NCBI RefSeq assembly: GCF_048771995.1
Contig: NC_133063.1
Coordinates: forward strand, 14,202,063-14,266,062
Reading direction: 5' to 3'
Length of the DNA stretch: 64,000 nucleotides
Source of the DNA: Taeniopygia guttata
Taxonomy: Eukaryota; Chordata; Aves; Passeriformes; Estrildidae
The translations under genes and the position numbers were made by a program. This document shows, piece by piece, positions 1 through 64,000 of this stretch. Positions within the stretch are counted from its first letter, which is position 1. Each line of letters opens with the position of its first letter. The notes beneath the pieces were generated by a model. The model was not told the origin of the DNA. It worked only from the letters and a program-made list of their open reading frames with translations, and did no database searches.

Positions 1-1390
1 TGCCCTGGCTGGCAGCAAATAGTTGGAGCCCCAACAAATAAGTCAGGAGCAGGCACTGACCTTCTGCTCTCAAAGGGCACAGGGACCTGCGGTGCTAGCT
101 GGTAGGGGTGGGGGTGGCCAGTCACCTAGAGACTCTGCAGGACCCAATAAGCAAGCAGAAGACCTCAGCCAAAATATCACCATTGGACCAAGAGGCAAGT
201 GCAAGGGGCATGAAGGGTGGCCACATAGATTGTAAGGGTGTAAAAGCCCAGGGATTCCTTAAAAACAGCACATGCTGCTACTGAGCTGATGCATCATGAT
301 CAAAATACTTCCAGGAACCCAGCATCTGGGACACTGCTATGGGAAATGTGGGGCCAAGATGGCAAAGGAAGCTTGTCTGACAGCGTGAATATGGTGCGTA
401 CAGGGATTCAAATGGTGCACCCATCAGGTCACTGGAGTCACCCACTGCAAAGTGATCTCAGTCCCACCAGTGAAAATCTCACAGGTTGTGAATGTGATTT
501 CTAGAGTGGAATCTGAATGCTCAGACAGGAAATCCGGAAACTTGAAAAACTTAATAATAAAGACTTACATAAAAGATATTATTACCATTACTAAGGTTTT
601 ACATAAGTCCATATTATAACATAATAACAATAAAGTTACATGCAGTGTGATTGTTTGCTATTATCTACCTTAAGCCCATAATCTATAGTGCATGCTTTAA
701 AGATGTAGAATACGTATTTTCATCTTTGTCATGCTTTGTTCTGTTTCAGAGTTAGTTGTTTTTATCTCTGAAAGTTTACTATCCTCAAACTCCATAATTG
801 TAATTTCCATCTTGAGTCTAACAAGCTAAAGAGAACACAGATAATTTTCCTGCTTTCTCTTGAATCCTTGCTCCCTACCCTTTTACAATTCCAGTCTTAT
901 CACATGTGTGATAAAATGTACGCTTTGTTGTAATAAGCAGGATTTGATCTGACTGCAGGTTGTATCATGTTTCATTATTTTGGTCCTTTAAGTCTCATAG
1001 AGAACATTTTCTTGTTTCTACACTAAAACAGTAATGCTTTAATGCATTGAATTTGGTTTGCAAGGGCAAGCTTTGCAGGGGAGAGGGCTACAGGGATGGC
1101 TTCTGTGAGAAGCTGCTGAAAGTTTCCTCCATGTCCAGCAGAGATAATCCCTGGTGGCTCCAATACGGATGTGCTGCTGGCCAAGGCTGGGCCAGTCAGA
1201 AATGCTGGTAACACTGCTGTGATAACAGATTTAAGGTGAAAGAAAAAAAGTTCTTATGCAGATGTAATTGTGGCCAGAGAAGAGTAGGGTGAGAACATGT
1301 GAGAGGAACAATCTGCAGACACCAAGGTCAGTGGAGAAGGAGGAGTGTGGTAGTGTGTTTTTCTGTTGTAAACTTAACTTGTTTCTTGTC
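1..1390. other. Intergenic, no gene seen
   Basis: The first 540 bases are somewhat GC-richer than what follows and may be an old repeat that I cannot name. From about 540 the sequence is AT-rich and unremarkable. The short open frames have no recognisable domain and no splice or promoter context. HABP4 would be the expected neighbour on this side from human synteny, but I see none of it here. Confidence 0.5.
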
Positions 1391-1399
1391 ATCAGTTTA

Positions 1400-1930
1400 A
1401 AATTGTTTGTTCCATTTTATCCCCTATATATGCTTGGTTCCTCCCAAGTTGCACCCTCCCATCCTCTTGTCAGTCTCCCCACAAGACCAGCCCTTTATTC
1501 CAGACCCTTCCCCGCCAGTCCCAAAGGCACTGCCCTCCTCCCTTGTCTATCAGTGTAACCCCACTTTTGCCTTCAGAACCTTCCATATCCATCTTACTTC
1601 CCCCAAAGACCCATTGGTGTATTTTGTCCACACTCTTCCCATGTTATCCCACATTGGTTGTTTAAATGAAATCCCCACCTTGTACTTCTCCGCTTTTATC
1701 CTACTATTAGTTAAAAATTGCATCCTTGTTCCCTCCTCCCCTGTACTTAAGCTGTTGAACTGCTGTTTGAGTTGTCCCTTGTTCCTGTATCATCTCGGAT
1801 ATTAAAAGCTCTTGGGAACCTGCACAAGTGATCCCTCCCTTTCCTTTGTTCTGGATTCCTTGACTTGGGATAACACCAGTAGCTGCACAGAGCAGCCTGC
1901 TGCTTCTGGGAGCTAAGCAGCCCTGCTCAC
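1400..1930. repeat. Pyrimidine-rich stretch, possible LTR-like repeat
   Basis: The + strand is strongly C/T-rich, with a TATA-like CTATATAT near 1425 and an ATTAAA near 1800. It runs directly into the ERVL-type fragment that follows. It could be part of that element or a separate old LTR. The open frames crossing it look like composition effects. The assignment is tentative. Confidence 0.35.
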
Positions 1931-1931
1931 A

Positions 1932-2641
1932 CCACCACCCAGACCAGCCCAAGGGGTGGAGAGGGGGTGGCCTCTCCTGGCATGGGCCAGGAGGTAGGGC
2001 TAGCTGTGGTCATCTCCAGGCAGCCAACTATGTCAGAGGAGGAGCTGCTCGAGGCATTAGAGCTGAGGTTCTCCTGCAGCCCGTGGTGCAAACCATGGCG
2101 AGGCAGCTGTGCCCCTGCAGCCCATGGAAGTCCAGGGGGATGCAGAGATCCACCTGCAGCCCATGGAAGAGACCCACGCTGGAGCAGGTGGATGCACAGA
2201 GGAGCCTGTGAACCCAAGAGAGGCCCCATGCTGGAGCAACCTGTCCTTGAAGGACTTCTACCCTGTAAAAGAGTGACCCACACTGCAGCAGTTTTGGGAG
2301 GACTGTTTTCTGTGGGATGGACTCACATTGCAGCAGGTCACTGAGAGCTGCTACTCATGAGATGGACTCATGTTGGAGAAGTTCATGGAGAACTGTCTCC
2401 CATGGGTGGGACCCCAGGGTGCAGCAGGGGAACAGCTCCCCTCCCTGAGAAGTGTCAGGCGATGAACTGCCCTAACCCCCATTCTCTGTCTCCCTGCACT
2501 GCTGCGGTAGGAGGTAGAGCTGATCTTTCCCAGTCATTATCTCAAGCCATGAACCTTTTGTTAAAATTTCTTTCCTCTGTCCAGCTGCAGAGGGAAGTGA
2601 TAGAGGTTTTGGAATCTTGCCAGGTCAAACCACAACACAGA
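1932..2641 (+). mobile_element. ERVL-type LTR-retroelement 3' region, fossil fragment
   Basis: The stretch contains repeated variants of a unit like GCAGCCCATGGA...CCCACGCTGGAGCAGG. I recognise this from the noncoding 3' part of avian ERVL elements. It ends in AGGTCAAACCACAACA, the usual LTR-type end of that group. The copy is old, diverged and incomplete, and no matching 5' end is seen nearby. Family assignment is from memory. Confidence 0.6.
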
Positions 2642-2644
2642 TGA

Positions 2645-4090
2645 AGCCAGCAGCGTAGCATCAAAATACTCTGATACTAAAGGTAACATATTTAATATTG
2701 CTAAAACACTACAGTTCAGATTAGTTTAGAACCAGTTTTACATGTTACATGACCTTTTTAAAATAATATATCACAATACCTATGACTGTGTACTGAAAAG
2801 CAGTGTGTTTTAAGCCCTCTAGGCCAGGTACATTCTACATGCACATTTTCCCTTCCAGTGGCAGGATCTGGAGAAAAAGTTCGCTTCTCTTTGGTTATGG
2901 CTATTACAACATTAAACACTATTGTTCAGAAGAGTTAAAATAACAGATGCGGCATCAACTAACTTCTTCCTACTTTTGTGCTGCCTCTACTAACAAAATT
3001 CTATTTGTTTGCATTAGAAAAATTTACAAGATCCACATAAATAAGTTAATCTGCTGCCAAGCCCTTGAAAGTCATCAAAAAACATGTGTACATTGGGGCA
3101 GCATGGGTTAAATACATATTCAGTTGCTCAGGATGCACTGCACCATTCCCAATATCTACAGTCCTGTATACCAGCATACAATGTTAACTCCATCCATCAC
3201 TGGATTCTTTAGCAGCTAAATGTACTATCTGAAGCATTAGGCTTCAGATTTAGAGGTAGTTTTGGAAAGCTATGAAGAGTATTTGCAGTTTGGTTTTGGG
3301 TGCAATTATTTTAACATAACTAATTTCCCCCCATTTTTTTACATTTTAAAGTAGATTTTAACATATTTTTCTTTATTACGACTCCTCTACAACATCATTA
3401 TATTAGCAGAACTATTTATTGTGGGCTATTTTTAGGGCCAAAGGTTTTTAAGGGGGTCAGATCCAAGCATGTGGAAACCTGTTTGCTCATTTTGGAAATA
3501 AACGCTACAAGTTGCAGTATTTTCTTTCTGGCCTGGTAAGCAAGCCTGACCTGGCGTAGTAATGGTAGGACTTTGACATGTAACACTGACTTTGAGAAAC
3601 TGGGATAGCACAACAATGAACAAGAATTTGCCTAAGCAAACATTTGAGGATTTTTAGTTAGTTTAAAAGAGTAGTCAAAGCAAACTCGAATATAATTCAT
3701 AATGAAAGGGCAGCTGATCTCAGGATGGATGAGGAATGCTGCAGCCCCATATTACAGCCTCTGCATTGGAAGAACTGGTAGGCTTTTCCCATTATCCAAA
3801 AGGCCATTAAATAGTAGCCATATACTGCAAACCTGCTCTTCCCTGCACTTTCCTGTTCCTGTCAGTCGTGATGTTTGTTAGTCTTACAGGACAGCAGTCT
3901 GCAGCATACGAATAGTGAATAAAATAGACCTGGGAAAAAAACTTCACCATTCTTACATCTCCGTGCCTTCCCTGTGCTCCTGGTACCGGCCTCAAAATTT
4001 AGCTACTAACGTAATAAATGCAAGTTATGTTCTCAGACTGGAGTAGTCTCATTTTGAGAAGAAACTTCTTACATTTTAGTTCTCTACCAC
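2645..4090. other. Intergenic AT-rich DNA, no gene seen
   Basis: This is ordinary AT-rich sequence between the ERVL-type fragment and the ZNF367 promoter region. The open frames are under 70 codons and resemble no protein I know. No RNA gene or clear repeat was seen. Confidence 0.5.
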
Positions 4091-4095
4091 ACTCT

Positions 4096-4225
4096 AATTA
4101 ATGAAGCTGTTCCTCATGCTGAGGTGAAGCTTCTTATGTTTCAGCTTAGGACTACTGGTCCTCATGCTATCGCTGGGTACCACTGAATAGTCTGGCACCA
4201 TCCTCTTAAAATTCCACCTGCCTTA
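4096..4225 (-). mobile_element. CR1 LINE fragment (3' part)
   Basis: On the - strand this reads like the part of CR1 around the phrases for 'cctcatgctgaggtgaag' and 'gctgggtaccactga', which are typical of avian CR1 3' ends. It is short and diverged. It sits just upstream of the ZNF367 CpG island. Confidence 0.6.
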
Positions 4226-4603
4226 AGAACCCCCTGAAATTACCGAGTCGAGGGCCGTGACGCCTCCTGCACACTCTCACAGCCCCGGGACCGGCGCCTG
4301 TGTATGTGCAGGCGGTGCCCCACTGCCACGGGCACGGCTGCCAGACCGGGCGTGTCCCCGGGCGGCCCCGCCGCCGCCATAACGGCCGCGCTGGCGCGAC
4401 CCCGCCCGCCCCACGATGCCCGCGGAGGCGGCGGCTCGCACTGACTGAGGAACCCTCCCCGCCCGCAAGTTCGCTCGCAGCTCTGTCCGCCGCTGAAGGC
4501 AGGGCCCCAGCAGGGGAAAGGAAAGAGCTTCCCCCCGCCCCAGGAAAGGGAAAGGCAGCCACGACTGGCTGTCCCACCGCCAGGCGACCCCTTTAAGCCG
4601 CCG

Positions 4604-4930
4604 GGCGCGCCAACTCCGCTACGCCGCCACGGGATTGGCCCGCGCAGCCCGCCCACAGCCGCGGCGCGCCAAACCTGCCCGGGCGCGCCACCCCTGCCTC
4701 CCCCCGCCCCCGCCGCCGCGGGCCAATCAACGCATCCTCCGGCGTCGTGGGCCCGGCTTCTGCCCAATAGAGTGGCAGCAGATGCACGGCCCCGCCCCCC
4801 GGCCCCGCCCGCAGAGGCGCGGCCGCCGCCTTTCCCGCCCAGCGGTTGGCCGGCGGGAACAGACTCCCCGTGACACTCGCGCCGGCCGGGTGATTGGCTG
4901 CGCTCGGGCGCGAAACGTAACGCGGGAAAA
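4604..4930. promoter_or_regulatory. NF-Y and E2F motif cluster upstream of ZNF367
   Basis: Within about 330 bases there are four CCAAT boxes on either strand: ATTGG at 4634-4638 and 4893-4897, and CCAAT at 4723-4727 and 4764-4768. There are three GGCGCGCC octamers at 4604-4611, 4663-4670 and 4682-4689, and the second is followed by AAA, giving an E2F-like GCGCCAAA. There is TTTCCCGCC at 4831-4839 and GCGGGAAA at 4922-4929, both E2F-type. Paired NF-Y and E2F sites are typical of S-phase and G2 genes. That fits the reported cell-cycle-linked expression of ZNF367. Confidence 0.7.
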
Positions 4931-5356
4931 CCTGGGGCTCGGCCCGGGCTGCGAGCGCGGAGCTACGGAGGCGGCAGCGCCGGCTCCTCCTCGGGCATCG
5001 CCGCGACCAGGGCTGCCAGCGGGGCCGGCTTCGCTTCGGAAAGGTGCGGGGACTGCTTCGCTCCGGCCGCTGCCATGGCCGGGGGTCGCCGCTGACTTGG
5101 GGGATCCGCTCGGGGGTGGCCGCGGAGGCGGAGGGGTGCGGCGGGCAAGCCACCGAGACACAGGGAGCCGCCGTCCTCAGTGATGAGCGGCTGAGGCAAG
5201 CCCGGGCGGCGACAGGTGGCGACGGCGGCGGGACCTTCGTGCAGCTGCACGGCCCATTCCGGGACACGGGCGCGGACAGCGGGGCCGTGCCGCGGCGGAG
5301 CGCCGTCCTTTCCCTCTCTACGCACTCCCTCCGCCGCTGCCCGCGAGGGTTCGGCG

Positions 5357-9922
<4,566 letters not shown>

Positions 9923-11007
9923 ATAGGAGCAGTCTCTGCCCATAAAAAAATGTACTTTCTGGTGTTACTTAACCAGTTAGATCCCAAGCATAAGCTAAGC
10001 ACCTTACTTGCTTATAATAGGCTGCTATTCTGTAGAATTTATGAAGAATGTTGTTGCCCCGTAACATGGGGTGAGAGAATTGCACTTTTGATAGAGTAGA
10101 AGACGGATGTAAAATTTCTAAGTATTTTGTAAATATGGGACTGCATAAGGCAGGGTTGACAAATTTATGTGTCATGGGAGGCTAGATTTTGCAAGGTTAA
10201 CTCATTTATCTGAAGCAGATTTCACAGGAAACATTTTTCTGAACAAAGTGTTCGTGATTAGCAGGATGGTACATGTGGCCAAAGAAGGCTGACAAAAAAG
10301 TATTTATCTGACTATCTAGCAAAGTGATGAGTCTGGGGATATTGTTAAACAGCAATGAAATCATGTTTTTCTAATGTCTATGTATCTTTACCTAGCATCT
10401 CCAAGGCAAAGGGCAGAGGTTAGTTATCTCAACTTGTACAGGGAAAGAAAATGCTTCATGCAGGGAATATCTTCACTGTGACTGCCCAAGGTATGAGGCT
10501 TGACTTTGCTGCTTCACATTTTTTTAATTTGATTTCAGCAGAATCTCTTGGTAGCACTTGTTATTCCTAACATGTGTAGTTGGGAAGTTTTGCACATTGT
10601 TTTATCTGAAAATGATTAGTCTTGCAAAGTCTTGTAAAAGGTAAAGAACTGGTAATATTTTTTTCAGGTGTTTTGGGCCCTGTAGTGATTTGGCACTTGA
10701 TTTTGTTAGTAAAGGGGTTATTTACAGGGTGGTATGAGTTTGTAGTAAACTATTCTAGGTCTTCTATTAGCAAACACTAAGTTTTAAAGTATTGCTTTTA
10801 TAATGATTAGCAAATAGAAGCCTCCATACTTACTGTGCATAAAGCCACCTTACTGCTTACTCCAGCATAACATGCCGATTTTTTGTTCACTAACCATAGC
10901 ACAGCTATAAAGTAAACACTGCTGAAAAGTATTCACTATACAATTAGAAAATAGGCTTCCAAAGGTAGTTACAAGTGTGTTAACAGTGTGATTTCATACA
11001 TTTCCCA

Positions 11008-11013
11008 AATAAA
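11008..11013 (+). promoter_or_regulatory. Candidate proximal poly(A) signal of ZNF367
   Basis: A canonical AATAAA lies about 1.1 kb after the ZNF367 stop codon. It is one of two plausible sites. Confidence 0.4.
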
Positions 11014-11925
11014 TGAAGTTGCAGAATGCTGCCTAGTACTCAGATGCCATAAATGATGATACAAAATGTTTAACAGGGTATCTTGTCACTTTGTGAATGT
11101 TATGTACTTTCAGTAGCACTGTCTCATGGTGATCTTTTACTATATTTTGCTTTGAAGGCAGCCAGAGATTCCTCATATGCTAACAAAACTTTGTTTTCAG
11201 ATTGGACTTTTATGTGTGGTTTTGTTGTTGGTTGTTGTTAAGCTACTGCTTAAGGGGATATTAATAATGTGTATTTACTGACCTGCTTGCTTTAACTTCT
11301 TCCTCTCATTGGAAGTCAGAAAATTCAGATGAGAAGGGGAGCCTCTTTCCCTCTCACTTGAACTGAAAAGGAAGAAAACATTTTGTCAATCACTTGATGT
11401 AGGCTGACCAGATGCATACAGCTGTACCAGAAAAGTAGAGTGGTTTTACATCAGAAACTGCAGCTGTTGAAGTATGTTCTCTGATAACCTTTTGTGGCTG
11501 AAAATCTCATTAACCCAGTTTATTTATATCCTGTGTTGATGCACTTAACTAAAAAGGAATTGAATAATTTAAAAAAAAATTAAAGTGTCTTTCATTGTTT
11601 GTAAATAATTTTGCACCAGTGATACGGTTTAACTTCTGCTTCAGCTTCTGAAAAAGATAGGAAACACTAGTCATACAAGGCTTCTTTGCCTACATAAAAC
11701 TGGTAATTCATTAATGTATGTAGGTTTTCGATTTCTAAAAAATATTAAGTGTTTCTGACTGTTCATCTGGCTTCATGTGAATAGTCTGATCCCAAAATGA
11801 GCCCTGAATATACATCTTGTAATTCTGAATCATAACTCAAAATTGCTCTCAAGTAGTATTTCATAGGACAGAAGACTGTAATTACCAGCCACCTGCAGAC
11901 TGGAATATTACTTCATCGGGATTAG

Positions 11926-12060
11926 TTGTGGGTTTTTTGGTCGGGTTTGGGGGGTTTTTGTTTTGTTTTTTCTGGGTTTTTGTTTGTTTGTTTTTGTTGT
12001 TGTTGTTGTTGTTTGGGGTTTGGGGGGGGGAGTGAGGGGTTGGTTTATTTTTTGGGTTTG
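11926..12060 (+). repeat. G/T-rich low-complexity tract, G-quadruplex-prone
   Basis: The sequence is runs of T separated by runs of three to eight G, with a (TTG)n core near 11990-12012. It includes GGGTTTGGGGGG and later GGGGTTTGGGGGGGG. On the sense strand of the ZNF367 3'UTR it could fold as an RNA G-quadruplex if the distal poly(A) site is used. Confidence 0.8.
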
Positions 12061-12363
12061 AGGTTTTCAAATTTCTTTTTTCAGTCAGCCAGAGTATTTC
12101 CTCAGGTCTTTGAAGTATGACAAGTACACTGGATTGTACTTTGCCAGACAAAATTCAGACAGCTGGAGCAGTTTTGGATCATGACAAGTTTTGGCTAAAA
12201 TACCAAGTTAAAAAAAGCAAAGATGAGATGTGGAAGACTGCTTTTCATTTTAGTAAGTGATTACATACAAGAAATCGTTTGGTGCTTTGAAAGATTGAAG
12301 GTGTTGTGTGGCATGAGTTAAAAGCAGAAGAGTTGATGTGCTGTCATTCTAATAGATGCTTTG

Positions 12364-12369
12364 AATAAA
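12364..12369 (+). promoter_or_regulatory. Candidate distal poly(A) signal of ZNF367
   Basis: A canonical AATAAA with a TG-rich element shortly downstream lies about 160 bases before the SLC35D2 CpG island begins. Confidence 0.5.
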
Positions 12370-12890
12370 AATTTGATTCTAATTTTCAGGTTTAATGTGT
12401 GCTGTTTGGTAATTATTAAATACTCAGCCTCTTCCTCGTTTCTGACCCGTTGCAGGTAAGGTTTAAGGTGTATATTTATAAATCTGACACAAGTTAAACC
12501 ACCCGAGGCAAATTGTTTAGTTTCAGGAACTTGTCCGTCGCTCCGTGCCAAGCCCAGGCCGAGCTCGGGGTGCTAAGTGTGGCTGTGGCGGTGTCCTGCC
12601 GTCCGTGCCCGCGGGGGGAGGCCCGGAGGCCCCGCTTTGCCCCGGCCTGGTTTAACAGCACGGCCGGGCTCTGTGGGGACGGGGCTGCCTCCCGGGAGCT
12701 GCCGAGGCAGCGCCCGGCACCCCGAAATTGGAATTTTAAACCGGACGACGCTGGAGGTGCCGGCCCGGCCGCCGAGCCCCGCAGGCCGCGCTGCTGAGGC
12801 GCCGCGGCTGCGGCAGCGCCCCCCGCAGGCCAGGGCTGCGCGGCGCCGCTCCGGACCCGCCCGCGGGGCCACCGCGCCCGGGACCCGCGG

Positions 12891-12942
12891 GGAGGAGGGG
12901 GAGGAGGAGGAGGAGGAGGAGGAGGAGGAGGAGGAGGAGGAG
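12891..12942 (+). repeat. (GGA)n microsatellite in SLC35D2 5'UTR
   Basis: About 50 bases of almost pure GGA/GAG repeat lie 59 bases upstream of the start codon. A second short GAG run (13022-13036) codes for Glu8-12. It is purine-only on the mRNA strand and likely to vary in length. Confidence 0.9.
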
Positions 12943-13000
12943 CGGCGTCCCCACGGCCAGCCCGGGGCAAGCCCGCGGTGCGGCCCTGCTCGCCGCCGCC

Positions 13001-13149
13001 ATGAGCGCCGGGCTGGCCGCGGAGGAGGAGGAGGAGGCGGTCGCCGCAGCCGCGTCCCCGGCACTTCCCAGGGTGCTCTCGGCGCTCTTCTACGGGACGT
13101 GCTCTTTCCTCACCCTGCTGGTCAACAAGGCGCTGCTCAGCGCCTACAG
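13001..13149 (+). CDS. SLC35D2: SLC35D2 coding exon 1
   Basis: This exon encodes [14 protein letters not shown] through NKALLSAY and two bases of Ser50. It has an acidic cytosolic N-terminus, then the first membrane span [16 protein letters not shown]. The start is the first ATG after the GGA repeat and fits the mammalian N-terminus. The donor is GTGAGC. Confidence 0.92.
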
Positions 13150-16100
13150 GTGAGCGCCGGGGCAGCGCGGGCAGCCCCAGCCGCAGGGTGCCGGGCGATG
13201 CCGGCTGTCCCTGCCCGGCCGAGAACCCTTCCCTTCCTGTCAGTCACGGCCGCCCGGGCAGCCCGCATCCCGAGCTGCTGGAACCGGGGCTGCTTTCTCC
13301 AGTTTGAGATTCCACTTGTGCCCAGTGTGTACCAGCACCGCCCGATGGGCAGGCACAGTTCCGACAGCACCCGTCTTTTCCTCCGGGTCTTTCTGCTGTT
13401 CCCAGAGGATCGCACTACTTCAGACACCCGTGAGGGAAACAGCATGTCCTCTTTAACTGTTCCTGCCGAAGAGTGGCTTCCTTCCAGCATCTTTCTTTTC
13501 TGAGGTAGCCAGAAACGAAAAGTGAAGCTCGTAAAACGGCTTGGTCATAAAAACACTGAGAGAGCCCGACCTTGACTTAATATGGTGCAAATTCCCGTAT
13601 GGAATCCTGGTGATAACTAGCATCTTCTACCATTGCATAAAGCAACAGCATTAACTGCACACCTCTTACACTTTGCATTTTGCTCTTAATCTTGCACCTG
13701 TGGGAAATAGGAATTTACGCATTCATCTCCAAGTCATACTTTTGCCATCTAGATTTCTACTTGTTGGACTTCAATCATCTTTGTGGGTCCCTTCTGACTC
13801 AGGATAGTCTATGATTGTCCTGTGACTGCCATTTTTCTCAGCATTAACATGTGTTACTTAAAATCTTTGCTCTGTTTTTGCTGTGGTTTAGCTCATCTTG
13901 AATGAAAATAAGAAAAGGAAAAAACAAAATGAAAAGAAAGCTAAAAAGCCAAACCTGCTGTCATTTTTTAACATTCAGTGCTATGTGAACATACAGCAGC
14001 TGTATTTAATATGTCTCATAAACTGTACATGGTGCAAGTTGAGATTTTATTTTATAGTGGTTTTTATCCTACAGACTCCAGCTCCCTAAAAGTCCCTGGC
14101 ATACATCTAGCACATCTGTGTGAGATAATCAAGTACAGTATGTCCATCAGTAAGCCTCAGTTTTGTATTAATTCCCTACAGCATTGGTGGAAATATTTAG
14201 GCCTCTGCAAATCACAAATGTCTGGAGAAATCTGTGTGGTACAGATGGGCAAACTCTCCATCTTTATATGGGGGAGCTGTAAATATTAAACAAAAAGCAG
14301 TTTAAGTGTCACATGATTATAAATGGAAGTCCTGTTATTTCTTATGTTTTCCCTGCCCCCAGTACTTCCGTTTCCCTGACCTCTTTTGCTATCAGTCGCT
14401 CCTAACTCTGTGTCAAGACTGTGATGCTCTTATGGCCTTTTTGCTGTGAGTCAGTGTGTTTTCTTTTGTCAATACTTTGTTCCCATCCCAATTATGTTAC
14501 TATTAGATGTGCATTTTTCACCACACTAAGTAGGAGAACAGTGGCTTCTGCAAATGTCATGAAGTTCAACAAGGCCAGGTACAAGGTCCTGCACCTGGAT
14601 TGAGGCAATCCTAGGCACAAATATGGTCTGCACAGAGAATGGGTTGAGACTATCCTGGGGAGAAGGACTTGGGGTGTTTGTGGTAAAAATACGGAATATG
14701 AACCAGCACCAGGTGCTTGCAGCTCAGAAACCCAACCACCTGGGTTGCATCAGAAGAGGTGTGCCCAGCAGGTCAAGGAAGGGGATTCTGTGCCCCTGCT
14801 CAGGTGAGACCCCACCTGTAATAATACATCCAGGTCTTGGGCCCTCTAACTCTAAGACATAGATGGGTTAGAATTGGTCCAGGGGAAGACACTAATCACA
14901 GTGGCTCTGATCACAGGATGGCAGCAGCTTTCCTGTGAAGACTGAGAGAGACGGGGTTGTTCAGCCTGGAGAAGATTCCAGAAGACATTATTCCAGGAAG
15001 ACCAGGCTTTCCAGTACCTAAAGGGAAGAGCTCAAGAAGGACTTTTCAGAAGATCACGTAGTGACAGGACAAAGGGAAATGGACTTAAGCTGAAAGAGGG
15101 GTGGTCTAGATTGATATTAGGAAGAAATTCTTTACTGTGAGGCACTAGAGTGAGTTGTCCAGACAGGTTGTGGACTCCCCATCCCTAGAGGTGTTCAAGA
15201 CCAGTCTGGATGGGGCTTTGAGCAGCCTGGAGTAGTGGAGGGTGTCCCTGCCCATGGCAGAAGGTTTGGAGCTAGATGATTTTTAAGGTCCCTTCCAGCG
15301 TAAGCCATTCTTGGATTCTATCCATGCTTTCAGCTAAAGCCAACTGAAGGGTTATAGTAGGAATGTAGCTGGTTTAGTAGACAATAGATGTTTCTACAAT
15401 ATTTGCCTAAGAACTTGATTTTGACAAAAGCATATTGCTGGTATGTTTGGATTGTAGTGATAAGCTTCCATGTTAGAGCAAGTGCAAGATGTTTCAGTTA
15501 CTATCCCATCTCAGGATTCAAAATGTATATGTGAAGCTACTCAATAATGCATTAAGAGTCCTCTAAGTGTGTTACCTTCGCTTGTGAACATTTCCCAAAC
15601 AACTAGAAATTCAGAACTGATCAACTGTACGTGGGCTGTATCACTTGGGCTGCAGAAATGAAATATTTCTATTACAAGTGTAGTCCTGAGCTTCTCTTAA
15701 ACACAGACCACTCATTTTCATGTTTAATTGTCGACTTTGAATTTAAACTTTAACATTTTTATTTTTCCTAATTATTTATTTTCATTCCTCAGTACTAAAT
15801 ATCTGTTCATGCTTTTCAGCTTCCCATCACCAATGTTTCTTGGAATTGGACAGGTATGTTCACAAGTAAAGCATACTTAAAGTATTCATTATTTTAAAGT
15901 TAAACTAATGATAATAGAGGTAGATTTTAAGGGGCAAAATCACAGTTACAGTGAACTGCTTGTCTTCTGAATTAGATACACTATAAGGAATGTAATTTGT
16001 TTAATTGAAAACAGATAACTTTGAGCTTGAGTCAAAATTATTGCCTGGAGGGGGTAATGTAAAAGACTGGAATGCTATTTATTTCTCCTTGTAAAGTTCA

Positions 16101-19100
16101 ATAATAAGAAATCTGGCCTTAAAAACTGTCCAGCTTTGTTCTAGCAAATGCATACATTCTGTGAGGGTCCTTGAGCCTTTGTGGACTACATGGAAAGATA
16201 TTGCCCCTCTTTGTAGCCAAACCACATATTTCCTCATAAATTTCTCCCCATTTCCCAGCAGTTTTCCAGTAGGACCAGTGCAAAATTTTGATTCTTTCTT
16301 GCTTTATTTGCCCATGCATTATGGCCGCAGAAATGTTTTTTGTATTGTTTTTGTTGTTGCATCATGGTAAAACCAAAGTTCAAATGCTTGTGGGCTGGGT
16401 CCATAAAGAAGAACATATCACTGCAGAGGGATCACTGATAAAGATTGAGCCTTGAAGTGAATGTTGTTTAGGCAAATACATTTTATAGGCAATTTGCTTT
16501 CTGCCAAGGCTGCACAGCAGGGTGTAGTGAGGAAGTATTGAAAACAGGGTACCACAAGTCTGACATCTTTGCTCTTAGAGAGAATAAAATGTCTTGTAAA
16601 GACTTTGTGATATGGTAGAGAGTTTTACATACCCAGACTGGTCAGGGAACCATGAACCATGTTTCAGTGAAAGGCTAGAAAATGTGGCAATACTTCATGT
16701 CTTGATGCAGCTTTTTTCTTTGCAGAAAAAAGAAAAAGAGTTTTTTGCAGAATCAAAGACATAATGGCATTTCCATTTTTTTGCTGACAGATCCTTTCAA
16801 GATTTTCCTGTACACTGTATAAAGTATATATGATACTGTATAATGCTTTAGTCTGCAGAACGTGACTCCACCTTATCCTCTAGATAGTTGATTGCTGTAT
16901 TTTTGTATTAGGGAAATTTGACACTTTGTTTTGACTCCTTGGGGCAGCATTAACATCTGTAATGTAGGATTGCTCAGATATTCTTTATTCTGCCTGTATC
17001 TTTACTATTTCTTCCTCATTGTCAACAGACTGATCAATACCCAGCCTCCATTTTGCATTACAAAAAAAAGTTTTGGGAGTGGTTCTGCAGACTAAACAAT
17101 TCTCTGAGTAAAAATTTCATGGTTTAGCTGGGATTGTGTCCTATTTTATTTGCTCAACTCCTTCTCAGTATGCATTGTTTCACAGAATGCCACTAATTTT
17201 CTTCAGGATAGTAAAGTATGTGTGTATTTTACTTTTAAATAAATAGTTGGCAAAATTGATATGAGCAAAATTATTTCAATTTGTTAATTTCATTCAGCGC
17301 TGTTCTTTTAGAGAAATACATAAAACCTAGCATTTGTCAAATTCGTATAAAGATTTTGTATTTGAAGCAGTTTTTTTCATTCATACCTTACAATTTTGCT
17401 CTTACATGACTTCTCATTTTTTCTTTTTGTTTAGATGGCAGCCACTATACTTATCTTGTATGTGTCAAAACTAAATAAGATTGTTCACTTTCCTGATTTT
17501 GACAAAAGTATACCTGTGAAGGTAAGGATCACATATGTCCTGGTAATAATATGAAAGAGTTACTTCTTATAGTAGCATTCTTTTTACAGGGGCAAGAAAA
17601 ACATTTGCATTTCTTTTTCAAATGGGATTCTTTGTATCGTTGTTTCATTTAAAAATTGATTTGATAATTTTAATTTCTCTGCAATATTCTACTTTGGGCT
17701 ATAGATATAAACTGTGTTTACAGAGAAATCTGGTGCCATTTAGTTATGCAGCACATGGGAAGGGTGCTTTACCTTTGTACAGCAGGATGAAATCTTCCAC
17801 ATTCCTGAAAGGTTTTTCTGGATATGGCTCTCTGTGGGATCAATGGGAGATAGATGTTTGTGAAAGACTTTTGAACACAGCATGAAGACAAAAAGTCTGC
17901 TTGGAAATATGAATGGAGCATGGGATAAAATAGAAAAATAATGTGACAGATGAGAATCCAGAACAACAACTGACTCCCAGTATAAGATTTATGTTCCATA
18001 GGAGGGGCTAAAATAATGACCACTGAAAATGCTGTAGGTGGTGACTAGCTGTATCATACAGACCTTAAATGTATATGGTCTAAAGAGGCAGGACAGGACA
18101 AATGTGAGAGGACTTCCTCTTACCTCAGTTTGGGAACTAGGGTGTGAAATGACTACAGCGATGATCCTCAAAGATTTTTGCATCTATGCAATGTGACTGG
18201 AACGTTTCTTTGATGCATTAGCCTGTGTGTTTATGTCTTGCTGCAGGTTATCAGTTGGGTTTGCTCTAGGACACAGGGAGTGTTCCCAGCCCTGCTGCTG
18301 GGGTCAGATAGTGTAACTTTTCAGGCCCACATCTTTACTGCAGAATCTTGTCTTCCTGTCAGTGTGAGGTTTACAATGGATGTCTCACAGATATGTTCAT
18401 TCTTAATGCATGTTGAAATCATTGGCATTTCTACATGTACAAGTCTTGGAGGAAAATCTATAGTATCATTCATAAAATGGACAATCCTTCTTTATTATTC
18501 CTGAACAAGAAAAGGTTTCCCAGTGGATAGCTTTGAGTTCCATGTATAAACAACTTATTGAGACCTGAGAAGTTTCTTCCCTCCATCCCCCACAAGTCCT
18601 GCTGTGCTCCCTCTCTACTGTTGTCTTCACTTTAACTTATATACAAAGGCATTAAGGAAATACAGTATGTATTTTCTTTATCCTAATTATGTCTGTTGTT
18701 TGGAAGACTTTGCTGGATAGGCTGGAAGCAGTCAGCATTTTAGCTTCCAGGACTTGTATATTGTTTGTAGTGTTGGATTTGACTAGTCATAGTGAATCAG
18801 CTGGATTGCTTATTGTTGATTTCTCTACTTTTTAAGGAACCTTAGGCCAACTCCTTATCCTTTTGTCAACTTTTGCTTTGACACTAAGACAATCATTACT
18901 TTTCACTCCTCAACTGGTTTATGTCTTTAGTGCATTCAGCTAGGATTTTAAAGCAGTTAAATGCTTATTTTAGTGATGAAGCTTTGAAGTTCCTGACCCC
19001 TTTTAAGTAAATGATTCACTGATCTCTGCTGTTGTGCTGGATGTTGTAATTTTGTCTTTACAATGGAATAAATTTCAGAGGAAAGATAATATAATACCTG

Positions 19101-22100
19101 CTCTGCTTTCAGCCTATAAATTAAATGAAACAAGATGTTCTAAATAAAGGTCTGCAGATGAGACAGTGCTTTACAAAATTTTTACAAACTTAAGTTGACA
19201 GGCTGAATATTTATTGTTACTCATACTCCTGCTTTCTTTTTTTTTTCTCCTGTTTACTTTTACTGTGACTTTCACTTAAAAATTAACTTCAGTTGACTAT
19301 CAGTTAACTTTTACTCCACTTTTTTTCTCTCTTGCTGTGAAAGAAACACAGGACTTTTAACATAGATTAAGTACACCCCTCTGCTCTGTGTGCTTTTCCA
19401 GCAGACAAAGTTTAAAAATGTACAGCCTTTCACTTTAGTGTCTTCCAAAGTGTCCCTGTGTAGAAACAAGAGCAACTGTTACACTTTAGAGGATCTGTTA
19501 TGTCTTTCTGCCATTTCAGCCCCTCTTGACTGATCGTGAATGGGACCAAATGTACACACTTCCTTCGTCCCCATTGATTATTTTGGTTCATTTAAATCTT
19601 CTGTAAATTCCAACCTTACCCATTCTGTGATACTGTAATTTTTTCTGTAACAGGAAAATTAATGTCTTTGAATTGCAGCTGATTATTGTAGGGAACTATG
19701 TATTCTTGTACATTTTCTTAAGGCTCGTAAGTTCCATTATTGTTTCTCTGTATTGTGTTATGGACCATAGATTTCTGTGCATATCAGTGTCTTTGCTAGA
19801 AGTAAAGTTTAATTTACTCATAATTACTTTCCTTTCTAGTATCTTACATAGCATAATTTTCTGGGTTAATCTAAAATGATGCAACTTCCAGCTGTACTAA
19901 TATATGTGGAATATGTAGAGGAGCACAGCATACTTACAGTTTATTAACTTTTTTATTCCACCTCTTCACTTGCCTATTTAGATACTGTTATTATTAACTT
20001 TATAGCTAAATTTAAATGTTAAAATGGATATTAATCTGAGGTTTATAGTAATTATATAAAAGTGATTAACATTTACTCTAAATGGATTCTAAGTCTCATT
20101 AGTGGTAAATTGCAGCTCTTCTAATGACATCAAGTGAAGCTGTGGTCATGAACAGTCCCATAAATAGCAGCTGCAGATGAACTTGCAGCATAGTTACGTT
20201 TTTTTTTTTCCTGTTTAAAAAAACCCTCTTTCTTCATAAAAGTACGTCTGATATGACAGGTATCAAATTCTATCAAGTAAATTTTCTCAGCTGTACTTTT
20301 AAACAAAATAATCTGAGTTGTGCTTTTAATTTTATCACAGTTATTTCCACTGCCTCTGATTTATGTTGCAAACCACTTAAGTGGATTATCAAGTATCAGC
20401 AAACTCAGGTACAGTAAGTAGAAGTTATAAGAAGACTGTTTGGATTTTGCCTTTTTCTCTTGTGGGGTAAAAAAGAAACACTAAAGAAGGGCATTGTCTG
20501 GAGTCTTGAATCCATGTGGTGTCTGTCTGCCTCTCTGTCTAAACCCCTGGTACTGTTATGAAATTTTTACACAAACATTTGATCAGTTTATAAGTTGTCT
20601 GCTTTCTTTAAGGGGAGCTTAGCCAGTCCTGTACTGACATAAAATCACAATACTCCTATATGACCATAAAAGTGCTTACACTTTTGCCTCACACCCAAGT
20701 ATCCAGCTTTTCCTGGGTGTCTTAACCAGAGTTGGAAAACTGTAAGGTGTTTCTGAAGGAAGAAGCATAAGGAAAATATTTGTACCGTGATGTCATGGCA
20801 GATATTTAGGAATCACCAAGAGTTTAAAAAACTGCTGTGTGTTGTGGTGGGGGTGGTGGTGGCCTAGCCCTGCTGAGTTCAAAAAGCAGGTTGTCAAGGA
20901 GCACTGCTGAAGGGTGCTTTGACTCCCATGTGCCTGTAAGCACAGACCCATGAGAGTTGCTTCCATGCTAGTGCTAAAAAGGTGTAAGTAATGTGCACAT
21001 GTGCTGTAATAGAATGAATGAGTGTGTTTTCTGTGGAAGATGAGCACAGAAGCATGATGGCTGCACCAGGACTGGGGGATACAGCAGGATACACCACTAC
21101 CATTTGTGGTGTTTTTTTATGTCACTGCAGGCTCCTCAGGGTTTGGTACTTAACCAAAACAGAATTTTGCATGTTTGTGTGCATTTTGTAACTATGAGAC
21201 AGATGCTTGGAAAGAAAATAGAGCCACAGAATCATAGAATCATCAGGGTTGGAAAAGACATTTAAGATTACCCAGTCCAACTGTAAACACAACACTACCA
21301 CTGTAACCCTGGACCAGTAATTTGGACCAGTGCCAGATCCAAATACCCTCAGGGATGGTGACTCCACCACCTCCCTGGGCAACCCATTCTAATGCCTGAT
21401 CACTCTAACAGTGACATTTTTTTTTTTTTCCTATTATCCAGTCTGAATCTCCCCTATCTCACCTGAAGGCCATTTGTTCTGGTGCTCTCACTGCAGGCAC
21501 AGTAGAAGAGACCTGCCCTCACCTCACTACACCCTCATTGCAGGGAGTTGTAGAGAATGATGAGGTCCCCCAGTGTATTACTTTTAATTTTTTTTCATTT
21601 ATTTTTATTTATAGAATTTCTGTTCTCTAGCTATGAACACTAGATGCCTGATTCTGCAACTCTTTGCTTGTGTTCACAAGGTGTTCCACTGAAACAGACA
21701 TTAAGACTTCAGCAGTACTCTGCCTAGTAGCACTTCAGCCATTGTGGAAATGAAAGTAGTTTCAAAACTGTAAAAGTTGGCTTTTTCTTTCCCTTTTCTC
21801 CGACTGTAAGTTTAAATGCTTAGTAGGGTATGAAAATGCACCTTCTTCCTCTCCTGTGGCTCTTAGATTTACTAGTTTTAACTAATTTTTATAACAGAAA
21901 CTTTAAAATGCCTGCAGTATTTCTATCATTAAGATTTTGTTACATTGCATTTTGGTACAATATATGATACTTGTTTACATCATTGAATTCTTCACCTTGA
22001 TTAGGTTGTCTGGAAGGTGCAAATGAGCCTATGCATAAATTCAAAATACCTGTTGTAAAGTTTTTAAACATTATGTTAGGAATTGTATCATTTACTAATG

Positions 22101-25100
22101 CAATTGTTAATAATTATCTTAAGCAGGGGATTATTTGGTCCATACGGCCATGCTGTCACATTTACAGTGTCAGATGCAAGTGTTTTCTCACCCAGAAAAG
22201 TTTCCAACTGCATTACTTCGTGAAGATCAAAAATATGTTGCTAAAAGTAGAAGTTTGTTTGGTAGTGGCAGCTGTGGGCCTACCTTTTATGTTTCTTGTA
22301 TTTCCTCTAATATTTTGGTCAAGGATTTATTTTATTTTTCAAAGTACAGGATGTTTACTAAACATGTTTTCTTTGTATTTTACTTCTGTTACATGTTTTC
22401 AGAAAAAGGTTTATTGTCTCTCCTCTTAAGTTTCAACAGAAATAGTTTTTATTTAACTATGCCTATGAATTTTGCAGAAATAATTATTTCATAAAGGTTA
22501 TGCTAGGTAGAAAGTATCTACTATATCCATTTCAGTAATGCAGAGTGACCTTCAAACAGCCAGTTGCACTGATTTACTAATTGGCAAAGCTTGCTATCTT
22601 TCTATTTTTCAATGATTTAGTTGTCTAATGTGTATGTCAGACTGACATTCTTATATATGTGCTAAATTATTTGCTATTTGTTTTGGTTTCTTATTCTTGG
22701 ACTAATTGTTCCATCCCCTGGGTTAGTAAATTAAGAGGTAGAATATAAGATTTATACTCTGTTAATCTGATATTATGCTTGGATTTTTATTTTGGTGTTT
22801 TTTTTTTTTTTTTTTTGTTTTGTTTTTTTTTTTACAGTTTGCCGATGTTTACAGTACTCAGGAAGTTTACCATTCCACTTACTTTACTGCTGGAAGTCAT
22901 CATACTTGGGTGATCCTTTTTGTTTGTTTTTGGGGTTGTGTTTTTGGTTTTTTTTTTCATTTAAGATTCCTTTGTTTTAGATCATATCAAATGGATTACT
23001 TGTGTTATCAGAAAATTGAGTGATTTTTATTTACAAATAGGTAAAAGCAAAGAAAGTGATTTATGTAGTTTTTTTGAAGGCATAGATATATACATTTTAG
23101 TGAAGAGAAGGAAAAAATCAGCTTGCTTTCATTGTCTAGACTGTTACATAGGTTTCAGGTTATTAGATAAAACTCAGACACTGTTTGTGTATGGTCTTGG
23201 AGGCTCCTAAACTGTGAACTGCTTCAAACACTCAGATCCGTATGTCTCCAAAGAGTGCTGATAGCATGGCGAAAACATATCAGGTTAATGAAACCAAATG
23301 GTATCCAGCCACTGTTAGATCAGAGAATTCCTTACTTACAGACTCCTATGTTATTTTTCATGAGAAATTAAGAAGGCTATGCTAGCTGCTCAGGATCTCT
23401 AATTTCAGTAGTAGTGTGCTGGAGCAACTGCAATATAATACATCATACTTTGTCCAGAACTTCACAGTTCTGTCCACCTGGCTGATGCTGGACTCACGAG
23501 ATGAATTCACAAGGAGAAAACCTTGCTACTGAACCCAGGCAGCATGACAGTGATGGGCAGGGGAAAGTTAAAAAAGCAAAAAGCCCCTAAGTAAACTATC
23601 ATCTCCTTTCGGCTGAAGCAGTAGTTAACTGATCAATGTGATTCATATTTGGAGATGCTCTGGAATTCTTTTGTAGTTTTAACTTCTCGCAGGGAAAACA
23701 AAACTTGCTGTCTTCTGTTGCCCTGAAGAGTCCCACAAGCAAGTGAAAAAAAAAGTGAGTCACTGAGATTTACATAAGTGCTCAGCTGGAGAACAGCAAC
23801 GCAGCCTATGAGTGCAAGCAACATCCTATGAGTGCCAGCAACCAACCAGTGGGAAGCTTGGGAGGAGAATGCTGTATTGGTGCAGACTGACACACTGTGT
23901 TTCCTCTGGGCTGAAAATGAAAGGACTCTAGAGAGTCTGTGCACTCTAGAGAGGCTTATGTCAGGATTTTTGAAACAATCAAGGTTTGGATTGTTACTCT
24001 TGAGAGTCATTATGATCAAATCCTAATTTATCTAAAGTCTGCTCAGTGCTTTATTCTTGTGACAGTGGTCCACAGATGTGCTCCTTTACACACAGGATTT
24101 CTCCAAGAGTATTTCTTCAACAGAATTGTACATTTTGTTTTGAGGATCTTCTCTCTCAGTCTACTTTGACAGAATAAGGACTAGGGGAATATCTGTAAGG
24201 CATATTGCAGTAGGATGCAAAAAATGAGTGCTTAAGATATTTCCAAAGAAAGTAGTGTAGATATAAAAACTTTTTTATAGGTTTACAGAATGCTTTTCAC
24301 TACTCTTTGTCAGCACTTATGTGGTAGTGAAGAATGTCATAAGCTCCATGTTTTCCCTTTCAGTTAAAAAGTTTCAGTTTGAGTTCAAAATAAGTATCTG
24401 TTTGAAAATAATCCAGACAGTGTGCTCCATAGCATCTTCTTCAATGAAGGTGATACGAAAATCTGCATGAGAGATGTACAGTGATTTTCCTTTATTGGAC
24501 TGCTGGAAGACACTGTAATATGTCTATTATAAATATCAAGATGCATTAAATTTTTTTGGTTCAGTGCTGTTACTTTGAACCTTTAATCTTTACTTTTATA
24601 ATTGTCTAGTAAGAGAGTGCTCACAGTGCTTTTTCAATCTCTATTCTCAGGGCCAAGGTCTGACAGCGTGGCACATGGGCAATCACGTTGTTTCTGTAAG
24701 GTTGTCAAGACTTTGCCCTCCCGTTAAATGTTCTGTGATTATTAATTGCTTTGAAACTTTTCAGGCAGACAGCCATTTAATCTCCACTTCAACTAATGAA
24801 AATATGAACTGTTTCAATTTTTGCCTACAGGAAACGGTACCCACTGAATATTATAGTCAGCGTATTTGCCATCATTTTTGGGGCTTTCATAGCCGCTGGG
24901 TAAGGTTTTAATTTCTCATACAAAGTGATATTATGAGGGGAGGGACAGCAGGAGGATTTTTTCCATGTTTAATTCCAAGTAAACCTAAGTGGAGATAAAT
25001 TATTCTGGATAAAGTTTTGATTTGGAAAATCTCTCTAGTGACATCACTTGGAGGTGCAGTTATACAAAGGAAAAATCTAATTCCTGCTGACAGTCTTTGG

Positions 25101-28100
25101 GTGTGTCTTTTTCCACCTGTAGGTTTTCCATGTTTGCAGTATCATAAGTGAAGTAAGTTAAAACTGTGTGAGGAATGTTGCCTTTATTTCATGGTATCAG
25201 TGTATTTTAATAATCTTGGAAAAGTATATTCTTGTTCTGGATAGGAAGAATGATATTTTGATTGTCAAATATGGAATTACACATTGTATATTTTTTTAAT
25301 CATAAAAATCCCACTTTTTTTTTAAGTTCCATTGTGAGATAGTGGTCACAAAGCACCCATATGCTGTTGTCCTCTGTTTTCTGTTTGAACATTCCTTTAC
25401 CTGTCTGGAAAGTTAATGTTTTGTTTGTTTGTTTCCTGGCTTTGCTATGAACAAGGATAAATAATTTCCATGTGATGTGACAGAGATAGAGCCATGTCCT
25501 ATCAAATTAATTACCCTGTATTGATGAGGTAACTAATCAAAACAGAAAAGATGACAGTATATCTGAGAAATATACAAATCTTGTAAAAAACAGTTGTATT
25601 TTAGCCACTTTTTGTAGTAGAAGAAATAGGTAAGTAAATTCAGTTATAATTAGACTGGTTGTCAGGATTGAGATGGGTGAATTTTCCTCTGAATGAAAAC
25701 TGAGAATTTCCTGCCACTTTCACACTGAGTATTAGGAACTCTCTGATGTCTCATTTGTGATGGTCCTATGACTGGAGAAATGTAAAGTACTTTGACTTAC
25801 AAAGAAGGCTTGAATCCAAACCTGTGACTGGCTGGAGTTCATGGGATTTACATATCCTCATTCACAATATTCGTCTTGGTAAGCAAGGTAATGCAATGCA
25901 TTACATATTTTTTGCTTATTTACAGTACAGTATTTCTTTCTTTCCCAGGTCTGATCTGTCTTTCAGTCTGGAGGGTTACATCTTTGTGTTGGTAAACGAT
26001 ATCTTCACAGCAGCAAATGGAGTTTATACAAAGCAGAAAATTGATCCAAAGGTAATTGTGTGATTGGATTAAATTTAGCAGTGGGATACTGTCCTGGTTT
26101 AGGGGAAATTTAAGGAGGGGTCCCTCTAGAAAGCAAATTCAAGTGGCCTTTCTCCCTACCTGTTTGGGAGATAAACTTCCTTTGAGAAAAGTGGGAAAAT
26201 GTTTATTTAACAAGAAAAGTACTCACAAACATGCAAAAAAAAAAAAGAAGAATATTAAGCATTGGAACTTCTAAGTAGTCTGAAGGGAGGTTTCTCTCCA
26301 AAATTCAGAGAGAGAGTCCTTTTTGTGGGGTGTAGCTCAGCTCGTTCAGTCTCTTATCAGTCCCTCTGGCACTGGAAAAAGCTGTTGTGTCCTGGGCCCT
26401 GGTGTACCACAGGGATGAGCTCCCAATGTTTTTTTGGGTTTTCAGTCCAGAGCTTATTTGAATAGTTCTAAGAAAAAGAAAAACTACAGTCCAGGGAACT
26501 TCTCTGCCTCAGCTAGCTAAAAAAACTAACTAAAAGCAAAGGAGAGCTCTCTCCTGCTGTCCATGCTGCAGACAACACACACAGAGAGAGGGGTGAAGCT
26601 CCTACCTCTGTTTCTGCTACAGCTGCCTCAGACATTCCACTGCTTCTCCTTTTGTCCCTCTTTGCTCTCGGATCTAGTTTTAAAGGCACAAAACTTATTT
26701 CTGGGCCAAACAGACAAATGGGGATAAAATTCAGCATCATAAAGTCACCCCAGGACATTAGTCACCCTAGGACACCTACTTATTATATGAATTTTATGTA
26801 CTTACCATTATGAACTTATAAATAACTTCATTTACGTTCACATTCCAGTTGATATTTTACAGTTGATATATGCATTCTTAGAGAACAGCCTAGAAAAAGT
26901 GGTTATTTCTATCTCTGGCTAGGTTTTGGTAAGCAAACAGTTTATTTTCTTTTCTTTCAAGTATTTAAGCAGAGAGTAGTAGTTACTAAAAAAAAAAGTA
27001 AACCATAAGCAAACAGTTTACCCCTAAATTTGATATATATTTATAGAGGGATGATGACTTTTTGACTAGAAACACATGTTATGTGAAGTTTATGTAAAAT
27101 AAACTGAAAACCATCCAGCCTAAGTCATAACCACAGTAACTGTAGTTTTTTTCGTTTATCTAAAAGCAAAGGCAGGTGTGACAAGGTATTAGGTGATATA
27201 TTTATACATATCTTATGTAAATGTTGGGCAGGCTGCTCTTCAAATACAGTGCGATGAAACATACTAAGCCATTGCAAAGAGCAGTCTTGGATAGAGGTTT
27301 GGTTTCTGACTTCTGTGGTTCACTCCGTACAGTAGAAATATATGTTCTTTATATTCTTAGACATCTTAGTCAATTCCAGACTGCATTTTTATTAATGAGC
27401 AGGATTTAACAGCCTCACAATTTTATGCAAAATACAGAAGAGATAGGCTGGAGAGTTTTTCTAAGCAGCATGGCTGAATCTGGAGGAAGGGAAGGCTATT
27501 TTTTTTCATTCTTCTAATTTCCTGCCTTTGTGTTAAGCAAATTAACCCGCAGGTTATATGGCAACCCTTAAGCTGCATAGAGTTACATCAATTACCAGTG
27601 ATTACAGAGCTCTATGAGTCAAACTTCATTCATTTTCCTGTTACATGTTCTTGTGGTTGATTTATAGTAGAAGGACTAGGTTATTCCTTGGCCAGGCAGA
27701 GACTTATGTGAAGTCAACACAAAGCACTTCTGGACCAGTGCTTTGAAAGTTCCTAGTGTTGTACAGAGAGGTCCAAGGAGTAACAGAGCAGTAATACTCT
27801 GCTGAGTGCACAGACAAAGTGAGTGAAGTGGAAATTCAGCTCAGTAGGAAACACTGAACCCAAATGCAAGTTTATATTTTAAATTGAGATGTATTTTATC
27901 TGTTAACTCACTGACAGTAATGTCAGAAGAATTACCAGAGTAATATGTAGTATTTTTCTCCCAAGTGGTTTTTAATGCCAAACACCATGTTTCACTTTTC
28001 ACAGGAGCTGGGAAAGTATGGTGTCCTGTTCTATAATGCTTGTTTCATGGTGATTCCAACAGTTATTATTAGCTTTTCTACTGGAGACTTTCAGCAGGTA

Positions 28101-31100
28101 AGTAGCAATATTGCATATCTCAGACTGATAATATTATTTTGTTCAGATTTCATTTGGGGAGTGGGAGGGGCTTTTGGTTTGTTTCTGAAGAGGTAATCCT
28201 CCCTCTGTGTTAGTGATTAGTGTTTGAAAGTGTGAGTTGGATTTGTTCTTCACAGGTAAGAGCTTGTGATTATTCACTTAAGGAAAAGCTGAATTTGTGT
28301 GATAGTCCTTATTTGAGTCTTTGTCTAGGAACTTTAGGTATATTCAGGGACTGCCAGGTAGAACAAATGGTTGAGAATCCAGCTGCACTCTGTGATTTGC
28401 CGCATGCTCTATAACAAGTTTGCAATTGTACAGACAATTTCCAGTCTTTCTCTCATTCTGATATCCAGGGCAGATTTCTGTTTAGTCTCAGTCTTATTTG
28501 GTGACCTCCATTGTGCATTCTCGTAGAATGAGAGCAAAACTCTCCCCAGGCAATCCTAGTACAGTATCCATAGGCAGTATGTCCTGATACATAACATATC
28601 AGACCAGAAGGTTTTCCTGGCTCCCTCACAGTCTTGCTGAGTTGCCATTTTCATAATAGTTGAATTAATGTAGTCACTCGTATTCTTATCTAGAAATGTT
28701 TTACATTTGCCACGAAAAATTCTGTGGAGGGTGTAATAAATAATTGCAATGTTCTTTGTTGTATGTTGTTGTCCCCTGCATTCCACATGATTTTGCCATT
28801 GTGTTCTTAGAATTATGCTTTAAGCAGACAAATTAGATTCCCTACAAGTGCTGGAATTAGGTCTGCCGTGAATGTGAAATTTCTTTATGTCATCAGCCCA
28901 ACATGACCTTGTGCCTGTTTAGGAAAATGCAGCTGCTGTCTATCTTGGAAAAGGATCCTAAGTTTTTATAGCTGTAAGATTTCAACTGGTTTTCCAGCAC
29001 ACAGGGTTGAGATACGGGAGATTTTGGGAGACCTGATCTCTGCCAAGTTTACCTTGTTTCTAGGTTTACCTCAGGGGAAAAAAGGAGTGTGTTGTGTCCA
29101 CTGGCTGATTTTCTGTAAATCTTAATGCTCAATTATCCAAAGAGAATAAAAATCTATTAGAGAAATACATCGTACTTTCTGTGTATCCCATTGGTTTGGT
29201 CACTTAAAAATAGAAGTCCTAGTAAATGATGCAGATAACTAGGGGCAGTGTGACACACAGAAATCAAATCACAGAGAAAACAGAGAAAATGGAAAAATAT
29301 TGATGGCAAGTCAGCAAATGATTGTAGATAAGCTGTATACTTACCAGATTTTCAGACCAGTTTTTACCATGGCAGAGCTTCTTGCCTTGACCTGTCACAG
29401 CATATGTCTTCTGCTGTGAAGTCAGAACATCAGTACCACATCTGTATGATAGGGACGTACTTCCACTCCTCTAGCTAGTTCTGTAATCTTGGAGAGATTG
29501 CAGTTTGTGAGTGAAAGTCTGAGTTATTAGCTTGTCCTTCACCAGCTGGCTCACTGTGAGGAGAAGGAAAGCACTGAGAAGACAGGAAAGCATGATGCAA
29601 TATAAGAGGAAGGAAGCCCCAGAATGGCTCTCTGTTATACTCGGCATCTTGTTGTTGCACACCAGCAAAATTCTAGCAAGGCAGAGCTGCTCAAGATCCT
29701 TTTTACCTATTACCTCACGTAGTGGAGGATTCAGCTGGATGTTAGCATGGACTAACATCTTTTATTCTGTTTCTCAGCTAAGGCATTCAGCCTTAGCTGA
29801 ATTCAGTGCTTATGCAGACTAACCAGATTAAAATGAGGCGTATCCAGGAGTTAATAGAGATAGAAAAGAATCAGTGATATGTTTGTTAGTGACTGTGTGG
29901 CACTGTGTGTTTGTTTGCTGCACTGCACTAGGGAGGATATTTCAAAGCACTTGACCTTTTCAATGATCTTCATTATTGAGAGACCTTAGTAATGCTCAAA
30001 AAATGTAGGCATGGGCCTTGAAAGCTCTTCATGAATGAATCTGTGTGGAAGAGATTTAGAGGAAATTATTTATGTATTTGCTGTTTCTGTCCAGCTCACA
30101 TCAACACTATTTATTATGTGTTATTATTCACAGTGTTAGTATCTGTCAGTAAATACCAAAACACAATTTTCTGTACTGCATTTATGTTAATTGCTTACAG
30201 TATGCACTTGTGTATCTGCACTGCTCTACATGTTACAAGTATGTGTCTAGGGATCAGGGATACTGTCATCCTGCTGTCAAGTTAGATACATTAAACTGTT
30301 TCCAGAAGAAATATAAATGGTTCATAATTTTGGTATGAATTAAATGTATTTTGTAAATTTACATATTTTCATATTATTACATTTTATATGTGTTTACAGT
30401 TGATTATATAGCCCATAATTCTCTCTCTCTCTTTTTAATAGGCAACACATTTCCAGCACTGGACAAATTTTTTATTTGTCTTTCAATTTATTCTTTCCTG
30501 CTTGTTGGGGTAAGGACACAGGGGAATAAAGCAGGTTGTTTTCTTGTCAGTGCTTCAAATTGCAAATCTCAAATGTAAGACTAATAGATTACATTAAAGT
30601 TCAGAGAAAATGGGTTTTCCCCCAGGGTTACGTCTTGACTTTTAATTGTTTCTAATGGTGTAAATAACTGTTCAGTGCTATCTGAATTTTTGACCTCACA
30701 GTACAGTGCGGAACAACATGACATTTAGCTTTGTATTTTCTGTACTCTTTCTTCTGTCTGTCTCTTCCAGTCATCTAACTTGTTTGCAGTTAATAGCATG
30801 TAAGTCTGTGAGTATAGGAGCTGTTTCAGTGTGTTTTTTCTTTAAAGCAGCTGGAAAAGTGTGGGAGACTTAAAAGTAATGAAACAATGCTTTGTTCCTG
30901 TTGAAACTGCAGAGTAAAAGGAAGAAGGAGTTGCATCCTGTTCTTCTCTTCCATGTTTGACCAAGGGTCAAACTAACTTCAAATACTGACATATAAGCAG
31001 CAGAGAGAAAATGGCTGACTTTGCTAGAGCTCAAGTAGCATATTTTAACATATAATTTGAATATTCTGTATGTGTACATCATTAACTTAAAATAGAGATG

Positions 31101-33867
31101 TGCTGAAATTATTTTACAAGGGTTTGAAACAGGGGGGAATTATAGTTTCCAGAAAAATACTGATCCAGCTAATGTTGAACATCTTGAAGTAATGTTAAAC
31201 TTCCTAGCTCCCTGGGAGGAATTTATAAAATATTCTCCTTTGTTTAGGTTTCTCTTGATGTATTCTACTGTCCTGTGTAGTCATTACAATTCTGCACTCA
31301 CAACAACAGTAGTTGGTGCTATCAAGGTGAGTTATGGACCAGAAGACAGAAATAAAAATGCTCAAATAGACAGAAAAGAGCATTGGCTCAACAGTGATCT
31401 TGATTCTGCTTTGAGATGGAAACTCAAAATGAGGGCTAATACTGAGACATTGCTTGTGCCAAAACAAGGTCACACCACAAAGTGACCCGTTCTCTTGCCT
31501 TCAAAGTCAGGTATGCTCCAGAAAACATTGTTAATATTGATCTATTTTTATTTCTTCTATAAGAGAAACTGGAACAATATTAATTAAGAGGTGTACATTT
31601 AGCCACATTTCATCAGGCAGTATCCTGTGCCTCTGATGTTTATTAGGTTATTGTGTGTTAGTCAAGATGCCCTGATGCAAATCCACGTGAACTGATGGGG
31701 ACTAATTTTACTTTGGGCTAAACTAATTTCCTTTGCAGCAGATACATAGGGCTTTTAAAGATACAGAATAATGACTAAGCTGAAGTACCGAGTGTGCTTT
31801 ATGGTTAAGTGCCTTAGCCTTTGTGTGAGAACCTTTGTTCTAGGTGAACAGACTATTTAATTTTGGTTTGTACAAATTCTGGCCAATTTGATCAATGCCA
31901 AAACATGCATGTCTTAAAAATTGAACCCAGTGGCCTTACAGTGTGTTTCCTTCAACCCAGTTTAATTTAAAACTGTGCATTGCTTTGTATTGATGAGGAC
32001 AGTATGTCTAGGAGCATCCCTGACTGCCCATGCACTTTTTTGTGGGCCAGTTTGGAGAGCAACACAAAACTGTAAAGCTGCAAGAGATTTAGTAAAGACA
32101 AAACTTACGCAGCTGTGGGCAAAACATTTTCAGAATTCAAACTAGCTTAACAGGAATAACAGTACTAAAAGTGCTTCCTTCCATGACTAAAAAAAACGAT
32201 ACATTCACCGTAACAAAATCTGCAAAAGGAGGACAGCACTTCTCTTTCTACATCCTTTTTCTTTTTTTGAAATCTGCAAGATTAATCTAGTAGTTTTCAT
32301 TCTGTGGCCCTGAAAACGTTCTTTTAAATTTTATATGTCTGCATCAAAACATTAAGTCAGGGCAAGACTATTTCTATTTTCTTAGCTGTAATAGTCTTTG
32401 ACACATTTTGAACAGCTTTAAAGTTGAGAAGCAGGTTATGATGCAGCAGTCTCCGTTAGGGACATGTACAGACAGATGTCATTATGCAGACTAACTGCTA
32501 AAATAATTGAATGCAACAAAGTGTTTGTAAAATGATCACGAGACTTCTACATCTTTCCTTCTGTCTTTAGGGGACTATTTTTCTAAAACTTGATGCAGTT
32601 GGGTGAGAGGTAGAATTTTTAACTTTAAACTGTGCCTGTCTTGAACCTGCACCAAGTGATTTCAGAGCACATTTAGTTGGAAAAGTAAGCAGATAACCCT
32701 CTTAAGGTAATAATGAAGGACTTTGACTGTAACTTTAAGGCATCCTTTTTATGCTGAAGTACCCAAAACCCACTTTTAAGAAATGAGATTTGAATTCCAA
32801 AGATAATAAAGAAAGGTGACCTTAAGTCCATTTTGCCTAATATCAAATGGCTTTTTTCTCCCTTAGAAAGTTACTGTGCATTGCATACATTTAGAAAACA
32901 TACTGGTTTTATTATTCTTTTCATTGCTACATTATCCATAAGGCTGACATCCATGAAATTAGTTTAAAGGCTGATTTTAGAGTGGTCAGCAACACAGTAT
33001 AGCAATTTCCTTTAAAAAGTGAATTAGTAGATATCATTTGTATTCATGGAGATGACATCTGACTTAAATAAATGCATGACTTTTGTTTCCTTTCAGAATA
33101 TATCCATTGCTTACATTGGAATGTTGATTGGTGGAGATTACATATTCTCCATGTTAAACTTTGTAGGGCTCAATATTTGGTAAGTGAAACTTGAATACCC
33201 TTTATTTATTAAAGCTGAATATTTCTCAGTGAGTTCTAGTTTTATATTTCATTTGATTGGACTCATTTGGGTGATGCAGTTTTGAAACTACTGGCTTGAC
33301 AAAGCACTGCCTCAGGATGTAAAGGTCATTACAGTTAGTTACGACTTTTCCTGTCTATTTTCAGATATTAAATCTTGCTGCAATAAGGCCTAATTGTGGA
33401 AATATGCCTGCAGTTTTACTGTGTGGATTTTTTTCTTTTTTATGAGCAGCAGTTCTGAGCTGTGAGGCTTCCAAGTGAAAGGTGTGGTGTGGGAAGTGAG
33501 AACACTGACTGAATTAGTTGTGCCCATTGAATTCTAACTTGTTACTGGTTACTTTGTGTGTTTAGATGATCACCTGTGTGTATGAATCTGGTAACTGATC
33601 TTTGTCTGCTTGGGGCTGCTTTCTCAGATGAGTTACATAGCTCTTAGGCACTCCTAGTTTATGATAGCTGGTGCTCATTAGCTCTTCAGAAGTAAAGGTA
33701 CATACCTATGAAATGACATCTGTAACTTCAGACATCTTTGACACCACTGTTCTCTTTTGTTTAGTATTGCAGGAGGACTGAGGTACTCATTTTTAACAAT
33801 AAGAGGAAACAGCAAGCCTGCACAACCTGGGGATGAAGAGAATGCTTTTCCAGTGTCAAAAAGTTAG
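13001..33867 (+). CDS. SLC35D2: SLC35D2 nucleotide-sugar transporter, twelve exons
   Basis: SLC35D2 is a Golgi membrane antiporter that brings UDP-GlcNAc (and reportedly UDP-glucose and GDP-mannose) into the lumen for glycan and proteoglycan synthesis. Coding exons are 13001-13149, 15820-15853, 17435-17521, 20341-20408, 22838-22909, 24831-24899, 25949-26051, 28005-28097, 30442-30509, 31248-31326, 33097-33179 and 33765-33867. Together they give 335 residues, against about 337 in human. Every junction is GT-AG and every phase fits. The protein is hydrophobic with about ten membrane spans of the drug/metabolite transporter fold. Family landmarks include [60 protein letters not shown] and [11 protein letters not shown]. 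The closely related SLC35D1 is the alternative, but the position next to ZNF367 and the residue match favour SLC35D2. No lesions were seen. Confidence 0.96.
13755..13822 (+). mobile_element. CR1 LINE, short 3' tail
   Basis: TTGTTGGACTTCAATCATC, then TTTGTGGGTCCCTTCTGAC and TCAGGATAGTCTATGATTG, match the extreme 3' end of avian CR1. Only about 70 bases remain. Confidence 0.7.
14551..15322 (+). mobile_element. CR1 LINE, 3' fragment in SLC35D2 intron 1
   Basis: This CR1 copy of about 770 bases runs from CATGAAGTTCAACAAGGCCA to the 3' end phrases AGGTCCCTTCCAGCG and GGATTCTAT. It is sense-oriented with respect to the gene, 5'-truncated and without an intact frame. Confidence 0.85.
15820..15853 (+). 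CDS. SLC35D2: SLC35D2 coding exon 2 (34-nt micro-exon)
   Basis: This very short exon encodes [12 protein letters not shown]. The acceptor is CTTTTCAG and the donor GTATGT. Phases join exon 1 (2 bases over) to exon 3 (phase 0). Confidence 0.93.
15854..20340 (+). other. SLC35D2 introns 2 and 3
   Basis: These are AT-rich introns either side of exon 3. I see no repeat I can name, no RNA gene and no second coding sequence. The short open frames are chance. Confidence 0.6.
17435..17521 (+). CDS. SLC35D2: SLC35D2 coding exon 3
   Basis: This exon encodes [19 protein letters not shown] through DKSIPVK (29 codons, phase 0 both ends). The acceptor is TGTTTAG and the donor GTAAGG. Confidence 0.95.
20341..20408 (+). 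CDS. SLC35D2: SLC35D2 coding exon 4
   Basis: This exon encodes [20 protein letters not shown] then KL and two bases of Ser113. The acceptor is TCACAG and the donor GTACAG. Confidence 0.95.
21225..21575 (-). mobile_element. CR1 LINE, 3' fragment in SLC35D2 intron 4
   Basis: The reverse-strand CR1 3' end begins CACAGAATCATAGAATCATC, then AGGGTTGGAAAAGACATTTA. It continues through the typical CCACCTCCCTGGGCAACCCA segment to ATGATGAGGTCCCCCAG. An internal poly-T interruption lies near 21418-21431. It is 5'-truncated. Confidence 0.88.
22799..22834 (+). repeat. Long poly-T/polypyrimidine tract at exon 5 acceptor
   Basis: About 35 bases of T with two single G's run directly into the TTTACAG acceptor of SLC35D2 exon 5. 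The splice site's pyrimidine tract is thus also a homopolymer that may vary in length. Confidence 0.8.
22838..22909 (+). CDS. SLC35D2: SLC35D2 coding exon 5
   Basis: This exon encodes [19 protein letters not shown] then VIIL and two bases of a Gly codon. It is preceded by an unusually long T-rich tract (22799-22834) and TTTACAG. Confidence 0.95.
24831..24899 (+). CDS. SLC35D2: SLC35D2 coding exon 6
   Basis: This exon encodes [19 protein letters not shown] then IAA and two bases of Gly160. The acceptor is GCCTACAG and the donor GTAAGG. Confidence 0.95.
25949..26051 (+). CDS. SLC35D2: SLC35D2 coding exon 7
   Basis: This exon encodes [19 protein letters not shown] through [12 protein letters not shown]. 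The acceptor is TTCCCAG and the donor GTAATT. A solo LTR begins only 38 bases into the following intron. Confidence 0.95.
26052..28004 (+). other. SLC35D2 intron 7
   Basis: The first third is taken up by a solo LTR (listed separately). The rest is AT-rich intron with nothing recognised. Confidence 0.6.
26090..26757 (-). mobile_element. Solo LTR of an avian endogenous retrovirus
   Basis: The ends form a perfect 8-base inverted repeat, TGTCCTGG and CCAGGACA. On the - strand a poly(A) signal AATAAA (TTTATT at 26202-26207) lies near the 3' end, as in an LTR. A partial repeat of the terminal phrase (GTCACCC.AGGACA) extends to 26774, so the outer edge may be there. No internal retroviral sequence adjoins it. 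No clean target-site duplication was seen. It looks like a single LTR of a passerine ERV family, moderately old. Confidence 0.75.
28005..28097 (+). CDS. SLC35D2: SLC35D2 coding exon 8
   Basis: This exon encodes [20 protein letters not shown] through STGDFQQ (31 codons, phase 0 both ends). The acceptor is TTCACAG and the donor GTAAGT. Confidence 0.95.
30442..30509 (+). CDS. SLC35D2: SLC35D2 coding exon 9
   Basis: This exon encodes [20 protein letters not shown] then LL and two bases of Gly248. It is the least conserved exon against human. The acceptor is TTTTTAATAG and the donor GTAAGG. Confidence 0.92.
31248..31326 (+). CDS. SLC35D2: SLC35D2 coding exon 10
   Basis: This exon encodes [20 protein letters not shown] then VVGAIK. 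The acceptor is TTGTTTAG and the donor GTGAGT. Confidence 0.95.
33097..33179 (+). CDS. SLC35D2: SLC35D2 coding exon 11
   Basis: This exon encodes [20 protein letters not shown] then NFVGLNI and two bases of Cys302. The acceptor is CTTTCAG and the donor GTAAGT. Confidence 0.95.
33765..33867 (+). CDS. SLC35D2: SLC35D2 coding exon 12 and stop
   Basis: This exon encodes [20 protein letters not shown] through ENAFPVSKS and the TAG stop. The hydrophilic tail is cytosolic. The acceptor is TTGTTTAG. Confidence 0.94.
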
Positions 33868-35905
33868 ACAAAATGCCTGCCTTGAAAGAGATTGAAGATA
33901 CAAGTTTACTTAGCATTGCCAAGACCTTAAATAAGTATATGCTGGAACATATTTGGAACAACAACAAAAAAAAAATCTACCTCAGTTGTCACAGATACGC
34001 ACGCAATTCACTGGCTGAGAAATATTCTTGCACACCATTTTTTTTACATGCAAAAAAAGTTTGATTTTAGTTTGATTTTAGCTTTTTCTTCTTAATCTGA
34101 AAGCTGTTTTATAGGAAGGAATGCTATGAGCAAATCTCAAGTTGTAAATTTCTGCATTTACCTTTACTTGGGTGCTATTTCAACAAGATCTTTGAGTTTT
34201 GTTTCAGCGACTGCCTGTAATTTCTTGAGGCAAAATTCCCAGTAAGGATCATGAGGTTTGATTCACCGTTGCCTTATGCTATGTGCAAACCTGGATATCA
34301 GTGACAAGGTGAAAGATCTTAGTGGTTCAGATTGATTTCATGCATGCACATGCTCTTGGGTAAGTGATACAGAACATATAGGGCAAAGAGGATATTTGCT
34401 CCCAGATCGTTCACTGTGTAAGTGTCAACTAAAAAATTCAGGCTAAGCCCGTGTGTGTACATTGTGTAGGCATTCTCTCTCTGTTTCCTTCATCCTCAGT
34501 CACACTATGGTGTTCTGCAGAAATTGTCACTGTTGTTATAAATGAACCCTCATAACTTTGCAGCAGATCAAGGAGAGTAGGGAAAAGACAGGGGATTTTT
34601 TTAATATTTGAAGATTTTTTATTTATGTGTGTCTGTGAGCCAACAAATCTATTTTTGTTAAGGTACATGTTTCTTTTTATATCACATTCCCCTCCTCTCA
34701 TGTTTTATCAGTAGCCAACTTGCTGCAGAAAAGTGGTGCTACTATGTACAAACCTAGTAGGGGAGGGAAACTGACTATGTGGAAGACTGACTTGTGTTTA
34801 AATGAGGAGAAATAGCTAGAGTGCTGTTGTGTATTATATATACAGTAAAAGCTTATTTGGTACTAGTTTATGCTTTCAGTTCTAAGCAAGGAATCATAAT
34901 GAGCCTGGGGATGACTACAGTAGGCTCAGCTGATACAGTGGTTAAGAGGCCCAGATCGATGGTCTGAGTGATCATCTGGGACAATAACACCCATAGCTAT
35001 ATTTCAATAACACCTGTATCTCTATTTCCTTCTTTGAAAATATTTGGTGGTGTTTACCTGTTCCTTTGAGGATAAAGTGTTAACATTTGAAAATGTGATA
35101 GGTGCATTGAAGTGGTGGAAGACATCAGAGAAATTAATCTTGTTGAAGTTCTCAATTCCCTGCGAGCATGAGCGAAAATTTTCGAAAATAATCAAATCAA
35201 AAGAATATTTTGAAAGAATTTAACATGGGACCAGGGTGGTCTAATGACTTTTTTGATCACTTCAGTTAAAATACAGCTAATCTGAAAATACAGAAAATCA
35301 GAAAACATTACTCTGTGCATAGCACATCAATGACAAATGTGAATTTGATCTATAAAACACGTGGGCAACTCACACTGGAAGCTTCAGGGAATGACTGCCT
35401 GCCATAGAGTTGAATGGCAAGAGGAGCAGTGACTGCAGATACTAGAAGTAGCATTTAAAGACACAGTCAAAGAGAGAAATCTGAACTATCAATTTTCTCA
35501 CCGCTAGCAAAGGATGTGACTCTCATTTTCTATCTGCTGAAGACCTGTGGAAGAGAAGCATTTCTGCAAATATTTTTCAGTGATCTTCTGTTTTAAAAAA
35601 TGTCCTTTATGCTTAAAAATGTTCAATATTTTTGAGTGTATTCTTTTATAAGGCTCCTCTTTTTTCAGATCATCTCTACCTCCACAATTTCAATTACTGA
35701 ATCTTAACTCTGCCGTGAGACAAGGTATGGGAAAGTTTTCATTTATTACAAAAGTAGTATGAGTGCCATTTGGTTGTAGGACTGATGAGCACACAAAGGC
35801 ACCTGCTAAATAAGATGTAGTTCCCAGAAAGGAACACTTAACATTTGGATATAATGAATATTTTGCTGTACCTTTTATAAATAAAAAGATACAGATTACA
35901 GTTTT
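33868..35905 (+). other. SLC35D2: SLC35D2 3'UTR, probable
   Basis: AT-rich sequence runs from the stop to the first convincing AATAAA, at 35880-35885. If this signal is used, the 3'UTR is about 2.0 kb. RNA data would be needed to set the end. Confidence 0.5.
35880..35885 (+). promoter_or_regulatory. Candidate poly(A) signal of SLC35D2
   Basis: A canonical AATAAA is followed within 35 bases by TGTTTTGTTTGGTTT, a T/G-rich element suitable for cleavage and polyadenylation. Confidence 0.5.
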
Positions 35906-37820
35906 AACAGGTGTTTTGTTTGGTTTACATTTTTTTTGTGGATGGACACATTCAATTGTCCCACATACATGAATAACACTAACATCTGCTTTTTATATTA
36001 TTAACTCCTATCTTGTACTTCAAGTAGTTTCTTTAGCTCATTCTGTACCATAGGGAAGTGATTTTATTTAATTTCTTGCTCACAGAATGTTTTTGAGGTG
36101 CTTCAGACTTAGATTTCTCACCTGAAATACGGACCTGATAATCATAGTCTTTATGACAGTGTTACTCAGAATAATATAAAAAATAAATCTAGGAATAATA
36201 AGAAATAGGTACTATCTAGAAGTACTTGCAATTGCTTGCATACTTTCACAGAGAAACTCAGCTTCAGTCACTTTCTGTTTTCCTCTATATCTGAGATACT
36301 GTTGATTTCAATAAATTTGCTGATTAAAATTCTGGCAGTATGGGCTCGACCAGGCACAACTATCATGTGAGAATTTAGGAAATTGCATGGCTGTTTCATC
36401 CAGAACATCAATAATAGTGTCTTTCAGTAAATAAGACAGAAACTTAAAACTGATTTTTTAGCAAACACCTGCTTACTTTTCTACAGATTTCATATTATTA
36501 ACTAAAGGATTTAAATATGACTTTCACACCATTATAGCTGTCAGGGTATATTTACAAGGAAACATACAAAGAAAAATAATTACTGGACCACAAAAAAATA
36601 CTGTCCTGTGCATTGATCTGTTCATGCTCTAAATTTTGTGGGAATTTTTTAGCAGTGACCTCGCTGTAGTGAAGTCAGATTAAGTGAGAAAATGTGGTTA
36701 CCCAAGGAACTTCCTACCCATTCACTGTGTAAATTTCTTGCAGAGATTCCTGTGGAAGTCAGAGAGGCAAAAAAAAACCTTACCTCAGAAAAAAAAACAA
36801 AACACTTAGACTGAAGAATCCTTCACATTCTTAAGGATTTATTTATCTTCTTCTCCATGGCCTTATTTACTTATTTTGGGCCCATGATGCTCTATAGATC
36901 TATCTGAGACATGTTACCAACCACAGGAAAAGTAAATGGAAACAGAACATGGAAGTCCAGAAGAGAAGAATGAGAGCTGTAGAAGATTGTGTTTTGATTC
37001 CATCATCAAATAGAAGGGATTCTTTTAAATTCTGGGAGCTATAATTTAAAAGAGGTATTCAGCATTAGTTTTTACATGTAGAAAACAGTGAAACCTCTTC
37101 AAATTTAAAGTATTCTTTGAATAGTGAGTGATTTTTTGGGTTATTCATGATTGTTTGTAAATACTTTTGTAATTGTAGTATTTAAACCTTCTTTATTTGT
37201 TTGGCCTGGCTTACTTATGAGGTGAACCCTGAGGGGAAAATTAAGATAGCTTTAGTGTAAGGAAATTGGGTTGTTGTTAAGGTAAGACAGTAATGATTTT
37301 TTTATCGTCTAGTTACAGAAAAGTTAGCGTTAACTTCTGTGTGATTCAGACACTGTCTTTACTTGTGTACAATGTACTTGTGTACTTGTGAACACAATCT
37401 GCACAATTGTGGGTTTCTGTCTGAAAGTGTTAGTAATGTAACATGATAAATCTTTTTTCTGGTTTCAGTGTGAATTTGTCCTGGAAATGTCTGGGCCAAA
37501 TTTAACTCTTCACTGTAAGAAATAGAGTTGATCTCTTTTTGGAGTAGTCTTTTTTAAGAAAAGGACTTAAACCTTTTCCCCTGAGGCCAACATCAGAAAT
37601 CAATGTTTAGTTTGGATTTTCTCAGTAGTTTACAAATGTGGGTGTAATGTAGTGATTTATTCTAATCTAAATCCTGCACATTTCCTGGAAAATGAAATCA
37701 TGTGATTTGATTCATCCTCTGACTTCTCTGCCAAGGCTCAGAGTCTAGCAGTGTGCTGTAAAGAGGCATTTTCCATGCAGAGAGTGTCTGATTCATACAA
37801 GCTCACTACCTTCTCTCACC
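35906..37820. other. Intergenic between SLC35D2 and the HSD17B3 remnant
   Basis: This is AT-rich sequence with no gene, RNA or named repeat seen. If HSD17B3 once worked here its promoter should lie in the last part, but no CpG island or clear promoter remains. Confidence 0.5.
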
Positions 37821-37971
37821 ATGGAAATGTTCCAGCATCAGCTACTCAGACTTGTTGGGGTCTGATTTGTTTCTGTAGTCTGGTAAAATGCATCAGATTT
37901 ATGAGATCTTTTCATGTATATTTGAAGTTCTTTGTCTTAGGTTTTCATTCATTTAGTGGGAGAATGAGCAG
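37821..37971 (+). pseudogene. HSD17B3: HSD17B3 remnant, exon 1
   Basis: ATG at 37821 opens a region of 151 bases (human exon 1 coding part about 154). One frame reads GLICFCSLVKCIRFMRSF, against human GLLVCLACLAKCVRFSRC. A frame change follows. The exon then ends GTG GGA GAA TGA GCA G before a good GTAAAG donor, matching human ATG GGA CAG TGG GCA G with the Trp codon turned to stop. Confidence 0.8.
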
Positions 37972-38171
37972 GTAAAGGAAACTGCTTCACTTTCTGCTTG
38001 TAATTGTTTGGTGGATTGTTACATAACTAATCAGGAATGGTTTTCCTTGCATTTCTTTACCCTGTTCCTTCAGAACGAAACACAATTTCTGATATGTGTG
38101 GTTTGCTTGGCTCCTTTTCCTTTTCTCCTAAAGCTTTGGGTTTATGAACCTGAAAGTTTTGTGTACTTGGG

Positions 38172-38545
38172 TGTCACTGCAGGCCCCCAGACAGGTAATA
38201 ATTAGCATTGACTCTATGATTGCAGAAGGCTGATCAATTACTTTATTATATAATCTTGTACTATGTTTTACTATACTTATTAAGAAACTCGGTCACCTTT
38301 ACAACCAGTCTGATACGGCTTTGACCTAGGTGGTCAATCTATCTGAACACCATCTAGTGTCTAATTAAGAAATCACTCTTTGATAAACAAATCTCCATGA
38401 CACATTCTGCATGTGCACAACAGCAGGTGCAAGTGGAGATAAGAATTGTTTCTCATTCTTTCCACTGATACTCTCACAGCCTTTCCCACGAAAATGCATG
38501 GGAAAGCCTGTGCCTGCTCTCTGTGGCCAGAGAGCTGCTGCCACA
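38172..38545 (-). mobile_element. Solo LTR, ERVK-like, with 6-bp target duplication
   Basis: The element starts TG and ends CA in the reverse direction, and is flanked by perfect direct repeats CTTGGG at 38166-38171 and 38546-38551. On the - strand AATAAA (TTTATT at 38242-38247) precedes a short 3' part. It belongs to the same family as the copy at 63173-63540, in opposite orientation. A 6-base duplication fits class II (ERVK-like) integration. No internal viral sequence adjoins it. It lies in intron 1 of the HSD17B3 remnant. Clean flanks suggest a fairly young insertion. Confidence 0.85.
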
Positions 38546-38551
38546 CTTGGG

Positions 38552-40442
38552 GAGAATAGAGAACTGGTCAGGCTGGTGTGTAAGTTCACACCCTGGTGTG
38601 TAATTAGGAATTCTCTCCCTGTTGCTACTTCTAATGGTTTCTCTCTGCTGCAAATGCTTTTCTTTTAGTAGCATTGCCCAGATCCTTAGTTTTCTGGTAT
38701 GTGAAGCTGCTAGTTTAGGTCTAGCATATGTTCTCCAGTTTTCAAAGCAACTTTTCCTGTTCCTGTTGATGTTGCTCCAGTGTGTTCTTTTCCAAATTGC
38801 TGACCTACCCTTGATGATACCATTAATGAACTAAATTTACTTTAGTCTGAAATCTTCAAAGGCTGCAAGTTTGCAGTGTTTTTTTAAGATAGTATGCATT
38901 CTTGTAGAATAACACAGAGTTTAACAAGCACCTGCTTCTTCCTATTGATCATTCATGATTTTTAAGCTTCTTAGACTATCAGTATAAAGCAGGGATGAAC
39001 AGGTGCTGCTGTTCCTGAATTCCTTGGCTGCTACTGTTGCTGATGGCAATTTGTTAAGAAATTACCTGAACAGTAGACTTGTGTTTGATTTCTTTTTCAT
39101 GCATTAGGCTTGACGGGACTAAATATATAAAACTATTACATAAATAATATACATTAATTAAATATATAACTGTTAAATATATGTTTAATCACCACATTTC
39201 CTAGTAGGTTAATAAATTAAATCCATTCCTGTAGAAGACCTTCCTGAATACCACATGCTTCTAAGGCAGTGCATAGGTCTTATTTTGATTTAAGTGAGGC
39301 AGGGACCTCCCACCTGTGTATGAGATGAGGAACACCATGTGGAACTTTCTGTGTAAAATCTTTCTTTCCTCTTAAGGTTGGAAGACATGTTTCTTTCAAT
39401 GGGCCTTTTTGCTGTGTTTTTTCTGTCCCCAGTAAAATTCGTAAGGCTCAGATAATTTGTGTTGTCGTGTGGCACATGAGATTCTGAAAATCATGAAAAT
39501 TAAAGCTGGCATGTGGAAGCTTGTTTCTCAAGGGATTCTTCACTTCTCATCTACAGGTCTGTTAGGAAACTAAGTACCTGCTACTCCTTCACTGGGATCT
39601 CACTTCCCTGTGAAATGAGAGAGTACTTGCTCCTCTGTTGGCAACACCTAACCATTCAAAACATCTTTGCTTTCTGTGTCTCTGACAACGCAGAATTCCT
39701 TAATCCATATTTTTTTATATTGACTAGTTTTTAATTTGCTCTAAAACGTACCAGGTTTACCTTGGAACTGCTTTGGTGCTTTGCTGCATTATTCTGTATT
39801 TCTAAGGTGTTAAGAATTTTTCTTTTTACAGTTCCTCTTTGATATTTATATGCATAGTGTTTAAAGTTCAGGGTACTTTACAAATGCCAGGATTTGTTTA
39901 TTTTCACAGTAAGACTAAACCCAAAAGTAAACTGTGTAGTACAGTTCTGCAGGAAGAGCATTTTATAGGTGGTGGCAAGTTTGATGTGATCTTTCCTTAC
40001 AGACAGAAATCTTGTGCGAGAAATAGTTATACCAGTTTTAGTTACCAGTTAGTCTTTATCTCCTACCATTCTGCCACCAGCATATAAATTCAAAGCTTGC
40101 AAAACAGAACTTGTGAAAATACATGTATAGAAGAAAATTCTGCCAGCTCTTAAAGCAACTGACTTGTTGCTTGTGGACACCATTGAAAATGAGAGTAATG
40201 GCTACCTCCTGTACCATATGGGCTACTTCAGGGAGAGATTTGCTTTAAAGACAGAAAATGCTGAATGAATAAGAAATGCATAGGTCACAAGATAAAAAAT
40301 TTAAAAGGCTGATTCTATTCTTCAGTGGAGACATTTAGGTTGTATTATTCAAGAAATGGAGATGATGAAGATTAAACAATTCAAAGAGAAGAAGCTAAAC
40401 TAGAGCTCCAAATGTAATCCATATCCTTTTTGCTTTCTCCAG
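38552..40442. other. Remainder of HSD17B3 remnant intron 1
   Basis: This is AT-rich sequence with a very A/T-rich patch at about 39117-39190. No gene or named repeat was seen. Confidence 0.5.
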
Positions 40443-40488
40443 TGGTCACAGGAGCAGGAGATGGGATTGGAAAAGCATATTCCTTCAG
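40443..40488 (+). pseudogene. HSD17B3: HSD17B3 remnant, exon 2
   Basis: After a good acceptor (TTTCTCCAG), 46 bases read VTGAGDGIGKAYSF in the phase expected after exon 1. This is the SDR cofactor-binding motif (human VITGAGDGIGKAYSFE, 47 bases by my count). The last codon has lost one base, and the next bases are GAAAAA instead of a GT donor. Confidence 0.82.
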
Positions 40489-40565
40489 GAAAAATATATT
40501 ACCTAGTCTTCATTTTACCTTAACAAAATGACAATTGCTATCCCTCCATCAGCATCTTCAGATTA

Positions 40566-40650
40566 GTAAAATCATTCTAATGACATGGCCATATCATTAT
40601 TAAAATTATTCTAATGACATGATCATTATTATAATGACATGACTATGTTG
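40566..40650. repeat. Short imperfect repeats around ATTCTAATGACATG
   Basis: The phrase TCTAATGACATG occurs near 40575 and 40609, with a shorter TAATGACATGA near 40632. This is a small degenerate tandem array of about 30-base units. Confidence 0.6.
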
Positions 40651-43600
40651 TAATATTTCTCTCCTATATAATCAGAATAGCTTTAATTGGATTCTGAAAG
40701 GAAACCACTGGTACATTTCAGAGGAAAGTCATTCGGGCCTCAGTGGTCTCATCAAACCAGGGAATTAAAATGAGTGATTCAAAAGAGGGCCTATTGTCTG
40801 TCCAGAGGAGGAAGTCTCCTAAATTGTCCCTTTTCTCCCAGTTTCACAGCAAATCTGCAATGGGCTGGCCCAGTATTAACACACAAAATGTATTTTTATA
40901 GCCGTTACACTTGCAAACACATATTGAAAATTTTATCTGAAGTAACCAATAAGGGAGAAACTCGTATAAATTAATATAAACTACAAGTTATGGAAAGTAT
41001 AAGGAATCCTAATAGTTTAATTCAGAATCAGGAGCTCTAGGAGGCTGCAGGAAGAAGAGGATCTCTGTGCTGCCCTGTAGCTGCTGCTGTGCAGAGTCAC
41101 TGCAGCAGCACCTTCCTATTAACCCGTGGTAGTCAGCACTGAGGGCAGGCTGGCCTTGTGTTGTGTTGAATAGCCTTACTATTACTTATTGTGACTGAGC
41201 AGTACATTTTCTCCTTGGTGTTTTCTTTCTAAACTGCCTCCCTTTCTAGAAGCTAAACAGCAGTTAATCAAGAGTTGCTGTTTTCAGGGCTGAGGTTACT
41301 GGATGGCAAAGAACATCTTGTAACATGCAAGAGTTTAGATGTGATGCCTTCTGCTCATAGATTATAAAAGGAAAGAAAAAAAATGGAATTGATTTACAAG
41401 ATTTTTTTTGCACTAGTCTTTTCATTATGCATTGTTTAAACACCTAGATGCCTTACGACTGCCATTGGTGGGAGTGGCAAAATAAGAACTACTTTTGAAA
41501 GAACATTGATTGTAGAACCAATACCAGGTATTAGAGTTTTACATTTGGCATAGCTGTGAAAAAAAAAACAAACATGGGAGAGAAGGGAAAATGCTGTCTC
41601 CTGCCTACTCACTGAGTTAAAGTATTAATAAGTAAGTGAAAAGGGTCTGAAGAATACACAGGTCAGGGGGAATGGGATGGGATCAATACAGAGAAAACAG
41701 GCATCAAAAATGCCTAAATATTTTTTTCATGTCTCTGGGTGAAGTCCTCTGCTTATGCAGCTGAACTAATTTTTTTTTTGTGAGCACCTGGTGATATTTT
41801 ATCCATGTGGAGGCTGTAAGAACCTGTGAATGTCTAGATTTGAGCCTCTGTCATTGTTCTGCTTTGTTTGTGCTGTATGGGTTATGCCATTAAATGGCCA
41901 GCTATATGCTGTATTATACCATAAGAAAGAGTAAACCCACTGCTGTTGTTTTTTTGAACTTGCCTAGAGCTGGATAGATTTTGTGGAACATTTGTTCATT
42001 ATTTTTGGTATTTGTGGGATGACTGAAAGTCATCTTTCTCCATGCTGAGATGTACCATCCTCTCCAGGTGGTCCCTTTGATTGAAGCTGTGCTCAGCTAC
42101 TGCTCTGTGGGACAAATCCCAAGCCCACACCACATGAGCTCATAGTCTGGCACATTACCTTGCTGGCTGAAGTAGAAGCACACACCTGTGTGTGGCTTGT
42201 AGATAAATAAACCTGATCCTGCTGTTTTAATATTTGTGTGCCTTCAGAGGTTCTGGGTTGGCACTGCTGTCTTGCTGCTCTGATGTCAGGATACAAAATT
42301 CTCTGATGTTCTGCTGCTGTACTGTACGGATGTGAAGGCAAGCCTTGTTTGATGGGCACAGTCTTCTGTAGTGTTAGTTCTGACGTCAAGTGATGAATTT
42401 CTTTCTGGTGTTCTGAGCTCCAGCATGGGCTGATAATGAGTCAAAACTAATTTAAGGACTCCTTACTTGGTAACATCTGCTACAAGATTCTACGGAGACC
42501 TGGTTTTGTGTTTTGGAAGGCTAGTGGAATGTGGTTTCCTGTGTTTAATTTTATGTAGAGATGCCAGGCGGTGGTTCATTGAATAAAACTCAGCAGACTG
42601 AAGTCCTGAGAGAGATTACAGTATCTGTGGGTTCCATACTCTTGTTTCCAAGGTTTATGCCTAGGTACAGGACTTTACAAAGTCTCTGAAGCTCAAAAGC
42701 TGCCTGGGGCTTTATGAAGAACCTGGCAGCCGTGAGGTCTCAGATCACTATTTTGTTGATGCCAGGACACAGACCTTTCATTTCACAAGCTTGTATTGAG
42801 AGCCAAGCAGATGTGGAACTTGAGTTTATCCTCTTCTGAATGACTATCCAGGCTTCCCTGAAGGCTCTAGATGTATTTTGAGTAGATGAGTTGTTTTGAA
42901 TGACTGACTTTGAAGATGAAGACCCTGACCTTTTAACTGACTGCTGTGATGTCAGAGTACTGGAATTTTGGATCTAGTTTGCTGTATGTACCAGGCTTCT
43001 GTAACAATTGGTCCATGAGTTCTTGGGCTGATGGGGTTTAAACTCACCAGACTTCCAAGAAGAAACAGAAGTAACTCATCTGTGAGTCTGCTGCTAGTCT
43101 GTCACATCTCTACTCAAGGGTTAGCATTTCAGGTACTGATGTAGTCTTGTTTGTTCCACTTTTGGGGTGTAGTAACTACAGATGGGCTTTATCATCTGTT
43201 ACTGATGTAGCAACTCAGACATACCAGGTTTATGGACGAGGCTGTGGCATATTCTGAGATTTATGGTTTGGCTTCTTCACACTTCTCATGTGTTGGAGGT
43301 CATAAGAAGGGTGTGCTTTGGCTCACATTGTCACCATTCTTGTTTCTGTTCATAGTTCATCAGTTTCTTTTATGTCAGGGCAGTGCTTGTGTTTAGTCAG
43401 TGTCTCAGCAGATGATTTTGAGACAGACCTCATTCATTTAAGATTCATTCATTTCCTAATTTACCAGCTCCTTGAATCTTAAATATTTGTTTCTTGTCCT
43501 AAAATTATGTGTAGTATTACCAGCAGTATAATACCTGTTAAATATGATCTGAGTTTTCCTGCTCTGGTTACAAAGTATTCTATTTTCTCCACTTGATCTT

Positions 43601-46600
43601 GGATTTATTCCTGGAAATACTGCTATTCTCCTTGCATTGCACAGAGCATGCAGAGCTAGCAGAAAAATTGCTAGATCATCCTGCTCTGTCATCTTGGTTC
43701 TCGTCTGCTGGATCAAAACCAGGGTTAACATATTTGAATCATACTTAGAATGAATGAGTTTTTGATTCATATGGACCCTACAGTTCTGAATCCCAGTTAA
43801 AGAAAGACAAAAAGTGAAACATGGATCATGTCAGGACAGTCCTGGAGAAGAGTGTCTTCTCTAGGAAATTGAAGATGATTGTAGGCAACTACAGATTCCA
43901 CAAATCATTAAAAAGGATTTTAAATTATTGCATCTAATGACCCATGTAGAATATAGTGAATTGCCAAGGTAAACATAGCTGTCACGTGCATTAGCAGTCA
44001 TGGTTTGAATTTAAAACCTATCTTGCCTTTCATGAAGCTTTACTGTTTAAAAAATCAATTCAGACTGAGCTGTAAAAACATGCTAGAAAATGCAGAGGGA
44101 CTTATTTACTCATTTAATTTGAACTTTTTAATCATGCATTTTTGAGATCCCAGAGTGCTGATTCTGAATTTTCTTTATCATAAGCCCTCTTTCTAAATGC
44201 TTAGTTGTCATGATTCTTTATGGCTGGAGTTGGCAATAATGATCTTACATTTAGGCAGACTGTGTCTCAGAAGCATTTTAGTCCTTTGCCACTGGGAGTC
44301 AGGATTTCCTAGCATATGCAGCTTCCCATTACACACTGGCCGGGAGCCAGTGCTTATTTTTTACTATGAAGGGAAACACCATTCTTTAACATCAAAGCTT
44401 TTCTATATTAGGAAAATTCTTTATGCTAAAGACATCAGCATTAAAAGCTACCATAATTTGAAATCTTAAGCCAGATCTAACCTTTCCTGAAGGTGGATGG
44501 GGAATTATAAGCACAATTATTTTTGTTTGCTTGAGAGTCTGTTTGTATCTCATGCTTATTACAGTGTCCTACAAAACCTGTTTCTGGAAAGATACACATT
44601 TTATATGTGGGTGAGGAAGCAAAATAAATCATTCAGGTGTATGGCTTCCTTTGCCTTGACTTCTGGTTAGTCTGGTGCACAGCAGCAAGGGAGGTTCCTC
44701 TCACCTGATAGGTAGCTTTTATAAGGTTGCCCTAAATATATGCTTTTAGGTGAAATACCATGTAACCTTACCAGTAAGAATCCCTTTATAGTTAGGTTTT
44801 AGGAGGGGGTTTTCTATCAAATTACATACAGAAACAAATATACGATACTGAGAAGCCCAGTGAAGCAGAACATTTTCTAAATTTGTGTATTACATGGCTG
44901 GTAATTGGTCTTGAGTCTGAAGATGCAAAAGTCTAAACAAACCCTATCCAAACACCTCCAAGTGACAGAAAGGAGAAAGTGATGCTGGAAGCAGAGACCA
45001 CATCTCTGACTGAAAATGCCTTGAGTCAAATTCCTTACAGACAATGGAAAATCTACCAATTTTTACCAATGGAAAATCTAGCATTATAGCTCTCTATTTG
45101 AGAGTTTCAAGTGGAGAAAGCAGACTCCTGAAACCCCAGAGCACCCAAGTCTGTGCAGGTGTCTTTGGAGCCCTGATCAATTATGTTAGAAGATCTACAC
45201 AACACAGAGCTGTGAGAAAATCTGAAAATTCAAATGTTTGTGGCTGATGCCTTTAGCAGGGTGATATCCCCTTGTACTCTTGATGGAGAAAATTTTTGAG
45301 CAAAGGTCCTTATTTCTTAACATTCTCTGCATTGCCTCATGAGAACTAAACAAGACAAATTGTTTCCTCAAATAGTTTTAAGAAGAAAGTGTTGAAGAAG
45401 TCAGCTATAGAAATTAATGGATCTTCTTCAGTGGATGGCCTTTTGGAGTTATTTCTTCTCTTCTAATCTTCTATTTGCTTAGAAGCTAAGCAAATCTGAA
45501 GGTTCTTTCAGATGATGTGAGCTTTATGGTTTGTGATGGCTAATTTAGCTCTTTCTCCTTTTTCTCACAGGCATTTTTCTAGTTTTAGTTTTATCTTTCT
45601 TTATATAATCAGCTCAGCTGACAATTGTTAATAACTTCATTTCAAAAACTGGGGCCATGATCCGTTCTCTGACTTTGCCTAAAAGTCTGATGGGAATGAA
45701 GGGCCTGAGAAAATGAGGAGATTTTCTATGTTTGTGCTGCACATAGTTACACCAAACCAACCATAAATGTATCATCATGTTAAATAGTGTTTGTAGCTAT
45801 AGAATTACAGCTATTGCCCATGTCTTTGTGGATGTATGTTTTTGTGACTCTATTTGGATTATTTATATGTATAATTCACCTTTTTTTCATTTGATTTTTT
45901 AATATTTATTTCTTTTAAATTTGCATTTAATTAAAAATAAGGAAAAAAACAGTTAAAATTTATCCATCAAACCTGCATCAGATCTTATTTATATTCAATA
46001 AAAAATAATAAAGTACAAATCTTTTCTAGCTATTGGGCCTTCAATTAAATAGGTTTAATGCACTTCCTCAGGAAAAAAATATGATGATGGAAGGTAAAAT
46101 GACTGGAAAGCCAGTAACATGGTGAGGCTCCCAAACCCAAATAAATATAAAAATAAAATTTTGTTTCTGAGAAATTTCATGTGATTTTCATTCCCTGAAG
46201 ACTTTCATTCATTTGAAGTTGGCTCAAATTATTTTTATTCTTTCATACTATTGGGATTTGGTGGTTGTCCAGTTTATTTTTCCTGTAAGGGTCCAAAATT
46301 ATGCAGTGAAGGAAATATTCTGGAAGTCTCTAGAAGACTGATTATTTTGGCCTGGTTTTATCATCTATTATTTATCCATTGGGCAAGTGACAGGTGAGTG
46401 AAAACAATTTCAAGATTCATTATTGCTGTTTTTGCAAAACTGTAAAAAATTGAAAGATTCTTGCCGCCTTACTGTTTCCTAACCATTTTATACTCCTCTC
46501 TTGTTCCTGTAAAGAAGTGGATTAACTATAGTGATGATAAGGAGAACTTTTGGTAAACATTTGTCTTAAAATTATCCTCCCATTTACCTCCCTTTACAGG

Positions 46601-47740
46601 GATCTGCAAGTCTTTTCCCTTGTTATCTAGCACAGCAGGGTGCTGGATATTGCTACAGCTTACCTCCAAGTATTTCTCCAATACTAAAAACTTTTTTATA
46701 TTACTGTGTCGCTTGAGCTCTTCTAGACATGGATCACTATAAAAATATATGTTTACTTTCAAAGCCTGTAATGGGCTAAAAAAAGGTGAATGTGTGCTCT
46801 TTACTACCTTTATCTGCCCTTAAAAATCTGTAAATACAGAAAAATAAGTTACCTTTAAAGTAGTTCTAGGAGCAGAGCAGAGGAAGATTAAAAACAAAAT
46901 CAAAGTACCAGGTTTGTTTTTTGGTTGGTTGGTGGGTTGTTTGGTTGGTTTTTTTAAGGCTTTCAAATCACATTTGGCTCTTGATTGAACAGTTAAATAG
47001 TGCCTTTAGAATTAATGTTCCCTTTCTTTTCTTCAAAGGAAATTAACCATTAATCCTGGTGAATGTCTTGTATAAATACTTTAAGATTGACAGTTAGAAT
47101 TTATTTAGGAGTCAAATGAGTTTTTATCCTCCATTAACTTTACAGATTGCTAGAATGAAAATCATTCTTTCCACTGTCTCTTTTTCTATACATGGCTTCT
47201 ATCCAGCACATTCCTTGATTTACATGTTTAAAAGTATGTGTCAACCCAAAACTATATCTATACAAGTTGGAAAGACCTGTCTTTAAGGAGCCTTAGCAGC
47301 TGAGTCCAACAGAGTATCAGGTCCAGGGTACTTACCTAAGAGACCAGCACATCTATCAGGGATGTGGCAGACTTGGATGAAAAAGTCTGCAGATTTTCAA
47401 ACTGCAACTACTGAAATCAAGGAATGGACCCAGAAATTTTCTATTCAACATGCCTCTTTTTTTAAAAAAAATTTTTTTAAAATATATTTGTTTTCCCTTG
47501 GAAAGCAAGGGGTACCTGATGAGGAAAGCTGTAAATTCCTCTGCATTATGATTGAGTACAAGGCGCTCCACTGGACACCTTCCTAACTGAGGCCATACTG
47601 CAGTGCACTGTGTAGCTGCATGTGGTGAAGGACTTGCCTGTCCTGCAAACACTCCTGCACCTTCTGCACCCACCCATGGATTTTCACCCGTTCACTGACA
47701 GCTCCGAGCTTTGCTGACAGCAGCAGTGTTATCCATGTAA
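40651..47740. other. HSD17B3 remnant intron 2, left part
   Basis: This is mostly AT-rich sequence. The block at about 42.0-43.4 kb is less AT-rich and has a protein-like open frame on the - strand (42093-42389) that I do not recognise. The rest shows nothing I can name. Exon 3 should lie to the right. Confidence 0.5.
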
Positions 47741-47747
47741 TCCAAGG

Positions 47748-48487
47748 TGTGGGGAGGTATCTTGTGTGACCCCAGAAGTCAGGCTACACTTATAAAGTTT
47801 ATACACGGTTGTTGGGGTGTGGTTTTAGTTCCCCTATATTATGGTTTCTCCCTCTCCCCCTCTTTATGTTACATGGTCCGTCCCTCCTTCTCCTCCTCCC
47901 GCTTTCGCTGTCAGTCTTCCCTCTCCCCACCCCTAATGGGTAACCTTCCACTGAGTCATTCCCCTGACCCCAACTCGGGCCTGTCTGTCACCCTGAGGCC
48001 TCTCCCTTCTATCCGGAACCTTCCAGCCAGGGCCTCAGGTGATAGGCTGATCCCTGGGGACCCCGCCCTCCCTCTCACCTTATTGGATCCCTCCTTTGAT
48101 TGTCACTCCCTTCACCACTCCCTGGTTATTCCCTATTGGTCCCCAGTTGTTCCCTCCCATGCTGCCACCCCTGTCTATAAACCCCTACAAGCTGTACTCA
48201 GTTGCCTTTTGCGGCATACCTGATTCAAGCTGAGGTTGGTCTTTCAGGCTGCCAATAAACTTGGAGCAGCGGTACCCTCAGAAGGACGACTCCCGTGTCT
48301 TTATCACCGTCACACAAGGTCCTTTACTGGTCTGGCCGAGCTGAACTCACAGGTCACACCCCTCACCCGCGGTGGTCATAGGGGGTGGCCTTTGTTGTCA
48401 AGAGTGCTGAACACCGAGCTAGTCGCAGACCAAAGGAGGCACCACGAGACATGGTTCCGCCTAGTTGTGGTCACAGTCTTTCCCACA
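47748..48487 (+). mobile_element. Solo LTR of an avian endogenous retrovirus, about 740 bp
   Basis: It is bounded by TGTGGGG and CCCACA, which are inverted complements at the tips. The left half is C/T-rich and enriched in ATTGG-type boxes, like a U3. TATAAA lies at 48176-48181 and AATAAA at 48254-48259, in the spacing expected of an LTR, so it points right. GC content is well above the surroundings. No clean target-site duplication was found and no coding part adjoins it. The family is not named here. It appears largely whole as an LTR. Confidence 0.75.
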
Positions 48488-48489
48488 AC

Positions 48490-50868
48490 TTGCTGAAATA
48501 GGTGGCAAATCCCGATGAGGTATTTGAATTGTTTTCGGCAGGTTTTGGCTGAAGTCCAGAGTGTGTCATCTGTTATTTATTGTATCAGGTTGGAAACTAC
48601 TACCTTAACAACAAGTAGATGGCACAAACGAAAGGAAAGAGAGAAAAATACAATAACGAAAAGCATAGAGTATCTGCTGTGGAGGCACTTAAACCACCAG
48701 GAAGCTCTGGACATATTACTCTTGTTTGCTTTTTTTTTTTTTTAATATCTACACAATACTTTTTCACAGTCCATTGGACATAATATTGAAAAGACTTGCT
48801 CCATTTTCAAAATGATTGTATTATTTGCCTAATTATATTGCCACATCTGTTTGGATACTGGGTGCTATAAATTAAAAGAGTCTAAGCTGTGGGTAATTAC
48901 AGACATTCAATGTTTGGCTTTCCAAGTTCTGTGGGCCACAGGTGTGCCTGAGAACAGCACTCAGAAACCCACAGTAAGAAAAACATTTCTCCAAAGATAC
49001 ACTTGAATTGAAAACCAGATTTCCATCCATTCAGACTGGAAAGTTTTTTTTTTTTAATGAGATAAAAATACCAAAGCAGATGTTACAGAGGGCAGACAGA
49101 ATCACTAGCACAGGTATACTGCTCATTTAACACATTTAGTACTGCAGTTGTGAAACATTGATCAAACCAGAATACCAGGGGATTAGGAATGATGGAATGC
49201 TACTAACTGCAGTCCTGTTTCATTTCTTCTGCTTGTATTTCCTTAGCAAGCTGTGCAGGCAGAGCTAGCTCCTCTTTGCAAATCTGTACCATACTGTTGT
49301 TAAAGCCAAATAAGCAAACAAGCAAACAAACCAAAAAAGCCACTTCTGCAAAATACACTAAATCTCAATTTACTCTCCTATCTGTAAATTTCCACTGAAT
49401 ATGAACACCGTCTAAGATTTAGTGCTTCTCTCTTTATATTCAAGTATTGCTGTAGTACTTCAAGAAGGCCTTTCAAGATCAGTTCTTGTTCCATTTGGGC
49501 ATTCATTTTGCTATGTTGATTTTCAGAACATCTTCATAACTCTCTAAACTATCTAAATAGGAGGAATTGATTCTGGAATGCTCTATGTCCTAAACAACTT
49601 CATGATTTATTTATTCTGATTGATTAGCTTTTTGGTAAATTTCAAAAAGCAGCACATTATCCTATCTGACAGCAGATTACGAACTGGCCTAAGGTTAGAA
49701 GGAGTTAGATGTAAAAGTCTTAGCAATACATCTTATAACACATTGAACTAACCAACTTGGTTCCACTTTTAATTTTCCTTAAATTAGTCTTTACTCCATT
49801 ATTTAAAATAAAATTTTAAAAAATTTAAAAAAAGACAAAAGACAATAACCTGTCCTGGTGTTTGAAAAGCTAGGCCTTTTACCTCTATGACACTTAGGAG
49901 TTTTAAACAGAGATGTAATGGCTTGTATCTTCAAAGACTATCATAAATCTTTGTCACAGAGAGGGAGAGACATAAGAAACATTGAAAATTGTTTTTTGGC
50001 TCTCTCCTTTGCAGAATTGCTATAATTTTCTGAAGAGCTATCCCTGGGTAATTCATTTGTCAGCATGAGAGTTTTATTGGTTTTTAATATATTGGTTTAT
50101 TTTTATAAGAGACAGAGGAAACCCATCTGGAGTACTTGTTTGTTGGCTGACAGTGCTGGTTGCAGCCATACAGTTCTGTACAGACAAGGAGTTGCAGAGA
50201 AAGCCCAAATGGCTTGTTTGATCCTCATTTTTATGTTGCTCTAGTTTTGGCTGCCCTTCTGATTGCCCACGAGAAAGATGGCCACAACATCACTGTACAT
50301 TTTAAGACCATCTCATTTTGTTTATAGAGCTCTTCAAACAGAAGGTCACTGTAGGTGTCTGCTCCAGCTGTTGCTCTGTTCTTTCCCACTCACTGCATTT
50401 ACACTCACAATGTCCTTTTATTTATAGTTTCACCATTCGCCCAGCCTGGGACCATGACAGGGTCATTTGCCACTAGAGTTGCTTTTATAGGTTGAAAGTT
50501 CAAAGGATGTTTTGTCTCTTTCATACACAGAACTGCAGCTTAGAAAAAGGGCAAGAAAAAGGGCAGTCCTTCCTCCTTTCTTCTGTCATGGAGACAGATG
50601 TCCTCTAAAACTGCATGCAAGATGCAACCCACATTTCAGATCTGCAGTCAGTGTGCTTGCAGTTTCCTCAAACTGTATTATTTGAGTAGTGTAAGGTGGT
50701 CAAAACTAGCAGTTTGCAAAGAGCTTTGAGGGACAAACAGGAACAACTGGAAGGTAGCAACTTTATCTCATTCTCCACTCCAACAGAGGTCACAATTTTG
50801 ATTTTGATTTGTCACAAATTGGCCTGCTGGACCCAAAGCCAACTTTCTGTGTCCTTGGTCTCCCACAG
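48490..50868. other. HSD17B3 remnant intron 2, right part
   Basis: This is AT-rich sequence with short A- and T-runs (48729-48743, 49045-49056). No gene or named repeat was recognised. Confidence 0.5.
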
Positions 50869-50929
50869 GACCTGGCACGAGGCCTGTTGTTAGTTGAATG
50901 AGCACCACTGGATGAGACAAAATTTCTGG
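50869..50929 (+). pseudogene. HSD17B3: HSD17B3 remnant, exon 3 (candidate)
   Basis: After the acceptor-like TCTCCCACAG the bases CTGGCACGAGGCCTG and GTTGTTAGTTGAATGAGC resemble the human start of exon 3 (LAKRGLNVVLISRTL). A GTAATA donor follows. The segment is about 15 bases shorter than the human exon (76) and carries a TGA in the matching frame. The match is partial and needs alignment. Confidence 0.45.
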
Positions 50930-51988
50930 GTAATAGTTCAGCAAGTCTGATTCCTGTTCAAGGCAATGCTTTCTGTTTTCTGTATTATAAGATCAGAATA
51001 CACACCAGCAAAAGACATCTTGCCAAAAGCCACGTGCACTTTTTGCCATGAGTGTGCACCTGAATTCCTGCCACTTGCAGATATCCTGCAATCTGATATT
51101 CTATTGACATTTCCAAGCTTTGTCTGTCACTTTTTCAGCAAACTTCATCTGGATTTCAGGTTGCCCATAAAACTTGGGCAACTGGGTTTAGTAGCAGAAA
51201 TTTACAATGTAAACATCTATTTAGAGGAGACCTTATTTAGAGCTTAGGAGACTAACCCTCTAGTTAGAGGGCCCTTTTAACAGAGAGTCTTGCCTTTAAA
51301 AATGAGTAAATAAGAGTTTCTACTTCTTTTCCTCATGCAACTGCATTGAAAATATGAACAGCAATAAATCAAGTGCTGAAAAAAAAATGGCAATGTACAG
51401 CTGCGCTCACCTCCTGCATAGAAATGACATTGGAAAAATCACACACATTTCCCTTTCCCTTCTAATTGACCTTGTAAAATTTACTCTATAGGCTCTCTAA
51501 AATGCCTTTTAGGGCTGCAAAATCCCAAGAAAGGTTCAGACCATGAGAGTGCAAATGTTAAAACAGGCAAGGAATTTTTAAAAAATAATGCAGAAAATGC
51601 TACATCCCATCCATCCTTGTTTACCCCTCCTACTGTGTAAAAAGATAAGTTCCACTTGTTAAAATGCTTACCTTATCCATCAAAATTCTTTTAAACTGTT
51701 CTGCAAAGTTGTGCTTGCATAGGGGATCTGGCATTCACATTCATTTGTCTAATGTATGCTGACGGTGTTCATCTATAAATATTATGATAACAAGGGGAAC
51801 AAATCCTGTGTGGGTTATTTCTGAATTTGTTTTGGTTTACCTTTCTGAAGGACTAAAAGTTGTTTAGATCTTGTAAGAAAAATTCCATTGATTTCAGGGC
51901 ATAAATTCATCCTATATATTCCAGACCGTTTTCCTGAATACAACTAGGTAGAGTGAGAATATTATGCGTGTGTTGTGTTATTTCGTAG

Positions 51989-52022
51989 AGTAAGAAGGTT
52001 GAAACAATTGCTTGATGTACAA
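51989..52022 (+). pseudogene. HSD17B3: HSD17B3 remnant, exon 4 (weak candidate)
   Basis: Following TTTCGTAG the frame GTT GAA ACA ATT GCT TGA TGT ACA resembles human VKIIQADFT, one codon shorter and with a stop. It is in the right order between exons 3 and 6. The similarity is short and could be chance. Confidence 0.3.
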
Positions 52023-52729
52023 TGGACATTACTTAGCAAGACATCTGGTTGTTTCTCTCTTTACAGTTCTCCCTGTTTCTGAGTAGATGAAAACAAGTTT
52101 TCTTGGCTGGTTGGTCTTCGGTTTTGGGTTTTTCTTTAGTTACAGGGCTGGCCACAGAAAAGGGTGAAGGGTATACAATATGATTTCACTAAAAATTTGG
52201 TATATTTTTGTAATTGTGTAAAATTTGGTGAAAAATATCTGAAGGATGTGGATATAGGTGTTCTGGGTCAGTCATTAAGGTCTGTTAATTGACAAGTATT
52301 TTATAGCTGTAGTGTATTAAACAGATCATTGTATAAATGATGTGTTGTATCAACTTGTTAGCCAATGCTTAAAACCAAGTATACATGAGTCTGTGGCTTA
52401 TTATCTGGTATGACTCATGAAGCAACAGTGAAAACATGGCATTTTGGAAGGTTTTTTATATTTTTAAAGAAAGTCCTTTTAATAGTTAAAGAAATTAAGC
52501 AACAGCAACAACACACAAACAACTTTAGCAAGTCTGTTTTTCTATTCCCCAAAGACATCACTCATCAGTATCAGTGATTTCAGTGGAAACAAGACTTGAT
52601 GCTAAATAGTATTTCTCTTCACATGTAGCTCACAATCTTCTGGGTCTTGAGGAGAAGGAATTTCTTTAACTAGATGAATGATGCACTTTGTCTAGATTTG
52701 ATTCTTAACATTGTATTTTCTCTGACTAG

Positions 52730-52797
52730 TTAGCAATGTTTGAATGCTTCATAATCCTCTTCCATGCCGTTTCCTTAATGGGTCAAACATAGAAGAG
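52730..52797 (+). pseudogene. HSD17B3: HSD17B3 remnant, exon 6
   Basis: The exon has the same 68-base length as I count for human, with no indel. It reads SNV*MLHNPLPCRFLNG against human NNVGMLPNLLPSHFLNA, after the acceptor CTGACTAG. The conserved glycine of the NNVG motif is a TGA. The donor position reads TTATGA where GTATGA would be expected. Confidence 0.85.
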
Positions 52798-53509
52798 TTA
52801 TGATTATTCTGTAGATTTCATCTTCTAATATAACAATGAGTTTATTGAACAAGTATTAACTGTTCAGTTGGGTTGGAAACAAACTGGGCCTGAAGAAGCA
52901 TATTTTGACTTGGTTTTAATGCTTGGAAGAGCTTGAAAGAGAAAAGGAATAGTAGTTTTCAGCTAAACTACAGGAAGCATCCACTGATAGAGGGGAGAGT
53001 ACAGCTGACCTGTTTGTAGCAGGGATTAGCAGACTCCCTGACTCCCTGCTGGCTTGTAGTACAATGGGGTCCAGTCCATCCACAGCCACAGCTGAAAATA
53101 TTGGGTTCTTGTTAGCGTTATGTAAACTTAGTTTCTTTGGGACACATTGCTTAAGTATTTGGAAATAAAAAAACAAACAAACCAAATCAAGAAAAAATAA
53201 GAAAGAAAAAAAGAAAAAAGAAACCTCATTTAAATATTGTTTACTTAGTGGGGGAATTAATTTACAGTGGTTGAACTGAGTGACAGGATTAAGGATGTGA
53301 TCAAGTTCTCCATTGCCTTATTATTATTTACCTCTGTATCACTTGCAATGAAAAGGCCAGAATTTCTAAGTGTGTATCTTGATAGAACCCCTCTCAGGAT
53401 TCATTCAGTTTTTATGTCATCATCTCTTCCAAATCAGAGAATCTCAGGCAGGCTGCTTCCCTCAAACTCTGACTTAAGGACAAATTTACTGTTTTGTTGC
53501 TTCCTGCTG

Positions 53510-53580
53510 GACCTTGTCAACTGCAATATTTCTGTTTCAGGTGGGTATGTGACACATTCCCATCTGTTCTAGTGCTGTAA
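53510..53580 (+). pseudogene. HSD17B3: HSD17B3 remnant, exon 7 (candidate)
   Basis: LVNCNIS matches human LIHCNIT. Slightly further on, ATGTGACACATTCCCATCTG resembles ATGACACAGCTAATTCTG of the MTQLIL codons, with small indels. The acceptor AG is not preserved. It is in the right order between exons 6 and 8. Confidence 0.45.
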
Positions 53581-56500
53581 TGTATTTCATCAGAAAAAAA
53601 TCAGTCCCATATTAGAGTGACCAACTAGCTTTTCTGTGTATTATCATTTAATTCATCAGCAGACAGAGATTTTCAGCAGGAATGTCAGTGTTAATTTAAG
53701 GAACCCACCTGTTTCTACTACCTGTGAAATATTTTGATCAGAACTGACTGGAAAATTTTGCTCAGTTGAAACTCATTTTTGCACTACAACTGAAACAGCT
53801 AAAATATTTCACAAATCATTTTTGCTTTGATATGCAGGGAGATTTGCTTCAGAATTAAAGTTTTCAACACTGGTAAACCTACAGTTTGAATTTTAGCACT
53901 GTACTTGCGATTTTTGTCACAATTCTCTTTTGCCAACGTGTTTTTGGATCAATGCAGGACAGAAACTCCAGAAACTGTCTCCTAATTCTGTATTGTTACT
54001 CCTTGGTGCTAATTTTGGTTGGCTCTTTTGCCTCCAAGAACATTTAGTATTTCATGCTTTTCAACTCTGATTAAGATTTGTATTGCTCTGCTGTTTGCAA
54101 GCAGCATGTTAACATGAACATGAGCAAAAGATCTCAACCTTGGCTTTCATGCCTTTCATGTCTTTCTAAAAATGGCATGAAAACTAACAGCAGATGTTTG
54201 TCCTTCTCTGGCTTTCAAAATTTACATCCCAAATTTGTACTGCTGCTTAATGACTCAAGATAGTAAATCATGTAATACCAGTCAATGGAAGCACATTCTG
54301 TAAGTAGCTTTGTGACATTTCTGCTCCTAGGATATATTCTATGTCAAAAGAACAGAAATATCGGCAATATCTGAATGCTATATATAGGCCATTCTGTACC
54401 CTCTCAGTCTGGATACAGAAGGTTTTTCTTTTCATCATTTCCCACTTTACATATATCTCAGAATCAATCTCTTTTGTTTTTGCAGTGTCTGGGCATTGCT
54501 TTCCCCACTGCTGCAACCACATTCTTTTGAGTGTTTCACGAATATTCTCTTTCCTCCAAATTACAGAGAAGAAAGTACTCTCCTAGCCAGCATTCCTCAT
54601 GGTTAGGTCCAAATATTGGATTTTCCTTTCCCCTCTCTGGATTCCTGCTAAAATCCCATTTGCCATTTCTCTCAGTGCAATGCCTGAGGTCCAGGTATCC
54701 TGACTCCCACAGATGTCACTGGGATTTTCAGCACTGCAAAAGAAGGATCTTTTCTCATGTTTTGTGCTTTGTTTGGAAATCCCTCTTCATCCATGCTGAT
54801 GTGACTGCCCTGTGTTGTCAGACTTTATCAACCCACATTGCTCCTACTATCTTCTTGAGCACAATGACATAACTGAAAAAAAAAATCAGGAAATAACAAG
54901 TGTTCAATTAAACTGTGCCATTAATTTGCACTACTTTTCACTACTGCCCTTTACAAATTAGATCGCACTGCTGTCTTGACACAATTCATAGTGCAAGTAT
55001 GACTTCGCCTTGGTACTTAGGCTTACTATCAATAATACCCTTCAAAAGCACAAAGAAAAGCTGATTTCTTACCTGAACAAATGCATCTAATTTCACTTCA
55101 AAAATCAGATGTGTGATTAAGTCTATTGCTAAAATAAGAATGAAAAAAAAAAAAATTAGCACTAAAACAGGTCCTACATCTCTTTCTGGAAGCAGAAAAA
55201 ATTGATATATTTTCCTGATTTTCTACAATTTCTGTCCAGCTGCAGGCAGAAGGGAAAATGCAAAAGGAACATGGAATTGACGTTCTCCTTGCAGTTATGT
55301 TTCCATGTTGAAGAATTATGAAATTCAGAAACTGTTGAAAAGCTTTGGATAAACATAAGACTCTCACTGCTTAGAGGCTAACCTTAGGAATTTTCTGACA
55401 ACTCGGATGATTTTCAGGCCACAAGAATTTCTAAAATATTTTCCAAAATGTTGAATATGCCATATTTTAGCCATTTGAGCTGTATATATATGGCTTGATC
55501 AAGTGAAAAAACCTGTTATTTAAAATAAAATCAGTTCAAAAATGCTGTCAGGAAGATGGGGGATGGAAAGAATTCTTAAAATACTTGTCTTATAAATGAC
55601 AAAAATAATTTTGAAACAGATGCAAGCAAGGTATTTTTTCTATAACTTTGAACTGTGTTAAGCTTCTACCTTCAAAGACTTTAGTGGTAGTTAGGCTTTT
55701 TCATTAACTTCTGGACTTCACACTCTATCAATCAGTAAGGTATCTTTTAGTTCTGTTAGTGCTTTATGATTATATGCATAGGAACTCCCACAAATTGTCA
55801 GTCAATTGTAGAACAGAGCAGGAAACAAAATATATATCTGTCCCCAGTTAAAAATGTGTGGCAGAAATATAAGAGAATGTGATGGGCCTAATCAAGCAAG
55901 AAACAGCATTTGAATGTATCATCTGTTCTTCTAAGAGTGGTAGTTTGGCTTGGAATAATGCTTTTCAAGCTCTGGAAATACCCATATTACTAATTAGCGA
56001 TATTAATTCATCTCTGTGATTAAGGATCCCTGTCTTCCTTTTAAAACTACATGTATTTTAGACATGGGGTACTTAAACTAGAAGTTTGGCACTATGGATG
56101 GATTTTCTAGAAAATATTGTTAAATACTGCATTTTAGAGGCCAGTACATGCTTTTAGTTTTGGCAGAAAAAACACTTCTTGCTGTTTAATTTTTATTTTG
56201 TTTTGTTTTTATCTCATTGTTGCTAAATGCATTGGGTTTTAGTGATGTGTACAGGGAGTTGTGAATGGGGAAACAAAACCAACAGATCCATGGAGCAGGA
56301 AAAATAATGTGCTGGCTAGAGACCAAAGGGGATCAGCCAATTACTTAGGAGAATAAAAAATTTCCTCTGATGACAGACTTTTTTCTCTGTTAGATGTACA
56401 ATTGCATGTACAATGTTCCCATGGTTCTGACTGTGGCAGGCATTTCATTTTCACTTATTACATTATTCCTGTCTGGTTTAGACCAAACTAAATTGTAAAA

Positions 56501-56638
56501 AAGGGGTCTTTTGAGGGCACACTTGACAGTATAGGAGAGTTATGCCTTCTGGGGAAAAAAGTGTTTTCTGCTGATGCAACCTTTTACTATAATCCCATAG
56601 AGTGTAAACAGAATGTAACTTTTTAAATTCAATTTCAG
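53581..56638. other. HSD17B3 remnant intron 7
   Basis: This is AT-rich sequence. No gene, RNA gene or named repeat was recognised. The short open frames have no domain. Confidence 0.5.
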
Positions 56639-56720
56639 TCAGAAAGTTCTAATTGTGAATCTGTCCTCTGGTTCAAGTACTTTCCCTTGTCCATTATATA
56701 CAATGTACTCAGCTACTAAG
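56639..56720 (+). pseudogene. HSD17B3: HSD17B3 remnant, exon 8 with catalytic motif
   Basis: After the acceptor AATTTCAG, 82 bases (the same as my count for human) read QKVLIVNLSSGSSTF then PCPLYTMYSATK, with no stop or indel. The human sequence is QKGLILNISSGIALF then PWPLYSMYSASK. The SDR catalytic Ser and the Tyr and Lys of YxxxK are all kept. The donor that should read GTAAGT is ATAAGT. Confidence 0.88.
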
Positions 56721-57525
56721 ATAAGTCTTCCACACTGCTTTATGAAGAAATCCCCATTAAGTGTTTATCAAAGCATTGTATCAATATAACGAATGATGAG
56801 TATATGAATAGCATTGCTCCATTGAAATAATGAAGTAACATAAATTAGCACTACCTGACAACCAGGAATCAATGAAATGATGTACATGAAATCAGCTCAG
56901 GGTATATCTGATCCTTGGAATGATTTTGCCTTTGATTAAATAGTATTATAGCAGTGCTCACAATTTGTCTTAATTCTGGGAAGTGATGAATTTTTCTAGG
57001 CTCACTTATCTAGCTTCCTTAAAACTGTAGATGCACAAAAGTGCTAGATTTTGCTTATGGAACCAAGAATAAAATTCTGGTAGGTGACTGGTAAGTTGCC
57101 TAACTTCATAGATTTCACCTTAAATTTTTTCTCTGAATTTGAATCCATGAACTTGCAAAACTGAGGAATGAATGATTTTGAATAAAACTCCAAAACTAAT
57201 TTGATCAACTCAGGTTTCTTTCAAATTAAAAATTCGAATTATATTTTCTTGAATGTAGCTAAAGTTTAGATTGGCCAAAAAAAGGTATATTTTTGGTAAG
57301 AAAGTATCATTTTCTATTTCCTTTTTCTCCTTCAATATAAATCCTTCATTGCTCAAAATTTGAACTTCATTCAAACCAGACAATTTTAGGTCCTTAAAAA
57401 TGTTTAAAATGTTTACTTAACATTACTTCCAAGTGATATAGTACATTAGTAAGATTATGTTGTCTCCTTGTCTTTTTTCATTCTCAGGTATCTTATAACT
57501 TTGGGGTTTCTTTTGTTTTGGCCTG

Positions 57526-57611
57526 GTTTTTTTTTTTTTTTTTTGTTTTTGGGGTTTTTTTTGGTTTTTTTTTTTTTTTTTTTGTTGTTGTTGTTGTTTT
57601 TGTTTGTTTGT
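57526..57611. repeat. Poly-T / (TTG)n low-complexity tract
   Basis: T-runs are broken by G, with TTGTTGTTGTTGTTG near 57583-57597. It yields a Phe-rich open frame that is an artefact. Confidence 0.9.
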
Positions 57612-58086
57612 ATCATGCAATACCATGACAGTGTTGGTGTTGCAATTTTAAGACTATCAAATGATGGATTTGAAAAACAGTCTTTTTTTTTTCCTTACTA
57701 TGACTTTTATATTTTTAATTACAGAGGAGCAATTCAACATCATCAAGTTTTTGACTATTTCTCAAAAAGGTCCAACTCCTAAAATCTCTCCTGAAAGAAA
57801 CTCAACATTTGCATAAAGTCAGTATATGCATACTCTTCATGATGTGGAGAAAAACTTAGATAAATCTAAAAGATTGAAGCTAAAACTTTCCTTCAAATTC
57901 AGAAATGCTTGACTTTGAAACATTTATCTGTAGATTATGCTACTAGGTGAATACTGAAGGCACAAGTTTCATTTTGCTCCACTTTTCATTGCAAAAAACC
58001 AACAAGTGCAAGTGTCTGTCTGGTACGGAGGGATCATCCAGAGCAGAGAGCCACATGGAACAATATCTAGAATAAGTGGGACTTGG

Positions 58087-58131
58087 GGATGTATATGTCT
58101 ACTTTTAAAAGGTCTCAAAGCTTGCAATGCA
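58087..58131 (+). pseudogene. HSD17B3: HSD17B3 remnant, exon 9 (weak candidate)
   Basis: The frame GCICLLLKGLKACNA resembles human AFVCAFSKALQEEYKA in its Cys, Lys and Leu spacing, and GT follows. No good acceptor precedes it. The length is one codon short. It may be chance. Confidence 0.28.
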
Positions 58132-58778
58132 GTCTGCAGTACTACTTGTTGCATGTCCAGCTCAGGGCAGTGCCAGGTTCCATTTTTTCTGGCACAGAGA
58201 AAGAGTCAGCCTGGCCCGGGTGCACCAGCAGAAGCTATATCTTGAAAGCTTTATTTTTAAATTTTACACCACTGCCCTGGGACTTAGCTTGTACAATGTT
58301 AGGCTGTTTGTGTTGAGGACATGGTCACACATTTCTGAACACAGTGAAAGCACTTAGTTTCCTATGCTAATGATTTGTTTGGTTTGGTTTGGTTATGTTC
58401 TATCTAGGCTTTTATAAGCACTTCTACAACCACTACAAGCAGAGTATAAAGCAAAGGTAATTATCATACCAGTGTTGGTGTATCTTGCCATATTAGCCTT
58501 TGTTTTAGCAAATTCTCCAAGAATATTTGAGATGCCTAAATCCGTATCGTGTAGCTGTCTTCAGTGAACTGCTGGGTGACTCTGCAAAAGTTCTGTCTCC
58601 CCTCTATATGCAGCTTTTCCCTTATTTCACCATAATACTATCACTGATTCCATATAGTGCCCTAATCCATTGCAAATATCAGTTAAAATATGTCAGATGC
58701 TATGGGATTCTGCAGAGTGCCTTATGTAAGTATTAGATAGCACTACACTGTTGTTGTTACTATTATTTTTTATTTTAG

Positions 58779-58928
58779 ATAGTGCTTCCTGATGGTGTTT
58801 CTGCTCCAGTGACAATGTACCAAAACCCTGATGATATTACAAAAACAGCAGAGGAACTTGTTTGTGAATCACTGGAGTATGTCACCTTTGGAGATGAGAT
58901 TTTTGGATGTTTCATCCATGAAATTCTG
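58779..58928 (+). pseudogene. HSD17B3: HSD17B3 remnant, exon 10
   Basis: After TATTTTAG the frame reads IVLPDGVSAPVTMYQ, then ITKTAEELVCESLEYVT and GCFIHEIL. The human sequence is QVLTPYAVSTAMTKY, then ITKTADEFVKESLNYVT and GCLAHEIL. There is one codon fewer and no stop. The bases after CATGAAATTCTG are ATTGAA, so the donor is gone and the frame stops seven codons later. The first few codons of the human exon are not seen. Confidence 0.88.
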
Positions 58929-59880
58929 ATTGAATTTGCTTGTGTATAAATGTCTTCCAAAGACTTCAGCCAAGTCTGTCTGGGCTCAGCCTGTTCTTTT
59001 CACTTTTTCATAGACCTTGGACGTCAAACAAGAAAGAGACAATGGGTTGTTAAAACCAATATGGCACCAGTATATGAAGAGAGGAATATGAAAATATGAA
59101 TATGAAGAGAGGAATACACAAGTAAAGTGTAGTGGTAAGAACATAGTATGGTTTTCTCTGCTTATGAGCCTTGAGCTGATCTCAGTTTCATGTCTGGTTA
59201 TCCTTTATCCTCTCTCCAGCTGCCTGTTTTCATGACCTTGCTAAGGAATTTTCCAAGACCTCTACTCCTTCAGAAAAATTGGCCAGCAATTTCAAATGTT
59301 ATTAGTGGGGGAGAGGAAGGACATAAAACGAGAATGTACTGTCACAAAGACATCATTTCCTTGGATACCATGCTAACAAAATAGAGTAAATATTTATACA
59401 CAGCAGCTGTTAATGATGAGCATTAAATGCAAGTATAAGAAAGGCAACAGATTTGCTAAAAGCAGAGGAATTAACATTTTCCTCTAAGAGAAATGTAGTT
59501 ACTGAAAGCCTGAAGTAAAAGGTTTTGTGGGCCTAATATAGGGTCTAAGAAACTTATATTACCATTTTAGCATAGTCTTGAAGGTCAGAAATAATTATGG
59601 TTATTTGATATTTATGAATAAAACGATAATTTGCTTTATTTCCATTTTGTTTGCAGTATATTTTCATGGTTTCAGTGAGTGTTTTGTGTGTGTTTGGAAG
59701 GAAATTTGCAAGAAGATAAAAAGAAATTTTTCAGAATGTAAAGTACACACTGGGCTTTGGGAAGCCTGCAATTACAAACATTTTTTTTTCTTTCAAGAGC
59801 CTGTGAATGGCTGAGCAATATTCAGTATGGGCTGTAAGAGGCAGCAACATAGGAAAAGGATACACAGTAATTCTACACTG
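58929..59880. other. No gene seen
   Basis: This is AT-rich sequence after the last clear HSD17B3 exon, with a small imperfect repeat GAAGAGAGGAATA at about 59077 and 59104. The final HSD17B3 exon (human AGFLSLIPAWAFYSG...) was looked for here and not found. Confidence 0.5.
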
Positions 59881-59884
59881 CTGA

Positions 59885-61152
59885 ATTGAGTCCAGAAGAC
59901 AAATGTTTTGACTGGATGCCTGTCAAATCAAATTGGATGCTGTTAAAAGGTATTTCAAGGACAATGCAATCACCAGGCATAGTCATTGTGAGTTCATAAA
60001 GGGAAAGTCCCACCTAATTAATTTGATACCCATCTAGAATAAGGTAACTTGCCTAGTGGATGAAAGGAAGGTGGTAGGTGAGGCTTTTCTTGATTTTAGT
60101 AATATTTAGTAAGATTTTGGTAAGATTTTTGATGCTGTCCCTCAAAGTGTTCTGGACAAGCTGCTGTGATGATCAGGTTCACAGTGTGCTGGACGAAGAA
60201 CTGGATGAATGTCAGAACTTCAGGGGTTTTAGTGTATAGGGCTACATCTGCCTGGTGAGCAATCACCAGTGTTCCTCAGGAATTCACTGTAGGACCAGTT
60301 CTGGTTTATCAAGTTTATCAATGATCTGGATGCAGGACTTGAATGGGCCATTTGCTGACAACACTAAACTAGGAGATGCTATTGACTCTCTTCAGAGACA
60401 AGAGGCCTTCCAGAGGGATCTGAAATAGATTGGAGCAATGGGTAATTATCAGTGGCATGAAATTTAACAAGAAAAAATACAGAGTCTTCCCCTGGGATGC
60501 AGTAAAGCTGGGCACAAGTATAAGCTGGGAGAGGAGTGTGTGTAGAACAGCCCTGCAAAAGGGATCTGGGGGTGCTGGTTGGCAGCAGCTCAGGCTGAGC
60601 CAGCAGCGTGTGCCCGGGCAGCCAGGAGGGCAAATCCCATCCTGGGGTGCATCAGACACAGCAGCACCAGCTGGGATTGGGATCATCCTGCTGGATTCAG
60701 CCCTAGTGCAGCCTCACCCTGAGTCCTGTGTGCAGTGCTGGGCCCCACAGTCTGAGAAGGGTGGGAAGGTCCTGGAATGGTCCAGAGGAGGACAACTGAG
60801 CTGGTGGAAGGGCTGGAAGGCAGATCCTGTGGGGAGAGGCTGAGGGCTCTGGGCTGTCTGGTTTGGAGAGAAGGAGGCTCAGGGGTGACCTCATTGCTCT
60901 GTACAGCTCCCTGAGGAGGGGACCTTGGGAGGGAGGGTCTGATCTCTCTGCTCTGGACATTAGGATGTACCTCCCTGCTGAGAGGATGGTGAAACACTGT
61001 CACAGGCTTCCTAGAAAGGTGGTTGATGTTCTGTGCCTGTCAGTGCACCTGGACCATGCTGTTCACCTTGGGCTTTAACTTCTAGTCAGCCCTGAAGTGG
61101 TCAGGCAGCTAAACTACACGATCTCTTTAAGTCCTTTCCAACTATTTTATCC
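59885..61152 (+). mobile_element. CR1 LINE, about 1.27 kb, with RT remnant
   Basis: This is the longest CR1 copy in the window. It runs from within the reverse-transcriptase domain to near the 3' end. RT landmarks are visible: FLDFS...FDAVP around 60087-60140, and FADNTKL around 60351-60371, where the catalytic FADD reads FADN. The later noncoding part has the phrases GGGATCTGGGGGTGCTGGTT and GTCAGCCCTGAAGTGGTCAG. Against the consensus as I recall it, roughly 100 bases are missing near 60955. It has many stops and is inactive. Confidence 0.85.
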
Positions 61153-61159
61153 TGGGCTA

Positions 61160-62815
61160 GGCTTGCTTCTGCTATTTAATCAGATGGATTTCTGTTCATT
61201 AAAAAACAGTAATTTTCATCTGTATTTTAATTTTGCATGTTCATTTAACTTCTTCATTTCAAAAAGTATTTGTAAAATGCTTGTATGAAGATAGCAAGGA
61301 CTCTATTAATAAATAATTGAGATTTTTTGCCAAATGTGATGGACAGTCTCTGTAATCTTCTAGACGGAAAAGAAATCACAAAATGTATCCTGCTGGCTCC
61401 AGAAATTCCTGTCTGCTGCACTGAAGTTAATGACATCTATAGACAACATATCATAGACATATATTATAGCACCATTTAGGTCCCAGCTTTCCACACATCT
61501 CTCATATACTTGTTGTTATAAATCTCAAAAGAACAACTAAGGATTGAGCTGAGATCTCTGAACTGAAATAATGAAAATTACAATACATAAAATGATATGT
61601 ATCTTTCCTGCAGTACAATCAGATTTGACCCAGATATGCAAATAGTTGTAAAAAATCACTTTATTCACATGGGCTCCTATGAGTTGGCTCTGCCATTGAA
61701 TTCAATGAAAGTGCTGATACACTTATGTTCTTTTATGTCAGAATTGGACATAAAACTATCACTTGAATATTATCGCCCAATGTAGCAAATATATGGAAAT
61801 AATGAGACATCTATGCTGGACATTTCGGCATTGATGGTTTGAAAAGCAAGGAATAGAAACAGTTTGTTCATCACTCCATAAAGGCTATGTTTTCAAGTGA
61901 TTAAACTGAAAAGTGTTATATTTTGAAGTGTTATATTTGTGTGGCTGTGCAGCAAATAAATATAGAATGCAAGGTATGTTATATATTGCATGTACACCAA
62001 AAGCTGTTGAAGTTTCTGGGGGAAGTGTACATTGAATATGAGGCACAAGTGTGGAAAGTAGGGTTTGTGTTTGTCATTAGTAGAAGTGCCTATTTCTCTA
62101 CGCATGCATATGCTCAATCAATACATCCTCAGATACAGCACAGATGCAGTACATGTCTCTTTCCCAGTTCATCCACTCCAAGCACATTCTGAGGCCTTGT
62201 CCCCGGAGAGCCCTCTGTATGTTTGATTTGCATGTGTTAGTAGTTCCTGCAGGGTAAAGCAACTCCTACAGAGCAGTGACTTCTTCTACTCTGCTTGAGT
62301 CAGTGGAGGTCGCTTGGGATTCAGTCATAGCAGCAACAAACCTGAGGACTCTTGCCTGCAGCTTGTCATGATCCCAACAATATAGCTAAATTCCTTTATT
62401 TTCCCTCTGACTTTCACACCAGTTACCTAACTCATGTTAAAGAATACACTTTCACCCTTCCTACAATGACAATGTTTTGTCACTGTAAATAAATGCTTAT
62501 CTGACATACAGGTACCCTAGTAACACAGAAATATCGTTGGTACAGGCATGGATTAGTGAGTAAGAGACGGTTTCCAAGGTTTGCCAAGTCCTGTAATCTG
62601 TGACAAATGACAAATCCATGTTTCCTGTCTCACACTGATTTATGGTTGTGCATTCTGCGCGAGTCTTGCAGGCTGTTGAGCAGAGAGCTGAGCAATCAGC
62701 TTGGTGTTGATTTGTTTCTCTTGATGAGCATAAAGACACTGTTACTTGCTGCTCTTGCATGGTCAGTCAGTACAGCATCCTTGTTTAACCTTTCAGCTCA
62801 GGCAGATGGTGTGAT
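61160..62815. other. Intergenic, no gene seen
   Basis: This is AT-rich sequence between two CR1 pieces. No coding exon, RNA gene or named repeat was recognised. Confidence 0.5.
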
Positions 62816-62817
62816 TC

Positions 62818-62906
62818 ATTGGGTGTCCTGAGCAGGCCCAGGAGCTGGACTCGATAATCCTCATCAGTCCTGTCCAACTCAGCATATTCTAGGATTCTGT
62901 AATTTT
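62818..62906 (+). mobile_element. CR1 LINE, short 3' tail
   Basis: GGCCCAGGAGCTGGACTCGA and TAATCCTCATCAGTCCTGTC, followed by CATATTCTAGGATTCTGTAA, match the CR1 3' terminus. Only about 90 bases remain. Confidence 0.75.
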
Positions 62907-63172
62907 GTTTAACTATTTGCACAATATTAGGCTGGATCCTGCTGACTTCCAATCTTCTAATGATAAATTAGAGTGCTCTCTCCAATGAAAAATTAACCTA
63001 AGTCTGCAAGAAGACGTTTCTCTTCCTTTGACTTCTCAGAGAAGTTAATGAGTGGATCAGCCACCAGCTGATCCAAGCCAGAACTCCATCTGGTTATTTT
63101 CAGCTTCTTAGGGCTGCTTCAACAACTGTCTCCACACAGTGTGCCAATTTTGGTCCCGACCCAAGCCACGCG

Positions 63173-63540
63173 TGTTGTAATCACATATCCTCTGAACAGA
63201 GAAAGACAGCTCTCCCAGGATTTTCCTGGGAAGCTGTGAGAAGCTGTGAGAAAGCTCAGAGAAAAGAATGAGATACAGTTCTTATCTTCACTTGCTGTGC
63301 CTGTTGTGCACATGTGGAATGTGTTACGGAGATTTGTTTAACCAAAGGGTGATTTCTTAATTGGTCACTGGTGATGGTGTTTGGATTCAAGGACCAATGT
63401 GGTCTGTCTGTATCAGACTGTCTGCAAGGGCAGAGTGTTTCCTAATAGTATAGTATGACATAATAAAGCAATTGATAAGCCTTTTGGAATCATGGAGTCA
63501 ATGCTAATTTTTACCTGACGGGGACCCCTGCTATGATACA
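63173..63540 (+). mobile_element. Solo LTR, same family as the 38.2 kb copy
   Basis: It starts TGTTG and ends GATACA. It shares long blocks with the reverse complement of 38172-38545, such as GTTGTGCACATG, GGAGATTTGTTTA and GTGATTTCTTAATT. AATAAA lies at 63462-63467. Length (368) is close to the other copy (374). The flanks CACGCG and CACGTG are near-matching but not clearly a target duplication. No internal viral part adjoins it. Confidence 0.75.
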
Positions 63541-64000
63541 CGTGCTAGAAAAAAATCCCAAAAAACTCCATAGGTATCCTATTGCAATGGTGGCAGGCCA
63601 TTGGGAAGACCACAAACAATTCTAGTTCCCCTCAGATCTGGCCCTTTCATGAAAAAAGGCCTTTCGCCATGGCCATCTTTCTTATGGGCTTGGTGCCAGG
63701 GATGTTGAGCCAAAATTTCTCTTGGGCATGTAAACAATAACACAAGTAATGGCAGTGCAAAAGCATTAAGTGAAAGGCAGGCCCTTCAAGAGTGTGCTGT
63801 AGCTGCAGTTATTCCCAAAGAGGGCTTGTGTCCTGATTTTTCTGCTAGAACTAAACCTAGTTCGTTTTTCTGAGCAATGACAGAACAGAAGAGAGATAGA
63901 AGGAAGAGCACTGGACTGGTGGAAAAAAAGAAATTGGGTCAGAAATACAGTGTAGTGCACAAAGCAAAATACTTAAAGGATCTCTTTCTTTCACATACAC
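63541..64000. other. Right end of window, no gene seen
   Basis: The sequence is mixed in composition. The open frame on the - strand (63766-63960) has no recognisable domain. Confidence 0.45.

Follow-up and report, generated by a model that had tools for sequence, protein, structure and literature searches.

A probable unitary pseudogene of HSD17B3, decayed in place, in a songbird genome

The stretch of DNA analysed here (64,000 nucleotides, hereafter the window) carries an SLC35D-type gene and, directly downstream on the same strand, a series of remnants of HSD17B3. This gene encodes 17-beta-hydroxysteroid dehydrogenase type 3, which makes testosterone in the mammalian testis and whose deficiency in humans impairs masculinisation. 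Ten of the 11 expected exons could be placed, all collinear on the + strand between 37821 and 58928:

12998..33177, + strand, nucleotide-sugar transporter of the SLC35D type, SLC35D2 judging from its position; 11 segments, no stops; last exon not located
37821..37971, + strand, exon 1 remnant; ATG retained, frame shifted by +1 within a run of G near 37857 and stopped at 37863; followed by GT
40443..40486, + strand, exon 2 remnant with the NAD(P)-binding TGAGDGIG; 5' end short, GT donor absent; E 3e-4
46507..46557, + strand, exon 3 remnant; TAA at 46510, acceptor AG absent, truncated
52139..52266, + strand, exon 4 remnant; open frame with 15 extra bases; tblastn E 0.003 (ruff) and 0.002 (rifleman)
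52730..52797, + strand, exon 5 remnant, 68 bases; TGA at 52741, TT at the donor position; E 1e-7
53509..53544, + strand, exon 6 remnant; TG at the acceptor, tail length changed
55596..55630, + strand, exon 7 remnant (MTKIILKQMQA); acceptor AG absent, GT donor intact
56639..56720, + strand, exon 8 remnant, 82 bases (YTMYSATK); open frame, AT at the donor; E 5e-9
58408..58471, + strand, exon 9 remnant; 64 bases against 66 in other birds, frameshift
58779..58928, + strand, exon 10 remnant; open frame, donor absent; read-through isoforms P0122 and P0123

In tblastn searches with bird HSD17B3, exons 1, 2, 4, 5, 8 and 10 gave matches at E ≤ 0.003, exon 10 most strongly (ruff, E 1.5e-18) and exon 1 as two frames (ruff, E about 1e-6). 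Exons 3, 6 and 7 were subjected to local alignment, and the score was compared with the maximum of 40 shuffled queries. Exon 3 scored 44, 47 and 54 with ruff, rifleman and hawfinch, respectively, against shuffle maxima of 36, 44 and 37, and the hawfinch HSD17B3 model matches this remnant; exon 7 scored 48 against 39. Exon 6 is weak when taken alone (32, under the shuffle maximum of 39), and this segment, along with adjoining intron, is matched by a tree-finch model (P0198) at E 1.8e-6. Exon 9, the span of which was taken from an exon-skipping isoform (P0158), is also weak alone (rifleman tblastn E 0.079). A search for exon 11 over the final 5.1 kb of the window and a further 40 kb (≈45 kb) did not find it; the best match had an E of 0.020 and was on the wrong strand. 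An earlier note on this DNA had described at least five exon-like segments in order and strand, including exons of 68 and 82 bases. Both lengths are present among the ten segments that can now be placed, but the 68-base exon, which the note had called exon 6, is presumably exon 5, a numbering that follows human mutation nomenclature.

The collinear chain score of the region was 234 with the ruff protein, 256 with rifleman and 204 with turtle, compared to a maximum of 84.7 for 100 shuffles of the ruff protein run over four regions and both strands. The paralogue HSD17B12 gave a chain of 74, within the range of the shuffle control, so that HSD17B3 is the better match. The widespread SDR fold makes an origin from another short-chain dehydrogenase conceivable, but we rejected this reading and regard its probability as negligible, since HSD17B12 scored at control level and the named proteins among the 120 matches listed were of the HSD17B3 type, bar a few (P0158 is named SLC35D2, and P0215 is hypothetical). 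The neighbouring gene was found by tblastn with a human SLC35D1 sequence, two of its 11 segments being weak (E 3.9 and 0.11). Its location agrees with the position after SLC35D2 claimed in the earlier note, which is also the gene order in human.

Each of the ten remnants deviates from intact bird HSD17B3 proteins by a frameshift, a stop, a lost splice site or an insertion. The earlier note had reported two nonsense codons in clear exons, frameshifts and several dead donors. Stops are located at 37863, 46510 and 52741, frameshifts in exons 1 and 9 and lost donors at exons 2, 5, 8 and 10, and seven splice sites are lost in total; lesion frames and ancestral bases were inferred from intact bird proteins and from other birds' read-through isoforms. 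A functional enzyme would need one continuous frame and a full set of splice sites, which the remnants do not provide. Introns are present between them over 21 kb, which does not fit a retrocopy and bears out the claim of loss in situ. The identity of the gene, its place by the SLC35D-type gene, the retained introns and death in situ are thus supported at the level of sequence, and more strongly than the earlier note had claimed. We put the probability that HSD17B3 is present in the window as a unitary pseudogene that died in situ, probably on the Z chromosome of an oscine passerine, at roughly 90%.

Continuous HSD17B3 proteins exist in chicken, duck, ostrich, parrot, owl, hummingbird and ruff, and partially (to 274 aa) in rifleman, a basal passerine. 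A working orthologue therefore appears to persist in relatives, namely in many non-passerines and in rifleman, and a loss across birds as a whole is not supported, songbirds being the exception. All five named songbird HSD17B3 models among the matches listed look broken, and several include intron sequence. A low-quality label on a model proves nothing alone, because short or low-quality models also occur among non-passerines (e.g., sandgrouse P0192). Other songbirds were compared as protein models, and shared songbird lesions are for this reason inferred.

A tree of 159 columns was calculated in which the window copy, five songbirds and rifleman were set beside 24 non-passerine birds and four reptiles. 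The window copy groups inside the songbird clade with a support of 100, and the stem branch of this clade is long (0.10). Rifleman does not sit beside the songbirds, but pairs with honeyguide (support 94), in a tree with low support at most of its deep nodes. Among sites that do not vary across 39 non-passerine birds, the window was changed at 13 of 62 positions, jay at 6 of 62, tree finch at 12 of 54, myna at 9 of 57, hawfinch at 11 of 47 and crow at 8 of 54, songbird counts that are slightly inflated by read-through intron residues, above all in crow exon 5; rifleman was changed at 1 of 62. The 39 rows were hand-picked, with further bird rows that were short, partial or of low quality excluded (e.g., P0137, P0153, P0184, P0190, P0192, P0195, P0197, P0199, P0203, P0208 and P0222), and the unnamed songbird-like proteins P0225–P0227 were left out of both site counts and tree. 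Mean identity was 75% within songbirds vs. 90% within non-passerines. At 12 of 128 conserved sites, a corvid and a passeridan songbird had a new residue in common, or at 10 when read-through-intron sites were omitted.

The genome search proposed in the earlier note yielded no second HSD17B3 copy in 1.14 Gb (E 0.001; 20 candidates scored). The ruff query matched only the window exons plus two other genes, which we take to be HSDL1-like and DHRS7-like, and the DNA of exon 10 matched itself alone. As a search control, HSD17B12 gave six stop-free matches on contig C7 (24.42–24.50 Mb), and the HSD17B1 matches in the same genome were also without stops. We considered the possibility that an intact copy exists on Z, the window being either a faulty assembly or the decayed counterpart on the W chromosome. 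Z and W gametologues do occur in birds, and zebra finch and duck HSD17B3 have been mapped to Z in the portions of text available from PMC2865489 and PMC9643717. However, the contig measures 82.2 Mb, which is more than expected for a songbird W, the neighbouring gene is stop-free over 11 segments, no further copy was found in the 1.14 Gb, and the models of other songbirds are broken too. This reading is largely refuted already, and we find it scarcely credible.

The gene has probably been dead since the songbird ancestor. Selection would have been released after the split of rifleman and before crow-like songbirds diverged from finch-like ones, with the remnants then decaying separately in each lineage. 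Several more recent deaths within separate songbird families would instead explain why several lesions seem to be private: exon 8 continues as VNLSH in the models of tree finch and crow, which implies GT where the window has AT, the tree-finch model crosses exon 1 without the frameshift of the window, and the jay model extends to exon 11. We consider this unlikely, since change at conserved sites is raised in each of the six songbird copies, corvids and passeridans have about ten new residues in common, and the songbird stem is long. It is much less probable still that the songbird gene functions in a shortened or re-spliced form. The open frames of exons 4, 8 and 10, the surviving YxxxK motif, the automatic models for five songbirds among the matches listed, and perhaps the word "distinct" in a 2010 zebra finch paper (PMC2865489, in the part available) could be taken that way. 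However, exons 1–3 are disrupted by a frameshift, a stop and missing splice sites, and seven splice sites are lost in total; conserved sites are changed in songbirds, and songbird models bridge the breaks with intron sequence.

With HSD17B3 wrecked in a songbird, testosterone would have to come from another enzyme. The conversion of androstenedione to testosterone in the songbird testis may be carried out by another reductase, for which HSD17B12, the closest paralogue, would be the first candidate and HSD17B1 the second. We consider it likely that there was a single loss in the songbird stem, perhaps including suboscines, that songbirds, the group in which song driven by testosterone is studied, make this hormone by a different enzyme than mammals and most other birds, and that songbird HSD17B3 primers, assays and models measure a pseudogene or an artefact. 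Automatic songbird models with this name would then be unfit for studies of expression or selection. Songbirds are one of the main animal models of the way in which brain and song are shaped by testosterone, and if they do lack HSD17B3, the search for the enzyme that acts in its place can be taken directly to testis and brain as a testable question.

Our literature search found no report of HSD17B3 loss in songbirds, and the introduction of a great tit study, in the text available, lists HSD17B3 as responsible for the final step of testicular testosterone synthesis (PMC6220976). In the accessible part of PMC2865489, zebra finch HSD17B3 is an "incomplete gene model", Z-linked, with about 24 kb of partial matches, which its authors were unable to complete; they invoked an assembly gap and possibly a "distinct" gene, and that part does not mention a pseudogene or a songbird loss. 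The window shares with other bird and reptile HSD17B3 the exon order, strand, 68- and 82-base exons and residue-level matches, but differs from them in its frameshifts, stops, lost splice sites and missing match for exon 11.

Lineage-specific unitary pseudogenes that are dead in place while relatives remain intact are described for CNR2 in parrots (PMC9727682) and MOXD2 in birds (PMC4830563), in the excerpts available; the songbird case differs in that the loss concerns an enzyme of sex-steroid synthesis. If correct, it would be a natural counterpart to human HSD17B3 deficiency and to the fertile Hsd17b3 knockout mouse. According to the available portions of PMC7496839 and PMC11698012, these mice retain fertility and basal testosterone, for which HSD17B12 has been proposed as the source. 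Like the bird of the window, they lack the HSD17B3 enzyme while male fertility and basal testosterone persist; in the mouse, however, the loss is engineered and compensated by raised LH, whereas that in songbirds would be natural and old.

The earlier note had placed a dead HSD17B3 gene at 37821–58928, and remnants with lesions, together with a collinear chain score far above that of shuffled sequences, confirmed it. A first tblastn search with an approximate human HSD17B3 sequence gave collinear plus-strand matches in the window. The window pieces, joined as a protein query, retrieved bird and reptile HSD17B3 (120 listed of the 185 proteins within an E cut-off of 0.001), and the ruff, rifleman, ostrich, chicken, parrot and turtle proteins were used as tblastn queries on the window. 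With the ruff query, exons 1, 2, 4, 5, 8 and 10 were all matched at E 0.003 or better (exon 10 at 1.5e-18), and exons 3 and 7 scored higher than 40 shuffled queries. Exons 6 and 9 were weak on their own (exon 6 under the shuffle maximum, exon 9 at E 0.079 with the rifleman query), and both sit in the expected order among the remnants. Together with flanking intron, exon 6 was matched by a tree finch protein model (E 1.8e-6) and exon 9 by a myna model (E 3.6e-6). Exon 11 was sought without success in the window's final 5.1 kb and the 40 kb beyond; the best match there (E 0.020) lay on the wrong strand.

Collinear matches were chained on the HSD17B3 region and on three control regions of 20–22 kb, on both strands. 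On the region, ruff HSD17B3 scored 234, the rifleman protein 256 and the turtle protein 204; 100 shuffles of the ruff protein reached at most 84.3 there and 84.7 over all regions tested, and unshuffled HSD17B3 queries did not exceed 79.6 on the controls. Human HSD17B12, the closest paralogue, was rejected as the source of the segments, with 74.0 on the region versus 73.9 on a control. Because HSD17B3 chains exceed shuffles and controls, and the HSD17B12 score is about that of a control, the match is real and specific.

All ten remnants deviate from the boundaries or frames of other birds' isoforms, which were taken from the HSD17B3-type proteins P0158 (exon 9 skipped in frame) and P0121, P0122, P0123 and P0134 (donor read-through). 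We infer the exact ancestral bases at the lesions from the proteins and read-through isoforms of other birds.

Lesions in the HSD17B3 remnants (plus strand)
Exons 1 and 9: a frameshift each
Exon 2: 5' start short; donor missing
Exon 3: stop; acceptor missing
Exon 4: 15 extra bases
Exon 5: stop; donor missing
Exon 6: tail altered; acceptor missing
Exon 7: acceptor missing
Exons 8 and 10: donor missing each

Upstream on the plus strand lies an SLC35D-type gene, found with a paralogue, human SLC35D1, as 11 segments (two weak) with zero stops, its last exon not located. The order ZNF367 (presumed), SLC35D2, HSD17B3 on the plus strand agrees with the human order.

Other features of the window
5216–8666, plus strand: zinc-finger exons, presumably ZNF367
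7295–7529: perfect tandem duplication of a 122-base unit, with 1.9 copies at 100% match; it arose very recently or reflects an assembly error
57527–57609: long T-rich low-complexity run, intron between exons 8 and 9
60300–61150: putative tail of a CR1-type repeat, judged by eye, beyond the exon 10 remnant on its downstream side

The window is 14202063–14266062 of C40, an 82.2 Mb contig in a genome of 1.14 Gb and 41 contigs. C40 is probably the Z chromosome, since two papers map HSD17B3 to Z in zebra finch (PMC2865489) and duck (PMC9643717).

A whole-genome search for another copy, with the ruff protein and exon 10 DNA, found none. Of the ruff protein's five matches, three fall in the window, and one each lies on contigs C13 and C7, in what we take to be HSDL1-like and DHRS7-like genes, respectively; exon 10 matched only itself. 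As a control, the same search recovered HSD17B12 (six matches free of stops, C7 24.42–24.50 Mb, residues 3–54, 69–162, 171–215 and 226–289 of 312). HSD17B1 was also recovered (six matches free of stops, C29, about residues 1–287 of 291 in the query); both genes are assigned by sequence match.

The pseudogene reading thus stood, but its scope, which the note had given as birds, was narrowed to songbirds, on continuous rifleman and non-passerine proteins versus the songbird models. Six passerines were recognised among the 120 listed proteins (of 185), the rifleman and five songbirds.

Passerine HSD17B3 protein models
Rifleman (Acanthisitta), P0133: 274 aa, partial, continuous through to exon 10
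Blue jay, P0187: low-quality model of 224 aa
Tree finch, P0198: 233 aa
Myna, P0201: 178 aa, low quality
Hawfinch, P0216: 198 aa
New Caledonian crow, P0217: 179 aa

None of the five songbird models reaches the full 310 residues. Shortness alone is not proof of loss, because some non-passerine entries (e.g., P0192) are also short or of low quality. Comparison with the window showed that the songbird models are short because breaks are bridged by intron or read-through: the tree finch model includes intron at 52094–52162 and 53459–53566, the myna model intron at 51518–51574, and the crow model continues beyond the ends of exons 4 and 8. The first 12 residues of the jay model are identical to intron at 50454–50489 (E 0.025); this intron stretch may be a conserved element. 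The tree finch reading into exon 6 crosses the same LLD sequence at which the acceptor is missing from the window. In the hawfinch model, as in the unnamed proteins P0226 and P0227, exon 10 ends in HEILIEFG or SEILIEFG, matching the window, versus HEMLVIEF in other birds; these look like lesions common to at least finch-like birds. Separately, P0158, a full HSD17B3 protein from Spheniscus humboldti, is filed as SLC35D2 isoform 6, which suggests that penguin gene models join the two neighbours by read-through.

Identity was compared over exons 4, 5, 8 and 10 with 39 hand-picked non-passerine birds. Mean identity was 90% among these (741 pairs), 88% between them and the rifleman, and 75% among the songbirds and the window (15 pairs). 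Sites invariant in non-passerines had changed at 13/62 in the window, 12/54 in tree finch, 9/57 in myna, 11/47 in hawfinch, 8/54 in crow and 6/62 in jay, versus 1/62 in the rifleman. The main rival explanation is that HSD17B3 was lost later and independently in separate songbird lineages. With exon 9 counted in, 128 sites are highly conserved, and at 12 of them one corvid and one passeridan share the same new residue; two of these (204 and 205) are read-through intron, leaving ten. At each of the 12 the rifleman has the usual residue. A tree of 159 columns grouped the window with the five songbirds (support 100, stem 0.10), closest to the tree finch (90); contrary to expectation the rifleman paired with a honeyguide rather than songbirds, and deep nodes were weak. 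From songbird identity, conserved-site changes, shared residues and tree, we conclude that selection was probably lifted on the stem lineage of songbirds, once the rifleman had split off. Loss confined to songbirds among the birds compared is supported; suboscines may or may not share it.

As read from its sequence, the window gene is broken and would give no working enzyme; the step from androstenedione to testosterone would therefore need another reductase. HSD17B12 or HSD17B1, whose genome matches have no stops, could be the songbird replacement. Hsd17b3 knockout mice retain basal testosterone and fertility, for which one paper proposes HSD17B12 as the source (PMC7496839) and another infers an unidentified dehydrogenase (PMC11698012).

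A 2010 zebra finch study reported only a partial, Z-linked HSD17B3, sought further exons without success, and suggested that the assembly has a gap there or that the gene is “distinct” (PMC2865489). Other papers treat HSD17B3 as expressed in ruff (PMC8213371) and duck (PMC9643717), in line with its retention outside songbirds, and one on great tit names hsd17b3 as a testosterone enzyme (PMC6220976). The open-licence papers searched contained no description of HSD17B3 loss in songbirds. The HSD17B3 case thus appears to be an instance, undescribed in that literature, of a known kind, the lineage-specific unitary pseudogene.
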